64,000 bases of DNA from a virus. The stretch is taken from positions 1 through 64,000 of IMG/VR virus record IMGVR_UViG_3300049929_000026. One strand, given 5' to 3'. Below the pieces are notes generated by a model. That model made no database searches, was not told the DNA's origin, and saw only the letters and a list, made by a program, of their open reading frames with translations. Each line of letters begins with the position of its first letter. The first letter of the stretch is position 1. The position numbers and the translations under genes are program-made. Positions 1 through 64,000 of this stretch are shown here, piece by piece.

Positions 1-1755
1 CGCGAGGAGGCTCTGCGGATCGTCGCGCTCGTCAAGGAAATCGAGGCAGCAACGAAGCGGCCCACGGAACTGCTCCAAGAACTGGACGCCGCCCGCGCGC
101 TCCAAACAGACCTAGAGAAGCGAATCGCGGCCTGCCGCGCAATCATCGCCGACAGGGACCAAATCCGGGGCGCCGCCGGGCGAATTACGGAGATCGACGC
201 GGAACTGGCGCGTCTCGGCACTGACGGCGCGCAGGTGCAGGCAGATCTAGCGAAGGCGGAGGCTGAGCACAGCGCAGCGCGTGAGCAGCTGGCCTCCGCG
301 CGGCGTGAGAAGCGATCCGCCGAGGAGCTAGCTGCGCGCCTCACCGAGCGCCTGGCCGATGAGGGCAAGGTCACGGCAGCTGCGGCTACGCTGCCAGAGC
401 GCAAACTGGCCGAAGAAACCGCGCGCAAAGCGGTGAAAATGCTCGAAGACGAGCGCGAAGGGGTGCTGCTCGAGCGACAGGCTGGTTCTGACGAGCGGAT
501 TGCTGGGCTTAGGAAGGGCCTGACGCTCGTGACCGAGATCAGTCCCGACGACGCCTACGAGATAGCGACAGGAATCGCCTCACAGCACCTCGCCGAGGAC
601 GATCAAGTCTTGCGCTCTGCGGAAGACAAGCGCTCTCGTGGGGTCGCCCTATTCAAGGCGGTCAACGACGCCAGGGCTGCAGCCGAGGCGATTACCCAGG
701 AACGATCGAAGCTGGGTCAGCTCGCAGCGCGCGCGCCCGAGTTCGTCGCCGCGCGCGCTGAGATCGAGACCACTAGGGCAATGATCGCCGACGCCTTAGC
801 TCGGGAAACAGCCGCCGATCAGCGGGTCATCCTGGCACACAACGCGTGCGAGCCGCTCCGCACTGCGGCCGCCCCAATCCGCGCCCAGGAAGACGCACTG
901 CGCGCCGAGCGTGAGCCCCTGGTGGCTCTAGCGGCTAAAGCTGATCTGCTCACCAAAGCCGAAGTGCTGATTGGAGAGCGCGCGACTCAACTCCAGGCCG
1001 CCCAGGCCGATCTCGGCCGCATCGCCGAGCAAATCTCTGCCACGCCGGAGCCGGCAATCCCCCCGCCGGCTCCGGACGTGGCTGCCTTATCCAAGGCCCT
1101 CAATGACGCGGAGCAGCTGGCGCGCCAGCATCATGCCGCGGCAGCGGTCGCCGCCCAGCGCTTTACGGCTACCCAGGAGGGTCAGGCGCGCCTGAGCGAG
1201 CTGCAGACCGCCTACGACGCGGCCGCCGAGGAACTGGCCGACTGGAATCGCCTCGCGACCGACTTCGGCCGCGACGGGCTACAGAGCGCGGAGGTCGACT
1301 CAGCCGGACCCGAGCTCACCGCCCTAACGAATACGCTGCTACATGCCTGCCACGGCCCGCAGTTCACCGTTTCGATCGAGACCAGCCGCCTCTCCTCCGA
1401 CGGCAAGGGCGAGGTCGAAGAGTGCCGCGTTCAGGTGATCGACTCGGTCCAAGGGCGCGAGGGGGAGGCGCGCGAATTTAGCGGTGGCCAATCCGTGATC
1501 ATTGGCGAAGCCATCTCGTTGGCTCTCACCGTGCTCGCCTGCAACCGCGCCGGCTTGACCGGGATCACGCTAGTGCGTGATGAGTCGGGTGCTGCGCTCG
1601 ACCCAGCGGCGGGCCGCGCGTACGTCAAGATGCTACGTATGGCTGCCGACTTCGTGAAAGCCTCTCGCGTGTTGCTCGTGACCCACAGCAAAGAGTGCGC
1701 TGAGATGTGTGACGCGCGGATCCTGATCAAGGACGGGAAGGTGTCCTATGCCTGA
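1..1755 (+). CDS. SbcC/Rad50-like ATPase, C-terminal part (partial)
   Basis: The frame is open from base 1, so the 5' end lies outside the window. The visible 584 residues are a long Ala/Glu/Arg-rich heptad-like region (coiled coil) followed by an ABC/SMC C-terminal ATPase lobe: signature EFSGGQS (near base 1480), Walker B-like ITLVRDESGAALDP (near 1560) and H-loop VLLVTHS (near 1675). This order is that of the SbcC/Rad50 family, which partners an SbcD/Mre11 nuclease in DNA-end processing. The partner and the N-terminal Walker A are not in view. The Walker B segment reads RDESGAALD rather than the usual hhhhDE, with the acidic pair kept. The next gene starts inside its last codons. Confidence 0.85.
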   Translation, partial: REEALRIVALVKEIEAATKRPTELLQELDAARALQTDLEKRIAACRAIIADRDQIRGAAGRITEIDAELARLGTDGAQVQADLAKAEAEHSAAREQLASARREKRSAEELAARLTERLADEGKVTAAAATLPERKLAEETARKAVKMLEDEREGVLLERQAGSDERIAGLRKGLTLVTEISPDDAYEIATGIASQHLAEDDQVLRSAEDKRSRGVALFKAVNDARAAAEAITQERSKLGQLAARAPEFVAARAEIETTRAMIADALARETAADQRVILAHNACEPLRTAAAPIRAQEDALRAEREPLVALAAKADLLTKAEVLIGERATQLQAAQADLGRIAEQISATPEPAIPPPAPDVAALSKALNDAEQLARQHHAAAAVAAQRFTATQEGQARLSELQTAYDAAAEELADWNRLATDFGRDGLQSAEVDSAGPELTALTNTLLHACHGPQFTVSIETSRLSSDGKGEVEECRVQVIDSVQGREGEAREFSGGQSVIIGEAISLALTVLACNRAGLTGITLVRDESGAALDPAAGRAYVKMLRMAADFVKASRVLLVTHSKECAEMCDARILIKDGKVSYA

Positions 1756-1966
1756 CGCTACCAAGGCCGCAGCCGCCAAAGCTCGTCGCGACCTGCAGCG
1801 AGCGCGCGGCTTGTGCACCAGCTGCAGCGTTCCAACGCTTCCCGATCGTGTCCGCTGCCGGCGCCATCTCGCCTATTTCGCTCGTGATCAGAAGGCGAGG
1901 AGAGCCGCCTCTCGCGGGCACGGGACTGACAGATCGAGCCGAGGACTGGCTAATGCCTCGATTTAG
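1748..1966 (+). CDS. small Cys/His protein (72 aa)
   Basis: The start ATG overlaps the end of the ATPase gene by 8 bases, and the stop lies inside the next gene, so translational coupling is likely. The protein has a zinc-knuckle-like pattern, CTSC at residues 23-26 and CRRH at residues 37-40, in a basic context. Similar small proteins occur beside phage DNA-metabolism genes, but I do not recognise the family and assign no function. Confidence 0.6.
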   Translation: MPDATKAAAAKARRDLQRARGLCTSCSVPTLPDRVRCRRHLAYFARDQKARRAASRGHGTDRSSRGLANASI

Positions 1967-2375
1967 TCAAACACTGTACGACGCGAACGGGCGCCCGATG
2001 GGCATCGCGTGCGGTCGCGTCGACTTCAAGAAGTGTTCGACGCCAGGCTGCACCAACCACGCCAACAAATTGTGCGACTACCCGGTTGAGCGGAATGACC
2101 CTCCGAAGCGCGGAGACGCGCGCCTGCACCGCGAGCACAAGCTGATCTTCTACGTGTGGACCGTCGACGAGCACGAGGTAACCATCAGCCAGAAGCCACC
2201 GGGAGGTTTCGGTACCGGAGTTTTGCAAACGGTGCCGATAGCAGATTGGTTCGCCAAGTCGCAGGCTACTTGTGATAGACCAACGTGTCAGAAGTGCTCG
2301 GTGAGCGTCGGTCCGGATCGGGACTACTGCGCTGCCCACGGGCGTCTGTACAAGCAGCAGAGTGAATCAAAATGA
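1953..2375 (+). CDS. hypothetical protein with two Cys-rich zinc-finger-like segments
   Basis: I chose the ATG at 1953 because GAGGA lies about 9 bases upstream; a longer frame to 1848 would overlap the previous gene heavily. The 140-aa product has CSTPGCTNHANKLC near the N terminus and CDRPTCQKC...YCAAH near the C terminus, both suited to zinc binding. It overlaps the following methylase by ATGA. Function unknown. Confidence 0.65.
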   Translation: MPRFSQTLYDANGRPMGIACGRVDFKKCSTPGCTNHANKLCDYPVERNDPPKRGDARLHREHKLIFYVWTVDEHEVTISQKPPGGFGTGVLQTVPIADWFAKSQATCDRPTCQKCSVSVGPDRDYCAAHGRLYKQQSESK

Positions 2376-3241
2376 GCACCTTAGCGATCGACACCGCAGC
2401 TGCGCCGCTCACAAAATTCGTCGGCGGGAAAAGGCAGCTCCTGCCCGAGATCCTTCCGCGCATCCCAGCGAAGATCAAAACCTACTACGAGCCGTTCTGT
2501 GGCGGTGCAGCAGTCTTTTTTGCGCTCGCTAACGAGGGACGATTCAAGCAGGGGAGCGCGGTGCTCGCTGACACGAACGCCGCCCTGATCAACATGCTGA
2601 CCGAAGTCCGAGACCGGCCCGCATCGGTCATCACTCACCTGCACTCGCACGATGCGAAGCACTCCGAAGAGCACTACTACTTGCAACGTGGCGGGCGGCA
2701 GGAAGGCCCCGCTGGCGCCGCTCGATTCATCTACCTGCTCAAAACCTGCTTCAACGGGCTATGGCGCGAGAATCAGGACGGCGGCATGAACGCGCCGTTC
2801 GGGCATCATGAGCCCAAGCCGAAGATCGTCAACGCCTCGGCTATCCGAGCGGCTTCGCGCTCCCTGCAAGGGGTCACGATTATTCGCGAGGACTTTGAAA
2901 CCGTGATGGAGCGCGCTGGAGTAGGGGACTTCGGGTTCTTCGATCCGCCGTATCTCCCCGCATCCAAGACCGCAAACTTTGTGGCCTACGGCAGCGCCGG
3001 ATTCGGTATCACAGACCACGAGCGCCTAGCCGACTGCATGGCGGCAACCGTCAAGCGCGGAGCTCGCGCCTTGCTCTCAAACTCGGACACGCCCGAGGCC
3101 CGTCACATCTTCGGTCGGCGCGGTTGGCAGGTTGAAGAGGTGAAGGCACGGCGGAGCATCAACTCGAATGGCGCCAAGCGGGGTGCAGTCGGTGAAATCC
3201 TGGTGAGTGCACCGAAGCTATCTCGAAAGGTGGTCAAGTGA
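2372..3241 (+). CDS. Dam-like DNA adenine N6-methyltransferase (D12 class)
   Basis: A 289-aa protein with the Dam/D12-class motifs in order: KFVGGKRQL (AdoMet-binding region, residue 15), YYEPFCGGAAVFF (residue 39), the DTNAALIN acidic loop (residue 66), CFNGLWRENQDGG (residue 128) and catalytic FGFFDPPYLP (DPPY, residue 188). It would methylate adenine in a short recognition site, perhaps protecting phage DNA from restriction or marking it. Length fits the family. It starts by ATGA overlap with the gene before, and its 3' end carries one copy of the TGGTCAnnTGACCA palindrome. Specificity cannot be read from sequence. Confidence 0.93.
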   Translation: MSTLAIDTAAAPLTKFVGGKRQLLPEILPRIPAKIKTYYEPFCGGAAVFFALANEGRFKQGSAVLADTNAALINMLTEVRDRPASVITHLHSHDAKHSEEHYYLQRGGRQEGPAGAARFIYLLKTCFNGLWRENQDGGMNAPFGHHEPKPKIVNASAIRAASRSLQGVTIIREDFETVMERAGVGDFGFFDPPYLPASKTANFVAYGSAGFGITDHERLADCMAATVKRGARALLSNSDTPEARHIFGRRGWQVEEVKARRSINSNGAKRGAVGEILVSAPKLSRKVVK

Positions 3242-3244
3242 CCG
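3231..3244. promoter_or_regulatory. palindromic operator-like site, copy 1
   Basis: TGGTCAAGTGACCG, one of five near-palindromes of the form TGGTCAnnTGACCA in the window. This copy overlaps the end of the methylase gene and the start of the next one. Confidence 0.45.
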
Positions 3245-3582
3245 CCGAGGCGTTCCGCGGTAAACGCTGCGACCACGGGTTCATGCCAGGACTCTGCGAG
3301 TCGGCCGACTGCGCGCATCTGCGTCCAAAGCTTCGTCGCTACCAGAGCACGCGGATTGTTGAGCCGCCGCGCTGCTCTCAATGTCGGCAACGAAAGGCGG
3401 AAGCGGTCCGCCGTGACGCCACCTATCGCGAGGTCCGTCTATGCGACGAATGCTTCGGTGACCGGGTGAAGCGAGCGGAAGAACTGAAGCGGCGCGCGCA
3501 GTGGAACCGGCCGTTTCGAGATTACGAAGCAGAGCGGGCGCTGCCCGCAACGCGCGCGGCGCAGCTCGCGCCAGACGATTGA
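3238..3582 (+). CDS. small zinc-finger protein
   Basis: GTG start overlapping the methylase stop (GTGA). The 114-aa protein has a first Cys/His cluster (CDHGFMPGLC...CAH) and a treble-clef-like pair CSQC...CDEC in the middle, followed by a basic helix. DNA or RNA binding is plausible but no family is recognised. Confidence 0.65.
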   Translation: MTAEAFRGKRCDHGFMPGLCESADCAHLRPKLRRYQSTRIVEPPRCSQCRQRKAEAVRRDATYREVRLCDECFGDRVKRAEELKRRAQWNRPFRDYEAERALPATRAAQLAPDD

Positions 3583-3594
3583 ACGCCTCGGGAT

Positions 3595-3646
3595 TTGGCC
3601 AACGAGCAAGCGGACTGCATCCCCTCAGTCTCTGTTCGTTGGTCAA
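3595..3646. repeat. inverted repeat in a 104-bp intergenic region
   Basis: TTGGCCAACGA at 3595-3605 and TCGTTGGTCAA at 3636-3646 are complementary over 11 bases with one mismatch and would form a hairpin with a 30-base loop. It lies between a gene end and the RBS (GAGG) of the gene at 3687, so a regulatory or attenuator role is possible. Confidence 0.45.
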
Positions 3647-3686
3647 CTTCTGTGGCGCTTCTGACAACCACCAATGAGGTATCCAA

Positions 3687-4181
3687 ATGTCTGATGAGAT
3701 TGCACTGGGCGATGTCGCCAAAGACGACCTGACCGGATTCGAGGGCGTGGTAACTGGTCGCACTCACTGGCTGAGTAACTGTGATCGACTTACCCTACAG
3801 CCCAGGGGGTTGAAGGACGGTAAGCCGCGGGAGGCGGTGTCGTTCGACATCACGCACTGCATTCTCGTTCAGAGAGCTGCGCACCCGCCCGCCCCGAAGA
3901 ACCCGGATCAACGGGCCAATGTTGCGCTGGGCGACATAGCGCGTGACACGGTGACCGGCTTCGAAGGCGTGGTGATTGCTCGGTGCGAATACCTAACGAT
4001 AGATGACCGGGTGGTGCTGCAACCGAAGACGCTCGACAAGGATGGGCAGCCACAGAAGCCGCACGGCTTCGATGTCGTCCATGTGGATCTGGTTTCTAAA
4101 CTGCATCCGCCGGCGCCTCCGGAAAAGCGCGGCGGTCCGATGGACGACGTTCGTCGCGCTGCGGACCCGGTGCGCCCATGA
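3687..4181 (+). CDS. tandem-duplicated small-domain protein
   Basis: A 164-aa protein made of two copies of a domain of about 55 residues. Copy 1 (residues 6-61) and copy 2 (about 78-136) align along LGD(V/I)A(K/R)D..TGFEGVV...R...L...DR..LQP..L...G.P....FD..H..LV. This domain recurs in phages as an uncharacterised protein; the pattern suggests a small beta-barrel. The ORF has GAGG 9 bases before ATG and overlaps prs by ATGA, so it is probably co-expressed with the NAD module. Confidence 0.75.
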   Translation: MSDEIALGDVAKDDLTGFEGVVTGRTHWLSNCDRLTLQPRGLKDGKPREAVSFDITHCILVQRAAHPPAPKNPDQRANVALGDIARDTVTGFEGVVIARCEYLTIDDRVVLQPKTLDKDGQPQKPHGFDVVHVDLVSKLHPPAPPEKRGGPMDDVRRAADPVRP

Positions 4182-5023
4182 GCGACGAGATTGAGTTCCT
4201 GACACTGCGGGGACTGCGCTGTCATGTGCCGCTCGCGACTTATCCAGACACGATGCCGCTCATCAACGCGGCGCCGGATGGCTTTCCGGCGCGCGTACTG
4301 CTCCGGCCAAAATCATTCGCGTCGTTCATGGCGGCGCTGTTCTGGATCGACGCCATCGGGGAACGCCACGATCATGCTCCACACCTAATACTCCCGTTCG
4401 TTCCCGGCGCTCGCCAGGACCGGCTCAACGACTCCGGCGATTACCTGTTCACCGCCAAGTCCGTCGCCAAGGAGATCAACGCGCGCGGATTCCCGAGCGT
4501 CACGGTGCTCGACCCCCATTCGGAAGTGACTCCAGCATTGATTGACCGGTGCAAGGTCGTGCACGCGGCGGATTGCATCAACCCGCCGGCAGGCAAATAC
4601 GCGGCAGTGATCTCGCCGGATGCTGGCGCGGAGAAGCGCGCAGGCACGGTGGCGCGGAAGCTCGGTGTGCCGCTGATCCATGCCTGGAAAACGCGCGACG
4701 TGGCGACGGGGACGATCGCTGGGTTCGGCTATGATCGTTCAACGCTAGCTGACCCGCTATTGGACGGGCCGGCGCGCATGCTCGTAGTCGACGACATCTG
4801 CGATGGTGGCGGGACATTCACCGGCCTTGCCGCCGAGATCGCGAAGAGCGGATTTGAAGAGCTCGACCTGCACTTATGGACCACGCACGGCATCTACTCG
4901 AAGGGCGTCGCCGCGCTCGCGGAGCACTTCTCACACATCTACTGCACCGATTCGGTCGCCGGTGACCGCGCTGGTGTTATCGAAGTTCCTGTTTGCCAAA
5001 AGCTCTTGGAGGGCACGCTATGA
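4178..5023 (+). CDS. prs: ribose-phosphate pyrophosphokinase (PRPP synthetase)
   Basis: A 281-aa Prs-family protein that would make 5-phosphoribosyl diphosphate from ribose-5-phosphate and ATP in the cytoplasm. The FVPGARQDRLND segment (residue 70) matches the PYARQDR flexible loop, and MLVVDDICDGGGTF (residue 196) is the PRPP-binding loop. It is shorter than cellular Prs (about 315 aa), as usual for phage forms. ATGA overlaps at both ends place it between the tandem-domain gene and nadV, whose enzyme consumes PRPP, so it probably feeds that reaction. Confidence 0.93.
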   Translation: MSDEIEFLTLRGLRCHVPLATYPDTMPLINAAPDGFPARVLLRPKSFASFMAALFWIDAIGERHDHAPHLILPFVPGARQDRLNDSGDYLFTAKSVAKEINARGFPSVTVLDPHSEVTPALIDRCKVVHAADCINPPAGKYAAVISPDAGAEKRAGTVARKLGVPLIHAWKTRDVATGTIAGFGYDRSTLADPLLDGPARMLVVDDICDGGGTFTGLAAEIAKSGFEELDLHLWTTHGIYSKGVAALAEHFSHIYCTDSVAGDRAGVIEVPVCQKLLEGTL

Positions 5024-7314
5024 ATCCGATTACTCTCATAGATGGCTACAAATTTTCCCATCTGGTCCAGTACCCATCGGGCACCACGAAGGTCTATTCC
5101 AACTGGACCCCACGCGAGTCACGAGTACCAGGCATCGATCACGTGACGCTGTTCGGCCTCCGCTATTTTCTCGACAAATACCTTGGTCAAGACTTTGGAG
5201 CGTTCTTCGCTTCGCCGGTCGACGCCGCCTGCGAGCGCTACCAACGCCGCGTTGACGGCTATCTCGGGCCAAACAACGTGGGTACCGAGCACATCCGCGC
5301 GCTGCACGAGTTGCAATACCTGCCGCTCGAAGTGCGCGCGCTGCCCGAAGGGACCGCTGTCCCGCTTCGCGTGCCGATGCTCACCGTGGAAAACACCCAC
5401 CCCGATTTCGCGTGGCTGACTAACTACCTCGAAACGCTCATGAGTAGCGTGCTCTGGATGCCGTGCACGAGCGCGACAACCGCCGTGACGATGCGCAAGG
5501 TGCTCGACGCAGCTGCGAAGGCCACAGGGTCGCCCGCTGACTTCGTGCAGTGGCAGGGGCACGACTTCAGCTTTCGCGGCATGCCCGGGCCGGAGGCGGC
5601 GGCGCTCTCGGGCGCTGGCCATCTGCTGAGCTTCACGGGGACCGACACGCTGCCCTCGCTGGATCTGATTGAGGACTACTATGGCCCGCTCCCGGACGGG
5701 TACCTGCTCGGCGCTTCCGTGCCCGCCACCGAGCATTCCGTAATGTGCGCGGGCGGCGAGCTCTCCGAACTCGAAACGTTCGACCGGCTGCTGACGCTCT
5801 ACCCGTCCGGCATCGTTTCAGTGGTCTCCGACACCTGGGATTTGTGGTCCGTGTGCACGCGCATCGTCAGCGAGCTGAAAGAGCGCATCATGGCTCGCGA
5901 CGGCAAGCTCGTCATTCGCCCTGACAGCGGTGACCCGGCGGACATCGTTTGCGGTGATCCAAAGGCAGAACCAGGAAGCCCCGCGAGCAAGGGCGTGATT
6001 GAGCTGCTCTGGGATGTCTTCGGCGGGACCGTGACCAGCACGGGGCACCGCCTGCTCGATTCGCACATCGGCTGCATTTACGGCGACTCGATCACCATTG
6101 AGCGAGCGCGCAACATCTGCGAACGCCTGGCGGCCAAGGGCTTTGCGAGCGCAAACATGGTCTTCGGCGTGGGCTCGTTCTGCGTGAGTCCAGAGACGCC
6201 GATCCTGTGCTCCGATCTCGTCTGGAGGGCTGCCGGCGAACTTCGGGTAGGTCAGGAGATCCTAGCGTTCGATGAGAACGCTACGATTGGTGAGGATCAG
6301 CGGGCCGCTCGAAGGTACCGCAAAGCGGAGATCACTGAGAATTCTCCGTCCACCAAGGTTTGCTCCAGAATCACCACCGACATTGGTGACCCAATCGTCG
6401 CAAGCGATGATCACCCGTGGCTGGTATTCGTTCAGAATCGCAATTCAGAAAATCGTTTCGTCAACGAGCCTCCGCCAGACGCCGCGCACACCCGCGACTA
6501 CCCTCGAAATCCTGGACTCGCATGGTTGCGAACGAGCCAGCTGAGGCCAGGGGACAAGATAGCGTTCCTGGACAAGCCGTGGAGCGAGGAAGATACGCGG
6601 AGCGCCGGATGGCTCGCGGGGATGCTTGACGGTGAAGGTTGTCTCTCTCGGCAGTCTGGCGATCGGATCAGCGCCTACAAAGTGACGATCGCTCAAAACC
6701 AAGGGCCCGTGCTCGAAAGGCTGAAGACGGAACTCACGGCTCGCGGATTTACGTTCTATGCGAACGAATCACGTGACTGCGTGCATCTTACTGTGCTCGG
6801 TGGGTGGACCGAACAACTACGCCTACTCGGTACAATACGACCCGACAGACTGTGCGCGAAGGTAAGCGCTATGCTCGATGACGCGCCTGCCCTCAAATGC
6901 AACGCCACTTACCAGACGGCAATCGTGCTGGCCGTTGAGAGCGTAGGCGAAGCCGCCGTTGCGAGTATCACCACATCCTGCGGGACTTTCATCACGGGCG
7001 GCTACTTGTCACACAACACCTATCAGCACGTCACTCGCGACACGTTCGGCTTCGCCATGAAGGCCACGTGGTGCGAGGTAAACGGCGAGGCCCGCGACAT
7101 CTTCAAAATGCCCAAGACCGGCAACGGCATGAAGAACAGCGCCAAGGGGCGCCTCGCGGTGCTGCGCGGGGACGATGGCGAGCTGAAGCTGGTCAGCCAG
7201 GCAACGCCGCAACAAGAGAGCGACTCGCTGCTGCGTCCGGTATGGCGTGATGGATCCTTCTTGATTCGCGAGAACTTCGCGGACATTCGCAGCCGAGTGC
7301 TCGCCGGCCGCTGA
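5020..7314 (+). CDS. nadV: nicotinamide phosphoribosyltransferase interrupted by an intein
   Basis: A 764-aa precursor. The exteins (residues 1-387 and 667-764) together give 485 aa, the normal NAMPT/NadV length. Family motifs: HDFSFRGM, ASVPATEHSVM (the catalytic His region), LVIRPDSGDP (the nicotinamide-ribose phosphate site) and TRDTFGFAMKATW. The enzyme joins nicotinamide and PRPP into NMN, the limiting step of NAD+ salvage. An in-frame 279-aa insertion after GVGSF begins with Cys and ends His-Asn before Thr, as inteins do. ATG at 5020 has GGAGGG upstream and overlaps the prs stop by four bases. Confidence 0.95.
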   Translation: MNPITLIDGYKFSHLVQYPSGTTKVYSNWTPRESRVPGIDHVTLFGLRYFLDKYLGQDFGAFFASPVDAACERYQRRVDGYLGPNNVGTEHIRALHELQYLPLEVRALPEGTAVPLRVPMLTVENTHPDFAWLTNYLETLMSSVLWMPCTSATTAVTMRKVLDAAAKATGSPADFVQWQGHDFSFRGMPGPEAAALSGAGHLLSFTGTDTLPSLDLIEDYYGPLPDGYLLGASVPATEHSVMCAGGELSELETFDRLLTLYPSGIVSVVSDTWDLWSVCTRIVSELKERIMARDGKLVIRPDSGDPADIVCGDPKAEPGSPASKGVIELLWDVFGGTVTSTGHRLLDSHIGCIYGDSITIERARNICERLAAKGFASANMVFGVGSFCVSPETPILCSDLVWRAAGELRVGQEILAFDENATIGEDQRAARRYRKAEITENSPSTKVCSRITTDIGDPIVASDDHPWLVFVQNRNSENRFVNEPPPDAAHTRDYPRNPGLAWLRTSQLRPGDKIAFLDKPWSEEDTRSAGWLAGMLDGEGCLSRQSGDRISAYKVTIAQNQGPVLERLKTELTARGFTFYANESRDCVHLTVLGGWTEQLRLLGTIRPDRLCAKVSAMLDDAPALKCNATYQTAIVLAVESVGEAAVASITTSCGTFITGGYLSHNTYQHVTRDTFGFAMKATWCEVNGEARDIFKMPKTGNGMKNSAKGRLAVLRGDDGELKLVSQATPQQESDSLLRPVWRDGSFLIRENFADIRSRVLAGR
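6181..7017 (+). mobile_element. intein with LAGLIDADG homing-endonuclease motif
   Basis: Encodes 279 residues inside nadV. Splicing block A starts CVSPETPILC; block B is ASDDHPWLV; block G ends GGYLSHN followed by Thr as the +1 nucleophile. The middle holds SAGWLAGMLDGEGCLS, a LAGLIDADG block C; a second block is not obvious. Removing it joins GVGSF to TYQHVTRD, restoring the NAMPT sequence. It lies next to conserved active-site sequence, as homing inteins typically do. Confidence 0.95.
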
Positions 7315-7319
7315 TGCAG

Positions 7320-7355
7320 TGGTCAAGTGACAACGCTCGCGGATCGGCATAGGCT
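7320..7355 (+). promoter_or_regulatory. palindromic site copy 2 overlapping a putative promoter
   Basis: TGGTCAAGTGACAA (7320-7333) overlaps a possible -35 GTGACA (7327-7332), followed by a 17-bp spacer and TAGGCT (7350-7355). The next start codon is only 7 bases further on, so the transcript could be nearly leaderless. Promoter activity is inferred from spacing only. Confidence 0.4.
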
Positions 7356-7361
7356 CGGGTA

Positions 7362-7931
7362 ATGAAGCGAGGGTCGCTGCTCCGCCGTACGCCACTGAAG
7401 CGTGTAGCTTTCAGTGGCGTACGCGCGCCTTTGAAGCGGGCCGAGCTGGTCCGCAAGACACCGCTGCGCACAGGGCCGTCCACTCTGCGCCGCACCTCAA
7501 TGGTTCGGAAAGCTCCGCTCCGATCCGGGCTCCCGCAGTCACGCGAGGAACTCGCCATCTCACGTCGGAAGACCTACCGCACGCTCGCCAAGGTCAAACT
7601 CACATCGAAGCGAGTGGGCTACAAGGACCCGAAGTATCTGGCTTGGGTACGAACGCATCCGTGCTGCGCGTGCGGCGCCTTCCCGCCGAACCATGCTCAT
7701 CACGAGACGCTTGGCGGTCGCGGCAAGAGTCAGAAAGCGCCGGATTCTAGGTCCTTGCCGCTGTGTTTTCGTTGTCACGACGACTTCCACTTGGTTCGCG
7801 GGCGCTTCAAGGGCTGGACGAAGCAGCAGCGCCGAGATTTTCAGGACGTTGAGATCACGAGACTGCGCGCCATCTGGGCCGGCATCCAGGATCATGGCGT
7901 AGCCCAAGAACCGATCGCGGAGGCCGTGTGA
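7362..7931 (+). CDS. HNH/zinc-binding nuclease-like protein (DUF968/NinG-like)
   Basis: A 189-aa basic protein. The N-terminal 60 residues repeat a short unit (RRTPLKR, VRAPLKR, VRKTPLRT, VRKAPLRS). The C-terminal half has KYLAWVRTHPCCACG, an H-H-E segment, and LPLCFRCHDDFH, the Cys-His layout of DUF968-type recombination nucleases of lambdoid phages. A role in Holliday-junction or recombination-intermediate processing would fit. ATG follows the palindromic promoter region directly; the 3' end overlaps the next gene by GTGA. Confidence 0.65.
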   Translation: MKRGSLLRRTPLKRVAFSGVRAPLKRAELVRKTPLRTGPSTLRRTSMVRKAPLRSGLPQSREELAISRRKTYRTLAKVKLTSKRVGYKDPKYLAWVRTHPCCACGAFPPNHAHHETLGGRGKSQKAPDSRSLPLCFRCHDDFHLVRGRFKGWTKQQRRDFQDVEITRLRAIWAGIQDHGVAQEPIAEAV

Positions 7932-8671
7932 GCGTCGAGCGTAACGAAGTCCTGGCGCATGCCTTCGAAGAGCTCGGCCGAGCGTGCGCCGTGGTTGCGG
8001 CCGCGCTGCGCCTGCCAGGAGACAGGAAAAATTCGCTCCGCGATGAGTCGGAGATCGAGTTCCCAGTGCCTGCGGCGAAGCCCAGGCCCACTGCGCTCCG
8101 ACAGAAGCCGCTCACCATCAGCCAAGAACCGGTAGCGCTCGGCAAAACGGATCGCCGGGTGCTGCTCGCGCTCGCTCAACTCGGACGCGCACTCAACATG
8201 GACGAGATGGCATTCCACATCGGCGTTTCCCGTACTTCAGGCGGGTTTGGCCAGGCGCTGGCGGACCTCCGCAAGGACGGGCTGATTGAGGGCCCAGGCG
8301 CGGCAATCGAGATCACGCCGGCCGGTCGCGTGGAGCTCGGGGAGTTCACGCCGCTGCCAACTGGCCACGAGCTGTTCGCGTTCTGGTGTGGAAAGCTCGG
8401 CACCACCCACGAGAAAGTACTCCGCGCGCTGCACAAGTCGCGGTCTGCGCTGAACATGGACGCGCTATCCGAAGCCACGGGGCTTTCGCGGACCTCAGGA
8501 GGCCTCGGCCAGGCGCTCGCCGACCTGCGCAAGATGCGCCTCATCGAGGGCCCAGGTTCCGCCATGCGGCTCTCCGCTGACTTCAGGCGCGCCATCGAGC
8601 CCACCATCGGCGTATTCGACATGAGCTCGGGGCGCAGCGTCCGAGTCGACACCAAGGGCAACGCCCGGTGA
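7928..8671 (+). CDS. protein with two tandem winged-helix-like domains
   Basis: 247 aa with GTG start. Two copies of the same DNA-binding-like unit lie near residues 73-137 and 154-218. Both contain ALNMD..., (V/L)SRTSGG(F/L)GQALADLRK and LIEGPG(A/S)A, which reads as helix, recognition helix, helix and wing. A duplicated winged HTH suggests a transcription regulator binding a repeated or palindromic site. N terminus not recognised. Confidence 0.6.
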   Translation: MSVERNEVLAHAFEELGRACAVVAAALRLPGDRKNSLRDESEIEFPVPAAKPRPTALRQKPLTISQEPVALGKTDRRVLLALAQLGRALNMDEMAFHIGVSRTSGGFGQALADLRKDGLIEGPGAAIEITPAGRVELGEFTPLPTGHELFAFWCGKLGTTHEKVLRALHKSRSALNMDALSEATGLSRTSGGLGQALADLRKMRLIEGPGSAMRLSADFRRAIEPTIGVFDMSSGRSVRVDTKGNAR

Positions 8672-8682
8672 ACCACCTTTTT

Positions 8683-8786
8683 CTACCCACCCCATCGATC
8701 CGGCACCCTGGGACAGTGACAGCCGGAGGCGGCGTCGGGGGATGCTCTCTCGTGCCGTTGGTTGGACGCTTCGATGGGGTGGGTAG
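8683..8786. repeat. 16-bp perfect inverted repeat with 72-bp loop
   Basis: CTACCCACCCCATCGA (8683-8698) is the exact reverse complement of 8771-8786. The stem sits in an otherwise gene-poor stretch (8672-8898). It could be a structured RNA, a protein-binding element or a remnant terminal repeat. Confidence 0.5.
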
Positions 8787-8898
8787 GGATTCAACTTTTC
8801 TGTTTGTACGCGCGTGGCGGGCAGATTGGTGGCTGGCTTTTCCGGTGGCCGTGGCGAAGGCCGAATGCGTACGAGTTGTTGGAAGGGATTAGGAAGAG

Positions 8899-8973
8899 AT
8901 GACTGACGATCTAACAGACCTAGAGCAGGCAGCGGCGAGCGCGACGCCGGTTTTACCGGGAGCAACCAAGTGA
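8899..8973 (+). CDS. 24-aa micro-ORF
   Basis: ATG preceded by AGGAAGAG; an acidic peptide starting MTDDLTDLEQ whose stop overlaps the GTG of the next gene (GTGA). The coupling supports translation. Function unknown. Confidence 0.4.
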   Translation: MTDDLTDLEQAAASATPVLPGATK

Positions 8974-9422
8974 GCCAGGTAGCGCGCCGACACTTCATCA
9001 CTTTCTACAGTCCGGGCACCCTGTTTTCGGAGACTACCAGCAAGCCCATCGACGACTGGGACACTCGAAAAGCGGTAGCGATGGCAGCGGACATCACCGA
9101 ACGCCACGGATCTACTCCGTACGGCTTCCGCTTTGAAACCCGCGCGTGCGCGCCCGACACTGACGATGGGGCCGGCGGAACAATACATGGCGCCCAGAAG
9201 GTCATGGGCGCTTCACCGATGCACTTCATAAATGGCCAGGTCGAGACGCTCGCCCAAGTGAAGGCGCGTAACACGGGCGGCGAGGACATCCTGATCTCAA
9301 ACATGGAAGGCAACGGCTGGGATCGCGTGATCACAACGCGCAACGGATACAAGAGCACTCAGCCGTTTACCGATGGCGCCGTGAACGTAGACGTGGACGG
9401 CAACGTGCTGGAGGTCGCGTGA
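8970..9422 (+). CDS. hypothetical phage protein
   Basis: 150 aa, GTG start overlapping the micro-ORF before it and GTGA overlap with the gene after. Soluble, beta-rich by eye, with IHGAQKVMGASPMHFINGQVE in the middle. It resembles uncharacterised proteins of actinophages and other high-GC phages. No catalytic motif seen. Confidence 0.6.
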   Translation: MSQVARRHFITFYSPGTLFSETTSKPIDDWDTRKAVAMAADITERHGSTPYGFRFETRACAPDTDDGAGGTIHGAQKVMGASPMHFINGQVETLAQVKARNTGGEDILISNMEGNGWDRVITTRNGYKSTQPFTDGAVNVDVDGNVLEVA

Positions 9423-9907
9423 CCGACCTCAAAGAGGCGCTAGCGGCTCTGGGCATTATCGACGACGGCATCGGGCCCCAGGCTTCAGCCGAGCAGGTCA
9501 ATGCGGCGGACCGCCTGGAAGGCGCGCGGCTGGTCAACGGCATCGCGCTCGATAGGCTACGTGAGCAGCTAGCCGAGGCTCGGTCGCTTGCCGGCGTGGC
9601 CTTAGCCATGGCAGAGCGCGAGGACGTGATGGAATCCGACGCGCGCGCTGATGGCGCATTTGAGGCAGCTGTTATTCACCAGACGTGGGCCGCCAACTTA
9701 CGGGGCGGCCGTGTGAATTGGCTGATTCGCGGCGCCGAATGCAGGACACTCATTGCGGACGTGAGCAATGGGCTTGTGCGACTGCGCGGTGATGCCATTG
9801 AGGACCCCGCAGCGATAGCGCTAATCACTGGTGCGCTGTGCGACTTGAGCAGCGAGCTAGTCGCCGCCTGCGCTACCGCAGAAAAGAAGGAGGCTGACCG
9901 TGGCTGA
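9419..9907 (+). CDS. hypothetical helical protein
   Basis: 162 aa, GTG start overlapping the previous stop. Mostly Ala/Leu/Glu-rich helices. Its last residues KKEADRG are encoded by the AAGGAGGCTGACCGTG block that also supplies the RBS and start of the next gene. Confidence 0.6.
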   Translation: MTDLKEALAALGIIDDGIGPQASAEQVNAADRLEGARLVNGIALDRLREQLAEARSLAGVALAMAEREDVMESDARADGAFEAAVIHQTWAANLRGGRVNWLIRGAECRTLIADVSNGLVRLRGDAIEDPAAIALITGALCDLSSELVAACATAEKKEADRG

Positions 9908-10100
9908 ACAAAAGGTGTCTGCTTTCTGGGTCGTGTTTCACATGGTGCCGCGAGGCCGTAAGTGGCGACCAACTAGCGTGCACGCGACGCGAGCTGCCGC
10001 GAATAAAGCGTACCAGCGGCAAATCAACAATGGACCAACGGGAGGGCACAAAATGCGCACTTTCGTGACGCCGATTTTACAGAAAGCGAGGTCACGATGA
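9900..10100 (+). CDS. small basic protein (66 aa)
   Basis: GTG start inside the conserved AAGGAGGCTGACCGTG junction. An Arg/Lys-rich peptide with RAAANKAYQRQI; nucleic-acid binding is possible. No family recognised. Confidence 0.5.
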   Translation: MAEQKVSAFWVVFHMVPRGRKWRPTSVHATRAAANKAYQRQINNGPTGGHKMRTFVTPILQKARSR

Positions 10101-10125
10101 CCACGGAGCCAAAGGACCAATCGGA

Positions 10126-10242
10126 ATGATGGACAGGCTATTCTTCGCCGGATGGTTTTTCTTTGCCGGGTTCTGCTGCGGCGGGCTGTCCTTGCCGTGG
10201 TTGGCCACGAAGAAGGAAAGGAAGGAGGCTGACCGTGTCTGA
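10126..10242 (+). CDS. 38-aa single-pass membrane peptide
   Basis: ATGATG start after AAAGGA. Residues 4-25 are a Phe/Gly-rich transmembrane segment, followed by a Lys/Arg-rich tail that ends KEADRV within the second copy of the conserved AAGGAGGCTGACCGTG junction. The junction supports its being real. Confidence 0.5.
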   Translation: MMDRLFFAGWFFFAGFCCGGLSLPWLATKKERKEADRV

Positions 10243-10531
10243 TTGGAAAGTGTGGTGCCCCGAGCGCGGCGAAACAATCGGTGACGCGAGGCTAGTGGGC
10301 TATGACGGTGGATTTAGCGAGGTCGCCGAATACTACGCGAAGTACTTAGCCGGCTTCAACGGTGACCCGTTCGAGCAAATCACGCTGCACGTGCTGAATG
10401 CGCGCGACCCAGAGGGCTACACCCGCCAAGTAACAGTGACCGTCGAGGTTCAGCCCGTGTTCTCTGCTGGGAGCGCGCTGCTGGTTTCTGACTTGCTCGC
10501 GCTTAGGGAAAAGGAGGCTGACCGTGGCTGA
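10235..10531 (+). CDS. hypothetical protein (98 aa)
   Basis: GTG at 10235 is preceded by AAGGAGG at ideal spacing, which decides this start over a longer frame. The protein begins MSDWKVWCPERGETIGDAR and looks beta-rich; it ends KEADRG in the third copy of the conserved junction. Function unknown. Confidence 0.6.
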   Translation: MSDWKVWCPERGETIGDARLVGYDGGFSEVAEYYAKYLAGFNGDPFEQITLHVLNARDPEGYTRQVTVTVEVQPVFSAGSALLVSDLLALREKEADRG

Positions 10532-10772
10532 GCGCCTCATCGTCCACGGCATCACCGTCGAAGCGTGGGCAGCTCGCTACGATATCGAGCCCACTACCGT
10601 GCCCTGTCACGCCTGCGGAGCGCCGAAAACCACGAGTATGCCGTTTGTACAAGGAGCGCTGCGCGGGTTGGCGTCGCCTCCGTGCATGTGTGGAGACGAC
10701 AGTAGGGCACCGTATTGTCTGGTTCGCGACCCGAAACACGGTGACCTACTTGATGGAGACCTACTCCGATGA
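10524..10772 (+). CDS. zinc-ribbon-like protein (82 aa)
   Basis: GTG start in the third AAGGAGGCTGACCGTG junction. CHACG...CMCGDD forms a likely zinc ribbon. Overlaps the next gene by ATGA. Confidence 0.6.
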   Translation: MAERLIVHGITVEAWAARYDIEPTTVPCHACGAPKTTSMPFVQGALRGLASPPCMCGDDSRAPYCLVRDPKHGDLLDGDLLR

Positions 10773-12316
10773 CCACCAAACCGAAACCCGATAAGCCGAG
10801 CGACTTTTACCAACGCTGGATACTCAACGGGCACACTCGCGAGCGCGCCATGCACGAAGTTCTGCTCACCTACCTCGACAAGCAGCAATCCGCTCTCGTT
10901 TATGCAGAACAAGAGTCGTATAAACGAACTACAACTGAGGCCGCGCCACCAGCTCAGCCCGTGGCAGCGGAGCCTATTCCGGCGCGACTGCCGTGCCCCG
11001 GGTGTCACCGGCTGCACTTGGACGAGGGAGAATTCGCCACCAAGGCGCACCACACCCATTCTTGTCAGTATTGCGGACTCACGTGGCGCCCAGCTATCGT
11101 CGCGACTGTCGGCGTCGAGTTCCTGCCCGGGTTCAAGAATGAGCCCGTGGCAGCGGATCCGATTATCCGAGCGGCTCAAGGGGTAGCACTGGATCCTGGC
11201 GAGTATGAGATCGTTGAGATTGCTTCATGGTGCCTGCAGCCGGTTCACAAACTAGGTGACCACTTTCACATCGTAAGCGGCATTTCGGCGGGCGTGAGCA
11301 TCGACGGCCTGGGTAATTGGCGCTTCGAGCTTTGGCGCGGCGACGAGGTGACGTTCATGACTGCTGTACGTCGCATAAAGAAGGCAGCGGAGCCAGCAGT
11401 ACCGGTAGCGGGGGAGCCGGCTGGGGCCGCGTTGCTTTGGAAAATGTTCGGCAACCGCATGAGCGATGAGCGCTACTGCCACATGATCAACGGTGCAGAA
11501 GCTAGGTCAATTGTTGACGAGCGCGCGAGGCTCGCTCACGAGCGACACGAAGCCCTCGCGCAGGTAGAGGCGCTGACAAAAGAGCAGGGCGAGCTAAAGG
11601 GGATGTTCCAGCAAGCGCACGGCGTCCACCATTCTTGGGTCGAGGCTGCGCAAAAAGGCGACAAGATGCAGCGCGCTCTCGCTGAAGCCCTCGGTATGAT
11701 GAACGAGCCCGACAACGCCCTAGCGTGGCCGGCTTCGTGGGGCGAGTTGCTTGCCGCAGCCGTCAATCGCTCCGCCGCCCTCACCGCAGCCAACGAGAGG
11801 ACTGAGCGGCTGGAGGCGGAGCTTGCCCTGCGTGCACCCATTGTAGATGGCGTAAGGAAGCTGCTCGAGACGTGGAATTCTACCGCTGCCGACACGTGGG
11901 TGCCTTGGCTCAGGCCCGCTCTGAAAAACCTCGATGCACACATCGCTGAACTCGCCGCCCCCGTAGCCACTGGAGAGCGGGCGGAAGGCGAGACGGTCTG
12001 CCGATGGTGTGAAAAACCAAAGAGTGAGCACTTCGACCGATTCGGAACCGGCGTATCGGTCGGTCCAGGGCCGATGATGTGTGCCGGCTGGACACCACCA
12101 ACGCCCGCCACTGGCGGGGAGACGGCCACCTGCCAGTGGTACACGATTCCGGACATGATGACCGGTGAAGGCACTAGCGAATCATGTAGCCAGCCAGCGA
12201 CTTGGCGCGGGTGTGAGGGGCTTACGTGTGCAAAGCACAAGTGCCGGTGCGCGAAGCCGGTGACGGTTGCCACCTCTCCGGCAATTCCGGATAGCTCGAC
12301 TGGAGGGGAGCCGTGA
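10769..12316 (+). CDS. large coiled-coil/zinc-finger protein (515 aa)
   Basis: The N terminus is charged. A zinc ribbon follows: CPGCH...HSCQYCG (residues 74-101). The middle (about 250-400) is Glu/Ala/Leu-rich and likely coiled coil. The C terminus has two more Cys clusters (CRWCEKPKSEHF, and C..H.CRC). Repeated AEPxP linkers suggest a mosaic of small domains. No enzymatic motif seen; possibly a DNA-associated or scaffold protein. Confidence 0.6.
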   Translation: MTTKPKPDKPSDFYQRWILNGHTRERAMHEVLLTYLDKQQSALVYAEQESYKRTTTEAAPPAQPVAAEPIPARLPCPGCHRLHLDEGEFATKAHHTHSCQYCGLTWRPAIVATVGVEFLPGFKNEPVAADPIIRAAQGVALDPGEYEIVEIASWCLQPVHKLGDHFHIVSGISAGVSIDGLGNWRFELWRGDEVTFMTAVRRIKKAAEPAVPVAGEPAGAALLWKMFGNRMSDERYCHMINGAEARSIVDERARLAHERHEALAQVEALTKEQGELKGMFQQAHGVHHSWVEAAQKGDKMQRALAEALGMMNEPDNALAWPASWGELLAAAVNRSAALTAANERTERLEAELALRAPIVDGVRKLLETWNSTAADTWVPWLRPALKNLDAHIAELAAPVATGERAEGETVCRWCEKPKSEHFDRFGTGVSVGPGPMMCAGWTPPTPATGGETATCQWYTIPDMMTGEGTSESCSQPATWRGCEGLTCAKHKCRCAKPVTVATSPAIPDSSTGGEP

Positions 12317-12609
12317 GCAAAATATACGTCATCGGCGTTGAGCCAGAACCGTTCGAGATTTGCGTCGTGGCTGATTCTTACGAAGAAGCGAAGGCGGTAG
12401 CCAAAAAGTACGCGCGGTCGGAGCACGACAATCTCGTGCCAGAGCTTCATATTGGCGTAATCGGTCCGGCGCGTACGGTATCGCACCACGCCACTCGCCG
12501 GGAACCTGCTCTAGCCGGTGCGCCTCGACCGCGTCGCGACATCGACCGCGAAGTGGAGGCGTACTTCGCTGAGCCCCTCCCCGCAGTCGAGACGGAGCGG
12601 AAGCCGTGA
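12313..12609 (+). CDS. hypothetical protein (98 aa)
   Basis: GTG start overlapping the previous stop. Residues 1-50 (KIYVIGVEPEPFEICVVADSYEEAKAVAKKY) look like a beta-alpha-beta unit; the tail is acidic and Pro-rich. Overlaps the next gene by GTGA. Unknown function. Confidence 0.6.
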   Translation: MSKIYVIGVEPEPFEICVVADSYEEAKAVAKKYARSEHDNLVPELHIGVIGPARTVSHHATRREPALAGAPRPRRDIDREVEAYFAEPLPAVETERKP

Positions 12610-12977
12610 GCGACATCGTGATCACCCGCCGCGAGCGCGACGTGCACCGGTATAACCGCCGCTGGCAGCGCGGCGGCATCTACGGAAACAGCATCGACTC
12701 AGCCGCAGGCAAAGAGCTTGACCGGCAAGCCTGGGTCTTCGGCGTCCGCCGCAACGGCGCTCGCTTGTTCGGCTGGCTTTTGCCGTGGCCACAGCGTGAC
12801 GAGACGCTGCGCAAGCGCGCGCATCTGGCATACCAAGGAAGCGCCGGGGCCATGCATTCACAACGTTTGGTGCGGATACAACGACGGCGTCAAGTGCGGA
12901 GACTGCGGAGAGTGGCTTTGCTGGGTGCCAAGTGTCGAGGGGATGCGCTTGTTCACCACTGTGCTGGGAAAGGATGA
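12606..12977 (+). CDS. hypothetical basic protein, possibly frameshifted near 12830
   Basis: GTG start. Residues 1-75 look like normal protein (MSDIVITRRERDVHRYNRRW...GWLLPWPQRDETLRK). After about base 12830 the frame becomes Arg-rich shadow sequence, while frame +1 carries a convincing zinc ribbon that ends exactly at the next gene's start. Either the gene is frameshifted or two genes overlap here. Confidence 0.5.
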   Translation: MSDIVITRRERDVHRYNRRWQRGGIYGNSIDSAAGKELDRQAWVFGVRRNGARLFGWLLPWPQRDETLRKRAHLAYQGSAGAMHSQRLVRIQRRRQVRRLRRVALLGAKCRGDALVHHCAGKG

Positions 12978-12984
12978 GCCGTGA
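12796..12984 (+). CDS. zinc-ribbon ORF, possible out-of-frame continuation
   Basis: 62 aa if it begins at the GTG at 12796. It has CIHNVWCGYNDGVKCGDCGEW, a likely zinc ribbon, and its TGA overlaps the GTG of the next gene, the usual junction here. It overlaps the preceding ORF almost entirely in another frame, so the real gene may be a fusion through a frameshift. Confidence 0.4.
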   Translation: MTRRCASARIWHTKEAPGPCIHNVWCGYNDGVKCGDCGEWLCWVPSVEGMRLFTTVLGKDEP

Positions 12985-13202
12985 CCAAGCATTGGCCGCG
13001 CCGCGCGGGCGGAAAGACCCCGGCTCAAACCGCGCTCATGCTGCTCCGTGACCTAAACACGACGCGCTTGACGCGCGATGGCTTCCAGGGGCCGCTCGTT
13101 GAGGAGGCGCTCGAGATTTACGACATGGATCGCGGGTATTCGACGCGGGCTCTCAAGGTTGAGCGGGTCGCCCGCGCCATCGAAAGGAAGGCAAAGAAGT
13201 GA
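12981..13202 (+). CDS. hypothetical small helical protein (73 aa)
   Basis: GTG start overlapping the previous stop. Basic, helical, with TPAQTALMLLRDLNTTRLTRDGFQGPLVEEALEIY split across two helices. Unknown family. Confidence 0.55.
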   Translation: MTKHWPRRAGGKTPAQTALMLLRDLNTTRLTRDGFQGPLVEEALEIYDMDRGYSTRALKVERVARAIERKAKK

Positions 13203-13330
13203 AGCCAATGCGTTGCTACCCAATCGACCGCCTCCGCAAAGTGCGCGTCACGTCGAAGCGAGTCGTCTACCTGGAGTGGTTACAGCTCATCGCGAGCGGA
13301 GAGGCTGGATTCGAACATGCCGCATGGTGA
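13199..13330 (+). CDS. small ORF (43 aa)
   Basis: GTG start overlapping the previous stop, stop inside the next gene. Basic N terminus (RLRKVRVTSKR) and a hydrophobic C-terminal half. Supported only by its tight coupling. Confidence 0.4.
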   Translation: MKPMRCYPIDRLRKVRVTSKRVVYLEWLQLIASGEAGFEHAAW

Positions 13331-13598
13331 AGAACTCAAGGCGCCCGTCAAAATAGAGACGGTCATCGAGCGCAACAGGACATCCGGTAAATATGAGGTG
13401 CGCGTGCAGTTCGATGACGGTAGATGTGTTTGGTCCGAGCTTACTGCGCGACGGAGAGACACGGCCACCAAAGAGGCCTCAGCGGCGATCGCTCTGATCA
13501 TGAAGACCCGCGCCGAACTGCTTGAAGCCCAGGCGCTAGAACTGATAAATAAGGCGAACTTTTTGCGCGCGTGCGCCCGCGTCAGGGGAGTGATGTGA
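13317..13598 (+). CDS. hypothetical protein (93 aa)
   Basis: ATG start overlapping the preceding small ORF by 14 bases. A beta-rich N half (KIETVIERNRTSGKYEVRVQF) followed by a helical C half. Unknown. Confidence 0.55.
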   Translation: MPHGEELKAPVKIETVIERNRTSGKYEVRVQFDDGRCVWSELTARRRDTATKEASAAIALIMKTRAELLEAQALELINKANFLRACARVRGVM

Positions 13599-13853
13599 AT
13601 GCCCGCGTACACCGAACCCAAGACGCCATCACTGGCGGAGGACCTGGAAACGCTCGGCGACTTCTTGCGCCGTCAATACCACGACGTGATGTCACCAGAC
13701 GCCGAGCGAGCGCTGGCAGACCGAGAGCATCTACTGGAGGCGGCAACGCTGCTTGAGCGCCACATCCGCGAGGGCCACGACGCTGGCTTGTTCGTTACCG
13801 GAGCCCGTGACCGGTGGTGGAGAGCCGAGCGCGCACGAAAGGGCAAACCATGA
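13599..13853 (+). CDS. hypothetical protein (84 aa)
   Basis: Starts directly after the preceding stop and overlaps the next gene by ATGA. Helical; EDLETLGDFLRRQYHDVM resembles the N terminus of the protein encoded at 14231 (EEDLATLKHALNKAAML), hinting at a shared short motif. Unknown. Confidence 0.55.
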   Translation: MPAYTEPKTPSLAEDLETLGDFLRRQYHDVMSPDAERALADREHLLEAATLLERHIREGHDAGLFVTGARDRWWRAERARKGKP

Positions 13854-14035
13854 GCGAACCCAAAGCCATCTACGTCGTGACAGGTGATTGTGGCGATTAC
13901 TACTGCGACGGCGCCGTTAGCTCCAGGATGCGGCGCGGCGTAACCGGTGTCGCGCTACTGGCGCCTCCTACCCCGCGAGCGCAGCGCAGATGGCCAGCCA
14001 AGTACACCCAACCCAAGGAGCCGACGAGTGGCTGA
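13850..14035 (+). CDS. hypothetical protein (61 aa)
   Basis: ATGA overlap decides the start. N-terminal AIYVVTGDCGDYYCDGAV contains a CG-D-C pair. Basic Pro-rich tail. Unknown. Confidence 0.5.
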   Translation: MSEPKAIYVVTGDCGDYYCDGAVSSRMRRGVTGVALLAPPTPRAQRRWPAKYTQPKEPTSG

Positions 14036-14231
14036 CCGCAAAAACGAGACCCGCGACAATTTCCGCAAGGAACTCAAGCTCGGCGCAGTCGAGATCGTGC
14101 TCGTTTCGTATCCGGCCAAGATGGCGGCTTTCGCCGCGGGCGATCAGCTTATTGCGGCGCAAATTGCAGAGCTCCGCGCGTTCGCCGATGCACTCGAGGC
14201 AACGCCGAGCATGAAGAGGCCAGGCAACTGA
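14028..14231 (+). CDS. hypothetical protein (67 aa)
   Basis: GTG start after AAGGAG; begins MADRKNETRDNFRKELK. Overlaps the next gene's ATG by one base (TGATG). Mainly helical, unknown. Confidence 0.5.
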   Translation: MADRKNETRDNFRKELKLGAVEIVLVSYPAKMAAFAAGDQLIAAQIAELRAFADALEATPSMKRPGN

Positions 14232-14479
14232 TGCCTAACCCCACAATCGAAGAAGACCTGGCTACCCTGAAACACGCCCTCAACAAAGCAGCCATGCTCA
14301 ACAGCACCTTGCCCGCGTTTGATGCACTGGACCGCGTCGCGGCTGCTCTCAAAGAGCCCATCGCCGCACGCCTAGCCTTGCTCGACGAGCTAATCGCCCT
14401 GGACGACGCGAGTCCGGGGGCGCTGTCGGTCTATCAGGCGGTGGGCGCGTTGCGGGAGAAGTATGGGAAACCCCGCTGA
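14231..14479 (+). CDS. hypothetical helical protein (82 aa)
   Basis: ATG shares a base with the previous stop. All-helical with LDDA/ALDRVAAAL heptads. Last gene of the long overlapping run; a promoter region follows. Confidence 0.55.
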   Translation: MPNPTIEEDLATLKHALNKAAMLNSTLPAFDALDRVAAALKEPIAARLALLDELIALDDASPGALSVYQAVGALREKYGKPR

Positions 14480-14512
14480 ATCCCGCCCATTGTCGATTTG
14501 CGCAAATACTTG

Positions 14513-14541
14513 TTGCGAGCGCTGGGCCTAGCGCTCATACT
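14513..14541 (+). promoter_or_regulatory. putative promoter with palindromic spacer
   Basis: TTGCGA (14513-14518) and CATACT (14536-14541) are 17 bp apart. The spacer carries an inverted repeat GAGCGCT/AGCGCTC (14517-14536), suited to a repressor. A 13-base piece, TGGGCCTAGCGCT, recurs at 26118 upstream of hicA. Precedes leader copy 6. Confidence 0.5.
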
Positions 14542-14563
14542 GTCTCTCGTCAGCAAAACGAAA

Positions 14564-14613
14564 CGCCCCGCGGTACACCCGGGGCGCGGTCCAACTGAGT
14601 AGGAGTCGAGACA
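14564..14613 (+). ncRNA. conserved 5'-leader hairpin element, copy 6
   Basis: Outer stem CGCC (14564)/GGCG (14583), spacer CCGC, short inner hairpin, then CGG, followed by GGTCCAACTGAGTAGGAG and ATG at 14614. Same order as the six other copies, but separated from its promoter by a longer stretch and with a short inner hairpin. Confidence 0.5.
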
Positions 14614-14823
14614 ATGGCAAATCTAATCGAAAACAGCGGGCTCTGCACTCACGTCCAGTTCTCCCGCGAGAGTCGCGGCTATCCGGGCAGCGCCGAGCAG
14701 TGGGAGGCCTACCTTGCTGCCGGCGGTCTAGCTATCACGACTCGGTTGCTGGCGCGTGAGCACGCGGACTGCGCACAATGCGGCGCATTGTTGGCTGTGC
14801 TGGAGTCGGAGGTGCAGTCATGA
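14614..14823 (+). CDS. small Cys/His protein (69 aa)
   Basis: ATG with TAGGAG upstream in a conserved leader. CTHVQF...EHADCAQCGALL offers Cys/His ligands for a metal. First gene after the promoter at 14513. Overlaps the next by ATGA. Unknown function. Confidence 0.6.
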   Translation: MANLIENSGLCTHVQFSRESRGYPGSAEQWEAYLAAGGLAITTRLLAREHADCAQCGALLAVLESEVQS

Positions 14824-15104
14824 GCCCCGCGCAAGCCATCGCAACACAGCACGGCCTGAGCGTCGTACACGCCGAGGAGGTGCTGCGGGCGCTCGACCTC
14901 ACGGACGCGCAGGATCTGGCCTATGTGACTTTACATCCGGAGCGAGTGGTGCCGCTGGAACGCATCACTGGCAGCGGTGGTTGGGTCGTCTGGTTTGACG
15001 CGCACGACACGGCGATCGCCGTCACCAACGGCGCAGCACAGCATGGTGATAGCCTCACGTCGCTCGCGGCGGCGGTCGAGTGGGCGAGCGAGGTCGAGCA
15101 GTGA
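14820..15104 (+). CDS. hypothetical protein (94 aa)
   Basis: ATGA overlap start. SPAQAIATQHGLSVVHAEEVLRALDL resembles a helix-turn-helix-like helical bundle; the C half is beta-rich. Overlaps the next gene by GTGA. Confidence 0.55.
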   Translation: MSPAQAIATQHGLSVVHAEEVLRALDLTDAQDLAYVTLHPERVVPLERITGSGGWVVWFDAHDTAIAVTNGAAQHGDSLTSLAAAVEWASEVEQ

Positions 15105-15490
15105 CCAAGCGGACCACCGGTGTGGCGCTGCCCGCTCCTGGCTCCGACCCCGGCCAACACCTGCCAGCCCTCGCGCGTGCCGCGGCCGACAAAGCCCGCC
15201 CTCGCAAAACCCCTCTTATGCGCAGCGAGGCCCTGGCGGCATGCCCCTGGGATGCCTCAATGCCGGCAGCCTGGGAGCGCGAGACACGCGCGGTGTACGC
15301 TGACCGGCTCGTGGAGCGCGGGCTGGCGCTGCCGGCGAAGGCGGGCGGCGGGAGCGGGGCCAGTGGCGCGACTAAGCTGGTACAGTGTCGTCTCTACCTC
15401 AGCGAACAAGAGCAGGCCGCGCAGCAAGCGGCGGCGAGGGCGGCAGGGCTGTCGTGGTCGAGCTGGGCGCGGAGGAAGTTGGCGACGTGA
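15101..15490 (+). CDS. possible ribbon-helix-helix DNA-binding protein
   Basis: 129 aa, GTG start. The C terminus reads as a strand then two helices: KLVQCRLYLSEQEQAAQQAA followed by ARAAGLSWSSWARRKL, the usual RHH layout of MobC/Arc-like proteins. The N-terminal 80 residues are basic and Pro/Ala-rich. It lies immediately before a palindromic operator-like site (15525), so it is a candidate for the factor binding that family. The assignment is by pattern only. Confidence 0.45.
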   Translation: MTKRTTGVALPAPGSDPGQHLPALARAAADKARPRKTPLMRSEALAACPWDASMPAAWERETRAVYADRLVERGLALPAKAGGGSGASGATKLVQCRLYLSEQEQAAQQAAARAAGLSWSSWARRKLAT

Positions 15491-15524
15491 TCACTGTTAC
15501 CCACGATGAGCCTACCCCGCCAGG

Positions 15525-15565
15525 TGGTCACTTGACAGCTAGTGTATTGCCGCGACAGCGTCGCG
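15525..15565 (+). promoter_or_regulatory. palindromic site copy 3, -35-like box and hairpin
   Basis: TGGTCACTTGACAG (15525-15538) includes a consensus -35 TTGACA (15532-15537). A hairpin CGCGAC-AGC-GTCGCG follows at 15551-15565, then GCGAGGAG and ATG at 15588. The -10 is unclear. Confidence 0.4.
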
Positions 15566-15587
15566 CGTAAGCGAGGAGTTTTTTTCA

Positions 15588-16193
15588 ATGAGTTACATAG
15601 CGACTACCGAACGGCTCGAAGCCGAGAACGAGCGCCTGCGCCAGCAGGTAACCGAGCTCCAGGAGAACAATACGCGACTGGTAGAAGAGCGGCGAGCCGA
15701 CGATCTATTTTGCCAGGTCTGGGAGTTTCAGAGCGCGATGAAAATACCGTGCTTCACCGGACCGCCGCTCACGCCAAGTGACGAGCGCGTCAGGCTGCGA
15801 CTGCGTCTGTCTGCCGAGGAATTCTTCGAGCAGCTGGAATCCTGCTTTACTGAGCCGCTGGCAGAAATGGATCCGACACCGTCAGTCGAGACCAATCACC
15901 AAGTCAACGCGCTTCAGCGGCTGGCTAGTGCCGTGCTCACGCTGATCGATACGTTTAAACTGCACGTGAACCTGCCCGAACTCGTCGATTCGTGGTGTGA
16001 TATGAACTATATCCACCAGGGGTCTGCCATCGAGTTCGGCGTCGACCTGAAGCCGATCGCGCGCGAGGTTCACGCCGCCAACGTGGCGAAGCTAGGCGGC
16101 AAAGTGCGCGAGGACGGCAAGATTTTGAAACCGGAAAATTGGACCGCGCCAGACGTCACCGGCCTTCTTCGACAACAGGGATGGCGGGGATGA
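15588..16193 (+). CDS. HisE/MazG-like NTP pyrophosphohydrolase family protein
   Basis: 201 aa with a strong GAGGAG ribosome-binding site. Residues 1-36 form a coiled coil (ERLEAENERLRQQVTELQENN). The rest matches the all-alpha NTP pyrophosphohydrolase fold seen in phage phosphoribosyl-ATP pyrophosphohydrolase-like proteins: RLRLSAEEFFEQLES (acidic helix), ELVDSWCDMNYIHQGSAIEFGVDL and EVHAANVAKLGGKVREDGKILKP. Such enzymes hydrolyse NTPs or related alarmones; the substrate here is unknown. Its 3' end was apparently altered by the HNH insertion that follows. Confidence 0.7.
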   Translation: MSYIATTERLEAENERLRQQVTELQENNTRLVEERRADDLFCQVWEFQSAMKIPCFTGPPLTPSDERVRLRLRLSAEEFFEQLESCFTEPLAEMDPTPSVETNHQVNALQRLASAVLTLIDTFKLHVNLPELVDSWCDMNYIHQGSAIEFGVDLKPIAREVHAANVAKLGGKVREDGKILKPENWTAPDVTGLLRQQGWRG

Positions 16194-16759
16194 ACCTTTG
16201 CAAATGCGGGTGCGGCAGAGAAGTCGACATATCGAAGAAGACTTACAAAAGAAAAGGACTACTCAGGGGGCAACCGAATGATTTCGTGCGCGGGCATCGA
16301 ATTACCACGATAAGGCTCCTGGAGAAGAGATGCGCGTGTGGCGCGGAGTTGCGCGCAACAAAGTCCAGTCGACAGTTTTGTGATGATTGTTTGCTAGCGA
16401 GACGTAAGGCCTCCGACAAGACCCGGCAGAAGGCCCGGAGACTTAAATCGGGGCACAAAGAGAAATATCGCGCTTGGTTTCTGAAAAAAACGTACGGCAT
16501 CACCGCGGAGGAGCACGCTGCGCTATTCGCGCAGCAGGGCAAATGTTGCGCAATCTGCGGAAGCAAAGAACCAAGGACCACGCGTTCTTGGCACGTTGAT
16601 CACGATCATGTCACCGGCGCGGTACGCGGTATTCTGTGCAACACTTGCAATTTGCTTTTAGGGAGGGCCCGCGATCGTGTCGATATACTCCAAGGCGCCA
16701 TCGCATATCTTAACGGCGCACAAGCAGCGAACCGGAGGCGCGTAGGATGCGCATCCTGA
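16190..16759 (+). CDS. HNH endonuclease, recombination endonuclease VII type
   Basis: 189 aa, ATGA overlap with the preceding gene. Cys-pair zinc sites near the N terminus (CKCGCG, CACG...CDDC), then the endonuclease VII core KTYGITAEEHAALFAQQGKCCAICG, WHVDHDHVTGAVRGILCNTCN and a C-terminal helix. Probably a free-standing homing nuclease: the short sequence after it repeats the end of the upstream gene. Could instead be a Holliday-junction resolvase. Confidence 0.85.
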   Translation: MNLCKCGCGREVDISKKTYKRKGLLRGQPNDFVRGHRITTIRLLEKRCACGAELRATKSSRQFCDDCLLARRKASDKTRQKARRLKSGHKEKYRAWFLKKTYGITAEEHAALFAQQGKCCAICGSKEPRTTRSWHVDHDHVTGAVRGILCNTCNLLLGRARDRVDILQGAIAYLNGAQAANRRRVGCAS

Positions 16760-16809
16760 ACATAAACGTCGAGCGCATCCTGCGCGAGCAAGGCTGGCGC
16801 GGGCAATGA
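16747..16809 (+). CDS. 20-aa ORF, displaced 3' end of the upstream gene
   Basis: Reads MRILNINVERILREQGWRGQ. Its end (V-x-x-(I/L)LR-x-QGWRG) matches the last residues of the HisE-like protein before the HNH gene (VTGLLRQQGWRG). This looks like the original gene end left behind after insertion of the HNH cassette, which supplied a replacement end. It still overlaps the next gene by ATGA and may be translated. Confidence 0.5.
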   Translation: MRILNINVERILREQGWRGQ

Positions 16810-17153
16810 TCCACCCCGAGAGCCTCACGCAAGCGCAACACCGACGCTGCCGGGTCGCGTACGGGATCACGCCGCAGGCACTCGACCTGCTTGTTGCCTT
16901 GATGGCGCATGAGCGCCTCTACGGCCGTGGCCTGACGCGCAAGGAAGCAGCCGAGCTGCTCAACGTCACCGACGTCAACGCGGGCCCGTTGATTCGGCTC
17001 GGCTGGCTTATCGGAGATACCACGCCAGCGCCCAACCAGGTGCTTAGCGTGACCCAACTAGGGTGGCGGAAGGTGTGGCCGTGGAAGCTCGGTTGGCCAC
17101 CGGCCGACAACACGAGACGAAGTGCCGCAGGATCGCTAACCGACTCAATCTGA
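16806..17153 (+). CDS. winged-helix-like small protein
   Basis: 115 aa, ATGA overlap start. ITPQALDLLVALMAHERLYGRGLTRKEAAELLNVTDVNAGPLIRLGWL reads as a winged HTH (helix, turn, recognition helix), so a DNA-binding role is plausible. Family not recognised. Confidence 0.5.
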   Translation: MIHPESLTQAQHRRCRVAYGITPQALDLLVALMAHERLYGRGLTRKEAAELLNVTDVNAGPLIRLGWLIGDTTPAPNQVLSVTQLGWRKVWPWKLGWPPADNTRRSAAGSLTDSI

Positions 17154-17169
17154 AAAGGAAAGACAACCG

Positions 17170-18042
17170 ATGTTGAACAGATTCTCACTCGCCGCCCTGG
17201 TCTTTGCCATCGCAGGCTGCCAGCACCCGACCACCAACGTGACCGTTACGAACACCGCTGAAGTAGCGACGGTCAGCCCGCAGGACTTCGCGCTCGACAC
17301 CGTCATTGGCCTACTGCGCTCCGGCGTGAACGACGGCCCGACGCTCGAAGCCAAGATCAACGACCCGAGTTCTGGCATCAACAACGTCGACGTCGACAAG
17401 GACGGGAAGGTCGACTACGTGCAGGTGGTCGAGGCGCAGATCCCATCTGGAAAGAAGATGGAGCTGATTGCGCACGCTTCCAGCGGCTCGGTTCCGGACA
17501 CGTCGATCGCCGCGATCAAGTTCACGCAATCGGATACCGGCATTGACGCCCAGACAGGCTACGCGCCGCTGATTGATCCGGCGGGCCGCTACTACTACCA
17601 AGACCACCTGCTGGCGAACATGCTGTTTGCGCAGTGGCTGTTCATGCCATCGCGCCCGATGTATCTCGCTCCAGTGCCGATGGGATACGCCTACCGGTCC
17701 CGGATGGCGCCCACGGTCTTCACACAGACGCGGAGCTCGTTTACGACGTCGAGCCGCGTTTCTCCGATCGTGAGCCAACCGCGCCCCGCTAGCTTCAACG
17801 CCGGGCGGCTGACGTCGCCACCGCGCGCGCCGTCCACAACGTTTGGGCAGGCCGCGAAAGGAACCTCAGGATTCAGCGTCGATTCACGCTCGAAGCCGCC
17901 GGCGACCGGGTTCGGCTCTACGAGCAGACCATCTTCGGGATCTTCATTCGGTGGCAGTTCACGCCCCTCATCGGGGTTTGGCGGCGGCTCTCGCCCGTCG
18001 TCTGGCTTTTCATCGTCGCCGTCTCGCGGGAGGTCGCGGTGA
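17170..18042 (+). CDS. lipoprotein with EF-hand-like loop and Ser/Gly-rich tail
   Basis: 290 aa. Signal peptide with lipobox AIAGC (Cys at residue 17), so likely anchored to a membrane. DVDKDGKVDYVQV (near residue 76) is a Ca2+-binding-like loop. The C-terminal 100 residues are Ser/Gly/Arg/Pro low-complexity repeats (SRPSSGFGGG). AAAGGA lies 10 bases before ATG. Overlaps the zinc-ribbon gene by GTGA; this lipoprotein plus zinc-ribbon pair looks bacterial in style and may be acquired from the host. Confidence 0.75.
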   Translation: MLNRFSLAALVFAIAGCQHPTTNVTVTNTAEVATVSPQDFALDTVIGLLRSGVNDGPTLEAKINDPSSGINNVDVDKDGKVDYVQVVEAQIPSGKKMELIAHASSGSVPDTSIAAIKFTQSDTGIDAQTGYAPLIDPAGRYYYQDHLLANMLFAQWLFMPSRPMYLAPVPMGYAYRSRMAPTVFTQTRSSFTTSSRVSPIVSQPRPASFNAGRLTSPPRAPSTTFGQAAKGTSGFSVDSRSKPPATGFGSTSRPSSGSSFGGSSRPSSGFGGGSRPSSGFSSSPSRGRSR

Positions 18043-19040
18043 GCGCGAACTGGCGGAACGATGTCGTGGCACTTTCCGCGCTGTACCTGATGCTCGAACG
18101 CGGCCAGACGCTGAAGAGCGAAGGGAAGCTCAGTAACCCGATCTTCGTGCAGATGGAGAAGGCCGGACTCATTACCGACATGGGTCTGGAGTACGAGGTA
18201 ACTGACGTCGGGCGGGAGGCAGTGAAGCGTGCGGTGGCAGCTCAGGACGTGCTGCGGCAGATGGAGATCTTTGCGTGCGTCGACGTGACGCGCGCACTCA
18301 CCCAGAACGAAGCGAGCCCATTCGCTGATGAAGCCGGGCAAGTCCGCGCGGAGGTTTGGGATCCTCGCTTCGCCGCAGACAATCCCAACGCCTTCGATAT
18401 GCGGCTGGCTGTAATCACTTGGCTCGGTGAGACAGTGACCAAGAAGCCAGTGGTGCCCGAGACGATCGTCTTCCTGCAAAAGCTCGGCAGCGGCCAGCTA
18501 TCTATCGAACTGTTCTGGTCCGATGTTCGCAAGACGCTTGACGAGGTCGAAGCCGTTGTGGCGAGCGCCTACAAGTGGCAGGACGCGGCGCCCGGTGACG
18601 TGCAAGCCGCCGACAAGGCGATGAGGGCCATCTATGCGGCTGGCCAGCTCGAGCAGCGCAAACGCGAGGGCACAACATGCGGCGGATGCGGAATACCGCT
18701 CGTGGTATTCGAACAGCAGGCGGCCGCGCGCGGAGAGGACCTCGGCGGTTGCCCGGAGTGCCTCAGAATATTCCCGCCGGCGGAAGCTACTGGGCTGTCC
18801 TGCCCGAAGTGCAAGTCCGTCATCTACGAAGATGACGCACACTGCGGAGGCTGCGGGGCGACGATCGACTTCTCTTTGCCTACTGGCACCGTGCAGACAG
18901 ATACCACCGAAACGATCACCACTGAGCCTGTCTGGTCGAGTAGCTACGGCTATGTCTCGTACGGCTGGCTGGACCCGTGGAACCCAATCGCTGACGCCGT
19001 TGCGTTGAGCTATCTCTGTTACGATCCTTTTTGGATCTGA
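18039..19040 (+). CDS. zinc-ribbon protein paired with the lipoprotein
   Basis: 333 aa, GTG start. The first 200 residues are a helical domain. Two double-Cys zinc ribbons follow: CGGCGIPL...CPEC, and CPKCKSVIYEDDAHCGGCG. The C terminus is aromatic (SSSYGYVSYGWLDPWNP). Translationally coupled to the lipoprotein gene. No enzymatic motif seen. Confidence 0.65.
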   Translation: MSANWRNDVVALSALYLMLERGQTLKSEGKLSNPIFVQMEKAGLITDMGLEYEVTDVGREAVKRAVAAQDVLRQMEIFACVDVTRALTQNEASPFADEAGQVRAEVWDPRFAADNPNAFDMRLAVITWLGETVTKKPVVPETIVFLQKLGSGQLSIELFWSDVRKTLDEVEAVVASAYKWQDAAPGDVQAADKAMRAIYAAGQLEQRKREGTTCGGCGIPLVVFEQQAAARGEDLGGCPECLRIFPPAEATGLSCPKCKSVIYEDDAHCGGCGATIDFSLPTGTVQTDTTETITTEPVWSSSYGYVSYGWLDPWNPIADAVALSYLCYDPFWI

Positions 19041-19047
19041 GGGCAAC

Positions 19048-20283
19048 ATGCGAGTCATCAAAAAAGACAACGGCGTACCGATCAAGATGTGGACTGATGG
19101 TGTGCCGGTCGAAGAGTCGGCTCTCGAACAGGTCGGGAACGTCTCGACGTTGCCTTTCATCCACAGCCACGTCGCTTTGATGCCGGACGCTCACTGGGGG
19201 ATCGGAGCGACCGTTGGTAGCGTGATCCCAACGATTGGGGCCGTTATTCCTGCAGCTGTGGGCGTTGATTTGGGATGCGGAATGTGTGCCGTCAAGACGA
19301 CGCTCCGCGCCGCGGACCTTCCGGACAACCTGCTCGCCATGCGAAGTGCCATCGAGGCAGCGGTGCCTCACGGGCGCACGAACAACGGCGGCCCTGGCGA
19401 CCGCGGGGCGTGGGGCCACGTACCGAAACCCACGGCCGCTACTTGGTATGGCACTGGGTTGAGCGACCCGGACTCGCTTCGCTCACGGTTTGAACTTCTA
19501 TGTCACAGACATCCGACGATTGCGAAGTCGAACCACGTTCAGCACCTCGGCACGCTCGGCGGCGGCAACCATTTCGTCGAGGTCTGCCTCGACACCGAGG
19601 ACTGGGTGTGGGTGATGCTGCATTCCGGGTCGCGCGGAGTCGGCGGCCGCATCGGTTCTTACTTCATCGAGCTTGCCAAAGAGGACATGCGCAAGTGGTT
19701 CATCAACCTGCCCGACAAAGACCTGGCCTATTTTCCGGAAGGGACTGACCACTTCAACGATTACGTCGAAGCCGTTGAGTGGGCTCAGGACTTCGCGCGC
19801 GAGAACCGCCGGCTCATGTTGGACGCCACGCTGCGAGCGATCGAAACCGAACTCGGCAAGCCGTTCGCGCAGCTGGCCGCGGTGATTCAGTGCCACCACA
19901 ACTACATCAGTCGTGAGCGTCACTACGGCGAGAACGTGATCGTGACCCGCAAGGGCGCCGTCCGCGCACGCGAAGGAGAGCTCGGAATCATCCCGGGCAG
20001 CATGGGCGCCAAGTCGTTCATCGTGCGCGGGAAGGGCAACCGGGAGAGCTTCGAGTCCTGCTCGCACGGGGCGGGGCGGGCGATGTCACGGACTGAAGCG
20101 AAGCGCCGGTTCACGGTGGAAGACCACGCGGCGGCTACGGCCGGTGTGGAATGCCGAAAAGACGCCGAGGTGGTGGATGAGACACCGGCTGCCTACAAGA
20201 GCATTGACGATGTCATGCTTGCCCAGCGGGACCTCGTGGAGATCGTGGCTGAGCTAAAGCAGGTTCTATGCGTGAAGGGCTAG
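19048..20283 (+). CDS. rtcB: RNA-splicing ligase RtcB
   Basis: 411 aa, in the range of short bacterial and phage RtcB proteins. Conserved metal and guanylylation sites are present: VGVDLGCGM (Asp/Cys ligands), GGGNHFVEV, HSGSRGVGG, CHHNYISRE and SCSHGAGRAMS, whose His is the GMP-accepting nucleophile. RtcB joins RNA ends bearing 2',3'-cyclic phosphate or 3'-phosphate to 5'-OH using GTP and Mn2+, and can heal tRNAs cut by anticodon nucleases. It stands a few kb from a CCA-adding enzyme and a 38-tRNA array in the same fragment. Confidence 0.97.
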   Translation: MRVIKKDNGVPIKMWTDGVPVEESALEQVGNVSTLPFIHSHVALMPDAHWGIGATVGSVIPTIGAVIPAAVGVDLGCGMCAVKTTLRAADLPDNLLAMRSAIEAAVPHGRTNNGGPGDRGAWGHVPKPTAATWYGTGLSDPDSLRSRFELLCHRHPTIAKSNHVQHLGTLGGGNHFVEVCLDTEDWVWVMLHSGSRGVGGRIGSYFIELAKEDMRKWFINLPDKDLAYFPEGTDHFNDYVEAVEWAQDFARENRRLMLDATLRAIETELGKPFAQLAAVIQCHHNYISRERHYGENVIVTRKGAVRAREGELGIIPGSMGAKSFIVRGKGNRESFESCSHGAGRAMSRTEAKRRFTVEDHAAATAGVECRKDAEVVDETPAAYKSIDDVMLAQRDLVEIVAELKQVLCVKG

Positions 20284-20295
20284 TCGCGCAGACAG

Positions 20296-20309
20296 TGGTC
20301 AGCTGACCG
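20296..20309. promoter_or_regulatory. palindromic operator-like site, copy 4
   Basis: TGGTCAGCTGACCG, a near-perfect palindrome in the 132-bp gap between rtcB and the 548-aa gene, just upstream of a GTGCTACAA promoter-like motif (20316). Confidence 0.5.
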
Positions 20310-20315
20310 ATTGCT

Positions 20316-20365
20316 GTGCTACAAGCAAAGGTGCCGACGCGTCGCTTGAACTCGACCGCCGGCGC
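20316..20365 (+). ncRNA. promoter-like GTGCTACAA plus 5'-leader hairpin, copy 7
   Basis: After GTGCTACAA the structure is stem GTGCCG (20331-20336)/CGGCGC (20360-20365), internal ACGC, inner hairpin GTCG-8 nt-CGAC, internal CGC. This is the layout of the other leader copies and starts at the same distance from the GTGCTA motif as copy 3. The downstream segment before ATG 20416 differs. Confidence 0.45.
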
Positions 20366-20415
20366 GACCCGAAACAACGGGTAAATCGAGATTACCACAG
20401 AGGGATGGATCCACC

Positions 20416-22062
20416 ATGGAACAACAGACCGTGTCCGAAGTAGCTCAGGTGTCGCGTGGGAACGCTGAAGACCACGAATATGACCAGTACCTGGCGCGCC
20501 TGCGGCGCCGGTTCGATCTCAACACCATCACCGGTGAGGTCCCCCTCTTCACGACCGATGCGTACAAGCGTCACGACACAACGCTGTGGGACGCCTACCT
20601 GAATTCGTTTCCACCCGAGGAACGCCAATATCACACTTGCTCGGCGTGCCGTCACTTTATCCAGCGCTATGGAACGTTGGTGACCATTGAAGCCGGTCGC
20701 ACGACGCCAGCTATCTGGGACGAAGGCGACGCTCCGGATCTCTACAAGACAGCGGTGGCGGCGATGGCCCGTCTCGTTCGCCGAGCGAAGGTGACTGGCA
20801 TCTTCTTGTCTGAGCAAGTCGAGCTCGGGCAGTCGTCTACCCGCACCGAACGGTGCACGTGGCGCCACTTTGCCGTGACGAACCCGCGCGTCTTCAAACG
20901 GATCACGAAAACGGCCAAGCAGACGCAGGCGGAACGGCGCGAAGACTACAATACTGTATCCAGGTCGCTCTCCGAGATCACACCGGCGACGCTTCAGCAG
21001 GCGGTCACGTTGCTCAAGACCGAGGCGTTGTGGCGCTCGGAGAAGGTGTTGGGAGGCGCTGAGTGGCTGCTGGCAGCCTCGGAAGAGCGGCGTAGCCTAA
21101 CCGGAGCGCTGCGCGACAATGCGCTCTGGCGCGCGATTGCCCTGGCGCCGGCGGGCTTCTGCCACCCGCGGAGCAGCATGATCGGCACCTTGCTCGAGGA
21201 CATTGAGGCGGGTCTCCCGTTCGAAGATGTGCGACGAAAGTTCGCGGCGAAGATGAACCCGACCATCTACCAACGGCCGCAGGCGGCGCCGAGCGCGGGC
21301 AACATCGCGCAGGCCGAGAAACTGGTCGAACAGCTCGGGATCGCTCCGTCACTCAAGCGGCGCTTCGCGCGCCTCGACGACATCCTGGAGAAGCTCTGGG
21401 AGCCGCGACCCGCGCGTGAGGAGACGAAGGCAGCAGGCGGAGTCTTCGGTCACCTGAAGCCGAAGGGGTCAGAACCAGCAGCTGCAATGCGAGTGCCGCC
21501 CGTGGTCATGACCTGGGAGAAGTTCAAACGAACTGTCTTGCCAGAAGCGCGGTCAATTGAGCTTCTCGCGCCGATGCGCGGCAACTACGAGGCTCTCGTG
21601 ACCGCGTCAGACCCGGAGGCGCCGCCGATTCTGCAGTGGGACTCGCCGGAGCGCCGCAACCCCGTTTCCTGGTACGTGTACAGTGGCGGGTCCATCGCTT
21701 CCCAATGGGGGCTGGCCGCTGGCGCTTGGGTCAAGGTGGTCGCGCTGTCCGCGAACCCGCCGCATTGGTTCGGGCGCGAGATGCCGCATCAGGCCGATGG
21801 TGTCCTGTTCGTGCTCGAAGGGTGCCGTGATTCGCGCTGGGCAAGCTCCGGTCTCGGCTTGTTCCCGGAATGCCTAAAGTCAGAGCTCCGGGAGGTGAAG
21901 TCCACAATCGAGGCCTATTCACACCGTGGCCAGCTCGAAGGGTACGAAGAGTCTTCCGCCTGCGGCATCAAGATCAGCAAGGGGCAGGCGAGCGATGTCC
22001 ACGTTCGCGTGTTCGGGGCGAGCGGGGCACCGGTTGAGTACCAGATCGACCGGTGGGACTGA
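20416..22062 (+). CDS. conserved phage protein of unknown function (548 aa)
   Basis: A large soluble protein with a Cys/His group near residue 75 (YHTCSACRHFIQRYG) and a charged helical middle. It also has a C-terminal domain with VMTWEKFKRTVLPEARSIELL and an aromatic-rich part. I know no function for it. It lies between rtcB and a nucleotidyltransferase with TGATG coupling to the latter, so involvement in RNA maintenance is a reasonable hypothesis. Its own promoter-leader and palindromic site lie just upstream. Confidence 0.7.
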   Translation: MEQQTVSEVAQVSRGNAEDHEYDQYLARLRRRFDLNTITGEVPLFTTDAYKRHDTTLWDAYLNSFPPEERQYHTCSACRHFIQRYGTLVTIEAGRTTPAIWDEGDAPDLYKTAVAAMARLVRRAKVTGIFLSEQVELGQSSTRTERCTWRHFAVTNPRVFKRITKTAKQTQAERREDYNTVSRSLSEITPATLQQAVTLLKTEALWRSEKVLGGAEWLLAASEERRSLTGALRDNALWRAIALAPAGFCHPRSSMIGTLLEDIEAGLPFEDVRRKFAAKMNPTIYQRPQAAPSAGNIAQAEKLVEQLGIAPSLKRRFARLDDILEKLWEPRPAREETKAAGGVFGHLKPKGSEPAAAMRVPPVVMTWEKFKRTVLPEARSIELLAPMRGNYEALVTASDPEAPPILQWDSPERRNPVSWYVYSGGSIASQWGLAAGAWVKVVALSANPPHWFGREMPHQADGVLFVLEGCRDSRWASSGLGLFPECLKSELREVKSTIEAYSHRGQLEGYEESSACGIKISKGQASDVHVRVFGASGAPVEYQIDRWD

Positions 22063-23147
22063 TGGTGTTCGACTGGAAGATCTACAACGGAAACCTGCCG
22101 TGGCTGCCGGAGCGCACGATGCTCATGTGTAAGCACGGGAGCAAAGCGTACGGAACTTCTCTGCCCACAAGCGACGACGACTACCGAGGGGTCGCCATTG
22201 CTCCGCGCGAGTACTACTTGGGCGGTCTGAATCGGTTCGAACAAGCGGTGTGCAACGCGCCGGATCTGACCGTCTTCGATCTCCGCAAGTTTGTGGGCCT
22301 CGCCAGCGCAGCGAATCCTAACGTCCTGGAACTACTTTTTGTGGACGACTCGGACCGGCTTCAGGTTTCGAAAGCCGGTGAAAGGCTGCTTGCTATCCGC
22401 GACTCGTTCCTATCGCGCCGGGTGAAACACACGTTTTCTGGATATGCCAGGACGCAAATGAAGCGCATCGATTCCCATTTTCGATGGCTCAGTCATCCGA
22501 TCGAGAACCAGCCGACGCGCGCCGATTTCAAACTGCCGGAGCGCACACTGATCCCGCAGGATCAACTTTCCGCTGCGGAGGCCGGTATTCGGCAAAAGCT
22601 CGACAGCTGGAGCGCGGACTTTCTTGATGACCTTCCGCGCGACGTTCGAGAAGCGATCCTTCAGAAGATGAGTCTGCACCTAGCTGAGCTGCAGGTGTGC
22701 GCTGACGACACGCTGTGGAAAGGCGCGGCGCGCGCCATCGGCTATGAGGAGAATTTCATTCATCTACTCGACATGGAGAAGCGCTACGCCGCTCGAAAGC
22801 GGGACTTCGACAACTACCAGACTTGGAAGAAGAATCGGAACCCTGCGCGGGCGGCGCTCGAAGCGAAGTCGGGCTACGACACCAAGCACGGGATGCACCT
22901 AGTTCGTCTCATGCGAATGTGCCGAGAAATCCTAGAAACAGGGAAGGTGATCGTGCGCCGCCCCGACGCCGAAGAGTTGCTCCAGATCCGCGCGGGCGCG
23001 TGGTCATATGAGAAGCTCCGCGAGTGGGCTGAGCGGGAGGATGCCGCCCAAGAAGAACTGGCCAAGACCAGTCCACTTCCAAAGACGCCAGACTTCGAAG
23101 CCATCGACCGGCTGTGCGTCGACCTGATCTCCGAGGCAATTCGATGA
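22062..23147 (+). CDS. YcgL-like nucleotidyltransferase (polymerase-beta superfamily)
   Basis: 361 aa. HGSKAYGTSLPTSDDDYRGVAIAP carries the GS...D-x-D signature of polymerase-beta-fold nucleotidyltransferases (COG3541/YcgL type). A helical C-terminal domain follows. The start at 22062 overlaps the previous stop (TGATG), and the end overlaps cca (ATGA). Members in phages are often near tRNA or RNA-repair genes; the substrate is unknown, and tRNA-end or protein nucleotidylation are both possible. Confidence 0.8.
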   Translation: MVFDWKIYNGNLPWLPERTMLMCKHGSKAYGTSLPTSDDDYRGVAIAPREYYLGGLNRFEQAVCNAPDLTVFDLRKFVGLASAANPNVLELLFVDDSDRLQVSKAGERLLAIRDSFLSRRVKHTFSGYARTQMKRIDSHFRWLSHPIENQPTRADFKLPERTLIPQDQLSAAEAGIRQKLDSWSADFLDDLPRDVREAILQKMSLHLAELQVCADDTLWKGAARAIGYEENFIHLLDMEKRYAARKRDFDNYQTWKKNRNPARAALEAKSGYDTKHGMHLVRLMRMCREILETGKVIVRRPDAEELLQIRAGAWSYEKLREWAEREDAAQEELAKTSPLPKTPDFEAIDRLCVDLISEAIR

Positions 23148-24490
23148 TCCATCCCCCAGAGAACGTCTTTCAAATTGCCCATCGGTTGCGCAGAGCCGGA
23201 TTTCAGGCCTGGCTGGTCGGTGGCGCCGTTCGCGACAGCATCATGTGCCGCGAGCCCCACGACTGGGACATCGCGACCAATGCCCGTCCTGACGCCGTGG
23301 TGGGGCTATTCGACAGGGTGGTGGAGACCGGCATCAAGCACGGCACGGTGACCGTGATCATCGACGGTGAGCCGTTTGAGGTGACGACGTTCCGCGGTGA
23401 TGGAGCGTACTCGGACGGCCGCCGCCCGGACTCCGTGACGTTCCTCGACACCATCGAGCAGGATCTGGCGCGCCGTGACTTCACGATCAACGCCATCGCT
23501 TACGACCCAATCGCCGGCACGTTCGCCGATCCCTATGCTGGTCGCGAGGACATTGAGGCTAGCCTATTGCGGGCCGTAGGTGACCCGCACGCGCGCTTTC
23601 GCGAGGATGGGCTCCGCATGCTGCGGGCTGCGCGGTTCGCCGCTGTGCTGGGCTTCAGCACCGACCAAGCGACCTGGCAAGCCCTGGGCTCGGAGCTTCA
23701 CATGCTCAATGGGCTGGCGGCGGAGCGCATCCACGACGAATGGGTGAAGGCTTTGGGGTCCGCTAAACCGTCTATGTTTTTCGAGACGCTCCGCGGGACC
23801 GGCATGCTCGCGCCGCTCTGCCCCGAGATCGTGCCGCTGATTGGATGCGAGCAAAACAGGTGGCACGCCTACGACGTCTATTTTCACACCATGAGCGTTC
23901 TCGATCATTCTCCGCCCGACCCCGTCATCCGTCTGGCGGCCGTCTTCCACGATGTGAGCAAGCCCGCCACCAAGGGTATCCACCCGGTGACTGGCGATGT
24001 CACGTTCTACGACCATGAGAATGTCGGCGCCGGCGTGGCTGACGGCATCCTGGAGCGAATGCGCTTTTCCACGGAGCACCGGCAGAAAGCCGTGCACCTG
24101 ATTCGGCACCACCTGATCCCTTATCAGCCCGGGTGGGCTGCGGCGGCCATCCGGCGCTGGGTACGCCGTGTCGGGTCGGGAAACGTCGCGCCGCTCCTGC
24201 AGCTCGCGCGCGCCGACGTTGCCGGCAAGGGCCCGGCAGCCATCGAGATGCGAACCGACGCGCTCGATGAGCTCGAGCGGCGGATCTCGGAGATGGAAAT
24301 CCGCGCGCCCATCGTCACCAGCACCACGGCACTCGCCATCAACGGCGGGGACGTGATGGCCGAGCTCGGTATTGGCCCAGGCAAGCAGGTCGGGGAAGCG
24401 CTCAAGATGCTGCTCGAGTGCGTCACAGAGGCGCCGGAGCTCAACACGCGAGATAGTCTGCTCGCCGTGCTGCGATCGGTGACGCCATGA
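23144..24490 (+). CDS. cca: CCA-adding tRNA nucleotidyltransferase
   Basis: 448 aa class II CCA-adding enzyme, full length. WLVGGAVRDSIM (residue 22) and HDWDIAT (catalytic Asp pair) form the palm; EQDLARRDFTINAIAYDP and RFREDGLRMLRAARFAA are the nucleotide-template region; VFHDVSKP and later His residues form a C-terminal HD-type domain. It would add or repair the 3' CCA of tRNAs. Many tRNAs of the array at 27-32 kb lack an encoded CCA, so the enzyme would be needed to make them functional. Confidence 0.95.
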   Translation: MIHPPENVFQIAHRLRRAGFQAWLVGGAVRDSIMCREPHDWDIATNARPDAVVGLFDRVVETGIKHGTVTVIIDGEPFEVTTFRGDGAYSDGRRPDSVTFLDTIEQDLARRDFTINAIAYDPIAGTFADPYAGREDIEASLLRAVGDPHARFREDGLRMLRAARFAAVLGFSTDQATWQALGSELHMLNGLAAERIHDEWVKALGSAKPSMFFETLRGTGMLAPLCPEIVPLIGCEQNRWHAYDVYFHTMSVLDHSPPDPVIRLAAVFHDVSKPATKGIHPVTGDVTFYDHENVGAGVADGILERMRFSTEHRQKAVHLIRHHLIPYQPGWAAAAIRRWVRRVGSGNVAPLLQLARADVAGKGPAAIEMRTDALDELERRISEMEIRAPIVTSTTALAINGGDVMAELGIGPGKQVGEALKMLLECVTEAPELNTRDSLLAVLRSVTP

Positions 24491-25203
24491 AGATCGAGCG
24501 TTGCGACATGTGTGGGCGCGCCGCGGTACTGCGAGACGTAGGACCGACCGCGCGCTGGTGTGCCGACTGCTTGCAGCGATACCCGTCAAACCGCATCGCG
24601 GAACGCCAACTTGAGCCCGAGGTAGTATCGGCAGCGGGGGAGCCGCCCGCTCCGGTGGCAGGGTATGGCCCTGGGTCGCGCTGGAAAGACGAAGAACTGT
24701 CGCCGCCGCCTCACGGAGCGCCACGTCAACAAGACACGCCGGAGCTGATTGCCGCAGAGATGGCTGCGAGCTGGCGAGAAATGGGCGCGGACATCGACCG
24801 TCTTGAGCGTGAGCGCGATGCCGCCCGAGCCGAGGTGGAAGCGCTCAAATGTGAGCTACGCGGCGACGAGGCACACCAAGAGCTGCTCGTTGTATGCGAA
24901 GAACGCGACAAGGCGCGGCGGGCGCGCGACTACCACAAGGAAGAACTCGCCAACATCCGCGAGGCATTCACCAGTCGCTGCTGGGATGCTGGCGACCTCG
25001 CTGGGGAGCGTCTCCTTGGTGCTGTGATTTCGACGCTGCAATCACAGTCCGTACTGCGTGAGACCATTCGGGCCTTGCAGGCACGAATAGAGGAGCGCGA
25101 GGAGCAACCGTGCGCGCAGTGCGGGCGCTATGTCAGCACCGACGGACACGCGGAGGGTTGCGTCTGCGAGGTGCGCGGCGCAGGAAAGGGTGCCAAGTCA
25201 TGA
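24487..25203 (+). CDS. zinc-knuckle and coiled-coil protein (238 aa)
   Basis: ATGA overlap with cca. N-terminal CDMCGRAAVL...WCADC zinc ribbon, a Pro-rich linker, a coiled coil (IDRLERERDAARAEVEALKCEL..., residues 95-150), and a C-terminal CAQCGRY...HAEGCVC zinc site. Architecture resembles the protein at 10769. Unknown function. Confidence 0.6.
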   Translation: MKIERCDMCGRAAVLRDVGPTARWCADCLQRYPSNRIAERQLEPEVVSAAGEPPAPVAGYGPGSRWKDEELSPPPHGAPRQQDTPELIAAEMAASWREMGADIDRLERERDAARAEVEALKCELRGDEAHQELLVVCEERDKARRARDYHKEELANIREAFTSRCWDAGDLAGERLLGAVISTLQSQSVLRETIRALQARIEEREEQPCAQCGRYVSTDGHAEGCVCEVRGAGKGAKS

Positions 25204-25262
25204 AAGAGGCAACAATTCGCAGCCATCACCCGGAGCGAGAAATAAAGCCGCCGCCGCCATGA
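25200..25262 (+). CDS. 20-aa linking ORF
   Basis: ATG overlaps the previous stop and the stop overlaps the next ATG (ATGA on both sides). Encodes a peptide ending PPPP. It may serve only to couple translation to the ATP-grasp gene. Confidence 0.35.
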   Translation: MKEATIRSHHPEREIKPPPP

Positions 25263-26011
25263 GCCCGACCGTCCTTCTCTCCCAGCGCTTCAGCACCGAC
25301 TCCAACGAGGTTTGGAAAGCCGCGGTCAAGCGCGGCTGGAACGTGCATCGAGCCATCCGCTACTTGCCGCCCGATCCGCTGCCAGAGCAGGTGTTCGCGT
25401 ATGGCGAGGTTTCGTTCTGCGACATCATGGCGGAGCGGTGCGGGCTTGGGCTGCTTGACCCGCCCGATCGCTGGCTGGCGGACCTGCCATACGAACTGCT
25501 CAAGCGTGACGTTCTGTTTCTGCAAGCCAGCAACCTGCGCTGGATACGCTGTCGCGCTTTCTTCAAGCCGTCGAATGACAAGGTGTTCTCCGCTGGCGTT
25601 TACGAGCGCGGAGCCGACGTACCGACGAAGTACGTTGATCCGGATTGCCCGTGCCTCGTGTCCGAGGTTGTCGCGTTCGACGTCGAGTACCGGTGCCACG
25701 TGTTGGACGGGGCGGTCACCCGCATGGCCTTCTACCGAATGATCGGTGTCGAGGAGCACGAAGTGGAGGCTGACGCGCGGGCGTTTTCTGAGCGCGTTCT
25801 CGCTGGGCATGCGAGCGAGCTCCCATCGGCTGTGGTGCTCGACATCGGACGCATTGAGGGCCGCGGCTGGGCCGTCGTCGAGGCAAATCAGGCGCACGCC
25901 TCGGGCATCTACGGCGACGCGGATGTCGGGCCCGTGCTGGACTGTGCTCTCCGTTCGGCGGGGCCGATGGCGGCGGTGTCGGATCGGGACCGGCCATTTC
26001 TGAGGGAATAG
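25259..26011 (+). CDS. ATP-grasp family protein (R2K/DUF4343-like)
   Basis: 250 aa. The pattern FFKPSNDKVFSAGV, CLVSEVVAFDVEYRCHVLDG and VVLDIGRI...WAVVEANQAHASGIYG matches ATP-grasp ligases of the R2K clade (formerly DUF4343): a Lys strand, an acidic metal site (E-x-R) and E-x-N near the C terminus. Such enzymes make amide or peptide bonds using ATP and are predicted to tag proteins or nucleic acids. Its place after the RNA-maintenance block suggests a linked role; the substrate is unknown. Confidence 0.7.
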   Translation: MSPTVLLSQRFSTDSNEVWKAAVKRGWNVHRAIRYLPPDPLPEQVFAYGEVSFCDIMAERCGLGLLDPPDRWLADLPYELLKRDVLFLQASNLRWIRCRAFFKPSNDKVFSAGVYERGADVPTKYVDPDCPCLVSEVVAFDVEYRCHVLDGAVTRMAFYRMIGVEEHEVEADARAFSERVLAGHASELPSAVVLDIGRIEGRGWAVVEANQAHASGIYGDADVGPVLDCALRSAGPMAAVSDRDRPFLRE

Positions 26012-26116
26012 GGACCATGGTCGGCGAGCGGGGGTAAGCCTACTGTTGCGCGGAGAGGCGGCGTTCGCTGCGGGGGACGAGCTTGAGCGTGTGCCAGCCG
26101 CTGCGAGCCCTACCGA

Positions 26117-26147
26117 TTGGGCCTAGCGCTAACATCTTTTATGATGT
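26117..26147 (+). promoter_or_regulatory. putative hicA promoter and operator
   Basis: TTGGGC (26117) and TATGAT (26140-26145) are separated by 17 bp. A palindrome ACATC-6 nt-GATGT (26132-26147) covers the -10 and is a natural site for HicB autorepression. TGGGCCTAGCGCT here is identical to 14523-14535. Confidence 0.5.
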
Positions 26148-26157
26148 ATGTTTAGGC

Positions 26158-26340
26158 ATGAGTTCGGCGGAGATCATCAAGCTACTGAAAGCCGCTGGCT
26201 GGACACTGAAGCGGGTCTCGGGTTCGCACCATCAGTTCAAGCACGCCACGCTGCCGCTCGTGGTTACCGTCCCGCACCCGCGCAAGGACGTCCCGAAGGG
26301 GACCGCCGAAGCGATACTCAAAGCCGCTGGTCTGAAATAA
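26158..26340 (+). CDS. hicA: HicA-type toxin (mRNA interferase)
   Basis: 60 aa starting ATG 26158. SAEIIKLLKAAGWTLKRVSGSHHQFKHA and VTVPHPRKDVPKGTAEAILKAAGL are the full HicA fold, with the catalytic His in GSHHQF. It would cleave mRNA until neutralised by HicB encoded 10 bases downstream. No strong ribosome-binding site is seen, consistent with low toxin synthesis. Confidence 0.93.
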   Translation: MSSAEIIKLLKAAGWTLKRVSGSHHQFKHATLPLVVTVPHPRKDVPKGTAEAILKAAGLK

Positions 26341-26350
26341 GGAGACCACC

Positions 26351-26764
26351 ATGCAATACCGAGCAACATTCGAAAAAGTAGGGCGCACGTTCAACGTGAG
26401 TTTTCCGGACTGCCCGGGGTGCCTCACCTTCGGGAAGAGCGAAGCTGAGGCACTCGCGATGGCGCACGAGGCTCTCGAGGGATGGCTTGAGGCCTGCCTG
26501 GTTTCTGGCGTTGTTCCGCCGGCGCCGAAGGCAAAACGCGGCCATGCGATCACGGTCAACCCGCACCTGTCGGCGGTCGTCTTGATTCGTCAGCGCCGTG
26601 CTGCCCTGGGTCTCTCTCAGGCAGAGGTAGCCAAACGCGCGGGCTTGTCGCAGCAGCAGATTGCTCGGCTCGAGAACCCAGACGGGAATCCAACGGTGGC
26701 GACACTGGCTAAGGTCGCTGAAGCGCTTGGGTCCAGGGTCGAGCTGAGCCTGACGGCGGCCTGA
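26351..26764 (+). CDS. hicB: HicB-type antitoxin with HTH domain
   Basis: 137 aa. The N half (YRATFEKVGRTFNVSFPDCPGCLTFGKSEAEAL) is the partly degraded RNase-H-like HicB domain; the C half is a Cro/CI HTH (LGLSQAEVAKRAGLSQQQIARLENPDGNPTVATLAKVAEALG). It binds HicA and represses the operon. AAGGAG lies 7 bases before ATG. Standard hicAB order. Confidence 0.93.
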   Translation: MQYRATFEKVGRTFNVSFPDCPGCLTFGKSEAEALAMAHEALEGWLEACLVSGVVPPAPKAKRGHAITVNPHLSAVVLIRQRRAALGLSQAEVAKRAGLSQQQIARLENPDGNPTVATLAKVAEALGSRVELSLTAA

Positions 26765-26767
26765 GCT

Positions 26768-27106
26768 GTGGCCATAAGCAAGACGGTTCGACCCGTCTCA
26801 CCGGGTGAGGTACTCCGTGAGCAGCTCGAAGAGCTCGGCATGTCGGCAAACGCGCTGGCGGCCGCGCTGCACGTGCCAACGAATCGAATCACCGGCATCC
26901 TGAACGCGACGCGCGCGCTCACGCCGGAGACAGCGCTGCGGCTCGAGCGGTACTTCGCGGGCACCACCGCGCAGTTCTGGCTCAACATGCAAACCAGCTT
27001 CGACCTGCGCCGTGCAGAGCTCAAGATCGGCACTGCGCTCCGCGAAATTTGTCCGCTGAGGCGTTTAACGGTCCGACCTGAAACAAAAGAAAAAAGCCCC
27101 CGATAG
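26768..27106 (+). CDS. HigA-family antitoxin-like HTH protein, no partner toxin
   Basis: 112 aa, GTG start 3 bases after hicB. VSPGEVLREQLEELGMSANALAAALHVPTNRITGILNATRALTPETALRLERYFAGTTAQFWLNMQ is the complete HigA/VapI HTH domain. No higB toxin lies beside it, so it is an orphan antitoxin or third regulator of the locus. Its last codons overlap the terminator of the opposing tRNA array. Confidence 0.85.
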   Translation: MAISKTVRPVSPGEVLREQLEELGMSANALAAALHVPTNRITGILNATRALTPETALRLERYFAGTTAQFWLNMQTSFDLRRAELKIGTALREICPLRRLTVRPETKEKSPR

Positions 27107-27126
27107 CGGTGAGGCTACCAGGGGCT
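27095..27126 (-). terminator. rho-independent terminator of the tRNA array
   Basis: On the minus strand AGCCCC...GGGGGCT forms a stem with an inner GTAGC/GCTAT extension, followed immediately by TTTTTTCTTTTG. It is oriented to end the minus-strand tRNA transcript. Confidence 0.8.
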
Positions 27127-27253
27127 CGGCATTGTCACCACGTCTTGAGGAAAGTTGCCGGTGTTCCCGGTCGTTCCTCTCGACCACGACCTTTCGGCGG
27201 TGGCTGCCCAACCGGTTTACCGGCCAATGCGAGGGGCTTATTGAAGCTAGCAG
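27127..27253. other. structured spacer between terminator and last tRNA
   Basis: No gene seen. On the minus strand it holds GGTCGT/ACGACC and GAGGAA/TTCCTC hairpin arms. It may be an RNA domain at the 3' end of the tRNA transcript. Confidence 0.3.
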
Positions 27254-27322
27254 AGCCGGCGAAGAGGATCGAACTCTTTTCGAGTGCAGTACGAAAGCAC
27301 GCGCCTTCCAAAGGGCACCGGC
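27254..27322 (-). tRNA. tRNA-Thr(CGU)
   Basis: Acceptor GCCGGTG/CGCCGGC, T arm AAGAG-TTCGATC-CTCTT, anticodon loop TTCGTAC. The D arm is shortened. No CCA encoded (ends TCTG). Decodes ACG. Confidence 0.75.
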
Positions 27323-27328
27323 GTCGGC

Positions 27329-27409
27329 GGGAAGAGGACGAGTCGAACGTCTCACCGAAGTGCCAACCGGGTAGCAACCGGCGGCGCGCCCACGCGCGCT
27401 TCACTTTCC
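27329..27409 (-). tRNA. tRNA-Ser(GCU), degenerate acceptor
   Basis: Anticodon arm GCCGG-TTGCTAC-CCGGT and a long variable arm CAC-TTCG-GTG mark a class II serine tRNA. The acceptor GGAAAGT/CTCTTCC has mismatches; ends are approximate. Confidence 0.55.
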
Positions 27410-27413
27410 GTAG

Positions 27414-27496
27414 CGGAAGACCGAGTACTCGAAACCCACGGTGTTACCCGCACACTGCTTTCGAAACAGGTTCAGCGCCTTGCTGATTGATCTTCC
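27414..27496 (-). tRNA. tRNA-Ser(CGA)
   Basis: Acceptor GGAAGAT/GTCTTCC, discriminator G, anticodon loop TTCGAAA, variable arm GTG/CAC. Class II. No CCA encoded. Confidence 0.8.
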
Positions 27497-27501
27497 AATG
27501 G

Positions 27502-27580
27502 CCGAGAGTTGTGGAATCGAACCACCATCCGTGGATGTGCCAGTTTTCAAGGCTGGTTTGCCGCCATCGCCAAACCCTCG
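27502..27580 (-). tRNA. tRNA-Ser(UGA)
   Basis: Acceptor CGAGGGT/ACTCTCG, discriminator G followed by encoded CCA. Anticodon loop CTTGAAA; variable arm CATCC/GGATG. The 5' end could be one or two bases longer. Confidence 0.75.
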
Positions 27581-27581
27581 G

Positions 27582-27662
27582 CGGAGAGCGACGTACTCGA
27601 AACGCAGGCCGTAGCCCCATCCGCTTTCCAAGCGGCGCCCGCGCCCCGCGGGTTCACTCTCC
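27582..27662 (-). tRNA. tRNA-Ser(GGA)
   Basis: Acceptor GGAGAGT/GCTCTCC, discriminator G, anticodon arm GCCGC-TTGGAAA-GCGGA, class II variable arm. Fourth of four adjacent serine tRNAs. Confidence 0.8.
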
Positions 27663-27670
27663 AAAGTAGC

Positions 27671-28186
27671 TCACGCTAGGTCGCGCACGAAGCTCAACCA
27701 TTCCTCGGGTGCATTGCTCACGTCGATGCGCGGCCCGACGTGCGGCAGCGAACGCGGCGCAACCGGATCGCGTATTGGAAACATGCCGGCCTCGTCGCAA
27801 CTCTTGTTGGCCTTGCGCGAATTGCAGCTGCGGCACGCGCTGGCGATGTTCGACCACTCGGTGCGACCGCCAGCGGACCTAGGCACGACGTGGTCGTAAG
27901 TCAGATCACGCTCCGCGAACTTGTTGCCGCAATACTGGCAGCGGTACCCGTCTCGTGTGTAGACGTTCGCGCGTGAAAAGCGCACCCCGCGCTGGGCACG
28001 CTTCGGCAAGTGCTTGAGGCGCATCACCGCAGGCACATTCCAGGTCACCGAGGGCGAGGAGATTTCGTCCTCATACTCGACCACCACTTCGGCGTTGCCC
28101 TCGTAGCGGAGCTTCACCGCATCCTGCCAGTGCAGGATGCGTATCGGTACGTACCAAGGTGAGAGCAAGAGCGTTCGCGTGTGCAT
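27671..28186 (-). CDS. HNH endonuclease inside the tRNA array
   Basis: 171 aa. The C-terminal domain is a canonical HNH: RFSRANVYTRDGYRCQYCG, LTYDHVVPRSAGGRTEWSNIASACRSCNSRKANK. The N-terminal 70 residues are typical of bacterial HNH proteins (WYVPIRILHWQDAVKLRYEG). It splits the serine tRNA group from the leucine tRNA group and is probably a homing nuclease carried by the array. Confidence 0.9.
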   Translation of the reverse strand: MHTRTLLLSPWYVPIRILHWQDAVKLRYEGNAEVVVEYEDEISSPSVTWNVPAVMRLKHLPKRAQRGVRFSRANVYTRDGYRCQYCGNKFAERDLTYDHVVPRSAGGRTEWSNIASACRSCNSRKANKSCDEAGMFPIRDPVAPRSLPHVGPRIDVSNAPEEWLSFVRDLA

Positions 28187-28210
28187 GGTCGTCCCTCGTT
28201 GCTGTTGTTG

Positions 28211-28296
28211 TGCTCACTGCGCGAGTCGAACGCGCACGGGGCTCGCGCCCCGACGGTTTTTGAGACCGTTGTGTATACCAATTCCACCAAGTGAGC
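28211..28296 (-). tRNA. tRNA-Leu(CAA)
   Basis: Acceptor GCTCACT/AGTGAGC, discriminator A, anticodon arm ACGGT-CTCAAAA-ACCGT, long variable arm CGGGGC/GCCCCG, T loop TTCGACT. Full cloverleaf. Confidence 0.93.
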
Positions 28297-28300
28297 ATGG

Positions 28301-28384
28301 TCCCGACGAACGGATTTGAACCGATAAGAGTTGCCTCACACCCTTCTCAGGAGTGCGCGTTTGCCAGATTTTCGCCACGTCGGG
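28301..28384 (-). tRNA. tRNA-Leu(GAG)
   Basis: Acceptor CCCGACG/CGTCGGG, discriminator A, CCA encoded. Anticodon loop CTGAGAA; class II variable arm; T loop TTCAAAT. Confidence 0.9.
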
Positions 28385-28419
28385 GTTGGTCCCAGATTGA
28401 GGCTCCGGGCTGGCCTTGG

Positions 28420-28502
28420 TGCACACGGATGGATTTGAACCAACACGAGGTTTCCCCCGGCGCGTTCTAAGCGCGCTGCGGCTGCCGTTTCGCCACGTGT
28501 GC
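28420..28502 (-). tRNA. tRNA-Leu(UAG)
   Basis: Acceptor GCACACG/CGTGTGC, A plus CCA encoded. Anticodon arm GCGCG-CTTAGAA-CGCGC, class II variable arm. Confidence 0.92.
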
Positions 28503-28506
28503 ATAG

Positions 28507-28578
28507 TACGGGAACAGGGGATCGAACCCTGCTCTTCGGCGTGTCACACCGACGTAGAAACCACTCTACTATTCCCGT
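28507..28578 (-). tRNA. tRNA-Val(GAC)
   Basis: Acceptor ACGGGAA/TTCCCGT, discriminator A, no CCA. D stem GTAG/CTAC, anticodon arm TCGGT-GTGACAC-GCCGA, T arm CAGGG-TTCGATC-CCCTG. Confidence 0.88.
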
Positions 28579-28585
28579 GTCGTGG

Positions 28586-28656
28586 TGGAGCTACCGCGAG
28601 TTGAGCGCGGCCAAGATCGATATCAGCGATCTCCGGTCACCGGACCATCTAGCTCC
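28586..28656 (-). tRNA. tRNA-Ile(GAU)
   Basis: Acceptor GGAGCTA/TAGCTCC, A plus CCA encoded. Anticodon arm GATCG-CTGATAT-CGATC, T arm CCGCG-CTCAACT-CGCGG. Confidence 0.9.
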
Positions 28657-28666
28657 GTTGTCTTTG

Positions 28667-28735
28667 TGCGCCGCCCGGGTGCTGGCCCCGACGTGCCGTG
28701 TTTATAAGACTCGGCTGCTCACCGGAGCTCGGCGC
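28667..28735 (-). tRNA. tRNA-Ile(UAU), unusual
   Basis: Acceptor GCGCCG/CGGCGC, discriminator A, short D arm GCTC-CGGT-GAGC, anticodon loop CTTATAA (UAU, reads AUA), T arm TCGGG-GCCAGCA-CCCGG with a non-canonical loop. No CCA. A borderline cloverleaf. Confidence 0.55.
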
Positions 28736-28739
28736 ATGG

Positions 28740-28821
28740 TGTCCGCTCCCGGCTTCGAACCGGGATGCCTTTCGGCGGCCGGGTTTAGACCGGCTGTGTA
28801 TGCCTATTCCACCAAGCGGAC
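28740..28821 (-). tRNA. tRNA-Leu(UAA) with C33
   Basis: Acceptor GTCCGCT/AGCGGAC, A plus CCA encoded, class II variable arm. Anticodon arm GCCGG-TCTAAAC-CCGGC places C at position 33 instead of the near-universal U. Confidence 0.88.
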
Positions 28822-28825
28822 ATGG

Positions 28826-28897
28826 TACGGGGCAAGAGGATCGAACTCTTCTCGCTGGGGTGTAGACCCAGAGCCGTCACCAGACGGCGAGCCCCGC
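28826..28897 (-). tRNA. tRNA-Val(UAC) with C33
   Basis: Acceptor GCGGGGC/GCCCCGT, A plus CCA encoded, D stem GCCG/CGGC. Anticodon arm CTGGG-TCTACAC-CCCAG again has C33. Confidence 0.88.
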
Positions 28898-28902
28898 GCG
28901 GG

Positions 28903-28976
28903 TTCTGGGCCAGCGACTCGAACGCTGCTCTTCCAAGTTCAAAGCTTGGTTATCCTGGCCAGTAGACGATCCCAGA
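28903..28976 (-). tRNA. tRNA-Gln(UUG)
   Basis: Acceptor TCTGGGA/GCCCAGA (one mismatch), discriminator A. Anticodon arm CCAAG-CTTTGAA-CTTGG, T arm CAGCG-TTCGAGT-CGCTG. Ends CCC rather than CCA. Confidence 0.9.
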
Positions 28977-28977
28977 G

Positions 28978-29046
28978 TGGTGACACGTGGACTCGAACCA
29001 CAGCCGCCGGCCTTATGAGAGCCGCGTCGCTCCTTGCGTTGTCACC
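28978..29046 (-). tRNA. tRNA with CAU anticodon (elongator Met or Ile2)
   Basis: Acceptor GGTGACA/TGTCACC with a G1-C72 pair, so not an initiator. Anticodon arm CGGCT-CTCATAA-GGCCG. If lysidine-modified it would read AUA instead of AUG. Confidence 0.85.
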
Positions 29047-29047
29047 G

Positions 29048-29122
29048 TAGCGTGGCCACGAATTGAACGTGGTATCTCCGAGGTTATGAGCCTGGCGGGC
29101 TAGTCCGTCGCCCTCCACACGC
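29048..29122 (-). tRNA. tRNA with CAU anticodon, possible initiator
   Basis: Anticodon loop CTCATAA, T arm CCACG-TTCAATT-CGTGG, discriminator A. The acceptor GCGTG/CACGC leaves an unpaired first position, a feature of initiator tRNA. Exact ends uncertain. Confidence 0.65.
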
Positions 29123-29124
29123 AG

Positions 29125-29193
29125 CGCTCCCGTGGTGAATCGAACACCATAGTCAGCCTTCGGAGGGCCGACGCGAAACCCGTTCGCGAGAGC
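29125..29193 (-). tRNA. tRNA-Arg(CCG)
   Basis: Acceptor GCTCTCG/CGGGAGC, discriminator G, no CCA. Anticodon arm CGGCC-CTCCGAA-GGCTG, T arm TGGTG-TTCGATT-CACCA. Confidence 0.85.
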
Positions 29194-29199
29194 AAATGG

Positions 29200-29270
29200 A
29201 GTCTCCGGAAGGAGTCGAGCCTTCGCAGTCAGCGTTCGTAGCGCCGATGTCCAAATCCCTGGACGGAGAC
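29200..29270 (-). tRNA. tRNA-Arg(ACG)
   Basis: Acceptor GTCTCCG/CGGAGAC, discriminator T plus CCA encoded. Anticodon arm CGGCG-CTACGAA-CGCTG; A34 would need deamination to inosine by TadA. Confidence 0.88.
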
Positions 29271-29274
29271 ATGG

Positions 29275-29346
29275 CACCCCACTGCGGTATCGATCCGCAT
29301 CCTCGACGCTGAGAACGTCGCGACCTAGCCAGTAGTCGAGTGGGGC
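29275..29346 (-). tRNA. tRNA-Glu(CUC)
   Basis: Acceptor GCCCCAC/GTGGGGT, G plus CCA encoded. Anticodon arm CGACG-TTCTCAG-CGTCG, T arm TGCGG-ATCGATA-CCGCA. Confidence 0.9.
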
Positions 29347-29350
29347 GTGG

Positions 29351-29418
29351 CGCTTTCGTAGGTGATCGAAACCTACACCGCGAGCTTAGAAGGCTCAGGG
29401 CCATCCATTGGCGAAAGC
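29351..29418 (-). tRNA. tRNA-Arg(UCU)
   Basis: Acceptor GCTTTCG/CGAAAGC, G plus CCA encoded. Anticodon arm TGAGC-CTTCTAA-GCTCG, T arm TAGGT-TTCGATC-ACCTA. Short D arm. Confidence 0.87.
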
Positions 29419-29423
29419 GTTGG

Positions 29424-29491
29424 AGACGCGCCCCGCAATCGAAGCGGGCACCGCTGGGTTGCAATCAGCGTTCGCACCTTGCGTGCGCGTC
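29424..29491 (-). tRNA. tRNA-Cys(GCA)
   Basis: Acceptor GACGCGC/GCGCGTC, discriminator T (Cys identity) plus CCA encoded. Anticodon loop TTGCAAC, T arm CCCGC-TTCGATT-GCGGG. Confidence 0.9.
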
Positions 29492-29591
29492 ATCACTGGG
29501 CCGTGGACACTTTATCCTATGAGCCACGCTCACCCTCAACGTCGAAGGCTGCTGCGACCCACTCGGGCGTTACTCCGAGACCATAGCCCCG
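29492..29591. other. 100-nt spacer without a recognisable tRNA
   Basis: Minus-strand sequence can pair CTATG/CATAG and CTCGG/CCGAG, but no anticodon loop with U33 or TTCRA T loop could be fitted. Perhaps a decayed tRNA gene. Confidence 0.3.
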
Positions 29592-29663
29592 AGCGAGCAG
29601 TGGGAATCGGACCCACCTATGAAAACTTGGCAGATTTCCGCCGCACCTTGCGGCCTTGCTCGC
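29592..29663 (-). tRNA. tRNA-Gly(GCC)
   Basis: Acceptor GCGAGCA/TGCTCGC, discriminator T (Gly identity). Anticodon arm GAAAT-CTGCCAA-GTTTT, T arm GTGGG-TCCGATT-CCCAC. No CCA. Confidence 0.9.
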
Positions 29664-29668
29664 GTAGC

Positions 29669-29727
29669 GTCGCGCGCGTGTCGCCCGACTTGCTGTCTAA
29701 GCAGCGTTTCAGGCTAGGGCGCGCGAC
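29669..29727 (-). other. 59-nt tRNA-like mini-structure
   Basis: Ends pair over 8 bp (GTCGCGCG/CGCGCGAC) as an acceptor-like stem. Inside are GCTG-CTTAGA-CAGC and GTCG-GG-CGAC arms. Too short for a tRNA and lacks a TTCRA loop. Confidence 0.4.
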
Positions 29728-29730
29728 TAG

Positions 29731-29800
29731 AGCGGGCACCGAGTTTCGAACTCGGCAGGCACGGCTTGGAAGGCCGGCTTCTCGCCAAGAGAATGCCCGC
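29731..29800 (-). tRNA. tRNA-Gly(UCC)
   Basis: Acceptor GCGGGCA/TGCCCGC, discriminator T. Anticodon loop CTTCCAA, T arm CCGAG-TTCGAAA-CTCGG. No CCA. Confidence 0.9.
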
Positions 29801-29854
29801 GTTGATGGCCGCCGCTACTCGCACCGCCGAAGCAGGTGCTTTCACGGCTGCCGG

Positions 29855-29923
29855 AGCTGGTCGAGGGAGTCGGACCCTCTCGCAATCCATACCAAGGATT
29901 GTTGCCTCCGAGGACTGACCAGC
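29855..29923 (-). tRNA. tRNA-Thr(GGU)
   Basis: Acceptor GCTGGTC/GACCAGC, discriminator T. Anticodon arm AATCC-TTGGTAT-GGATT, T arm GAGGG-TCCGACT-CCCTC. Confidence 0.88.
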
Positions 29924-29928
29924 ATTTG

Positions 29929-29999
29929 TGGAGATGTTCGGTAATGCTCCGAATCGGATTGCTTGCAAGGCAAACCAGCAGCCTTCTGCGTCCATCCCC
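29929..29999 (-). tRNA. tRNA-Ala(UGC) with variant T loop
   Basis: Acceptor GGGGATG/CATCTCC contains the G3-U70 pair that identifies alanine tRNA; discriminator A. Anticodon loop CTTGCAA. T stem TTCGG/CCGAA encloses AGCATTA instead of TTCRANN. No CCA. Confidence 0.78.
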
Positions 30000-30007
30000 A
30001 ATCGTAG

Positions 30008-30076
30008 CGGGGTGCCGGCGAATCGAACGCCGTCCTGCTGATTTGGAATCATCTTGGCCACCATGGCCTGCGCCCC
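30008..30076 (-). tRNA. tRNA-Trp(CCA)
   Basis: Acceptor GGGGCGC/GCACCCC (one mismatch), discriminator G (Trp identity). Anticodon loop TTCCAAA, T arm CGGCG-TTCGATT-CGCCG. Confidence 0.8.
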
Positions 30077-30116
30077 GTGCGCCCTGTCTTCGCCGTAGCT
30101 TGGACAAGACTTGCCT

Positions 30117-30173
30117 CATGCGTGTTCGCGGTCGTTTGCAACCGTTGCCGCAGCTCCGACGAGCCCACACATG
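30117..30173 (-). other. 57-nt tRNA-like mini-structure
   Basis: Ends CATGTGT/ACGCATG pair like an acceptor; next comes GCTC-GTCG-GAGC, a D-arm-like hairpin, and one further arm CGGTT/GACCG. Lacks separate anticodon and T arms. Confidence 0.35.
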
Positions 30174-30180
30174 CGACCAG

Positions 30181-30254
30181 CGTCTCGTAGGGGTAACGCT
30201 CCCCTTTCGTCATAGCGTGACAAGCTACCGGCGATACTTATCGCCTCACGAGGC
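30181..30254 (-). tRNA. tRNA-Asp(GUC) with variant T loop
   Basis: Acceptor GCCTCGT/ACGAGAC (one mismatch), discriminator G (Asp identity), D stem GGCG/CGCC, anticodon loop TTGTCAC. T arm AGGGG-AGCGTTA-CCCCT has the same AGCRTTA loop as tRNA-Ala. Confidence 0.78.
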
Positions 30255-30256
30255 AT

Positions 30257-30355
30257 TGCGAAAGCGCCTGTGCCCATACCCGCAGCGCACACCTTGCGGT
30301 GATAATTGCCGAGCACAGATCTTTTCATCACGGACGGCTTCACGTGAACTTTCGC
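30257..30355 (-). ncRNA. 99-nt structured element of unknown type
   Basis: Ends GCGAAAG/CTTTCGC pair over 7 bp. Inside: CACG/CGTG hairpin, CTGTGC/GCACAG stem and CACC-GCAA-GGTG with a GNRA tetraloop. Acceptor-like ends with discriminator A, but no anticodon loop found. Could be an undescribed RNA or an unusual class II tRNA. Confidence 0.4.
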
Positions 30356-30357
30356 GG

Positions 30358-30427
30358 CGCTCTCGGAAGGGGTCGAGCCTTCGTAACTCGGTTTAGGAAA
30401 CCGTGCACCGGATCCGCCGGCGAGAGC
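30358..30427 (-). tRNA. tRNA-Arg(CCU)
   Basis: Acceptor GCTCTCG/CGAGAGC, discriminator G. Anticodon loop TTCCTAA, T arm GAAGG-CTCGACC-CCTTC. Confidence 0.88.
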
Positions 30428-30432
30428 ATTGG

Positions 30433-30500
30433 GGTGCAGCGCGGGATCGAACCGCTCGACTCGGGTCACAGCCGAATCTGTTTACCAAAACTACCGCACC
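30433..30500 (-). tRNA. tRNA-His(GUG)
   Basis: The extra G-1 opposite C73 (histidine identity) is encoded, then GTGCGGT/GCTGCAC and encoded CCA. Anticodon loop CTGTGAC. Confidence 0.92.
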
Positions 30501-30507
30501 ATCGTGG

Positions 30508-30580
30508 TCAGGTCGGTCGGGCACGATCCGACAATCTCTCCGCCCCAAACGGAGTGCCTTACCAATTAGGCTACGACCTG
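30508..30580 (-). tRNA. tRNA-Pro(UGG)
   Basis: Acceptor CAGGTCG/CGACCTG, A plus CCA encoded. D stem GCCT/AGGC, anticodon arm CTCCG-TTTGGGG-CGGAG, T arm GTCGG-ATCGTGC-CCGAC. Confidence 0.9.
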
Positions 30581-30584
30581 ATGG

Positions 30585-30657
30585 TCCCTCGAACTCGAGT
30601 CGAACGAGTCTCTTTCGCTCTTCAGGCGAACGCTGTCACCGGGTCAGCTGTCGAGGG
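30585..30657 (-). tRNA. tRNA-Phe(GAA)
   Basis: Acceptor CCCTCGA/TCGAGGG, A plus CCA encoded. D stem GCTG/CAGC, anticodon arm TTCGC-CTGAAGA-GCGAA, T arm ACTCG-TTCGACT-CGAGT. Confidence 0.93.
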
Positions 30658-30662
30658 ATTGG

Positions 30663-30734
30663 TGAGGCGTGCGGGTTTCGCGCCCGCTAGACTTCGGATG
30701 AAAGCCGAAGCACCGAACTATCAGAATACGCCCC
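30663..30734 (-). tRNA. tRNA-Glu(UUC)
   Basis: Acceptor GGGGCGT/ACGCCTC, A plus CCA encoded. Anticodon arm TTCGG-CTTTCAT-CCGAA, T arm GCGGG-CGCGAAA-CCCGC. Confidence 0.87.
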
Positions 30735-30773
30735 GTGAGCAGACTACTTCTTTCCTCGGTCTGCCAGCGATAG

Positions 30774-30842
30774 AGCCCACTGACGAAATCGAATCGTCCT
30801 GGCGACAGTACAAAAGTCGCTGGTCGCCTTGACCGAGCGGGC
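30774..30842 (-). tRNA. tRNA-Thr(UGU)
   Basis: Acceptor GCCCGCT/AGTGGGC, discriminator T. Anticodon loop TTTGTAC closed by a T-T mismatch, as in tRNA-Thr(CGU). T arm GACGA-TTCGATT-TCGTC. No CCA. Confidence 0.82.
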
Positions 30843-30847
30843 ATCAG

Positions 30848-30921
30848 CTGTGGGGGCAGGAATCGAACCCGCGGGAGGCGCATTAACAGTGCGCCCAATG
30901 TGCCAGCACATAAGCCCCACA
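30848..30921 (-). tRNA. tRNA-Asn(GUU)
   Basis: Acceptor TGTGGGG/CCCCACA, discriminator G (Asn identity). Anticodon arm GCGCA-CTGTTAA-TGCGC. Confidence 0.9.
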
Positions 30922-30924
30922 ATA

Positions 30925-30947
30925 GGAGGCGATTGGTCGTCGCCTCC
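30925..30947 (-). other. 8-bp hairpin 5' of tRNA-Asn
   Basis: GGAGGCGA-7 nt-TCGCCTCC, perfect stem, no U tract. The following 97 nt up to tRNA-Gln hold another CGCGC-AGTGAA-GCGCG hairpin and no gene. Possibly a processing signal. Confidence 0.4.
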
Positions 30948-31044
30948 GCGTACAGCGAGAGCCCGCCACGCGCTTCACTGCGCGCCGGCATGTCGCTTTT
31001 GGATTGTGAAAGATCAGAGAACGACTAGTTGCCGTTCGCCGTGG

Positions 31045-31115
31045 TTGGGAAGGAAGGATTCGAACCTTCGTTGACGAGTTCAGAGCTCATCGTCCTGCCT
31101 CTAGACGACTTCCCA
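31045..31115 (-). tRNA. tRNA-Gln(CUG)
   Basis: Acceptor TGGGAAG/CTTCCCA, A plus CCA encoded. Anticodon arm ATGAG-CTCTGAA-CTCGT, T arm GAAGG-TTCGAAT-CCTTC. Confidence 0.93.
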
Positions 31116-31373
31116 GCATTGTTTTTGCCGCCGTACGTCGGCGTTTGCGAATGACAGTTGGGACACAGCATCCGGAGATTCTCCGGCCTATGATCGAATT
31201 TTTTCCCGTTCTTGTGATCGAGATGCAGCGATAGCTTCTTGCCGAGCCATTCGTTGATTCCACGCGCCGCAACTGACGTGCAAACCGAGGCGGTTTGCTA
31301 CTTCAGCGAATCCGCAACTCTCGCGAACTGCCACCGCCAATTGTTCGTCAGAATATGATCTCGGTCGTGCCAT
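31116..31373 (-). pseudogene. broken HNH endonuclease
   Basis: The first 38 residues (MARPRSYSDEQLAVAVRESC...) match the N terminus of small phage HNH proteins. About 60 expected residues, including the first Cys pair, are missing, and the C-terminal part (NEWLGKKLSLHLDHKNGKK..., PENLRMLCPNCHSQTPTYGG) continues in another frame. This is an internal deletion with frameshift. It abuts tRNA-Gln(CUG), into which the C-terminal frame runs on. Confidence 0.85.
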
Positions 31374-31381
31374 TTCCAGAG

Positions 31382-31452
31382 TGCGCCAGCAGGGAATCGG
31401 ACCCTGTCCTACCGGGTAAGAGCCGGTTGCTCGACCAATGAGCTACAAGCGC
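31382..31452 (-). tRNA. tRNA-Lys(CUU)
   Basis: Acceptor GCGCTTG/CTGGCGC, discriminator A, D stem GCTC/GAGC, anticodon arm ACCGG-CTCTTAC-CCGGT, T arm CAGGG-TCCGATT-CCCTG. Confidence 0.9.
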
Positions 31453-31453
31453 G

Positions 31454-31467
31454 TGGTCAAGTGACCA
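31454..31467. promoter_or_regulatory. palindromic operator-like site, copy 5
   Basis: TGGTCAAGTGACCA, the only copy in which both six-base half-sites are fully complementary. Lies between the two lysine tRNA genes, directly 5' of tRNA-Lys(CUU). Confidence 0.55.
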
Positions 31468-31470
31468 CAG

Positions 31471-31542
31471 TGAGTCTGGCGGGATTTGAACCCGCGCCGC
31501 ATGGATTAAAAGTCCAGCATGCCGCCACAACACTTCAGACCC
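31471..31542 (-). tRNA. tRNA-Lys(UUU)
   Basis: Acceptor GGGTCTG/CAGACTC, discriminator A. Anticodon arm CTGGA-CTTTTAA-TCCAT, T arm GCGGG-TTCAAAT-CCCGC. No CCA. Confidence 0.9.
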
Positions 31543-31602
31543 GCAGTTAGCGAGTCGAGCGTTTAGGTAGCGATGTCCTTTCTTGATTCATGAGTTACCT
31601 GG

Positions 31603-31684
31603 TGGGTCGCCTTGGTGTTGATCCAAGCTAGCCAATGGCACCTGATTTACAGTCAGGCCTGCGTCCCGGCGCAGCACACGACCC
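31603..31684 (-). tRNA. tRNA-Tyr(GUA)
   Basis: Acceptor GGGTCGT/GCGACCC, A plus CCA encoded. Anticodon arm CCTGA-CTGTAAA-TCAGG, class II variable arm GCC/GGC, T arm CTTGG-ATCAACA-CCAAG. First tRNA of the array. Confidence 0.93.
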
Positions 31685-31693
31685 AGAAACGAG

Positions 31694-31719
31694 AAAAGGC
31701 GCCGCGGTTTCCCGGGCGC
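31694..31719 (-). terminator. hairpin with short U tract upstream of the tRNA array
   Basis: Minus strand AAGGCGCC-loop-GGCGCCTT followed by TTCTCG. Could separate the late operon from the tRNA transcript or act as an attenuator. Confidence 0.5.
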
Positions 31720-31749
31720 CTTCACTGAAACCAGTGGAAAAACGCCCGT

Positions 31750-31908
31750 TTAACTTGTACCTGGCTCCTGCGAAATGGTTGCGAATTGCGCATAGCTCGG
31801 CTTTGAATCGCTTTCGCGATTCCAGCACGTGGCTAGGTGGAGAGCTATGCGTGTCATGGCTTGTTGAAGGTGAACCTGTGCGCGCCGATTGTCCAGAACT
31901 AAATGCAT
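31750..31908 (-). CDS. possible small ORF (52 aa)
   Basis: Begins MHLVLDNRRAQVHLQQAMTR; includes a strong DNA hairpin GAATCGC-GAAA-GCGATTC (31801-31818). No clear RBS. The stretch may rather be the leader or promoter region of the tRNA array. Confidence 0.2.
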   Translation of the reverse strand: MHLVLDNRRAQVHLQQAMTRIALHLATCWNRESDSKPSYAQFATISQEPGTS

Positions 31909-31945
31909 CGTGTCAGTACGAAAGTTTGCTGGGTGCCAATGGCTG

Positions 31946-31977
31946 AAAGCGCCGACCCCTTTCGGAGCCGGCGCTTT
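31946..31977. terminator. bidirectional hairpin terminator candidate
   Basis: AAAGCGCCG and CGGCGCTTT form a 9-bp stem flanked by A and T runs on the two sides, between the stop of the gene at 32016 and the tRNA region. Confidence 0.55.
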
Positions 31978-32015
31978 CTCGTTGTTGATGCGGGCGGCGT
32001 ACCGCACGCAGAGTT

Positions 32016-32828
32016 TTATTCGGTGGGCGAGTGCGGAGGTGCGGGCTCAGGGTCGCACGCGCCGCCCTTTTCGATCGACCAGGGAGCGGTTGGCCAGAGA
32101 ACGCGTGGCTTCGCCGTCGGCGCGTTCTGTTCGACCCACGTCACGTCGTCATGCGCGCCGTCGACCCGGTGACCCGTCCCGCGCTCGATGGCGGAATCGC
32201 GCTCGGCGTCCATGCAGCGAGACCATTTCGCGTGTGCTCGAGTATATTTCTCGAGCAGCAGGATTCGGTCCTCGACCGTACCCGTCGTGCGCTTTTGGGT
32301 CTCCTGCTTGTTCTCGGTCGTCGCGACTCGCGGGGCGAGCGTCTCGACACGATAGGCCAGGTAGGCCCCGCATGGCACCAGGATGGCGACCATTGCGCCG
32401 CCCAGTTTGTACAGGAGAGCATTCCATTGGCCGCGCGTCGGCGTGTCAGGGGGCACGGTAGGCTCGACGACTGGCTTCTTTGCCGCTGCCAGCTCCAGGC
32501 GCAGCCTGGCCGCCTCTGCCTCGGCCGCTCGAGCCTGCTGCCCCTTCGCTGCGAGCTCGGCTAGGATTGCCTCTGTTGAGATTTCCCCCGTGTCGAGCTT
32601 CTCGCGCATCGGAGGAAACTCGCTCGGCGGCGCCGGCATCCCGACTGCTGTCTGAGTGCGCGGTACTGGGCGAGCCATCGGTAGGGGCTTCGGGTCGTGC
32701 GGGATTTGCGGCGGCCGAGCTGTGGCGCGCTGGTCAAATGTCGGCGGCCGCGCGGTATGCGGATGAGTCGTAGCGTCGACCTCCGTCACACTTATTCGAC
32801 CGCGCGGGCGTTGTTTTTCGTCGTTCAT
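32016..32828 (-). CDS. membrane-anchored coiled-coil protein
   Basis: 270 aa from the ATG at 32828; an upstream TTG would add 15 residues. Charged Pro-rich N terminus, coiled coil (AILAELAAKGQQARAAEAEAARLRLELAAAKK), one transmembrane helix (GGAMVAILVPCGAYLAY, about residue 150), then a second helical part outside. This layout resembles phage spanin or tail-assembly membrane proteins, but no family is recognised. Last gene of the late minus-strand block. Confidence 0.6.
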   Translation of the reverse strand: MNDEKQRPRGRISVTEVDATTHPHTARPPTFDQRATARPPQIPHDPKPLPMARPVPRTQTAVGMPAPPSEFPPMREKLDTGEISTEAILAELAAKGQQARAAEAEAARLRLELAAAKKPVVEPTVPPDTPTRGQWNALLYKLGGAMVAILVPCGAYLAYRVETLAPRVATTENKQETQKRTTGTVEDRILLLEKYTRAHAKWSRCMDAERDSAIERGTGHRVDGAHDDVTWVEQNAPTAKPRVLWPTAPWSIEKGGACDPEPAPPHSPTE

Positions 32829-32870
32829 GGCTTTGCGGCGCGCCGAGCGGTGATATGGTATCGAGGCAAA

Positions 32871-32937
32871 CAAAGTGAGCCCCGCGCTGTGTCTAGCAGC
32901 CGAGGCTCATGGCCAAACCTGGTTGAGAGGTTCGACG
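32871..32937 (+). ncRNA. conserved 5'-leader hairpin element, copy 1
   Basis: Outer stem TGAGCC (32876)/GGCTCA (32904), CCGC, inner hairpin GCTG-TGTCTAG-CAGC, CGA, then TGGCCAAACCTG and GAGAGGTTCGACGATG. The last 27 bases before and including ATG match copy 2 almost exactly. Confidence 0.65.
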
Positions 32938-33906
32938 ATGAGCAACATACAGCCCTGCACCGATACAGCAACCGCTCTCAGCAAACCTTGCCGCAAATGT
33001 GGCGGCAGGGGGCCGTTCTCTTTTGAGAGGCGCGGAGATAGAATCATCCGACGCGCGCAATGCAAACAGTGCGTAAATAGCCGGAAAAGGGACAGCTATC
33101 ACACGCCGGAGGGTATTGCGTATGTGCGGGCTTACTGGGCAGCGCGTTCCACTAGGACTAATGCCCAGGCTGGGATCGATAAGATTATTGATATGACAGG
33201 GATGGTGATCGGCAGGCTGACTGTTCTAGGAAGGGCACCGGACCGCGTAGGGCGCCGACCTAAACAGTGGGCCTGCATATGTGCATGCGGAAACCGCGTC
33301 ACGGTGTGCGGAACAATGCTTCGTCGTAGGTCGCGTCCGCCGACGCGATCCTGTGGGTGTTTATCCATCGCCGATAGGACCGTCCCACCGGGGGAGCCTC
33401 CGCTCGGGTGTCGATTCATTCCGTTGACTCGCGGAAAACTAGCGATAGTTGACGAGGCTGACTACGCCGAGCTGATGATGTTCCGTTGGCATACGCGTGT
33501 GGCCAGAACGGCTCACCACACGCAATACTATGCGATGCGCTGCGTCCACCGTCGCGGCCAGACGTATCACATCGGTATGCACCAACACCTGTTACCTGTG
33601 CCTGCGGGCAAGGAAGTGGACCATAAAGATCGTGACGGATTGAACAACAGGCGCGGGAATCTGCGCCCGTGCTCACGGCAAGAGAACTCGTTCAACACTC
33701 GTCGCTATTCGCCGACTAAAACTAGCGTTCTTCATGGAGTAAGTCGCCGACGGGATGTGTTGAAAATAACCTGGGTTGCACGGCTAGCGAGGAGACATCT
33801 GGGCTCTTTTGGTACTCAGGAAGAAGCGGCTCGCGCCTATGACCATGCCGCTATCAATACGGCAGGCGAATTTGCGGCGCCCAACTTCAAGCGATATTTA
33901 CGATGA
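32938..33906 (+). CDS. HNH homing endonuclease with AP2 domain
   Basis: 322 aa from the ATG of the conserved leader. Zinc sites (CRKCGG...CKQC; CICACGN...SCGC), a central HNH (QTYHIGMHQHLLPVPAGKEVDHKDRDGLNNRRGNLRPCSRQEN) and a C-terminal AP2/ERF-like DNA-binding domain (GVSRRRDVLKITWVARLARRHLGSFGTQEEAARAYDHAA). Typical free-standing phage homing nuclease, on the strand opposite to the late genes around it. Confidence 0.92.
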   Translation: MSNIQPCTDTATALSKPCRKCGGRGPFSFERRGDRIIRRAQCKQCVNSRKRDSYHTPEGIAYVRAYWAARSTRTNAQAGIDKIIDMTGMVIGRLTVLGRAPDRVGRRPKQWACICACGNRVTVCGTMLRRRSRPPTRSCGCLSIADRTVPPGEPPLGCRFIPLTRGKLAIVDEADYAELMMFRWHTRVARTAHHTQYYAMRCVHRRGQTYHIGMHQHLLPVPAGKEVDHKDRDGLNNRRGNLRPCSRQENSFNTRRYSPTKTSVLHGVSRRRDVLKITWVARLARRHLGSFGTQEEAARAYDHAAINTAGEFAAPNFKRYLR

Positions 33907-33911
33907 GCGTG

Positions 33912-34556
33912 CTACTCGGTTTTCGTCGCTCCATTTGTTCCCTCTAATTTCAAGCTTTCAAGTGCCGCTTCGAGCCGGTCCATGCGCGCGATCAGCTGGT
34001 CGAGCCCGGCCACCTGCGAACGCATTGCGGCCAGTTCTAGCTTGATGGTCTCGAACTGCTCATCGCCGTCTTCAAGGCGCTCTTCGACCTTGCCAATTCT
34101 CGGCGGTAGCTCGCGAACGATCGCCTCCAGATCTCCGACCTTGGCCGCGATCTTCTGCACCTCGTGATTGGTGAGCTCGAAGTTTTTCTTCGTCTCTTCC
34201 TTGGTGCGCTCCGTTCGCTTTTCAGCCTCGGAGTTGATTCGGTCGACGGCACTATCAAGCAGTACGTCGAACGCCTGCTGGTTCTCGAAGCTGCGCAACA
34301 CGAGCGCGATCGACATCTCTACGTAGCTGTCAGGATTCGGAGGCGGGAGCTTACGGATGGCCGTGACAAGCTCGGGCGGCAGCGGGCGTAGCTTCGGAAT
34401 CATAGCGGCAAGCTCAGCCGGCTCGCTCGGCTTTAGATTGTGCGGGGCTGTCGGCAGTTCACGATCGTCGGTTGTCATAATGAGGCGTGGATTCCTAGTT
34501 GGGCGATCGGGTCGGATCAGGAGCGCGCGGTCTGCCTTCAAACGCTCGGCGATCAT
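33912..34556 (-). CDS. coiled-coil protein (214 aa)
   Basis: Start shares one base with the endolysin stop (TGATG). Residues 105-205 are a long amphipathic coiled coil (EKRTERTKEETKKNFELTNHEVQ...). An internal ATG at 34478 is an alternative start. Possibly a structural or lysis-associated protein. Confidence 0.55.
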   Translation of the reverse strand: MIAERLKADRALLIRPDRPTRNPRLIMTTDDRELPTAPHNLKPSEPAELAAMIPKLRPLPPELVTAIRKLPPPNPDSYVEMSIALVLRSFENQQAFDVLLDSAVDRINSEAEKRTERTKEETKKNFELTNHEVQKIAAKVGDLEAIVRELPPRIGKVEERLEDGDEQFETIKLELAAMRSQVAGLDQLIARMDRLEAALESLKLEGTNGATKTE

Positions 34557-35347
34557 CAGGAGTATTCCGGCGCGTCGTGATCAGCGCGGAGGTCGAGGGA
34601 GGCGAGGGCGCCGTTCGTCAGGGCATCCAAACGCGCTTGCCAGGTGACTTCGTGCGGCTCCTCAGGAGGCTTGCCGCCTGGCACCACGGACGGGTATTCA
34701 CCGGGCACCTTGCTCGCAATGGGCAGCGGGTCGATGGCGCGGTCCTGGTCGATCACCATGGGGTTTACCGCGCCGCCGGGCCCGTCAGGAACGAATGGTC
34801 CAACGCGATGCTGCCAGATGGCCCAGGGCTTGTTGCCAGGCGTCGCTGGTGCCGATGTGCTGGTATAGTGGGCCACCCAAAGCGGCCGGTTGAGTACGAA
34901 GGCAGGCTTGCCGAGGCGGCCGAAGTCGCGCTGCGTGATGTAACAGAGCGCTTCGCCGAACGAATCAACGAGACCATTGAGCATCGCCCGGACGCCGTCC
35001 TGCCAGCTCGGATCGATCTTCGGCCCCTTGGCACCGTCGTCCTCGACATCGAGCGCGGGGCAGATGTCACCCGAACGCATGCCGACATCGTGGGCGGCCG
35101 CGCAGAACGCAGTGAGCTGGTCAGCGACAGGCTGGCTCGAGCGGAAGAAGTGGTAGAGGCCGACCTGCATGCCCGCGTCGCGTGCGCGGGCAATGTGCCC
35201 GATCGCGCTCGGGTCCTTCCACGTGCCGTATGTGGCGCGCACGATCACGAACTGGCACCCCTTGGCGAGAATGGGCCAGGCGATGCCACCGGGGGCTGAG
35301 GTTGACTGAAAGTGGCTGACATCGCAGCCGTACAGAAGCTCCGTCAT
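34556..35347 (-). CDS. endolysin, GH25 muramidase
   Basis: 263 aa. GH25 lysozyme motifs in order: YGCDVSHFQ, VIVRATYGTWKDP, VGLYHFFRS, CPALDVEDDG (catalytic acids), WVAHYTS, WAIWQHR...D. It would cleave the MurNAc-GlcNAc bond of peptidoglycan at lysis. A short C-terminal tail has no wall-binding repeat. No signal peptide, so export would depend on a holin. Confidence 0.93.
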   Translation of the reverse strand: MTELLYGCDVSHFQSTSAPGGIAWPILAKGCQFVIVRATYGTWKDPSAIGHIARARDAGMQVGLYHFFRSSQPVADQLTAFCAAAHDVGMRSGDICPALDVEDDGAKGPKIDPSWQDGVRAMLNGLVDSFGEALCYITQRDFGRLGKPAFVLNRPLWVAHYTSTSAPATPGNKPWAIWQHRVGPFVPDGPGGAVNPMVIDQDRAIDPLPIASKVPGEYPSVVPGGKPPEEPHEVTWQARLDALTNGALASLDLRADHDAPEYS

Positions 35348-35477
35348 GTGCTATCCTCTCCTTGTCCATCGCACGTCCGAGAAATCGGAAGGGCCACTCG
35401 CCACCTCTACGGAGGGCGCGTTTAGCGGTCCAGTCGGGTTAGCTACGGCGCTCGGCGGACGCGAGTGATGTTGCCTG

Positions 35478-35505
35478 GCCCCGGTCGTCGAAAGATTGCC
35501 GGGGC
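35478..35505. terminator. hairpin between endolysin and small membrane genes
   Basis: GCCCCGG/CCGGGGC stem of 7 bp with TGTCTTTT on the plus-strand side. The U run favours termination of plus-strand transcripts; on the minus strand it would be only a hairpin. Confidence 0.4.
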
Positions 35506-35511
35506 TGTCTT

Positions 35512-35703
35512 TTATTTGCGCGTCGATTTCGGCTTCTCTGCCGGCTTGACCAGAAACGGATTCGAGTTGCGCGGCATACGAGCTAAGCCTGCTGAGGCGC
35601 CCTCATCCCAGGCCGACGCGAGCAAATGCAGAGCGTTCTCGCGGAACTCAGCTGGCAGACGCTGCACGGCGGCGCGAACTTCGGAGGCGGTGAGCGGTTT
35701 CAC
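35512..35703 (-). CDS. small hypothetical protein (63 aa)
   Basis: GTG start overlapping the stop of the membrane protein before it. Soluble, helical: SEVRAAVQRLPAEFRENALHLLASAW. In the lysis region; unknown. Confidence 0.5.
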   Translation of the reverse strand: MKPLTASEVRAAVQRLPAEFRENALHLLASAWDEGASAGLARMPRNSNPFLVKPAEKPKSTRK

Positions 35704-35822
35704 CCGACGATCTCCCGCACAACCCGCCTACCCACGCGCATCGCGACATACCCAGCAAGCCAGAGTCCCCCGATTGCAGGTCCGACGGTGTGCACGAATA
35801 GGCCGAGTACGGTTTGCTTCAT
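35700..35822 (-). CDS. 40-aa membrane protein, holin candidate
   Basis: ATGA overlap start. One hydrophobic helix (VLGLFVHTVGPAIGGLWLAGYVAM) followed by a basic tail (RVGRRVVREIVG). Size, topology and nearness to the endolysin allow a holin or holin-like role; unproven. Confidence 0.5.
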   Translation of the reverse strand: MKQTVLGLFVHTVGPAIGGLWLAGYVAMRVGRRVVREIVG

Positions 35823-36052
35823 GGGTTGCTCATTTCGTACAGCCAATCCTCCGCGACCTCTTCGGCGCGAATCTCGGCGGCAGTCGGCCAATCCCAGACG
35901 TCTTCATCAGTCGGCTCGCTTTTCACTCCTCGGCGCGCGGCTCGGCGTCTCTGCCGTTTATTTGTGGCTAGAGGGCCGAGAATCAAACACCCGGCGCCAG
36001 GCACGGGGCACGCTGGAGCCACGGGGTAATGCGATCGGAATAAGTCGGCCAT
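35819..36052 (-). CDS. small hypothetical protein (77 aa)
   Basis: ATG at 36052, ending in ATGA overlap with the holin candidate. CPVPGAGCLILGPLATNKRQRRRAARR then an acidic tail. Unknown. Confidence 0.5.
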   Translation of the reverse strand: MADLFRSHYPVAPACPVPGAGCLILGPLATNKRQRRRAARRGVKSEPTDEDVWDWPTAAEIRAEEVAEDWLYEMSNP

Positions 36053-36062
36053 GGCAAGACTC

Positions 36063-36242
36063 TCAGGGCTGTTGGAAAGGCTTCTTCGGTAGCTTCGCGC
36101 CGCGCGCGGCCAGGCGGAGCAGCATTCGTCGATAGCCAAGAGAACAGGCGCGCCAATCCTTGACGAGCTGCGCCGCCTGTACCGCAAGGTCGTTGGACTC
36201 GGTTGGCCGCTCGTCGGGCGGGAATTGGCTTGGGGTCTTCAC
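36063..36242 (-). CDS. small hypothetical protein (59 aa)
   Basis: GTG overlapping the sigma-factor stop (GTGA). Sequence MKTPSQFPPDERPTESNDLA..., with a helical basic C half (DWRACSLGYRRMLLRLAARGAK). Coupling to the sigma gene suggests a cofactor or unrelated hitchhiker. Confidence 0.5.
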   Translation of the reverse strand: MKTPSQFPPDERPTESNDLAVQAAQLVKDWRACSLGYRRMLLRLAARGAKLPKKPFQQP

Positions 36243-36883
36243 GGCTTTTTAGCCTTCGCCTTGATGGCTCGCCAGTCGCGGGCCGCAAGCGTCCGAGCGG
36301 GGACCAGCCCAAGCGAGCACTGGAGCTTGCCGACAATACGCGCATAAATTTGGCTGATGCGCGCCTCCGACACGCCGAGGTCGCGGGCAACCTCCACAGT
36401 CGCGCGGCGCATCAAGCGAGCGAGTACGTCTCGCTCCCGCCGACGAAGCTTCGCGATGGCAGGCGCTACCAGCGCGAGCCGCTCTTTCATGAAGAGCTCT
36501 TGTTCCGAGGTCGGCTCGACTGAAAATTGCGCGAGCAGTTGCTGTTCCGTAGAATCCCCATGCCCGACGCCTTTGGTTGCGTCGATGCTCAAAAGTACAA
36601 CTTGCCCGAGGTTCTTCCGGGCCCGACGGGGCAGCGGGTCATGGGCGCGGATCTCGTCGAGGATTGCTCCCTTTATTCTGACCGAAGCAAACGCTTCGAA
36701 TTGCTCGGGCGGGAGCTTCGGCTGACTGAGCGCCGCTTGCCATAGACCGACGAGAGCGGCCGCCGACACTTCTTCGGGTAGGGTATTTCCGTGGAAGCGT
36801 CGGCGGTATTTGCGGGCGATACGTTCAGCGAGCGGGCGATGCCGGCCGAATGCCGCGAGAGCCGCGGCGTTGTGATTTTGCAA
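36239..36883 (-). CDS. phage RNA polymerase sigma factor, FliA/WhiG type
   Basis: 214 aa from a TTG (an in-frame stop lies just upstream). Sigma region 2 includes PLAERIARKYRRRF and EAFASVRIKGAILDEIRAHDPLPRRARK, the motif characteristic of FliA-type sigmas; region 4 is KLRRRERDVLARLMRRATVEVARDLGVSEARISQIYARIVGKL. It would redirect host RNA polymerase to specific promoters, presumably those of the late genes. Located at the head of the small-gene lysis operon. Confidence 0.9.
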   Translation of the reverse strand: MQNHNAAALAAFGRHRPLAERIARKYRRRFHGNTLPEEVSAAALVGLWQAALSQPKLPPEQFEAFASVRIKGAILDEIRAHDPLPRRARKNLGQVVLLSIDATKGVGHGDSTEQQLLAQFSVEPTSEQELFMKERLALVAPAIAKLRRRERDVLARLMRRATVEVARDLGVSEARISQIYARIVGKLQCSLGLVPARTLAARDWRAIKAKAKKP

Positions 36884-36895
36884 TGTAGTTCCGAT

Positions 36896-36970
36896 TCACC
36901 TGCGCACGAGCTCCACGAACATCGCGATCACAACAAACGAGAGGCAGAACCAGGCGATCCCAACGGTCAT
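36896..36970 (-). CDS. 24-aa membrane micro-protein
   Basis: ATGA overlap with the gene before. Almost entirely one transmembrane helix (IAWFCLSFVVIAMFVELV). Supported by the overlap only. Confidence 0.4.
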   Translation of the reverse strand: MTVGIAWFCLSFVVIAMFVELVRR

Positions 36971-37161
36971 GGTAGGCGGAGATGACCGCGCGTGACGGGC
37001 ATCACACCGGTGATCACGCCGAATGCGTCGAGCACCACCAGAACAGCCAAGATGATTCCGACTACGCGAATCAGCTGCATGATCCGCGCGTCCATCGGGA
37101 TTAGGCCAACGAGGTAAATTACGACGCCGATCAGAATCAGCGTGAGCAGTAAGGAAATCAT
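36967..37161 (-). CDS. two-helix membrane protein (64 aa)
   Basis: ATG at 37161. Two transmembrane helices: LLLTLILIGVVIYLVGLI and LIRVVGIILAVLVVLDAFGVI, with a short basic tail. Size and topology fit a class II holin or an antiholin. Confidence 0.6.
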   Translation of the reverse strand: MISLLLTLILIGVVIYLVGLIPMDARIMQLIRVVGIILAVLVVLDAFGVITGVMPVTRGHLRLP

Positions 37162-37186
37162 GCGGATTAGTCGCCTATCTTGTGCT

Positions 37187-37248
37187 AGAAATTGAGTGCG
37201 CCCGGCGTGTTGAAGCACCCGGGCGCGTGACCCACGAGGAGTTAGCTC
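37187..37248 (+). ncRNA. promoter-like GTGCTAGAA plus 5'-leader hairpin, copy 4
   Basis: TGTGCTAGAAATT, then outer stem GCGCC (37198)/GGCGC (37222), CGGC, inner hairpin GTGT-TGAA-GCAC, CCG. The region before ATG 37249 is CACGAGGAGTTAGCTC, different from copies 1-3. Confidence 0.6.
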
Positions 37249-37953
37249 ATGGATACCAAACAGATCGCACAGATGTGCCGTCGCTGCAAAGGCCCGATGA
37301 TGCGCGGGAGCCGCAAGATGATTTGCGCAGCGCGGTGCGGAACCAGAACCCGGCATGGCGCATCATGCCGTGGAAGCAAAACACCCGAGAGCCGAACCTG
37401 GTCCAACATGAAATCCAGGTGTTACAACTCAAATCTTGAGTCATATGCTAATTACGGAGCGAGGGGCATTACTGTATGCGACAGATGGTTGTGCTCGTTC
37501 GAAAACTTCCTTGCCGACATGGGGGTTCGCCCGAGCGATAAGCACACTATCGAGCGAATTGATAACGACAAAGGCTATGCGCCGGACAACTGCGTTTGGG
37601 CAACGAGAACGGTGCAGGGTCGCAATCGTTCAGACAATCGGCGTGTTGTCTTTCGCGGAGAAGAGATGACTGTAGCTGACCTAGTGGAGCGCACTGGAGT
37701 GCCACGGCGCACGCTCTATAATCGACTGGACGCCGGGTGGTCGATAGACCGCGCCGCCGCTGAGCCATCGCGCGGAGGTTTGATTAACTTAAAGCCTCAT
37801 ACAGGAGCCAAACTGGATGAGGGGAAGGTGAAAGCAATCCGCATTCGAGCCATGAATGGTGAGACACAGGCCGCCCTTGCGAGAGAATACGGCGTTTCTA
37901 CAGCAGTCATTAATAAGACGATTCTGCGCAAGTCCTGGAGGCGCGTGCCTTAA
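37249..37953 (+). CDS. putative homing endonuclease with C-terminal HTH
   Basis: 234 aa. Zinc site CRRCKGPMMRG, then a domain frequent in phage genomes: RTWSNMKSRCYNSNLESYANYGARGITVCDRW, HTIERIDNDKGYAPDNCVWATRTVQ, which resembles a degenerate HNH/beta-beta-alpha nuclease. The C terminus has two HTH segments (TVADLVERTGVPRRTLYNRLDAG; TQAALAREYGVSTAVINKTI). Plus-strand insertion in the late region. Confidence 0.75.
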   Translation: MDTKQIAQMCRRCKGPMMRGSRKMICAARCGTRTRHGASCRGSKTPESRTWSNMKSRCYNSNLESYANYGARGITVCDRWLCSFENFLADMGVRPSDKHTIERIDNDKGYAPDNCVWATRTVQGRNRSDNRRVVFRGEEMTVADLVERTGVPRRTLYNRLDAGWSIDRAAAEPSRGGLINLKPHTGAKLDEGKVKAIRIRAMNGETQAALAREYGVSTAVINKTILRKSWRRVP

Positions 37954-37954
37954 G

Positions 37955-38323
37955 CTAATAACATGAGATAAATCCGCAATGCTGCATCGCTTGCTTGCTT
38001 GTCGCGCCTACCATGCATGCCAGCGGCACGATGGTGAGCTGAGAGTCGAGCGTTCGCTGGACGATGTGCTCGCAGGTCTCGACCGGTTGAGCCTCCGAGC
38101 AACCGAGATTGTGGGCCTTCTCGCAGGCATCGAGCACGCTGCGATCGAAGTCTGGCTGCGGGCCCGCGTCCGCCACCGGAGCAGCGCCGCCCATCGCTAC
38201 GGGTGGCGGACCCGCGTCGGGGACGGTGACGGTTGGGACGGGAAGCGGAGTTGGCGCAGGCGCCGGAATGCACGAATTGCAGGCGACGAGCGCGAGGGCG
38301 GCGAATAGGTAGAGGTGTTTCAA
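37955..38323 (-). CDS. Cys-rich lipoprotein
   Basis: 122 aa, TTG start overlapping the protease stop (TTGA). Signal peptide with lipobox LVAC (Cys 15), Pro/Ala-rich linker (APAPTPLPVPTVTVPDAG), then a small domain with six Cys. Could be an outer-membrane spanin partner or a surface-exclusion lipoprotein. Confidence 0.65.
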   Translation of the reverse strand: MKHLYLFAALALVACNSCIPAPAPTPLPVPTVTVPDAGPPPVAMGGAAPVADAGPQPDFDRSVLDACEKAHNLGCSEAQPVETCEHIVQRTLDSQLTIVPLACMVGATSKQAMQHCGFISCY

Positions 38324-39117
38324 GCGGCCAACTTTCGAACGCTCATGGCGTATTTATCCGAGCACTGGTTGACGAAATTGGCCGTGACCCAACAACGACC
38401 CCCGTCGCCCCATTGCGTAGTGCCCCATGAATTCTGCACGCGAAATTGCAGCGCGCCGTTCACGTGACGATAGCCGACCAGGAATAGGTAATGGCCTCCA
38501 CCGTTCGGATCGGTCTCGTCGGGCATGTCGTATGGCGCCGACTGCGGGCCAAGTTCTTCGAACGCTGTATCGACGAAGCTCGCGACAGTGACGGCGTATC
38601 CAGCCGCGAGCGCCTGAGCGGCCTCGGTCGCCGAGCTGATTTCGTACTGCCCAATAATGACAGCCGTCGAATCCTGCTCGAGCTCCGCGAGCTTCGGCTC
38701 GTCAGTGACGTTGCTCGGGTCGCAGTCGCTGTTGTAGCCCTCAGGCGACGGCGCGCGCATGGGGCGAATACCCCATTCGGTGAGGCCGCGCATCGCCTGG
38801 TTTGGCATCGAGCCAGCGTCCACGAGTGGCACGCTCGGATCCGGTCGGTCGATGCACAGTGCCAGCTGGTAGATGCTGTGCGGGCTCGGGGTGAAGCCGA
38901 GCGGCGCGCCGGCGCGCGCGAACGAAGTAGCGACCGCGCAGGCCGTGGCATGGCCAACGCAAGAGCTGGTCTGGTTTTGATCAAGCGGACCGGGAGCGAA
39001 TGGCGTCAGGTCAATCGAATCCGGGAGCGTCGCTGCTGCGCCGATCGCGTGCCGGAAACTCGTGACGCGATGCCCTGCCGGATCTGGGATATGGCCCTTG
39101 GAGAAGCGCCCGCTCAT
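38320..39117 (-). CDS. papain-like (C1) cysteine protease
   Basis: 265 aa. DQNQTSSCVGHATA holds the Gln-Cys of the oxyanion hole and nucleophile (residues 46-53); GGGHYLFLVGYR carries the catalytic His, and VQNSWGTTQWGDGG the catalytic Asn, all in C1-peptidase order. No signal peptide. Lies between membrane-protein genes downstream of the fibre operon. Possible roles are virion maturation, host protein cleavage or lysis. Confidence 0.9.
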   Translation of the reverse strand: MSGRFSKGHIPDPAGHRVTSFRHAIGAAATLPDSIDLTPFAPGPLDQNQTSSCVGHATACAVATSFARAGAPLGFTPSPHSIYQLALCIDRPDPSVPLVDAGSMPNQAMRGLTEWGIRPMRAPSPEGYNSDCDPSNVTDEPKLAELEQDSTAVIIGQYEISSATEAAQALAAGYAVTVASFVDTAFEELGPQSAPYDMPDETDPNGGGHYLFLVGYRHVNGALQFRVQNSWGTTQWGDGGRCWVTANFVNQCSDKYAMSVRKLAA

Positions 39118-39842
39118 TGACTCACCGGGTGTTTAGCCAAGAACGCCTTTCCGCGAGCGTGCGCCGCCATCTCCTCGGGGCTCGCGCCGACTTTCTTGCC
39201 GATCGAATTCACGAATGCTTCCACGGCGCAGAGTACGAGGTCTTTGCCCTTGACTAGCGCCAGCTGCTCAAGCGCGCTCTCGTAGTTGCTGCCCGCGGAA
39301 AGGATGTCGGCGACATCAGCGACTAACGAGGCCGGCGAAGGCGCGCAATGGGAAACGTTGGGCCAGAACGAGCCCTTGAACCAGGCGCAGCCAGTCAGCG
39401 ACAACACCAGGCACATCACCAGCATCCCACCCATGGGGCCCATGCCGCCGAAGGTCGGGGGTTTGGATGCGGGCGGAAACTTGCTCGGTGGCTTCGCGGT
39501 GCCGTCGTTCATTGCAGCCGTGACAGCCACGTCGCCAGCGCTCGGAGTTCCGGTTACAGGCTTGCCGACTTGCATCGGAGCCGCGGATCGGTTCGACGGG
39601 AGGCCGGGTAGCAGCATCGCGGCGCAGACCATGAATTGCACCGATAGATCGCCCCAGCTCTTCACGCCGGTGAGGCCTTGCGCGAACGTGGCGAGCGCGG
39701 GCACGAGCGCAGGCAGGAAGGCCTGATAGAACGCCGGCAAGCGGCTCCAGAACGGGCGCGAGGCCACGAACAGGCGCGATGCCAGCGCGATAAACGCACT
39801 GAGAAACGCGACGACTTGGATGATATTGAGTGCGTGTTGCAT
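39114..39842 (-). CDS. membrane protein with an internal lipoprotein signal
   Basis: 242 aa from ATG 39842 (GGGAAC upstream). N-terminal TM helices (NIIQVVAFLSAFIALASRLF; then FLPALVPALATFAQGL), a Pro-rich linker, then a second hydrophobic segment MLVMCLVLSLTGCAWFKG that is a perfect lipoprotein signal with lipobox LTGC, followed by a 90-aa soluble domain. Could be a fused inner/outer-membrane spanin, or two nested genes with the lipoprotein starting at an internal Met. Confidence 0.6.
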   Translation of the reverse strand: MQHALNIIQVVAFLSAFIALASRLFVASRPFWSRLPAFYQAFLPALVPALATFAQGLTGVKSWGDLSVQFMVCAAMLLPGLPSNRSAAPMQVGKPVTGTPSAGDVAVTAAMNDGTAKPPSKFPPASKPPTFGGMGPMGGMLVMCLVLSLTGCAWFKGSFWPNVSHCAPSPASLVADVADILSAGSNYESALEQLALVKGKDLVLCAVEAFVNSIGKKVGASPEEMAAHARGKAFLAKHPVSQ

Positions 39843-39975
39843 GATTGTTCCCTCGTGTTGTTGCAATGAGTCAGACTTTTGAGGTGGCGCGTTTAGCGAC
39901 TAAGGGGAGGGGGCACCCGCCACCAAACGCGCCATCGCAAAAGCCTGACGATTCGCTCGTGCCTTGACTGGGTCA

Positions 39976-40049
39976 CGTGCTAGAAATGAGTGCGCCCCGC
40001 GTGTTGAAGCACCGGGGCGCGTGGTCAAACCTGGATTGGAGATCTGACA
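39976..40049 (+). ncRNA. promoter-like GTGCTAGAA plus 5'-leader hairpin, copy 3
   Basis: CGTGCTAGAAATGAG, then a continuous stem GCGCCCCG/CGGGGCGC closing inner hairpin GTGT-TGAA-GCAC (39992-40020), then GTGGTCAAACCTGGATTGG and ATG 40050. Confidence 0.65.
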
Positions 40050-40700
40050 ATGAAAAACGTATCACGTTTAATTTCTGCTGGCCTCACGGGGCGCACATTC
40101 GGAGAATGGACCGTTGGTGCCCGCGCGCCGTCTGTCGGCCATAAGGCAGAGTTTTGGTGCCGCTGCTCATGCGGAACCGAGCGATCCGTCTCAGGATGTC
40201 GGCTGCTGCGTGGCCGCACTAAATCTTGTGGATGCAAAGCGAATAGCCGGAACAATCGACCGACGGTCCCCGTTGCCGCGCGCTTTTGGGCGAAGATCGA
40301 GAAGGGGTATCCGGGCCAATGTTGGGGCTGGACTGGAGCGCTAAATAGCTCCGGGTATGGGACCCTGAGAGGGAGCGGAAGAACTGAGTTTCGGGCTCAC
40401 CGGTTTAGCTACGAGCTCCACCATGGGCCAATCCCGGCCGGCCTATTGGTGATGCATAGCTGCGACAATCGGGCCTGCGTAAACCCTGCGCACCTATCCG
40501 TTGGCACGGTGGCAGACAACAATTCTGACCGGGATGCCAAGGACCGCTGCGCGGTGAAACTAAACGCGAGCCACGTGCGGGAGGTGCGTTTGATGGCGTC
40601 ATCTGGCAATAGAGTAGCGGAAATCGCCGATACTTTCGGTGTTACGCCAACGGCCATCTACCACGTGCTCAAAGGAAAGTCGCGTCGCCTGATAGCGTAG
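40050..40700 (+). CDS. HNH endonuclease (HNH_3 type)
   Basis: 216 aa. N-terminal zinc site (WCRCSCGTERSV...SCGC), HNH core HRFSYELHHGPIPAGLLVMHSCDNRACVNPAHLSVGT, then a C-terminal HTH (HVREVRLMASSGNRVAEIADTFGVTPTAIYHVLKG). Free-standing homing nuclease, transcribed opposite to its neighbours from leader copy 3. Confidence 0.92.
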   Translation: MKNVSRLISAGLTGRTFGEWTVGARAPSVGHKAEFWCRCSCGTERSVSGCRLLRGRTKSCGCKANSRNNRPTVPVAARFWAKIEKGYPGQCWGWTGALNSSGYGTLRGSGRTEFRAHRFSYELHHGPIPAGLLVMHSCDNRACVNPAHLSVGTVADNNSDRDAKDRCAVKLNASHVREVRLMASSGNRVAEIADTFGVTPTAIYHVLKGKSRRLIA

Positions 40701-40737
40701 GACCGTCCAGCGAGCGCGCTTCTTCGGGGTCTTGGTT

Positions 40738-40813
40738 TCGTGCTAAATAGTTCGCGCGGCGTCGCTACTAACGACCCGCGCGCGGCCAAACCCACTTGAG
40801 AGGCCTGACGAGA
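40738..40813 (+). ncRNA. promoter-like GTGCTAAAT plus 5'-leader hairpin, copy 5
   Basis: CGTGCTAAATAG, then stem CGCG/CGCG with CGGC, inner hairpin GTCG-CTACTAA-CGAC and CCG (40753-40782), then CGGCCAAACCCACTTGAG and ATG 40814. Confidence 0.6.
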
Positions 40814-41062
40814 ATGAACCCCAAACGCCACCTAGGGCGCTTCCGCGCTAGCGGTCGGAAAAGTCGATCCGAAGCCAGCTACGCACAATATGCGCGCGTT
40901 TCCCTTGCAAGGGGCTCCGACGGATCCCAAGATCTACTGACCGCCAACTGGTTATCCGTCTCGCCAACAATCATCAGCGCCGGCTGGGTAGACGGCGACG
41001 GGATTGCGCACTTCGAGCCATACCAAGTTGGCGGGACAGGCCCTCTGGGCGTCAAAGCGTGA
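40814..41062 (+). CDS. small hypothetical protein behind a conserved leader (82 aa)
   Basis: ATG at 40814 has GAGAGG upstream in leader copy 5. The basic N half (MNPKRHLGRFRASGRKSRSE) and short C half have no recognised domain. The leader is the main support. Confidence 0.5.
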   Translation: MNPKRHLGRFRASGRKSRSEASYAQYARVSLARGSDGSQDLLTANWLSVSPTIISAGWVDGDGIAHFEPYQVGGTGPLGVKA

Positions 41063-41071
41063 GCGCGCTAA

Positions 41072-41398
41072 TCAGCGCTGCGTGACATCCAGCCGATATG
41101 TGATGTCGTCGCCCGCCCCGAGCTGGGTGGAGAATCGGCAGCGAACGTAGGTCGGGCCCGGCACCCCCTTGCCTTGGGCGCGAAACGTTAGCCCGTAGAG
41201 CGTGCCCGAGATTAGCCCCAGCGATTGCTGGCTGATTGTCACGAGCGACAAGGCAGCCGCCTGCGTTGACGTGCTCTCAACCTCAAGCGCAGTTGCTGAT
41301 GTCACCGAGTCACCGGCCGCTACTTGGATCCGAAACGTGTACGGCTTGCCAGTGGGCTCGTCAGCGTCGAGTGATTCGGAGAATTTAGAATATCCCAT
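41072..41398 (-). CDS. virion-associated beta-rich protein (108 aa)
   Basis: ATG shares a base with the previous stop (TGATG). Thr/Ser/Gly-rich beta structure: YTFRIQVAAGDSVTSATALEV, LSLVTISQQSLGLISGTLYGLTFRAQG. Likely a small fibre or decoration protein at the end of the fibre operon. Confidence 0.5.
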   Translation of the reverse strand: MGYSKFSESLDADEPTGKPYTFRIQVAAGDSVTSATALEVESTSTQAAALSLVTISQQSLGLISGTLYGLTFRAQGKGVPGPTYVRCRFSTQLGAGDDITYRLDVTQR

Positions 41399-43545
41399 CA
41401 GCCAACCTTGATGATTTGGGTGTTGCGGCCGATGCCGGTGCCGTCGATGATCGCGGTGCAGCGAGGGAGCGGCGCCGACGAAAACGGAAACCCGGGCCGC
41501 GCCACGAGGACCGCGCCGCACGCAAGCCCCGCACCCAGCGAACCAATCCCGGTCAAGCCGCCGAAGCACGAAGCGCTACCGCCCAGGCCCGCGCTCGGGC
41601 TGCCCGCGACGACGTTTCCGCTACAGCTGCCGCCGCACGCGAGCGCGACCAGCAGGTTACCTGTACCCGTGACACCAGCCGTGACGACAGCGCCGCCAGA
41701 GAGCACAGCGCCGACGGCGCCGAGCCCGATGAGCGTTCCGGCTAGGGCCGCGCCTCCGGTGAGGTTCGCTGTCGAGCTGCCCGACGGCGTGAGGTTGCCA
41801 GTCGTGCTCGCGCCGCCGCTCAGGCTGGCCGCCAGCGCGCCTTTACCTGTGATCGTGCCTGAACACGTGGCGCCAGCCGTGAGAGAGGTGGTGAGCGTGC
41901 CGAGGGCCGCAGCGGTCCCCGAAAGCGTAGCGCTCGCCGAAAGCGTAGCGCCGAGAGTCCCGAGTCCAGTCAGGCCTCCCGTTAGCGAAGCTCCCGCCGC
42001 GCAGGACGCGCCCAGCACCCCGATCCCCGCCAACGTGCCCGACAGCGATGCCCCCGCCGTGAGGCTCGCTGTGGAACTCCCGGACGGCACTAGGTTGCCG
42101 GTGAGGGATGCGCTCGTCGAGAGCGTCGCTCCCAAGCTACCGAGTCCCGTTGCCGTGCCCGTGAGTGTTGCGCCGCCTGTGCACGAAGCGCCGAGAGCTC
42201 CCGCGCCGGTGATGGTCGCCGATACCGACGCGCTACCGATACAGTTCGCGCTGAGCGCGAGGGTGGCAGCAATCGAGGCGCCACCGGTCAGGGTCGCGGC
42301 GAGCGCGCCTTTCCCAGCTAGCGTGCCCGTAGCAGCCGCTCCCGCAGCCAACGAGGCGCTGAGCGTACCTAGGCCCGTGTCCGTGCCGCTAAGGGTAGCT
42401 CCGCCAGCAAGCGAAGCCCCGAGCGCTCCGAGACCCGTGGTCGTAGCAGTGACGGTAGCTCCGCCGGCGCATGTCGCGGCAAGTGCGCCTAGGCCGGTGA
42501 TGGTCGCCGAGAGGGACGCGCTACATGCAAGCGTAGCGCTAAGGGGGCCCATAGCAGCGTTGGCGAACGAACCAACCGAACTCGGCGGCCAGAACGGCGG
42601 GAGATTACGACTCCAGACCCCTGGCACCGTGACGGGGGTTGTCGATGGCCCGAGGCTGGCCGCGGCCGGCTGCGTAAGCGTCCCGGAAACCGTCGCGCCA
42701 CCGCCGAGTGAGGCGCCAAGCGCTCCGGTGCCGACGAGTGTACCAGTAACAGATGCCCCGGCATTGAGTGTCGCGGCGCTAGCCTGGAGGCTCGCCGCGT
42801 TGGCGAACGAACCAACCGAACTCGGCGGCCAGAACGGCGGCACGGTGCGATTGAAGACACCGGGACGCGCGGGAAGGATTAGTTGCGCTCGCGATGTTGC
42901 TGCCGGAAAACCCGGATCGTCCGCTACGTCAGTCGGTGTGCCCGTGAGCGTGAAATTATTCCCGGCGCCAGAGGCATCCGTCGCGACCGACGCCGTCGCA
43001 GTGCAAGCGCTGTAAAACCACGCATTCGCCGACGTTACGAGCGCGCGTGCGGCCGCTTCGCCCTGGATTTCCGCAACAGATTTAGCCGCATTCCAGTAGA
43101 CGATCTTGCCAATGCGCATCGTCCCGGTCGAACTGGGATGGTCTAGATCCCATTGCCCAATACCAATCGTCGTCGGCGAAAAAGTCGCTATGCCTTGCTG
43201 TAGTGGCCCGTTCCACGTGCTGCCGCTCGCGAGCTTCCAATAAACGTCAGTGGTCGAACCGTTGGGTCTCCAACAAACATCAATCCACGTGCCCGCGGAG
43301 CTCGCGGCGTTGACAGCGTCATTGAAGCTGCCCGTGTATAACCGTAGGTCTCCTCCGCCGCCTTCGTTAAAATAGAGCAGCCACGGGTCGGTGGCATCGC
43401 CGACCGTCGTGGCTACGCCGTAGGTTCCGGCATTGGCCGTATTTTTGATCCGAATAAAGCCGGAGAACGCCGTGAACGCAGTCGTCCACGAGCGCGACAT
43501 ATTCGGCGAACCGCCGGAGCATGCAAATTCGACTGATCCGGCCAT
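41398..43545 (-). CDS. long repeat fibre protein with LamG-like N terminus
   Basis: 715 aa. Residues 1-200 resemble a concanavalin/LamG fold. From about residue 255 to 690 the protein is a tandem array of more than 20 units of about 17-18 residues with the pattern T-G-x-G-x-L-x-A-(S/T)-L-x-x-G-A-x-x-x-G, interrupted once by a copy of the linker PPFWPPSSVGSFANAA. Such Gly/Ala repeats suggest a beta-solenoid or triple-helical shaft. Probable tail-fibre or surface-binding protein. Confidence 0.75.
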   Translation of the reverse strand: MAGSVEFACSGGSPNMSRSWTTAFTAFSGFIRIKNTANAGTYGVATTVGDATDPWLLYFNEGGGGDLRLYTGSFNDAVNAASSAGTWIDVCWRPNGSTTDVYWKLASGSTWNGPLQQGIATFSPTTIGIGQWDLDHPSSTGTMRIGKIVYWNAAKSVAEIQGEAAARALVTSANAWFYSACTATASVATDASGAGNNFTLTGTPTDVADDPGFPAATSRAQLILPARPGVFNRTVPPFWPPSSVGSFANAASLQASAATLNAGASVTGTLVGTGALGASLGGGATVSGTLTQPAAASLGPSTTPVTVPGVWSRNLPPFWPPSSVGSFANAAMGPLSATLACSASLSATITGLGALAATCAGGATVTATTTGLGALGASLAGGATLSGTDTGLGTLSASLAAGAAATGTLAGKGALAATLTGGASIAATLALSANCIGSASVSATITGAGALGASCTGGATLTGTATGLGSLGATLSTSASLTGNLVPSGSSTASLTAGASLSGTLAGIGVLGASCAAGASLTGGLTGLGTLGATLSASATLSGTAAALGTLTTSLTAGATCSGTITGKGALAASLSGGASTTGNLTPSGSSTANLTGGAALAGTLIGLGAVGAVLSGGAVVTAGVTGTGNLLVALACGGSCSGNVVAGSPSAGLGGSASCFGGLTGIGSLGAGLACGAVLVARPGFPFSSAPLPRCTAIIDGTGIGRNTQIIKVG

Positions 43546-44154
43546 TTACATCGTGTCCAGAAACGCGCTCACGATTTCTGCAATGCGCTCATAACCGGGA
43601 TTTTTGAAGTGGATGGTATCGAAATAGACAGCTGGGTCGAAGCCGACAAATAACGGATCGTTTCCCACATCTACAAATCCACTGGCCCAAGCGTGATCAT
43701 TGGCGAGCAGAGAATTGAACGAGATTCGAATCGATTCAGTGCTTGGCGCGTTGTTAGCCGGAGTGCTGTTTAGCACGAGCAGTTCCCAGCCCGGAAACGT
43801 CGCGGCGTTGGTTGCGTAGTCCTTATAGTGCTGCAGGCCGACCGCGTCCGTAACGGTCGGCTGGTTCTTCTGCATGTCGTTGATAAACTCCCACATCACG
43901 ACGATATTGCGCTTCGTCCCGCTCTTGAGCGGATTGACGACCGTCGAGAATTCAGCGGTCAGCGCCGGAGTCTCAATGCCGCTCGTTCCCGCGTTGGTGA
44001 TCGTGTCACTTGGACGTAGCGTCGCGAGCGCCGCCGGGTATGGTATCGAAGCCGACGCGCCCGCGGTTAGAGAGTTGCCATGGCAGACGATGTTCTTCGG
44101 GCGAAGATCACGCGCATTGCTGGCCGCCCCGTGCATCGCGCCTCGTATCGGCAT
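43546..44154 (-). CDS. SGNH/GDSL hydrolase domain protein
   Basis: 202 aa from ATG 44154 (GGGAG upstream). Block I is IVCHGNSLTAG (Ser nucleophile), block III-like WEFINDM, block V DTIHFKNPGY (Asp-His). Such esterases in fibre operons deacetylate surface glycans during adsorption. The longer frame upstream overlaps the preceding gene and is not coding. Confidence 0.85.
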   Translation of the reverse strand: MPIRGAMHGAASNARDLRPKNIVCHGNSLTAGASASIPYPAALATLRPSDTITNAGTSGIETPALTAEFSTVVNPLKSGTKRNIVVMWEFINDMQKNQPTVTDAVGLQHYKDYATNAATFPGWELLVLNSTPANNAPSTESIRISFNSLLANDHAWASGFVDVGNDPLFVGFDPAVYFDTIHFKNPGYERIAEIVSAFLDTM

Positions 44155-44168
44155 TGCCGCGTCTCCCT

Positions 44169-44726
44169 TTACGGGGCGCCCAGATTGATCGGGATAAACT
44201 GGTGGACCTGGATGCTGTTGGCGTTGCTCGTGCCCCAGGTCGCAAAGAAATCGAGCTTCTGGGCCGCGGTCTCGTCGAAGCCCGTGCCAACAGCAGGAGC
44301 ACTCGCGGGCATCAGCAGCGTCTTTGCTTCGCCGGCAACCGTCGTGGCCCCTGCAGCCTCCGACGTAAACAAGCCCTGGTGCATAAAGTTCGCTGCCGTG
44401 CCGCCGCCGGTGGCGCGCAACGTGAGCAACCATTCCATGTACCAAGACACGTTGGTTTTCGCGGTTGAGCTCAGCGTCATGGCGCCGCTGGTCGCGACTA
44501 CGACAGAGCCGAGACGCAGGTCCAAGGTGAGAGTGCCCGGAGTCGTTACTGTGGTAATGCGCCCGGCAGCACGCACGAGCAAAGAGTTGCCAGGCTGCCC
44601 AAACCACTCTGTAGGGAACGTCCACAGCGCACCCAGCGGGAGCAGGCTAGTGGGGGTCGTACTTGCCGTGAGAGCAGTCCCATCTACCTTCGAGGCGATA
44701 GCGACTGCACAGTATCCTGATTGCAT
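44169..44726 (-). CDS. structural protein, fibre/tail region (185 aa)
   Basis: Beta-rich protein of the type encoded among minor tail proteins: ASKVDGTALTASTTPTSLLPLGALWTFPTEWFGQPG, GTLTLDLRLGSVVVATSGA, LDFFATWGTSNANSIQVHQF. Recurs in many phages without assigned function; position implies a virion component. Confidence 0.65.
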   Translation of the reverse strand: MQSGYCAVAIASKVDGTALTASTTPTSLLPLGALWTFPTEWFGQPGNSLLVRAAGRITTVTTPGTLTLDLRLGSVVVATSGAMTLSSTAKTNVSWYMEWLLTLRATGGGTAANFMHQGLFTSEAAGATTVAGEAKTLLMPASAPAVGTGFDETAAQKLDFFATWGTSNANSIQVHQFIPINLGAP

Positions 44727-44747
44727 TCTGGTCCTTCTTTCTCTGGA

Positions 44748-45146
44748 TCACGTTGCCGTGAATTGAATTTGAAACTTCGGCGCATGGTCCTCGGGCGCGC
44801 CGTTCGGCAGTACGCCCAAGCTCTCGACGGTCAGCCCTTCCCAAACGGGCATGAGGCGGCGGCGCATCTCTTCAAATGAAGGCTGCTCGGGGAATTCGAA
44901 CTCTTGGACGTGCTCGATGATCGCGCCGTCCTTGAGTGCTTGAACTTCGAAATCGAAGGGACTAGGTACCTCGGTGCTGCCTGCGCAACGCTTGTAGGGG
45001 CGCGGCGCAGGCAGCCAAAATGCGATCCGCAACGTCACCGGGTGACCCGCAACACCAGCCGCGCCAGTAGCGGTCCATGCGAGCGCCGCGATCGGACCTT
45101 CGGAGCTGCCGACGAGAATGATCTTGCGAAGTTCGAGCGGGTTCAT
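44748..45146 (-). CDS. hypothetical protein of the fibre operon (132 aa)
   Basis: ATG at 45146. MNPLELRKIILVGSSEGPIAALAWTATGAAG then HPVTLRIAFWLPAPRPYKRCAG. A mixed alpha/beta protein; unknown. Confidence 0.55.
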   Translation of the reverse strand: MNPLELRKIILVGSSEGPIAALAWTATGAAGVAGHPVTLRIAFWLPAPRPYKRCAGSTEVPSPFDFEVQALKDGAIIEHVQEFEFPEQPSFEEMRRRLMPVWEGLTVESLGVLPNGAPEDHAPKFQIQFTAT

Positions 45147-45153
45147 GGTTCGC

Positions 45154-45582
45154 TCAGGCGATGGTGCAGGACAAACCTGACGCTGCGAACTGGGGCGTAA
45201 TCCCGCTCGAAACCGATAGCGATGACGTGGTCGCGCCAGCAACCCACAGCGAGCCAGTGCCCGAAGTGAGCGTGCCCAGGCCCACGTTGGTGACGGTGCT
45301 AGAGCTGCCCGTGCAAGCCGGGAACGAGATGGTCGCGACGTTGGTCACGACGCCAGCCGTGCTCGACCAGCCACCGCTCGTGCGAGCGACTCCGACGCGC
45401 GTGTAGCTCGTGTAAGCTGCCTCGCTCGTGGTCTGATTGCCAGCGGAAGGGTCAGCCGTATGCAGGCTCACGAACACGTTCGTGATCGGAGAGGTCGCGG
45501 CGTTATCGGCCACGTTGGCGATTGCGGTCGCCTGGAACAAGAGGATGGCGAGCGTATTGCGGAACGTAGTTGCGAAAGCCAT
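45154..45582 (-). CDS. Gp80-like phage tail-fibre protein (142 aa)
   Basis: Pattern FATTFRNTLAILLFQATAIANVADNAATSPITNVFVSLHTADPSAGNQTTSE...YTRVGVARTSGGWS is that of the phage protein family often named tail fibre/Gp80. Beta-rich, virion associated. Confidence 0.65.
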   Translation of the reverse strand: MAFATTFRNTLAILLFQATAIANVADNAATSPITNVFVSLHTADPSAGNQTTSEAAYTSYTRVGVARTSGGWSSTAGVVTNVATISFPACTGSSSTVTNVGLGTLTSGTGSLWVAGATTSSLSVSSGITPQFAASGLSCTIA

Positions 45583-45585
45583 GGT

Positions 45586-46029
45586 TCAGACCGTCTTTCC
45601 TGCGGCTTGTGCCGCTTCTGCTGCTGTGGAGATGGGCAGCAAAAGCGCTGCGCCGATGACGCCGTGCGAGACGGCGTGGAGAGTGATTGGTGCGTCTTTG
45701 CCGGCTTCGAATGCGGCAGAGAACGCAGCGGCGATCGCGTCGAAGTCGGCGCTATCGCTCAGCGCGAGATGCTCGCAGGCCAGTACATGACCGGGCTGCG
45801 CCTCGCCCTTCGCGCCAGCGATAAAACACTCATGCAGCGATTTGATCAGAAACGCGCGCGCGTCCTCGACTGCAATGTCGTTGCCGAGCATCGACGGATC
45901 GTCGCCGCTCCAGCCGAGTTTCGAGGCCAGCTCCACGCCAGCAGCAAAGAAGTCTTCTTGCTTTCCCGCGCTCTGCACGTGGCCGTGAGGGCTCGCCCCC
46001 GGTGGTTTCTTTTTCAGTACAACGGGCAT
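45586..46029 (-). CDS. hypothetical protein (147 aa)
   Basis: Helical protein (DFFAAGVELASKLGW..., FDAIAAAFSAAFEAGKDAP). First gene of the fibre sub-operon, preceded by an intergenic region with three hairpins. Unknown function. Confidence 0.5.
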   Translation of the reverse strand: MPVVLKKKPPGASPHGHVQSAGKQEDFFAAGVELASKLGWSGDDPSMLGNDIAVEDARAFLIKSLHECFIAGAKGEAQPGHVLACEHLALSDSADFDAIAAAFSAAFEAGKDAPITLHAVSHGVIGAALLLPISTAAEAAQAAGKTV

Positions 46030-46181
46030 ACGTGTCCTTCTGCGGAGCGAAGTCCGCGGTTATCTGTGGCGGCCGAGCAGAGCTCGGCCTCTGCAGACCG
46101 AAGTCCGCGGTTGTCTTTCGCAGCGCGTTGGCTGCGGTCGGTCTTGTGATATTGCTCGCTGCTCAGCGAGGCGAGTAGCGA
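46030..46181. repeat. intergenic cluster of three hairpins and a direct repeat
   Basis: GGCCGAGC-AGA-GCTCGGCC (46071-46089), CGCAGC-GCGTTG-GCTGCG (46119-46136) and CTCGCT-GCTC-AGCGAG (46155-46170). AAGTCCGCGGTT occurs at 46050 and 46101. No gene. Likely a regulatory or RNA-structure region between two minus-strand genes. Confidence 0.55.
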
Positions 46182-46412
46182 CTACTGTTCTTCTTTAGCG
46201 ACTTGCCGAGCCTGCAGAATTGGCCGCATCAGCCGCGACAGCTGCGTAGCGAGACCGGGGAGGTCTTTCCCTTGCAGCGTCGCGATGGGCTTGAACACTG
46301 CCCACGTGACGTCGTCGAACGTCACTGCGGCGCCCTCAGCTGCCCCATCGAGCGTGGCGGAGATGAGCGGGGGGGGGGGCGGGAAACCTGGCCGCGCGAA
46401 ATGGGCCCCCAA
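46182..46412 (-). CDS. small protein with poly-C tract near its start (76 aa)
   Basis: Reads MGAHFARPGFPPPPPLISATL...; the Pro run comes from an 11-base G/C homopolymer (46369-46379) where slippage would shift the frame. The C half is helical (GLATQLSRLMRPILQARQVAKEEQ). Coding status moderately supported. Confidence 0.4.
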   Translation of the reverse strand: MGAHFARPGFPPPPPLISATLDGAAEGAAVTFDDVTWAVFKPIATLQGKDLPGLATQLSRLMRPILQARQVAKEEQ

Positions 46413-46421
46413 TTCGCGCGG

Positions 46422-46521
46422 CTTGACACTCGGCCCCGCCTCCCCGTAGCTTTACAAGTGCACCCCGCGTCAGCGCTAACTGACCGAGGTGCGTGGCCAA
46501 ACCTGTTTGAGAGGTTCGACG
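46422..46521 (+). ncRNA. promoter and 5'-leader hairpin, copy 2
   Basis: TTGACA (46423) and TAGCTT (18-bp spacer) form a promoter. The transcript would start near stem GCACC (46460)/GGTGC (46488) with CCGC, inner hairpin GTCAG-CGCTAA-CTGAC and CGA, then GTGGCCAAACCTG and GAGAGGTTCGACGATG. Confidence 0.65.
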
Positions 46522-46818
46522 ATGAACAATAATCAGGAGTGCAGGGAAACGTCTATTGAGAATACGGCGCTGCGTCGCGGTTGCAGCTGGCTCGCGGTGG
46601 TCGTTCTATTCGGCTGCTCTGCCGCGCCTCCGCCATCGCCGCTCTGTCCTACGGCACAGGCGCCCGCGATGCCCATCGCGAAGGCGATCGTCGCCGACTC
46701 GTGGCCTAGGTCCAGTGCGCCCGCATGGGAAGACCCGTGGACCGTCGTCCGCACGCCGCAGAGCGACACCTATTCGGTTCCGCCGCGCAAACCAATCAAA
46801 CACAGTTCGCTCTACTGA
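46522..46818 (+). CDS. small lipoprotein behind a conserved leader (98 aa)
   Basis: RRGCSWLAVVVLFGCSAAPPPSP is a short signal peptide with lipobox LFGC, so membrane attachment is likely after a 30-aa N extension. The rest is Pro/Ala-rich and basic. Isolated plus-strand gene in the late region, hence probably a moron. Confidence 0.6.
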   Translation: MNNNQECRETSIENTALRRGCSWLAVVVLFGCSAAPPPSPLCPTAQAPAMPIAKAIVADSWPRSSAPAWEDPWTVVRTPQSDTYSVPPRKPIKHSSLY

Positions 46819-46829
46819 GGGAATAGACG

Positions 46830-46979
46830 ATGTCCAATTTACACGAACCGCCGAAGTTGATCCGCTCCGCCTTCAATGCGCTTTGGCGATTGCTGAAGCC
46901 GAGTACGTTGTGGAAGTACCCAGCGCCTGAGTCCTCCTCTAAACCAGCGTGCCCGACCGGACCTGATGCCAAGTCGTAG
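46830..46979 (+). CDS. small ORF (49 aa)
   Basis: ATG after GAGGGAATAG, 11 bases beyond the lipoprotein stop. MSNLHEPPKLIRSAFNALWRLLKPS is an amphipathic helix. Overlaps the end of the opposing spike gene by 41 bases. Confidence 0.45.
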   Translation: MSNLHEPPKLIRSAFNALWRLLKPSTLWKYPAPESSSKPACPTGPDAKS

Positions 46980-49900
46980 CAGCCTGATTCACGACAAGTT
47001 CCACCCAGGTCTTAGATGACGCGGGCAGCACAAGGGTCCCGCCGTCAACGCCGGTGAACGTCCAGGTGAACGCGACGCTGTTCGGGTTCTCGAGTCGCAG
47101 GCCGTCGCCCGCCATGGCGTTCGTGAGCGCGATTGTGATCGCTCGGTTCGCGGTCGCCGCCGCAAGCTTTCGCACGCTGCCTTGGCTGATGTCGATCGTC
47201 GCGTCCGCGTTGGCCAGCGCGATCGGCTCTGCTCCCCAATTGGGAACGGCGCGCAGCCCAGGGTCAACGCCGAGCACGAGCTGCCAGAGACACGACCCGT
47301 CCGTCGCAAACTCGCCCGGCTGTGTGACGCCGACCGGGCCGCCGCTCGCAGCGCTTGTGCCGCTTGGCAACACCATCATCCAATATTGGCCGTTTGCCGT
47401 GACCAGCGCGCCGCGCGCGTAAACATGGCTCCCGGTCCAGGCGCTGAACGCACCAGAGCCACCGATGACGCCTTGCTGTGCCGCGACGATCGCAAGTCGC
47501 CGCGCGTCGTTACCCACCCAAGGCATGTAGTCCCCGGGCTGAAAAAGGCCGGCACTCGGAATTGCGGAGACCGCCTTGAGCACTGACTCAAGGCCAACGC
47601 CGCCGAAAGATGCGCCAGTCAATATCCCGTTTGAGAACAACCGCGTTGCACCTCGGATCCCGAAGTGCTGCGCGTACTCTAAATCAACCGAGCCGCTGAG
47701 CACGCGAGTAGCAACGCGACCCATAGTCTGGATGCCGGGACTCGCCTGGCTGCGCTGCTCCTCGAGCACGGTGCCTGTGGCGACCGTGCCGCCGTCGATG
47801 TACCCGCCCCAAGTATCACTCTTTACACCGTTAGTGCTTGTGTATGCGGCAGTTGGCTGCGCGTAGCATTGCCACGTGACCGTGTTGTCTGTGTTGGTTT
47901 TTCCTGGGACGGTGGTCCACTTTGGCTCAGTCCCTCCGGACGTTCCGGCCGACGCCTGATACGCCATGCCGTTCGGCACGGTCGGACAAACCAGCGCGCC
48001 TGCAGCGTAAACGGTCGACGCTGCCCAGATCGCCACCGTGATATGTGCGTCAACATCCCGCACGTAGCCCGGCGAATCGTAGGGCGTCGAGAGCCCGAAG
48101 TTGTAGCGTTTGGCGTTCGATCCCGCACGCAGCAGGCCGCCAAGGTTGCCGCCGACAATGTATCCCGGAGCATTCCAGTCCGTGTCACTCGGCGCAGTGC
48201 CGCCGCCTTCCATGTAACACTCGCGCAAAACAGAGCTGCTCTGCACTGAGTTTGATTTTTGATTTTGATAGCGCTTATACCCGGCGCAGTCCATGTGTTC
48301 GAGGGCTACGCCGTAGAACGAGTTGTCCTGCACGAGGCAGCCGCCCGCTCCGGGGAATCCGCCTTCGCTCTGGCAGTTACTCAGCTTGCAGAGGTTCGCG
48401 TCCGCGCCGACGAAAACGAAGTCGTGCCCGAAGTTCAGGCTAGTTTCCCAGTGGCTCCCTTTCGACGAATCACAGTTGCCGCCCGTGTTGGTCGAATTTC
48501 CGTCGAAGTACACACCGCTGCCGCGGAAGCCCTTGGCTTGGCAATGCTCGGACGTGCCTTGCTGCGTGATCACGATGCCCGCGCCATCGACGAAGTCTTG
48601 ATCGGCGCAAGTCCAGGTGTTGCCGTTGTCCGCGGTCGTGCCGCCATTCGCGCGGCCCCACGTTGCAGGCTCCGTCGCGCCCGTGGTGCCGCCGCTCCAC
48701 CTGTACACCTTACCCGTGATCTTCGCGGCACTCGGAACAACCCAGGTACCCGCCGGATATGCCGCATTTGCGGTCCAGACTCCAGCAAGCAGCACGTTGT
48801 ACCGCAGCCGCAGGTCGTTCACCGTGTAGTGTCGGTTCGCTGGGATCGTTGATCCGTTCGACTGGAACGATACGCCTTCGAGATGGTAATTGGCGCTCGC
48901 TGGGCCGGCGATGCCAGCGGTCCACGTGATTGCGCCGTCGGTGGTCGTGTGCCCCGAAACTGTGTCCCATGCGGGATCGCCACCGGTTCCTGTCGCGCCC
49001 CACGCTGCGCCGCCTGAGATGGCGGTGGCCTTGAAAGAAACGCTTGCGGCGCTGCGCACCGACTCGAGCACCACATCACCCACGCGGTAGAGCGTACCGG
49101 GTTGGCGGATCTGCCCCTGGATGTACGAACTGACCGTGAAGCCGCACCCATCACGGAACAGCAACTGACTGCTCGCCCCAGCGGCCGCGCGGTTCGATCC
49201 CACCAAATGCGAGCGATTGCGCATGTGCAGATCGCCTGTCACATAATAGACACCGGTGGCAAGGAGCAGCTGACCGCTGTTGACGCCAAGCGCGAGTTCT
49301 GCGTTTTCGAACGGGAGCTTGTTGCAAATCTCGAACTGCGCAGCAGTCACAGCGTTGACGAGCGCCGGTGAAACCGTGGCGGCCAAACCATTGAGTGCCG
49401 TGATCTGCGTTCGGATACCGTTCTTCGCAGCTGACGCTGGGGCCGTCGCAGGCAACCCTGGTGGGGGAGTCGCTGCCGTCGCAGTGACGAGTTTGAACGA
49501 CATGGGGAATCGCAGATAGCTAGTGGTCTCGAAGACCTCTGGGTTCGCATTGAACCCGCCCGCGTAGTTGTATGCACCAGAACCGTCAAGCTGCACGTAG
49601 ACTAGGTATTTGTACGCGCCAGGCACGGCAGCGGCCCACACCTCGACGCACGTGTCGAAGCGATTGGACGCGGTATTGTTGATCCCGATCGCGGCATTCG
49701 CGTTCGTGATCGTCGTCGCTGAGCTTGCGGCGGTGTACCCGTAAGACCCGGTGAGGGCCACGATTTTGACGCTCACCGTACGGGACCCGGTGACACCCTG
49801 CGCGGCGACAGTCGGAGCAGCTGGCGTGGTCATCCCGTGATCTGCGCCGCCGCCAAGTACAAGAGCCCAGTTTCCGACCACAAAAAGAGACCGCGCTGCG

Positions 49901-50676
49901 AGCGTGAGAGCCGCGCCAGAACCTGTTGCTGTGGTCGAGAAGTAACCGTTCGGGTTGCCGTTATACTCGCGGATATCCACGCGATCATGGTCGACAGTGT
50001 TGCGTCCGTTTGACGGGTCTTGGAGAATCGTCGCGCCCTTGTGCTGCGTGAGCGACTGCGCCGGCAGCGTAGTTCCGAGCGCGTCTTGAAGCAGCGAAGG
50101 CGTCGCCAGCTTGTTCCACGTTTTGGCTCCCGCGAGCGTAACGCCCACGCTCTGGAACCACACAGAGCCGGCGCCAAGCGTGCCGCCGAGCACTGCTTGA
50201 CCGGTCTGCCCCAACGCCGCAGCCACCATCACGTCAGAATTGTAGTAGCTCGGCCGCGTCCACGCTCCGGCGTTCGGCGTCCAGTATCCGTTCTGCGATG
50301 CCGTCGTCTGCGCGGTGCACAGCACATCACCCGTAACCGTATTGCTCGCCACACCATCTACCGTGACGATGCCGGTTAGAACAATGTTCGAGGTGGCGAC
50401 GAGGGCGGGGGCAGGGATGGCGCCGCCGCCAAGGCCGGAAGACACCGACCAGTCACTGTTTGTCAGGCCAGCACCCAGCACGTAAAACGTGCCATCATTG
50501 GCGCGCACGAGCATCCCTTGCTTGCGGGAGCTGACGGGGATGCCGTCGCGCTCGGTCGTATCGACGACCGCGGCGTATCCACCGAGAATAGCCGCAGCTC
50601 GAGCGACTGGCGAAGCATCATTCGGCACGCCCATCGGCGCGATGAGTAGAAAATCTCCGGGCTGCGTGATTGACAT
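46939..50676 (-). CDS. tail spike/fibre with beta-helix and repeated binding modules
   Basis: 1245 aa, the largest gene seen. The N-terminal 100 residues look like a virion-attachment part. The middle has parallel beta-helix features of pectate-lyase-like spikes (HMRNRSHLVGSNRAA, NCQSEGGFPGAGGCLVQDNSFYGVALEHMDC). Four modules of about 60 residues share W/Y...Y..G..V...GK.Y....GTTG.TEP.W....G.T..D....W. and are probably glycan-binding. Likely the receptor-binding protein. Confidence 0.8.
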   Translation of the reverse strand: MSITQPGDFLLIAPMGVPNDASPVARAAAILGGYAAVVDTTERDGIPVSSRKQGMLVRANDGTFYVLGAGLTNSDWSVSSGLGGGAIPAPALVATSNIVLTGIVTVDGVASNTVTGDVLCTAQTTASQNGYWTPNAGAWTRPSYYNSDVMVAAALGQTGQAVLGGTLGAGSVWFQSVGVTLAGAKTWNKLATPSLLQDALGTTLPAQSLTQHKGATILQDPSNGRNTVDHDRVDIREYNGNPNGYFSTTATGSGAALTLAARSLFVVGNWALVLGGGADHGMTTPAAPTVAAQGVTGSRTVSVKIVALTGSYGYTAASSATTITNANAAIGINNTASNRFDTCVEVWAAAVPGAYKYLVYVQLDGSGAYNYAGGFNANPEVFETTSYLRFPMSFKLVTATAATPPPGLPATAPASAAKNGIRTQITALNGLAATVSPALVNAVTAAQFEICNKLPFENAELALGVNSGQLLLATGVYYVTGDLHMRNRSHLVGSNRAAAGASSQLLFRDGCGFTVSSYIQGQIRQPGTLYRVGDVVLESVRSAASVSFKATAISGGAAWGATGTGGDPAWDTVSGHTTTDGAITWTAGIAGPASANYHLEGVSFQSNGSTIPANRHYTVNDLRLRYNVLLAGVWTANAAYPAGTWVVPSAAKITGKVYRWSGGTTGATEPATWGRANGGTTADNGNTWTCADQDFVDGAGIVITQQGTSEHCQAKGFRGSGVYFDGNSTNTGGNCDSSKGSHWETSLNFGHDFVFVGADANLCKLSNCQSEGGFPGAGGCLVQDNSFYGVALEHMDCAGYKRYQNQKSNSVQSSSVLRECYMEGGGTAPSDTDWNAPGYIVGGNLGGLLRAGSNAKRYNFGLSTPYDSPGYVRDVDAHITVAIWAASTVYAAGALVCPTVPNGMAYQASAGTSGGTEPKWTTVPGKTNTDNTVTWQCYAQPTAAYTSTNGVKSDTWGGYIDGGTVATGTVLEEQRSQASPGIQTMGRVATRVLSGSVDLEYAQHFGIRGATRLFSNGILTGASFGGVGLESVLKAVSAIPSAGLFQPGDYMPWVGNDARRLAIVAAQQGVIGGSGAFSAWTGSHVYARGALVTANGQYWMMVLPSGTSAASGGPVGVTQPGEFATDGSCLWQLVLGVDPGLRAVPNWGAEPIALANADATIDISQGSVRKLAAATANRAITIALTNAMAGDGLRLENPNSVAFTWTFTGVDGGTLVLPASSKTWVELVVNQAATTWHQVRSGTLV

Positions 50677-51044
50677 TAGGAAACCGTGACGGTGGTGCTA
50701 CCGAGCCCGGCACTCACCGACTCGTACAACTGGTAGTTCTCAGTGAAGCCGAGCGCATTCGTTACCGAGATCGCGTTGGAACGTAGAATGAATCCTCCAG
50801 CGAACCCACCGTACGTGAAGGTGGCAGCGCCGTACCGCGTCGGGCATGCGAAGTAGATCTTCTCTCCGGCAGCTGCGTTGACCGTGAACGTGATGCCGAG
50901 CGTGCGGCCGAAGGCATAGAACGCGAGAGCTTCAACGAAAGTTTCTGTGTTCGCTGGTGAAGCGCTATTTCCGTAATAGCTGTTCTGTCCCGCTAGCACG
51001 TTAGACCGGGCAGCTGCCAACATGGGCCATGCTCCGCCTGGCAT
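50676..51044 (-). CDS. small virion protein (122 aa)
   Basis: Shares a base with the spike start. Beta-rich: TLGITFTVNAAAGEKIYFACPTRYGAATFTYGGFAGGF. Possibly a spike-associated domain or chaperone. No family recognised. Confidence 0.5.
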   Translation of the reverse strand: MPGGAWPMLAAARSNVLAGQNSYYGNSASPANTETFVEALAFYAFGRTLGITFTVNAAAGEKIYFACPTRYGAATFTYGGFAGGFILRSNAISVTNALGFTENYQLYESVSAGLGSTTVTVS

Positions 51045-52670
51045 TCAAACCACCAACACCGCGTTGCAGACCTGGAAATTACTACCATCCCATTGAAACG
51101 AGTAGGTACGCTTGCAGCCTGGCGAGGCTGGCTTGGTGATCATATCTCCCGGCGAACCACCACCATTATGCATCGTATACGTGAACGCGCTTACGTCGAA
51201 GACCTCGACGAACACCACGTCGAACGGCCGCAATCCCGATCCAGCAACCATTGTCAGCACGGCGTTCGCTGTCTGCGTCGCCGCGGGCAGCGTGAACTTC
51301 ATCCCGGTGATGCCAGGGGCGATCGTTTGGTTCCCACCGGTGAGCAGCGATGGGCCAGGGATGACGTTGAAGGCGTCTACGCCGTTCGTGCCATTGGTTC
51401 CGTTCGTGCCGTTGGTGCCAGTCGCGATCTCGAAGTCGAGCGCGGTCGTATTGACGACGATCGCCCCCTCGGTCTTTAGCAGCGCGAGAGCTCCACCATT
51501 GGCTGTGCCCGCGACGATTGCTACGAACATCCCGGAGAAGAGGATATTTCCGGTGCGCGTCAGAACGAATGGCGTCGCGCCGCTGCCGATCGCAGTGACA
51601 ACGTACAAGCCATTGTTTGCACCAGTGGCCTCGTTTTTTACGAGGGTGATGTCGCTGAGCACTGCCGCGGTGCCATCCACGGTCAGTGCGCCATTGGCCG
51701 ATGCCGTGAGCACGCTGCCGGAACGAGTGTTCGTTGGCAGCGGCGCCGCGGTCGCGAGACGAGCCACCGGCGCCGAGCCAGCCATGGCGTCTGCGTAGCC
51801 CTTGGTGCAAGCGTCTGCGGCCGCGGTGGGCGTGGCCAGGTTCGTGAGCTTGTGACTGCCCATCGACTGATCACCCGTGAATGGGTTCGTGCCAGCCGGG
51901 ATGATCTGAGCGTCAACGTAGCCCTTCGTTGCCGCATCCGAGCTCACGGTCGGAACCGAGACGCTAGTGAGCTTGTGGGACCCCATCGATTGGTCCGCCG
52001 TGAAGGGTACCGTGCCGTTGGCTAGAACAGCGCCGCCCGGCGCCGCCACGATCGCGTCGACATAGGCCTTCGTTACGGCATCCGTGCTCGCCGTTGGCGT
52101 CGCTAGACTCGTGATCTTGTTACCGCCCGCCGACAAATTGCCGGTGAGCGCACGCGAGCCATCCGTGCGCAGATACTGCGGATGATCATCGGCGCTGAGT
52201 CCAGTCAGATTCGCGTGAACGGTTACTCCGCCACTGCCGGAGCCGGTCAGCGCCTTATTGAGTGGGACGGTCCAACCAAAGTTAGCATCGCGCTCGAGCT
52301 CTTCGCCCACAGCAAAAGGCACGATGCCCACCGAATTGGCAACGCCGACGAGCGCGGTCTTGGTCAGCGACGGATCGACCTGGCCAGCGGAATCCCGCCC
52401 GCCATTGATCACGCAGTTGATGATCATAGACACGCCGCGACCCGTGCCGGGATCCGCGACCATCGTAGCCGTAGCCGTGGCGCCCAATGGAGATCCGCCG
52501 AGCGTGATTGCTGGCGCGACGGTCGTCGGCGCATCGGTGCCCGCGAACGACCACGCGATCGTGTTCACGCCCGAGGTGCTGGTGAGCGCGAAAGTGAGCG
52601 CCGCGCCATAGGCCACCGCCTTCTCAGGCGGAGAGGCTGAGCCATTGATCGTAAAGTTGAGTGAAGGCAT
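51045..52670 (-). CDS. tail fibre protein with KGYVDA repeats
   Basis: 541 aa. The centre carries four copies of the phage tail-fibre repeat MGSHKLT(S/N)(V/L)..P...(S/A)DA.TKGYVDA. The N terminus has a beta-sandwich region (TINGSASPPEKAVAYGAALTFALTST), and the C terminus a Thr/Gly-rich domain. A trimeric shaft is expected. Confidence 0.85.
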   Translation of the reverse strand: MPSLNFTINGSASPPEKAVAYGAALTFALTSTSGVNTIAWSFAGTDAPTTVAPAITLGGSPLGATATATMVADPGTGRGVSMIINCVINGGRDSAGQVDPSLTKTALVGVANSVGIVPFAVGEELERDANFGWTVPLNKALTGSGSGGVTVHANLTGLSADDHPQYLRTDGSRALTGNLSAGGNKITSLATPTASTDAVTKAYVDAIVAAPGGAVLANGTVPFTADQSMGSHKLTSVSVPTVSSDAATKGYVDAQIIPAGTNPFTGDQSMGSHKLTNLATPTAAADACTKGYADAMAGSAPVARLATAAPLPTNTRSGSVLTASANGALTVDGTAAVLSDITLVKNEATGANNGLYVVTAIGSGATPFVLTRTGNILFSGMFVAIVAGTANGGALALLKTEGAIVVNTTALDFEIATGTNGTNGTNGTNGVDAFNVIPGPSLLTGGNQTIAPGITGMKFTLPAATQTANAVLTMVAGSGLRPFDVVFVEVFDVSAFTYTMHNGGGSPGDMITKPASPGCKRTYSFQWDGSNFQVCNAVLVV

Positions 52671-53774
52671 TTAAACTTCTTCGAATCCGGCGCCGTGCAC
52701 AAGCAGCGTCTTGGCTGAGTTATCGGTCACGGGCGCGGGCGGGCTGATGGCCGCGAGCTGCGCGAGGAAGAGCGCATGAACAGTCAGGAGCGTCGGCACC
52801 GGGTTGAGTGCATGCACGGTGTCAGGCGCCAGATGCGCGCTAGAGATGCGGTGTGATTCGAAGCAGCGCTGCGCGTCGGCTAAGCCGCGAACGTGCTCGG
52901 AGATCGTCCCGGTGCTGGCGAAGAGAGGTAGACTCGCCCAGTCGACAACCTCGGTGCCACTGATTTGATGCCACCCGCTTGAGCCGGTACCGGTCGGCAT
53001 TGTCGCTGAATCGTTTCGGACATGCGCGCTTAGCGCTTTCAGAATTTGCGCGATCGATTGCCTTAGCGCGTCTGGTGTGGACGGGCTCCGATACGCCGAT
53101 GAGATCCGATTGGACCCATCATCGGCCGTGTCGTGAAACGAAGCGTCGGCAATGTGCGCGTTAAAATCGATGATAATGTCCGTAACCAATGCTCCGAGAT
53201 CGCCGAGTGCGATAGCAGCGGTCGATCCCGTTAATCCCGCTATAGCCGTCAGCAGCGCAGAGTTTTCTGCAGCCGTCGTTGCCTTGTCCGTCTTTGGCTT
53301 CTGGACCGCGGGAGTTGCCAGGCCCTGAACAGCAAGCGATGTTGACTGGATCACCGTGTTGGCGACGTAGATAACGAGTTCGGCGACGTCAGAGCCGGCG
53401 CCGAGCGTGGCCTTGAGCTTGCTCGCGACATAGAAGGTGAGCGGCGTTTCACCGAGCGACGTTTCGGCCGGTGCTGAGTTGGGCGCATTTTGATATCCGC
53501 CGCCATAGGGCGCCGCGCCCTTGATGAACTCAGCCGCCGCGAACTGGTAGGCACCAGAGGCATCGAACGTATATTCGACAGATCGCGCCGAGTCGGTATC
53601 GAAAGCATGGATTCGCGAAGCGTTGTTTTCGTCGAGTTTCCCACGCAGCTTCGAGCCTGCCGGCGCCGCAGTGCACCAGACGCGCACGAAGTTGCCAGCG
53701 CTCGCAGTGAACGTAAGACGCACGGGTTTATTCGCGACCGCGACAGCGATCGACGATGCGAGAGAGACGGTCAT
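52671..53774 (-). CDS. tail fibre/baseplate-associated protein (367 aa)
   Basis: ATG at 53774. N half beta-rich (VRLTFTASAGNFVRVWCTAAPAGSKL); C half helical with HIADASFHDTADDGSNRIS and VHALNPVPTLLTVHALFLAQLAAI. Related segments occur in phage fibre operons; exact role unknown. Confidence 0.6.
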   Translation of the reverse strand: MTVSLASSIAVAVANKPVRLTFTASAGNFVRVWCTAAPAGSKLRGKLDENNASRIHAFDTDSARSVEYTFDASGAYQFAAAEFIKGAAPYGGGYQNAPNSAPAETSLGETPLTFYVASKLKATLGAGSDVAELVIYVANTVIQSTSLAVQGLATPAVQKPKTDKATTAAENSALLTAIAGLTGSTAAIALGDLGALVTDIIIDFNAHIADASFHDTADDGSNRISSAYRSPSTPDALRQSIAQILKALSAHVRNDSATMPTGTGSSGWHQISGTEVVDWASLPLFASTGTISEHVRGLADAQRCFESHRISSAHLAPDTVHALNPVPTLLTVHALFLAQLAAISPPAPVTDNSAKTLLVHGAGFEEV

Positions 53775-53778
53775 TAGC

Positions 53779-54624
53779 CTAAGCGCGAATAATGAGCGAC
53801 TGCGCCCATTTCCCGCTGATGCGGAGGAACAACATGGCCACGATGCTAACGCCAGACGTAGTCCCGCCGATCCCATAGGGGCCGACGCTGGCGCCACTAA
53901 TACCGTAGGGGCTCGCGGGGCTCGGCAATGTCACCTGCATGATGTTCGGTCCGTAATTGATGAACCACATCGCGCGGGTTTCGAAGGCGGTCAGGCCCGT
54001 GTCATCAATGGTGTAATTCCGAGGCGCGGTGTTCGCGTTGCCGATCACGTAGTCGTACAGCGTGGCCCGATAAGGATGGCTGCCGGCCGTGTCGTTGCCG
54101 ATAGCGACTCGCGTTGAAAAGCCGCCACCGGCACTCGCAGATCCTGTCGCGGCAAATGGCCCGAGTACCGAGACGCCGTAACTGCCACCAACCTGGAGCC
54201 CGGCGTTTGCCGCAAGGAAACCGCCGACGGTCGCGGCGCCGATTAGAGTTAGCGCGCCGCCGACACCAAGAGCGCCGCCGATGCTGGCGGCATTGACGAT
54301 ATTGACGCTGTTCGCGTTGACGGTGTCTCCCTGAATCACGAAACTTGCGACCAATGAGGTCACTGAAGCCGTTCCAGCAGCGGATACATTGCCAGTGAAG
54401 GCAGCGGCTCCTCCGCTTGCGGAGCTCGTGAGCGTCAATCCGTTCAGCCCGATTGTCTTGCCTGCAGCGGTCTGCACGCCGAGATTATCACTCAGTGTAT
54501 AGCTGCCACCGTCGCGCCCGTTCATGGCGAACGGGAAGTCCGTGTTGAGTTGATTCATCTGAGCGCTGGTGAGAATTTCACCGAATGCCCAGCCGCCGGC
54601 CCGGAGCGGGCTGAAAGCCGCCAT
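53779..54624 (-). CDS. tail fibre protein (281 aa)
   Basis: Begins MAAFSPLRAGGWAFGEILTSAQMNQLN, the usual start of phage fibre proteins, followed by short Gly/Ala/Val repeats (SIGGALGVGGALTLIGAATVGG) that suggest a beta-helical stalk and a beta-sandwich C terminus. Confidence 0.75.
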   Translation of the reverse strand: MAAFSPLRAGGWAFGEILTSAQMNQLNTDFPFAMNGRDGGSYTLSDNLGVQTAAGKTIGLNGLTLTSSASGGAAAFTGNVSAAGTASVTSLVASFVIQGDTVNANSVNIVNAASIGGALGVGGALTLIGAATVGGFLAANAGLQVGGSYGVSVLGPFAATGSASAGGGFSTRVAIGNDTAGSHPYRATLYDYVIGNANTAPRNYTIDDTGLTAFETRAMWFINYGPNIMQVTLPSPASPYGISGASVGPYGIGGTTSGVSIVAMLFLRISGKWAQSLIIRA

Positions 54625-54905
54625 TAGTAAGACCCTCGGACTAACGCGCGGTCGTCACTCGACCGCAGCACAGGCTTTGCGCGGCCGTCGGCGAAACGCT
54701 GAATCTTGAGCACCCCCGCCTCCTCGATGGCAAGGCGCTCGCTCAGCAAATATTCGACGCCTTGATCCACGTAGTCCTCGGGGAGATTCTGATCGAACGA
54801 CGAACGGAGAAACTGATCAATGGCTGCGCGCGGCAAGTCCTGCCTCGACAATGCCAGCACGTTGAACACGCTAAGCCCCTTGGTGCTGGAATAGACTTCG
54901 CTCAT
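54624..54905 (-). CDS. small tail-region protein (93 aa)
   Basis: Start at 54905 with GGAACC upstream, in preference to 54929. Helical, acidic: KGLSVFNVLALSRQDLPRAAIDQFLRSSF. Between fibre and YmfQ-like genes; unknown. Confidence 0.5.
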   Translation of the reverse strand: MSEVYSSTKGLSVFNVLALSRQDLPRAAIDQFLRSSFDQNLPEDYVDQGVEYLLSERLAIEEAGVLKIQRFADGRAKPVLRSSDDRALVRGSY

Positions 54906-54918
54906 GGTGGTTCCGAAT

Positions 54919-56094
54919 TCAGAGCGCATCGAAATCTAGCTGTGAAATGTCGAGCAAGAAGCGGCCCGCGCTGGTGGCCCAATTGAACGTCATCTTGGCG
55001 GGCAGCATGCGATCGAGTTGCTGGAACATGGCGACATTGGCCTGGTAGAGAAACTCGCTGAGCTGCGTGGGCGGCGGCTTCACGAGCAACACCGTCAGGT
55101 GCGCGCGTTCGCTCGACCAACAGCCACCCCCTAGATCCATCGCTGCCGGGCCTGGGTTGATTCCAGGCCAGAATGTGAGACTCGGAGGGCGCTCCAGATC
55201 GGAACCGATCTGGAGCGCGATGGCTGTGTAACGAGCGCCGAGTAGCTCAGCGAGCGCCGCGTCGACGTTCGCCTGTGTGGGCCCGAGCGCGCCCTTGTAC
55301 TTGGCGGCGCAGCGTTGGCGAATCTGCCAGCGCTGATCTGACTCTCGGTACGGCACAGCGAGCGCTTGCACCCACAGTCCGAGGCAGTCGTCAGCCGTGG
55401 AAGGGATGGCGTTGCAGCGGGCCCGCTCGGCCGCCCGCGTCTTGCCCGCCTCGAAACGGGCCAGTGTGAGCTTCTTCGCGTGAACAATGCCGCTCTGCTG
55501 GCTCGAGAAACCTGAGCCCAGCATCGCTGTATATTCCTGATACCAGAGCCAAGCGTAAGGCTCGGTCTCGGTGCTGCAGTCGACCTTGTCGGTGGCGCCG
55601 TCGTAGTCGCCAATCCGAGCCTCGGGCAGCCACTCACCGAACACGCGCAGGGAGACGGTCTCGTTCGATAGTGCCCAGGAGCTGCCGTTCCACTTGCGCG
55701 TTTCGATCTGTATGACGGTGGCGCTGATCTGAGTGAACGAGGCGACGACGGGATTGGCGTTCCAATGCCCGGAGGCGTTCGCCGTTCGAATCACCCAGGG
55801 GAATGCGACGGCGAGACCATTGCGAAATAGCTCCGAGGCGTATGTCGCGTTCCAGGTGAGTTTCACCAGGCCAGTGGAGACAACCTGCACGGCTGGGGCG
55901 AAGACGCCGCCTGAGCCGTTTCGTCCGTGGTAGCTAGTGACGGCGCCGCCAGTGACCGTCAGGCTAGCGAGCGGCGCCGTGCGCGACACCGCCGTCATAT
56001 CGGCTGCAACTCGAGCGTGCTGACTTGCTGTCCAACCGAGCTGCGCGCTGCTACCCAGACGCAGGGGCAGCAAACCGCCGAAGCCGCCAAACAC
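54919..56094 (-). CDS. YmfQ-like (DUF2313) baseplate/tail protein
   Basis: 391 aa, GTG start. The C-terminal part ERARCNAIPSTADDCLGLWVQALAVPY...RQRCAAKYKGALGPTQANVDAALAELLGARY resembles the YmfQ/gp48 family that joins baseplate to fibres. The N part is a beta domain. Position after J and gp25 genes fits. Confidence 0.6.
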   Translation of the reverse strand: MFGGFGGLLPLRLGSSAQLGWTASQHARVAADMTAVSRTAPLASLTVTGGAVTSYHGRNGSGGVFAPAVQVVSTGLVKLTWNATYASELFRNGLAVAFPWVIRTANASGHWNANPVVASFTQISATVIQIETRKWNGSSWALSNETVSLRVFGEWLPEARIGDYDGATDKVDCSTETEPYAWLWYQEYTAMLGSGFSSQQSGIVHAKKLTLARFEAGKTRAAERARCNAIPSTADDCLGLWVQALAVPYRESDQRWQIRQRCAAKYKGALGPTQANVDAALAELLGARYTAIALQIGSDLERPPSLTFWPGINPGPAAMDLGGGCWSSERAHLTVLLVKPPPTQLSEFLYQANVAMFQQLDRMLPAKMTFNWATSAGRFLLDISQLDFDAL

Positions 56095-56646
56095 TCAGGT
56101 ACCGCTGCCGATTGAAAGGGTGAAGCGGGCGCCGCTAATCGCCACATTGGAGAGGCTAAGGGCTCGCACGCGCACGGCCGTAGCGCTCAAAAGCTCCGGG
56201 ACGGCGACCCCGCCACCAGCTCCGACTAAATTCGCTATCGGCTCCTTTGCGATGAACGCCCCCCCCACGCCATACTCATCGTTGTATGAGCTTGCAAAAG
56301 TGATCGTCACGTCCCCGTTCCCATTGCGCGAAGCAGCAGGGAAACCCGCCGGCGGGGCTGAGCCCACATAGCTGATTACCGTAGCGCCAGTCATGAGTCG
56401 GCAGTTCTCGACGGTTGGCGTGTTGGATCCGCCGTCGACGCAGAGAATCTGCATCGTAGCGAACTCCGCCGTGCGCACGACGGCAGCGGTGTCCGCAACG
56501 AGCCGCGAGAATCCTTCCGCACCCACGTCGGTGCGCGGGTTGACTACGCCTTGAGATTGATAATTGGCCTTATCTACAGCGCCGCCATATTGGATAAAAT
56601 CGGCGGTGCGGGTCCATGCCGGAAGCCCGGTAGGGGTTGTCATCAA
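56095..56646 (-). CDS. tail/baseplate-associated protein (183 aa)
   Basis: ATGATG start overlapping the J-gene stop. PAWTRTADFIQYGGAVDKANYQSQGVVNPRTDVGAEGFSRL is followed by a beta-rich half. Sits between J-like and YmfQ-like genes; likely a virion component. Confidence 0.55.
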   Translation of the reverse strand: MMTTPTGLPAWTRTADFIQYGGAVDKANYQSQGVVNPRTDVGAEGFSRLVADTAAVVRTAEFATMQILCVDGGSNTPTVENCRLMTGATVISYVGSAPPAGFPAASRNGNGDVTITFASSYNDEYGVGGAFIAKEPIANLVGAGGGVAVPELLSATAVRVRALSLSNVAISGARFTLSIGSGT

Positions 56647-58154
56647 AGCACCTGAATTCCGAAGTGGCGAGGTACGAGGACTCTAGGATTGGCGGCTACA
56701 GTCGATGGCACGGTGGGCGAAGGGCTCGGCACATAGCCGAGCGCGCCATTCGTGATCTCCCCGTGTTGCGCCAGAAAATCGGTCAGGAACTTGTTCGTGA
56801 TGCTCAGATCAGCCCCGTCCCCCACGAACGGATGTCGCGCGGAACGCGGTAGACGCTGGGCATCCGACGTGTTCTCGCCGGCGCCGAGCGCCTCCATCAG
56901 GTCCAGGAATGTGCTGCCATATTTCTCGGCGTTCGCTGCCGCTGGGGAAATGAAGTCTCCACTCGCTACCGCGTTACCGAGCGCATCAACGAACGGGCTA
57001 TCAATGGTCAGCGCCCAAGACCCCGAGGAGCCGGAGACGCCCGTGATGAGCGCAGTGCGCATCTTCATATCATGCGGCGACCACCACATGATATGTGCCT
57101 GTCCGATGAGTGGCGATACTGACGTCGTGGCGCTCACCGTCACGTGTAGCGAATCGGCAGAGCTTGTTACCGTAACCGGTGAACCGGAACCACTTGGTGG
57201 CCACGGGTATTGATCCAGCCATCCAAGACCATCGCCGCCAGAAAGCGCAGACGACGGCAGTGCAAGCGCGAGCGTGATGTCGCAAGGTAACTCATCTACG
57301 GTGCCGACCACATGCTCATCACCGGTTGAGAGCTGAGAATGGATGGCATCACGAACCAGCTCAATGGCGCCAAGCTGAAACGCCCGATGGTAGTCGTTCC
57401 TCTTGCGATCGAATCCCTTCAGGATCGTTAGCTTGTCCGACGACGCGCCGCCCAGCGCTGGGTAGACGTATGGATCTTTGACGCTTGGCAGCGTGTTGAA
57501 GGCGATCTCACGAAGCTGCCCCCAGTTGCCGCCGCCGGGCGTGTTTTGAAAGCGATTCAGGACACGCGCGCGCTTCCGATTTTCTGTCTCCTCGTCGAAC
57601 CCGCCAGTGAGCGGACCGTTGATTGAAACTCGGGCCTGCGTCGCGACGTTGAACGGCGGATTGACCCACCGAACCGCCATGCCACTCTCGAGATTTGTCC
57701 CGCTACCCGTGTCGATAGCCACGACGTCGACGTCCTGCTCATCGAACACATTGATCTGCGTCCCACTGACTTTGCCGCGGAGACCGCTCGGATAAAGAAA
57801 CGTGAGCCCGTCCGAGAACGTTACCGAGCCGCCGCCACTCACCGTCACCGTCAACTTGCCAGCTGCTGGCGATGCCTGAACGACGGGCAATCCGAGGGCG
57901 ATTCGGTACTCTTCGAGGTCGTCACCCGTCGCATTGAGTGGCGTAATCGCCGGCCGAATGGTGGCGATGTTCGAGTACTGCAGCAGTCCCGCGTTGGCGA
58001 CGGCGGTGAAAAAGAACCAGTTGTCCGTACCGGGCGTAACAGCGGGCGCGATCACTGAGTACTTCACGGCCTCAAGGCGAAAGTCAGCCAGCAGATCGTC
58101 TCGGATCTCCTCGGCGCTACCTGGGATGAAAAGTTGTCCGGCTTGAAGTGTCAT
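56643..58154 (-). CDS. baseplate J-like protein
   Basis: 503 aa. Typical J-protein features: AEEIRDDLLADFRLEAVKYSV N terminus, VSGTQINVFDEQDVDVVAIDTGSGTNLESGMAVRWVNPPFNV (J core), GGFDEETENRKRARVLNRFQNTPGGGNWGQLREIA. Forms the baseplate wedge of contractile tails with gp25 encoded just upstream (ATGA overlap). Confidence 0.9.
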   Translation of the reverse strand: MTLQAGQLFIPGSAEEIRDDLLADFRLEAVKYSVIAPAVTPGTDNWFFFTAVANAGLLQYSNIATIRPAITPLNATGDDLEEYRIALGLPVVQASPAAGKLTVTVSGGGSVTFSDGLTFLYPSGLRGKVSGTQINVFDEQDVDVVAIDTGSGTNLESGMAVRWVNPPFNVATQARVSINGPLTGGFDEETENRKRARVLNRFQNTPGGGNWGQLREIAFNTLPSVKDPYVYPALGGASSDKLTILKGFDRKRNDYHRAFQLGAIELVRDAIHSQLSTGDEHVVGTVDELPCDITLALALPSSALSGGDGLGWLDQYPWPPSGSGSPVTVTSSADSLHVTVSATTSVSPLIGQAHIMWWSPHDMKMRTALITGVSGSSGSWALTIDSPFVDALGNAVASGDFISPAAANAEKYGSTFLDLMEALGAGENTSDAQRLPRSARHPFVGDGADLSITNKFLTDFLAQHGEITNGALGYVPSPSPTVPSTVAANPRVLVPRHFGIQVL

Positions 58155-58591
58155 AATGTCGCGCTGTGGCTGTCGCCGGTGAGCAGATCAGTAAACGCAA
58201 CCCTGATGTCGCTGCGCCCTGGTCGTGATTCGATTGCGGTCACCGCGTCGACCCGCAGTTCCCCGCTCGTGACCAGGAAAGCCAGCGCGCTGTTGATCGC
58301 GAATCGGACGCGACGTTCGTAGTTGCCGTCGATCTTGTCGGGCAAGGTCAACCCTGCGGTTTGTTGCACGCTTGAGCTCCCCTTCAGCGTGCCGAGCGCG
58401 AGCTCTACCCGCTGACGGAGCGACGGCATCCGGAGGTATTCGCCGTCGGCAGCGACGGTGTAGTCTTTGGTGAGCGGGTCCAAAAATCGGGCCGCTTGAG
58501 GGGCAATCGTCGGGGGAGCGGTCGCCTGGTCTGGAGTGCCAATCCCGAAGGGAGTTCCGAGCCCGACGGGCGCTTGTCCAAGTCCAGACAT
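58151..58591 (-). CDS. gp25-like baseplate wedge protein
   Basis: 146 aa. LRQRVELALGTLKGSS...INSALAFLVTSGELRVDAVTAIESRPGRSDIRVAFTDL matches the gp25/lysozyme-like baseplate family in size and position next to J. N-terminal 40 residues are Gly/Pro-rich. Confidence 0.75.
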   Translation of the reverse strand: MSGLGQAPVGLGTPFGIGTPDQATAPPTIAPQAARFLDPLTKDYTVAADGEYLRMPSLRQRVELALGTLKGSSSVQQTAGLTLPDKIDGNYERRVRFAINSALAFLVTSGELRVDAVTAIESRPGRSDIRVAFTDLLTGDSHSATL

Positions 58592-58657
58592 GAGGCTTTA
58601 TTCAGGTCGCGCTCCGCCAGGCTTGCGAGCCGGACATGGGCGACGTACATTTGATGG

Positions 58658-59524
58658 ATGAGGGCTTTTGTGATTTTGATTGCGGGTGTTGCGATGGCTG
58701 GCTGCGGAGGTAGCGCGCAGAGCGCGGCGGAGGCGCAGGCTGGGGCTCCGGTCGCGTCCGAGCCCGACAATGGGGGCGAGCTCACGACGGGAGGTGGCGC
58801 GTCAGGGGCCAGCGCTGCCGGCGAAACAGGCCTGACCCTTGGCGGGACGGCTGGGGCATCGGCGGACGCCGCGGGGAGTGGCGGCGCGCTGGACACCGAG
58901 GAATCAGGAAGCGCCCCCGCTGGGCACGGTGGCGGCGGAGCTGGTGCGCCTCAGGTTGGCGCCGCAGGCATGGCTGGCCAATCTGGTGCCACAGCTATCG
59001 CGGGTTCAGGCGGCGCTGCGCAGGGCGGGGGCGGCAGTGCAGGAATGGGTAGCGCTGGTACTGCAGGAAGCGCAGGGGCACCCGACCCAGGAGTCGGCAC
59101 CGTTGTAGTCACATGGACCGTCGGTGGCATCGCCGCCAACCCTGGAGATGGGCCAAGCGCAGCGGCCCACCCGGAACTCTGTGCCTGCTTCAACCAGTAC
59201 GGTGACAAAGGTTGTGGCGGCGCGTCCAGCCGCGTCGTCTTGAGTTATGGGTTGCCCGGTAAGCCACGCGACAGCGGGGCATTGACGGATTGTCAAGAGG
59301 TCAATCTGACCAAGCGATCGGTGCCCTCGGTCGAATTCAGTTTCATGATCCGCTTCGATCGCGCGTATGAGGTGCCCTCTGGGCCTTACGCCTATTCGCC
59401 GAACTATGCGATGGATCCAGCCGTCACGTTCACGACGACCATCCCAGCGAACCAAACGGTTCACGTGGCCGTGGACTTCCCGGTGACTGGTATCGATGGC
59501 GCGACGTATTCGATCGTTCCCTAG
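58658..59524 (+). CDS. Gly/Ala/Ser-rich lipoprotein on the opposite strand
   Basis: 288 aa. Signal peptide MRAFVILIAGVAMAGC with lipobox MAGC. Residues 20-150 are low-complexity G/A/S (GGSAGMGSAGTAG), then a 130-aa domain with paired Cys. This style is common in myxobacterial outer lipoproteins. It is a plus-strand insert in the minus-strand baseplate operon, so probably a moron of host origin, perhaps for surface conversion. Confidence 0.8.
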   Translation: MRAFVILIAGVAMAGCGGSAQSAAEAQAGAPVASEPDNGGELTTGGGASGASAAGETGLTLGGTAGASADAAGSGGALDTEESGSAPAGHGGGGAGAPQVGAAGMAGQSGATAIAGSGGAAQGGGGSAGMGSAGTAGSAGAPDPGVGTVVVTWTVGGIAANPGDGPSAAAHPELCACFNQYGDKGCGGASSRVVLSYGLPGKPRDSGALTDCQEVNLTKRSVPSVEFSFMIRFDRAYEVPSGPYAYSPNYAMDPAVTFTTTIPANQTVHVAVDFPVTGIDGATYSIVP

Positions 59525-60157
59525 CTAGCCGCCCACGAACACGCCTGCTGCCGGCGCCGAAGCGCCCGGTGCCCCGATTACGGGAGCAGGCCCGAACTGC
59601 ACCGGACCGAGCGGTGTGCGGCCACCGAGAATGACCTGACCGGTCAGGATGCACATCCCATCCTTGACTTGGATCATGCCGCCGCCGTGCGCCATGTAGC
59701 ATCCGCTATCCTGGCTGATTTCGAAATGGCCACCGAAGCAGGAGATGGTGATCTTCTTGTTCTTCTCGTCGACCACGATGGCCATGCTGTCGCCGACGAT
59801 GATGGATGCGCTCTTGTCTTTGAGGAACACGCGCGAATCGAAATCGGGACCAGTCGAGTGCAGGCAGGTTTCCCCGGCGCCGAGCTCAGCGGTGACCGAA
59901 GCGGTGCGCGTGTCGCGACCAGTGATGACGACGCCACCGCTAGTGCCGGGGACGTTAACCTTGATTCCTTGCGCGTGCCCGTTGTCGTTGCTCGGGTATG
60001 GGAACGCTGTGACACCGAGAGCCCCCATCATCGGCGCGTCACCAATGTCGGGCGCGTCGTTCGGATCTTCGCCGACCCGCGTCGTCTTCGCCTGAACAAG
60101 CAGCACGTTTGTTTTCGGGTCGAGCCTTGCGCTCCCTATATCGATGAATTCCGTCAT
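59525..60157 (-). CDS. baseplate spike protein (gpV-like)
   Basis: 210 aa from ATG 60157, overlapping the previous stop (ATGA). A beta-domain is followed by a repetitive C-terminal beta-helix-like stretch (KKITISCFGGHFEISQDSGCYMAHGGGMIQVKDGMCILTGQVILGG) typical of membrane-piercing spikes. Lies between hub and wedge genes as expected. Confidence 0.7.
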   Translation of the reverse strand: MTEFIDIGSARLDPKTNVLLVQAKTTRVGEDPNDAPDIGDAPMMGALGVTAFPYPSNDNGHAQGIKVNVPGTSGGVVITGRDTRTASVTAELGAGETCLHSTGPDFDSRVFLKDKSASIIVGDSMAIVVDEKNKKITISCFGGHFEISQDSGCYMAHGGGMIQVKDGMCILTGQVILGGRTPLGPVQFGPAPVIGAPGASAPAAGVFVGG

Positions 60158-60321
60158 GGGACTTTCGGAGGCTCCGGCGTGCGGCCGCCACTGATGACGC
60201 TCTTTCCTTTTGCCACGTATAACCTGAGCTCGCCGAACGGCCCCACGGTTATTCGACAACCGAAGGCTTCGAGCACAGCCGTCTCGACTGAGACTGTCGA
60301 GATGTCATATTCGAGTTTCAT
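60154..60321 (-). CDS. small protein of the baseplate operon (55 aa)
   Basis: ATGA overlaps at both ends. MKLEYDISTVSVETAVLEAFGCRITVGPFGELRLYVAKGKSVISGG is beta-rich. Unknown, but well supported by its junctions. Confidence 0.6.
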   Translation of the reverse strand: MKLEYDISTVSVETAVLEAFGCRITVGPFGELRLYVAKGKSVISGGRTPEPPKVP

Positions 60322-60638
60322 GCGGCATCAAGTGGGCAGGCGAGAACGATTGTTGGCAGGCTTGGAAGCGAGGGTAGCGAGAGACTGAGCGACGGTAGAG
60401 CAATCGTCGGCAGCTCCAGTCTCAGCGAGAATCCGGGGAGCGAAACGACAGGGAATGGAATTCCGGGCAGCGACGGTAGAGAGAGGCTCAGGCTCGGCAG
60501 CGCGATTGTTGGCAGTTCGAGGCTGAGGCTGAACCCCGGGAGCTCGACGAACGGCAAGGGGATACCGGGCAGCGACGGGAGCGAAAGGCTGAGCGACGGG
60601 AGCGCTAGCCCAGGCAATTCGAAGCTGCAGTTGCTCAC
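60318..60638 (-). CDS. LPSLSLSLP-repeat protein of the baseplate operon
   Basis: 106 aa, GTG start, ATGA overlap with the next gene. Consists of about three repeats of roughly 31 residues: LP(T/G)(I/L)ALPSLSLSLPSLPGIP followed by FPVVSLPGFSLRLELP-type segments. Regular Leu/Pro/Ser alternation suggests an extended left-handed or solenoid structure. Position between hub and spike suggests a tail-tip component. Confidence 0.75.
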   Translation of the reverse strand: MSNCSFELPGLALPSLSLSLPSLPGIPLPFVELPGFSLSLELPTIALPSLSLSLPSLPGIPFPVVSLPGFSLRLELPTIALPSLSLSLPSLPSLPTIVLACPLDAA

Positions 60639-60647
60639 TGGTGCGCA

Positions 60648-61874
60648 TCACAAGATGTACGAGTCGGGGCGAACGAAACGCATACTCGTCATCGGGCCCT
60701 GGCCATCGTTGTACTTGGTGTTCTCGTAAAGCCACATGCGCTCGTCGACCTGCTCAATGAAGTCGAATATGTCGACGATGCTGTCGATGCTCCAGATGGC
60801 GCCGGTGTTCGGATCGACGTGACCGCGCACCGTGCACTCGTACTCGAGCGTTTTCTTTAAGCGCTCGGCGACCATCTTGCTGACGCCGTACTCGAGCTGC
60901 TCTTGGTTCTTGGAATCCTTGTCCTGATAGAAGAGCGGTCGGTAAACGGGCTGACCGTAGCCGTAGATCGTGGAATCGCGCTTCTTCGGATCGAACCGCT
61001 TCTCACGCGTGACAATGATGTTGTCATCGGCCGTGATGATCCCCTGGATTTCAGGGATCTTTGCGATAGGGTTCACGGTCTGGCTGTCGAACGTCGAGAA
61101 TTCGTGTCGCGTGCCGGCTACTACAACATTGGGGTCGCCCCCGCGCCCGCGCGCAATCGTCACCGTAGGGACGCTTGACCAGTCGCGAGTCGCCGAACCC
61201 TTCAGGATATTGCCGGGCCGCGCCAGTCGACCCATGGGGTCCACCAAATCATGCGGAACGCAGCAGATGATGCCGTCTCGCAAATTCGCTGACTGCAACG
61301 AGTAGCCCATCCGATGGCAGATGGTCTCTGCGAATTCGAAGGTGCCCTGGTTCTCTTTCGGGCGCAGTTCGTCGGGGTGCGCCTTCTTGAATTCGCGTGC
61401 TGGCTTGCCCTTGGCTGCGCTGACGCGGCCGCTGAGGATGTTCCGTGTCAGGCCAAAGTCGGCATAGACCGTCTTGATCCCGAAGGGCTCGAAGATGGCG
61501 AGCAGCGCTTGCCCGAGATCCATCTCCTTTTTGATTTGCAGCGCCGGATCTACTGAGCCAGCGACCGAGTCGTATAGGTAGTCGTAGCCCGAGACCTCGA
61601 GCGCCGCGCCGCTCTCGCCCACGCCCTTGATCTTCTCGATCCGCCCGACAAGCTGCGTCTGCCCAGCTATCGAGATCCGAATCGGCTGCCAGGGACGAAA
61701 CTTAGTTCGCAGGCTCGACGGGTCTTCATCGTTGTAAACAGTAAACGACCAAGAGTCGGTCGGCGTCAGATACGATGTTTCGATCCGGTACTCTTGGATG
61801 TTGTCGGTGATGACCTCGCCGGTCGACTCAAGCGTTACCGTGAGCCGTTGCTCATCTGGGTCAACAACGGGCAT
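60648..61874 (-). CDS. baseplate hub protein (gpD-like)
   Basis: 408 aa. Phage late-control D/gp27-like: SWSFTVYNDEDPSSLRTKFRPWQPIRISIAGQTQLVGRIEKI, a Tyr-rich core (SGYDYLYDSVAG), and KENQGTFEFAETICHRMGYSLQ. Forms the central hub to which the spike binds. Shares one base with the upstream gene stop. Confidence 0.85.
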   Translation of the reverse strand: MPVVDPDEQRLTVTLESTGEVITDNIQEYRIETSYLTPTDSWSFTVYNDEDPSSLRTKFRPWQPIRISIAGQTQLVGRIEKIKGVGESGAALEVSGYDYLYDSVAGSVDPALQIKKEMDLGQALLAIFEPFGIKTVYADFGLTRNILSGRVSAAKGKPAREFKKAHPDELRPKENQGTFEFAETICHRMGYSLQSANLRDGIICCVPHDLVDPMGRLARPGNILKGSATRDWSSVPTVTIARGRGGDPNVVVAGTRHEFSTFDSQTVNPIAKIPEIQGIITADDNIIVTREKRFDPKKRDSTIYGYGQPVYRPLFYQDKDSKNQEQLEYGVSKMVAERLKKTLEYECTVRGHVDPNTGAIWSIDSIVDIFDFIEQVDERMWLYENTKYNDGQGPMTSMRFVRPDSYIL

Positions 61875-62794
61875 CAGCGGCGCTTAGGTGGCGGCTGCGT
61901 GTCAGCGAATGAGCGCAGAATTGAGCCTGCCTTGACGAATGGCGCGCGCGCAAACTGCGGATTGAGGCGCGCGAATTGCTGGACCGACATACCGAGCAGT
62001 GCCGCAGTCGCCGAGAAGGATCGATTCACGACGCTGGTGGTCTTCTTAACCGGATGAATGCCGGTGATGTCCGTACGGTCCTCTAGATCGAGGACTGCGG
62101 TCTGCAGCCGGCGCGCTTGCTGGCGCGTCGGGGCGAGGTTCGGGTCTTTCAGGCGGTCGATCGTCGCAACACTCTTCTCGAGGCGGAACGAATAGTCGGC
62201 GAGAGCGCTCGTCACCTTCCCGCCTGCCACTTCGAGTTGGCCACCGATGCCGCTGATGAAGTCTAGCGGGCTAACCGTAGCTTTTGGCGGCGGCTCCTGC
62301 TTCCAGTCGATCTTCTTGATGTCCGCATCGAAACGACGCGCGTCATCGGCTGCACCCTGCAGCGTCTTGATCTGCGTCGTTAGGTCTTGCGCAAGCTCCG
62401 ACTCAAGCGGCGCGACGATCCACTCGCATTCGACGTCGATGCCGTCGCGCTTGTTGACGTCGAGATCCTCAGAGAGCGAGACGCATTTGACGTTGATGTC
62501 CCCATGGACTGGGTCCGAAAGAATGCCGCGCGTGCGGTCTAGGCAGGCGTTTAGAAATTCCGGGTAGACTTCGGTGAATAGGTGCCGATACGGCCCCTTC
62601 GAGATGTCCTCACGGAAAGGGATCGTATAGCGATAGGTCGGGTTCTCTGCACCGAGCGATTCGATCAGCTGCTGGTCACGAAATATGTACCGATGCTTCG
62701 CCTGCTCCTGCTGGAAGCCGTACTTGCGCGACGTGATCGGAAACTCGATGAAGCGCCAGCCGCAGCGCTGCATCCGCACAAGAACGTCGGTCAT
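61874..62794 (-). CDS. DNA circularisation/baseplate protein (Mu gp43-like)
   Basis: 306 aa. N-terminal TDVLVRMQRCGWRFIEFPITSRKYGFQQEQAKHRYIFRDQQLIESLGAENPTYRYTIPFRED matches the DNA_circ_N family found between tape measure and hub in Mu-like myophages. A central coiled coil and a C-terminal LysM-like segment (SFSATAALLGMSVQQFARLNPQFARAPFVKAGSIL) follow. Confidence 0.85.
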   Translation of the reverse strand: MTDVLVRMQRCGWRFIEFPITSRKYGFQQEQAKHRYIFRDQQLIESLGAENPTYRYTIPFREDISKGPYRHLFTEVYPEFLNACLDRTRGILSDPVHGDINVKCVSLSEDLDVNKRDGIDVECEWIVAPLESELAQDLTTQIKTLQGAADDARRFDADIKKIDWKQEPPPKATVSPLDFISGIGGQLEVAGGKVTSALADYSFRLEKSVATIDRLKDPNLAPTRQQARRLQTAVLDLEDRTDITGIHPVKKTTSVVNRSFSATAALLGMSVQQFARLNPQFARAPFVKAGSILRSFADTQPPPKRR

Positions 62795-62853
62795 TTTTCG
62801 TGGTTTCGCCGCGAGCGTTTGACGTGGTCAGCGTTCACGACGAGCCTCAGCCG

Positions 62854-62964
62854 ATGCGCAAACGTTGGTTTTGTACGGCAAAGAGAGTGGCGTTCTGGAT
62901 ATTACTGGTCTACGCCGCCGTCTTCGTGCCCTGGTTCGTCTACAAAGTTTGGATGATTGGATGA
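62854..62964 (+). CDS. 36-aa membrane peptide on the opposite strand
   Basis: ATG 62854, stop two bases from the end of the tape-measure gene. Basic N terminus MRKRWFCTAKR then a helix VAFWILLVYAAVFVPWFVYKVW. Exactly fills the gap between two minus-strand genes, so it may be a translated moron peptide; no clear promoter. Confidence 0.4.
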   Translation: MRKRWFCTAKRVAFWILLVYAAVFVPWFVYKVWMIG

Positions 62965-62965
62965 C

Positions 62966-64000
62966 TCAGGATGGAGGACGCCCAACGATCGGCGTCGTTC
63001 GCGCCGGATCGCTTGTCCCCATACGGAACTTACCGCTCGCGTCAGCGATCTTGTCTGCGGCAAGGTTTAGCTTAGCGGCTGCTGCGTCGAGCAACGCCGA
63101 CGTCGCGTCAAGAGCCTTGGAGTTTTCTTCGCCGCGCTTATGGTCGACGGTATTGGTGACCGTCTGTTCGTTAAATGCCGTAGGCCCGGTTAACCCGAAG
63201 GTGAAGTCATTCAGCAACTCCCGCGGGGCGCTTACGCCTTTGAGAGGATCGTTGAACTGCTTCCCGCCGATGCGCCGTTCCTCTTGCTCCTTGACAGCCA
63301 CGAGCCTGGCTTTCGTCTCGGGAGAGAGCCTACCCGTATTGTCTAGCTCGGCTCGTGCGGTCTCGCGGATATCGGCTTCGTTCTTGTCCATCGCGTTCAG
63401 GCGTTTGTTCGCATCCATCTCTCTGGATGCCATGATCATTTCGAGAGCCATGACGGTCATCACCGCCGAACCAATGATCAGGCCACCTTGCATGCCTAGA
63501 CTTGTCGCCATGGCCTTCTTCACGCCTTCACCGATCGCGGCCTGCGCCAGGTCAGCAGTGATCTTGCCTGCGATGATGGCGCCAATCCCGGCATACGGGT
63601 TCTCTGAAAGGAACTGAACGAAAGCCACGAGTTGCGCCGTCATGTCGGCTACCGTCGGGACGAGCGCTGTGAACTGTGGAATCAACTTCGTCAGGACCGG
63701 CATCAAGTCGGTACCGATCGCCACGTTGAACGCTTTAGCAGCCTCTTTGATCTGCAGATCGGGATCGTCCAGCCGAAGCTTGGCGCGCTTGTCCAGTTCT
63801 GCATCGTCCATGCTGGCGCCAGTAAACTCACCTAAAGCCAGTCCTATCGCTGTACGCCCAGCGGCTTTCCCGGTGCCCTTCTTCGTTTTCTCCGCTTCGT
63901 TGAAGGCGTCCATGTATGCCGGAGAAACGCCCGAAAGCGCCTTCATCCCGCGCATACCGAACATGCCGCCAATCTTGGTCAGATCGCCGCCTGTCTTGTC
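62966..64000 (-). CDS. tail tape-measure protein, C-terminal part (partial)
   Basis: The frame is open to base 64000, so the N terminus is outside. About 345 residues are visible: helical, with hydrophobic segments (YAGIGAIIAGKITADLAQAAIG; LIIGSAVMTVMALEMIMASRE) and long polar helices, as in tape-measure proteins. The place directly before the DNA-circulation and hub genes is the standard one. Confidence 0.75.
   Translation of the reverse strand, partial: DKTGGDLTKIGGMFGMRGMKALSGVSPAYMDAFNEAEKTKKGTGKAAGRTAIGLALGEFTGASMDDAELDKRAKLRLDDPDLQIKEAAKAFNVAIGTDLMPVLTKLIPQFTALVPTVADMTAQLVAFVQFLSENPYAGIGAIIAGKITADLAQAAIGEGVKKAMATSLGMQGGLIIGSAVMTVMALEMIMASREMDANKRLNAMDKNEADIRETARAELDNTGRLSPETKARLVAVKEQEERRIGGKQFNDPLKGVSAPRELLNDFTFGLTGPTAFNEQTVTNTVDHKRGEENSKALDATSALLDAAAAKLNLAADKIADASGKFRMGTSDPARTTPIVGRPPS

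What the first reader, a model, noticed from the sequence alone, without database searches (positions are those of the whole stretch)
27254..31684. Array of about 38 tRNA genes covering all 20 amino acids
I folded 38 cloverleaves by eye on the minus strand: Ala 1, Arg 4, Asn 1, Asp 1, Cys 1, Gln 2, Glu 2, Gly 2, His 1, Ile 2, Leu 4, Lys 2, CAU 2, Phe 1, Pro 1, Ser 4, Thr 3, Trp 1, Tyr 1, Val 2. Identity features support many calls: G3-U70 in Ala, G-1/C73 in His, U73 in Cys and Gly, long variable arms in Ser, Leu and Tyr. A near self-sufficient tRNA set suggests the phage replaces host tRNAs degraded during infection or by defence nucleases.
Basis: partly seen in the sequence, partly recalled or inferred. 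Interest (0 to 1): 0.88.

Follow-up and report, generated by a model that had tools for sequence, protein, structure and literature searches.

The report
Phage array of 38 tRNA genes
A bacterial virus carries 38 real tRNA genes in one block, enough to read all 61 amino-acid codons, beside its own tRNA-repair enzymes; it most likely keeps protein synthesis running when the host destroys its own tRNAs, and it belongs to a family of such blocks that keep the same gene order in otherwise unrelated viruses.

Summary
Default ARAGORN finds 26 tRNA genes; a cloverleaf scan that does not demand a normal D arm finds exactly 38 on the minus strand at 27,255-31,684, and 37 of them score above anything in the background of the 137.6-kb phage record. 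All 20 amino acids are covered, and under standard wobble rules all 61 sense codons. Stems pair at 93-97% and discriminator bases fit the isotype in 37 of 38, so these look like working tRNAs, although a third have shortened D regions. Nearby lie RtcB tRNA ligase, RlaP and a CCA-adding enzyme; 22 of the 38 genes lack an encoded CCA. Dedicated tRNAs for codons the phage hardly uses (UUA, AUA, AGA) speak against codon compensation and for whole-pool replacement or repair. tRNA-rich phages with repair enzymes are a known kind. What I did not find described is that this array's order is shared (z up to 10) with arrays in phages lacking its terminase and sheath genes, with one HNH endonuclease at the same place after tRNA-Leu(CAA). 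It is best read as a member of an old, HNH-linked tRNA island. Function is inferred, not shown.

The parts
27255..31684 (-). tRNA array, 38 genes, 8.6 per kb, spacers mostly 0-11 nt
31685..32014 (-). conserved leader upstream of the array (likely promoter region), 89% identical in near relative G009 where most aligned DNA is 82-83%
   Evidence: weak sigma-70-like match 31916-31888, no more than chance
27087..27127 (-). intrinsic terminator-like hairpin (14 pairs) and T run at the 3' end of the array
31604..31684 (-). tRNA-Tyr(GUA)
31472..31542 (-). tRNA-Lys(UUU)
31383..31452 (-). tRNA-Lys(CUU)
31046..31115 (-). tRNA-Gln(CUG)
30849..30921 (-). tRNA-Asn(GUU)
30775..30842 (-). tRNA-Thr(UGU), short D region
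30664..30734 (-). tRNA-Glu(UUC)
30586..30657 (-). tRNA-Phe(GAA)
30509..30580 (-). tRNA-Pro(UGG)
30433..30500 (-). tRNA-His(GUG), G-1 opposite C73, short D region
30359..30427 (-). tRNA-Arg(CCU), short D region
30182..30254 (-). tRNA-Asp(GUC)
30009..30076 (-). tRNA-Trp(CCA), short D region
29930..29999 (-). tRNA-Ala(UGC), G3-U70
29856..29923 (-). tRNA-Thr(GGU), short D region
29732..29800 (-). tRNA-Gly(UCC), U73, short D region
29593..29663 (-). tRNA-Gly(GCC), U73
29425..29491 (-). tRNA-Cys(GCA), U73, short D region
29352..29418 (-). tRNA-Arg(UCU), shortest D region (14 nt)
29276..29346 (-). tRNA-Glu(CUC)
29201..29270 (-). tRNA-Arg(ACG), short D region, atypical U73
29126..29193 (-). tRNA-Arg(CCG), short D region
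29049..29121 (-). tRNA CAU, likely initiator (1:72 mismatch)
28979..29046 (-). tRNA CAU, likely elongator Met, short D region
28904..28976 (-). tRNA-Gln(UUG)
28827..28897 (-). tRNA-Val(UAC)
28741..28821 (-). tRNA-Leu(UAA)
28668..28735 (-). tRNA-Ile(UAU), weakest call of the 38
28587..28656 (-). tRNA-Ile(GAU)
28508..28578 (-). tRNA-Val(GAC)
28421..28502 (-). tRNA-Leu(UAG)
28302..28384 (-). tRNA-Leu(GAG)
   Evidence: my scanner misplaced its anticodon loop
28212..28296 (-). tRNA-Leu(CAA), directly 5' of the HNH gene
27671..28186 (-). HNH endonuclease gene inside the array, co-oriented; found at the same place in related arrays
27583..27662 (-). tRNA-Ser(GGA)
27503..27580 (-). tRNA-Ser(UGA)
27415..27496 (-). 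tRNA-Ser(CGA)
27329..27409 (-). tRNA-Ser(GCU), two acceptor mismatches
27255..27328 (-). tRNA-Thr(CGU)
31116..31380 (-). frameshifted remnant of a second, different HNH gene
   Evidence: reading of the three frames
31453..31468 (.). perfect copy of the 16-bp palindrome GTGGTCANNTGACCAC between the two tRNA-Lys genes
19048..20283 (+). RtcB tRNA ligase, catalytic Cys and His motifs kept
20416..22062 (+). phrog_1735 protein, function unknown
22062..23147 (+). RlaP-type nucleotidyltransferase of RNA repair
23144..24490 (+). CCA-adding tRNA nucleotidyltransferase
25259..26011 (+). R2K-clade ATP-grasp protein

Best explanation
The array is a transcription unit running from a conserved leader (about 32.0 kb) to a terminator (27.1 kb) on the minus strand. 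Its 38 tRNAs would be cut out by host RNases; the 22 without encoded CCA would be finished by a CCA-adding enzyme, of which the phage has its own. During infection the set would supply a complete decoding pool, so phage translation continues when host tRNAs are cleaved or trimmed, chiefly by antiphage tRNA nucleases. RtcB, RlaP and the CCA enzyme would repair cut tRNAs. By descent it is one of a family of tRNA islands that keep their order in unrelated phages and carry one HNH endonuclease, which may help the island spread. Shown: the genes, their fit to tRNA identity rules, codon coverage, neighbours, order conservation. Inferred: expression, charging, defence escape, HNH-driven spread.
For: 38 cloverleaves above background; isotype-specific discriminator bases; all 61 codons covered, including rare UUA 1.3, AGA 1.7 and AUA 2.0 per 1000; intact RtcB, RlaP and CCA genes within about 8 kb; leader kept at 89% and terminator-like hairpin. 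Family: common order of 18-21 anticodons with L081, L075, L072 and G010, z 9-10, against z -1.9 to 1.2 for five unrelated phage arrays; HNH after Leu(CAA) in 11 arrays; 20 of the 24 closest HNH relatives lie in arrays, 766 of 767 tRNAs on the HNH strand; HNH identity tracks order (rho 0.63, p 0.0025); our TerL and sheath absent from all 13 array records, TerL control 5 of 5.
Against: No expression or rescue data. 12-13 tRNAs have short D regions (32% against 0-14% in four other arrays), so some may charge or fold poorly; Ile(UAU) is weak. The host is unknown, so host codon use and host tRNA nucleases cannot be compared. The RtcB and CCA genes are on the other strand and are not found within about 7 kb of the related arrays. 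Same-anticodon tRNAs of G010 are no more like ours than those of unrelated arrays, so shared descent rests on order and HNH. In near relative G009 the array start is broken by another HNH gene.
Confidence: 0.6

Rival explanations
1. Codon compensation: the tRNAs supply codons that the phage uses more than its host.
For: 62% of phage codons have an exact Watson-Crick tRNA; it is the classical explanation for few-tRNA phages.
Against: The set is complete rather than selective, with dedicated tRNAs for codons used 1-3 times per 1000, and only U34 tRNAs for the commonest Ala and Pro codons GCG and CCG.
Confidence: 0.12
2. Replacement after self-inflicted loss: the phage itself, or general host shut-off, destroys host tRNAs and the array refills the pool; defence nucleases are not the main driver.
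For: A complete set is what general loss would demand; many phage genes have no known function.
Against: No tRNA-cutting enzyme was recognised among the genes scanned; ligation and RlaP repair point to endonucleolytic damage, which repair would undo.
Confidence: 0.17
3. Selfish island: the HNH endonuclease spreads the array by homing and the tRNAs are mostly passengers.
For: Same HNH family in the same place in 11 arrays, co-oriented; HNH remnants and replacements at the array start; T4 SegB is a published precedent (cited in PMC6409571).
Against: Passengers should decay, yet stems and discriminator bases are kept in nearly all 38.
Confidence: 0.1
4. Most of the divergent cloverleaves are decaying pseudogenes and only about 26 work.
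For: ARAGORN default 26, Rfam gathering 7; short D regions; weak Ile(UAU).
Against: All 38 keep GG in the D region, 35 of 38 U33, discriminator fit 37 of 38; the 12 extra genes fill the isotypes otherwise missing: Ala, Arg, Asp and Cys.
Confidence: 0.1

Closest known systems
tRNA gene clusters of phages (Morgado and Vicente 2019, PMC6409571): 15-37 tRNAs, eight with all 20 isotypes
   Same: dense single-strand array, all 20 isotypes, large tailed phage
   Different: 38 genes; covers every sense codon; integrase present, which that survey found in only 23 of 226 such phages
tRNA array units of Mycobacterium, its phages and plasmids (PMC5966550, PMC12803027)
   Same: conserved isotype order across different replicons, HNH homing endonuclease as the most widespread embedded gene, proposed antidefence role
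   Different: the order-sharing relatives found here are metagenomic phages without this phage's TerL or sheath, plus Rctr197k; whether the mycobacterial HNH is the same family was not tested
Microbacterium phage Cece, OP068343
   Same: over 40 tRNAs covering all 20 amino acids, RtcB, RNA ligase, peptidyl-tRNA hydrolase nearby
   Different: no shared gene order (z 0.0); 56 codons covered
Virus Rctr197k, KX853510
   Same: 41 tRNAs, same HNH (43% identity) after tRNA-Leu(CAA), partly shared order (z 3.7)
   Different: lacks Tyr and Ile-AUA; split in two blocks; no match to our TerL, sheath or RlaP
RNA-repair sets of jumbo phages (PMC7824862)
   Same: RtcB, RlaP and CCA-adding enzyme together with phage tRNAs
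   Different: 137.6-kb record, smaller than a jumbo phage; no Thg1, PTH or polynucleotide kinase recognised among the proteins scanned

Membership tests
Phage tRNA gene cluster / tRNA array unit | at least 15-20 tRNA genes at 2 or more per kb | tested here: met
   38 genes, 8.6 per kb
Phage tRNA gene cluster / tRNA array unit | genes keep tRNA structure and identity elements | tested here: met
   Ile(UAU) and short D regions are exceptions
Phage tRNA gene cluster / tRNA array unit | tRNAs are made and charged in infected cells | not testable with these tools
   no expression data
HNH-linked, order-conserved array family (proposed here) | tRNA order shared beyond chance with other members | tested here: met
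   z 7.6-10 to L081, L075, L072, G010, L082; controls -1.9 to 1.2
HNH-linked, order-conserved array family (proposed here) | HNH of the same family directly 3' of tRNA-Leu(CAA) | tested here: met
   ours and ten others
HNH-linked, order-conserved array family (proposed here) | HNH homing activity moves the array | not testable with these tools
   only position, orientation and co-divergence seen
Antidefence tRNA supply (as T5/SP15 tRNA-Tyr against retron-Eco7) | phage tRNA restores growth on a host with a tRNA-cutting defence | not testable with these tools
   needs a host and assay; precedent PMC11555353
Phage RNA repair set | RtcB with its catalytic Cys and His residues | tested here: met
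   alignment to 1uc2 keeps the motifs
Phage RNA repair set | CCA-adding enzyme with DxD and RRDFTINA motifs | tested here: met
tRNA-dependent lysogeny (PMC10865867) | tyrosine integrase beside attP plus a phage tRNA of the disrupted isotype | tested here: inconclusive
   integrase and full tRNA-Leu(GAG) 39 bp apart; no host attB found

The most novel reading that the evidence does not exclude
The arrays are one ancient, HNH-propelled mobile island, a portable decoding kit, that has passed between unrelated phages across hosts. Its gene order stays while the tRNA sequences have drifted to saturation, and in this phage it has become complete for all 61 sense codons.
Probability: 0.35. Interest if true: 0.75.

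Novelty: new member of a known kind. Interest (0 to 1): 0.52.

Why it matters
Why phages carry tRNAs has been argued for decades. A set that can read every sense codon, sitting near its own tRNA ligase, nucleotide-restoring enzyme and CCA-adding enzyme, is a clean test case for the idea that phages replace or repair the whole tRNA pool. The shared order with arrays in unrelated phages, and one HNH gene kept at the same spot, makes a concrete question testable: whether tRNA arrays are assembled gene by gene or move as islands.

Tried and rejected
Rfam and default ARAGORN alone would have undercounted (7 and 26). ARAGORN at 80% and 70% thresholds floods with false hits, so I wrote a scanner with a background. 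Close relatives of the array by DNA: none. Protein searches with the CCA enzyme and the phrog_1735 protein found no relatives in viral contigs. Prophage search in GTDB genomes with the portal protein, and with a 35-nt tRNA-Leu att candidate: nothing, so the host is unknown. phrog_1735 as an RtcB partner: adjacent to RtcB in two Rhizobium phages, but beside ribonucleotide reductase or unrelated genes in others; dropped. D-armless, mitochondria-like tRNAs: rejected, because all 38 keep GG in the D region and most a short D stem. Recent transfer between G010 and this phage: rejected, tRNA sequences are saturated. The first Mantel test had a wrong ORF for L075 and was redone. The HNH is not specific to tRNA arrays: related copies lie in ordinary loci of Rhizobium and Tsukamurella plasmids and some phages. 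PADLOC showed no convincing defence gene among ten proteins.
Full report
What is there. The window is bases 1-64,000 of a 137,618-bp linear phage record. The phage has a contractile-tail plan: sheath, baseplate J, portal, TerL, DnaB and a tyrosine integrase. ARAGORN finds 26 tRNA genes at 27,253-31,684, all minus strand; Rfam accepts 7 with its fast filters. Relaxed and mitochondrial ARAGORN modes raise this to the mid-thirties. A scanner that scores acceptor, anticodon and T arms and treats the D arm as a bonus returns exactly 38 in the interval; 37 score above the best background hit on both strands of the rest of the record, leaving out one further real tRNA-Leu. Shuffled array DNA gives 0.025 hits at the level of the weakest gene.

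Are they real tRNAs? Acceptor stems are 96.6% paired, T stems 96.8%, anticodon stems 92.6%; U33 is kept in 35, GG in the D region in all 38. The discriminator base fits the isotype in 37 of 38, against 19 expected by permutation and at most 30 in 100,000 permutations. Ala has G3-U70, His has G-1/C73, Cys and Gly have U73, all Ser have G73, all Leu A73, and one CAU tRNA has the 1:72 mismatch of initiators. Twelve or thirteen have a short D region (14-17 nt), 32% of the set against 0-14% in four other phage arrays. Ile(UAU) is the weakest. Sixteen encode CCA, 22 do not.

What they can read. With U34 reading only A and G the set covers 57 codons; if U34 reads all four in the Ala and Pro boxes it covers all 61. 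Among 27 arrays compared the next best is 60, then 56-57; arrays taken from viral contigs may be cut by the flank, so theirs are lower bounds. The phage has dedicated tRNAs for its rarest codons: UUA 1.3, AGA 1.7, AUA 2.0, AGG 3.3 per 1000. A set chosen to top up favoured codons would not look like this.

Surroundings. On the opposite strand, starting about 3 kb from the array, lie a CCA-adding enzyme, RlaP, a phrog_1735 protein of unknown function and RtcB, with an R2K ATP-grasp gene between them and the array. RtcB keeps its catalytic motifs against 1uc2, and the CCA enzyme its class II motifs. A HicA-HicB pair and a HigA-like antitoxin lie between that operon and the array. Downstream of the last tRNA is a 14-pair terminator-like hairpin with a T run. 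Upstream, a roughly 340-bp leader is 89% identical in the near relative G009, where most aligned DNA is 82-83%.

Relatives. The RlaP search led to G010, a 297.7-kb contig whose array shares 20 anticodons in the same order (random 8.7 +/- 1.2, none of 20,000 shuffles). The two phages share no structural genes that tblastn can see. Both arrays, and that of Virus Rctr197k, carry the same HNH gene directly after tRNA-Leu(CAA). Searching viral contigs with an alignment of the three HNH proteins returned 80 loci. Of the 24 closest, 20 lie inside arrays of at least 10 tRNAs, and 766 of 767 tRNAs in all 80 loci are on the HNH strand. Order similarity to ours reaches z 10.0 (L081), 9.5 (L075), 9.1 (L072), 8.9 (G010) and 7.6 (L082). 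Arrays of RpAliso, Cece, CcrColossus, Vibrio phage D181 and Ps15 give 1.0, 0.0, -1.8, -1.9 and 1.2, so order is not simply constrained in all arrays. HNH identity tracks order similarity (rho 0.63, p 0.0025, 14 arrays). TerL and sheath of our phage are absent from all 13 array records searched, while the TerL search finds 5 of 5 known relatives. The tRNA sequences themselves no longer show the relationship, so the shared ancestry is old. A Nostoc plasmid has the same HNH family directly upstream of a 22-tRNA array of different order. The HNH also occurs away from tRNAs in bacteria and some phages.

How it most likely works. The array supplies a full decoding pool during infection, and RtcB, RlaP and CCA addition repair tRNAs that have been cut in the anticodon loop or trimmed at the tail. 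Published work makes this plausible: phage tRNA-Tyr rescues T5-like phages from retron-Eco7 (PMC11555353), phage tRNAs carry anticodon-loop changes predicted to resist tRNA nucleases (PMC10264068), Cas12a3 removes tRNA CCA tails (PMC12851939), and RtcB, RlaP and CCA enzymes have been proposed as phage countermeasures (PMC7824862). None of it has been shown for this phage. Destruction of host tRNA by the phage itself remains a serious alternative. The HNH may act as a homing endonuclease, as T4 SegB does for T4 tRNA genes (cited in PMC6409571), and so keep the island moving.

Is it new? Phage tRNA clusters with all 20 isotypes, HNH genes inside arrays, and order-defined array groups shared between replicons are published (PMC6409571, PMC5966550). 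Phage Cece and Virus Rctr197k have more tRNAs. What I did not find described is a set complete for all sense codons, and the wide order-sharing, HNH-linked family outside mycobacteria; the paper searches were limited to an open-access library. I file it as a new member of a known kind.

Noticed in passing
whole 137.6-kb record; window 3230, 7319, 15524, 20295, 31453: A 16-bp palindrome GTGGTCANNTGACCAC occurs 26 times with at most 2 mismatches (about 0.4 expected), mostly between genes or at gene ends, one copy inside the tRNA array. It looks like a dispersed operator (stoperator-like) of a temperate phage.
   Followed up: partly
window 4178-7314: Ribose-phosphate diphosphokinase-like gene next to a nicotinamide phosphoribosyltransferase gene: resembles an NAD+ reconstitution pair against NAD-depleting defences. 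The second gene carries an intein-like insert (about residues 386-656) absent from G010's copy.
   Followed up: partly
record 123945-125237 (outside the window): A complete tRNA-Leu(GAG) lies 39 bp from a tyrosine integrase gene: candidate attachment site or tRNA-dependent lysogeny.
   Followed up: partly
window 26158-27106: HicA toxin, HicB-HTH antitoxin and a HigA-like antitoxin directly beside the array.
   Followed up: no
G009 (IMGVR_UViG_3300025898_000013) 47115-47610: In a near relative tRNA-Tyr is broken after 10 nt and a different HNH gene sits between two copies of the palindrome; the contig ends before the rest of the array.
   Followed up: partly
L155 (NZ_CP040298), HNH at 6001-6435: Nostoc plasmid with the same HNH family directly upstream of a 22-tRNA array in a different order.
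   Followed up: partly
window 20416-22062: phrog_1735 protein of unknown function beside RtcB here and in two Rhizobium phages, but beside other genes elsewhere.
   Followed up: partly
window 235-1755: 506-aa protein with a weak PADLOC match to mad3.
   Followed up: no
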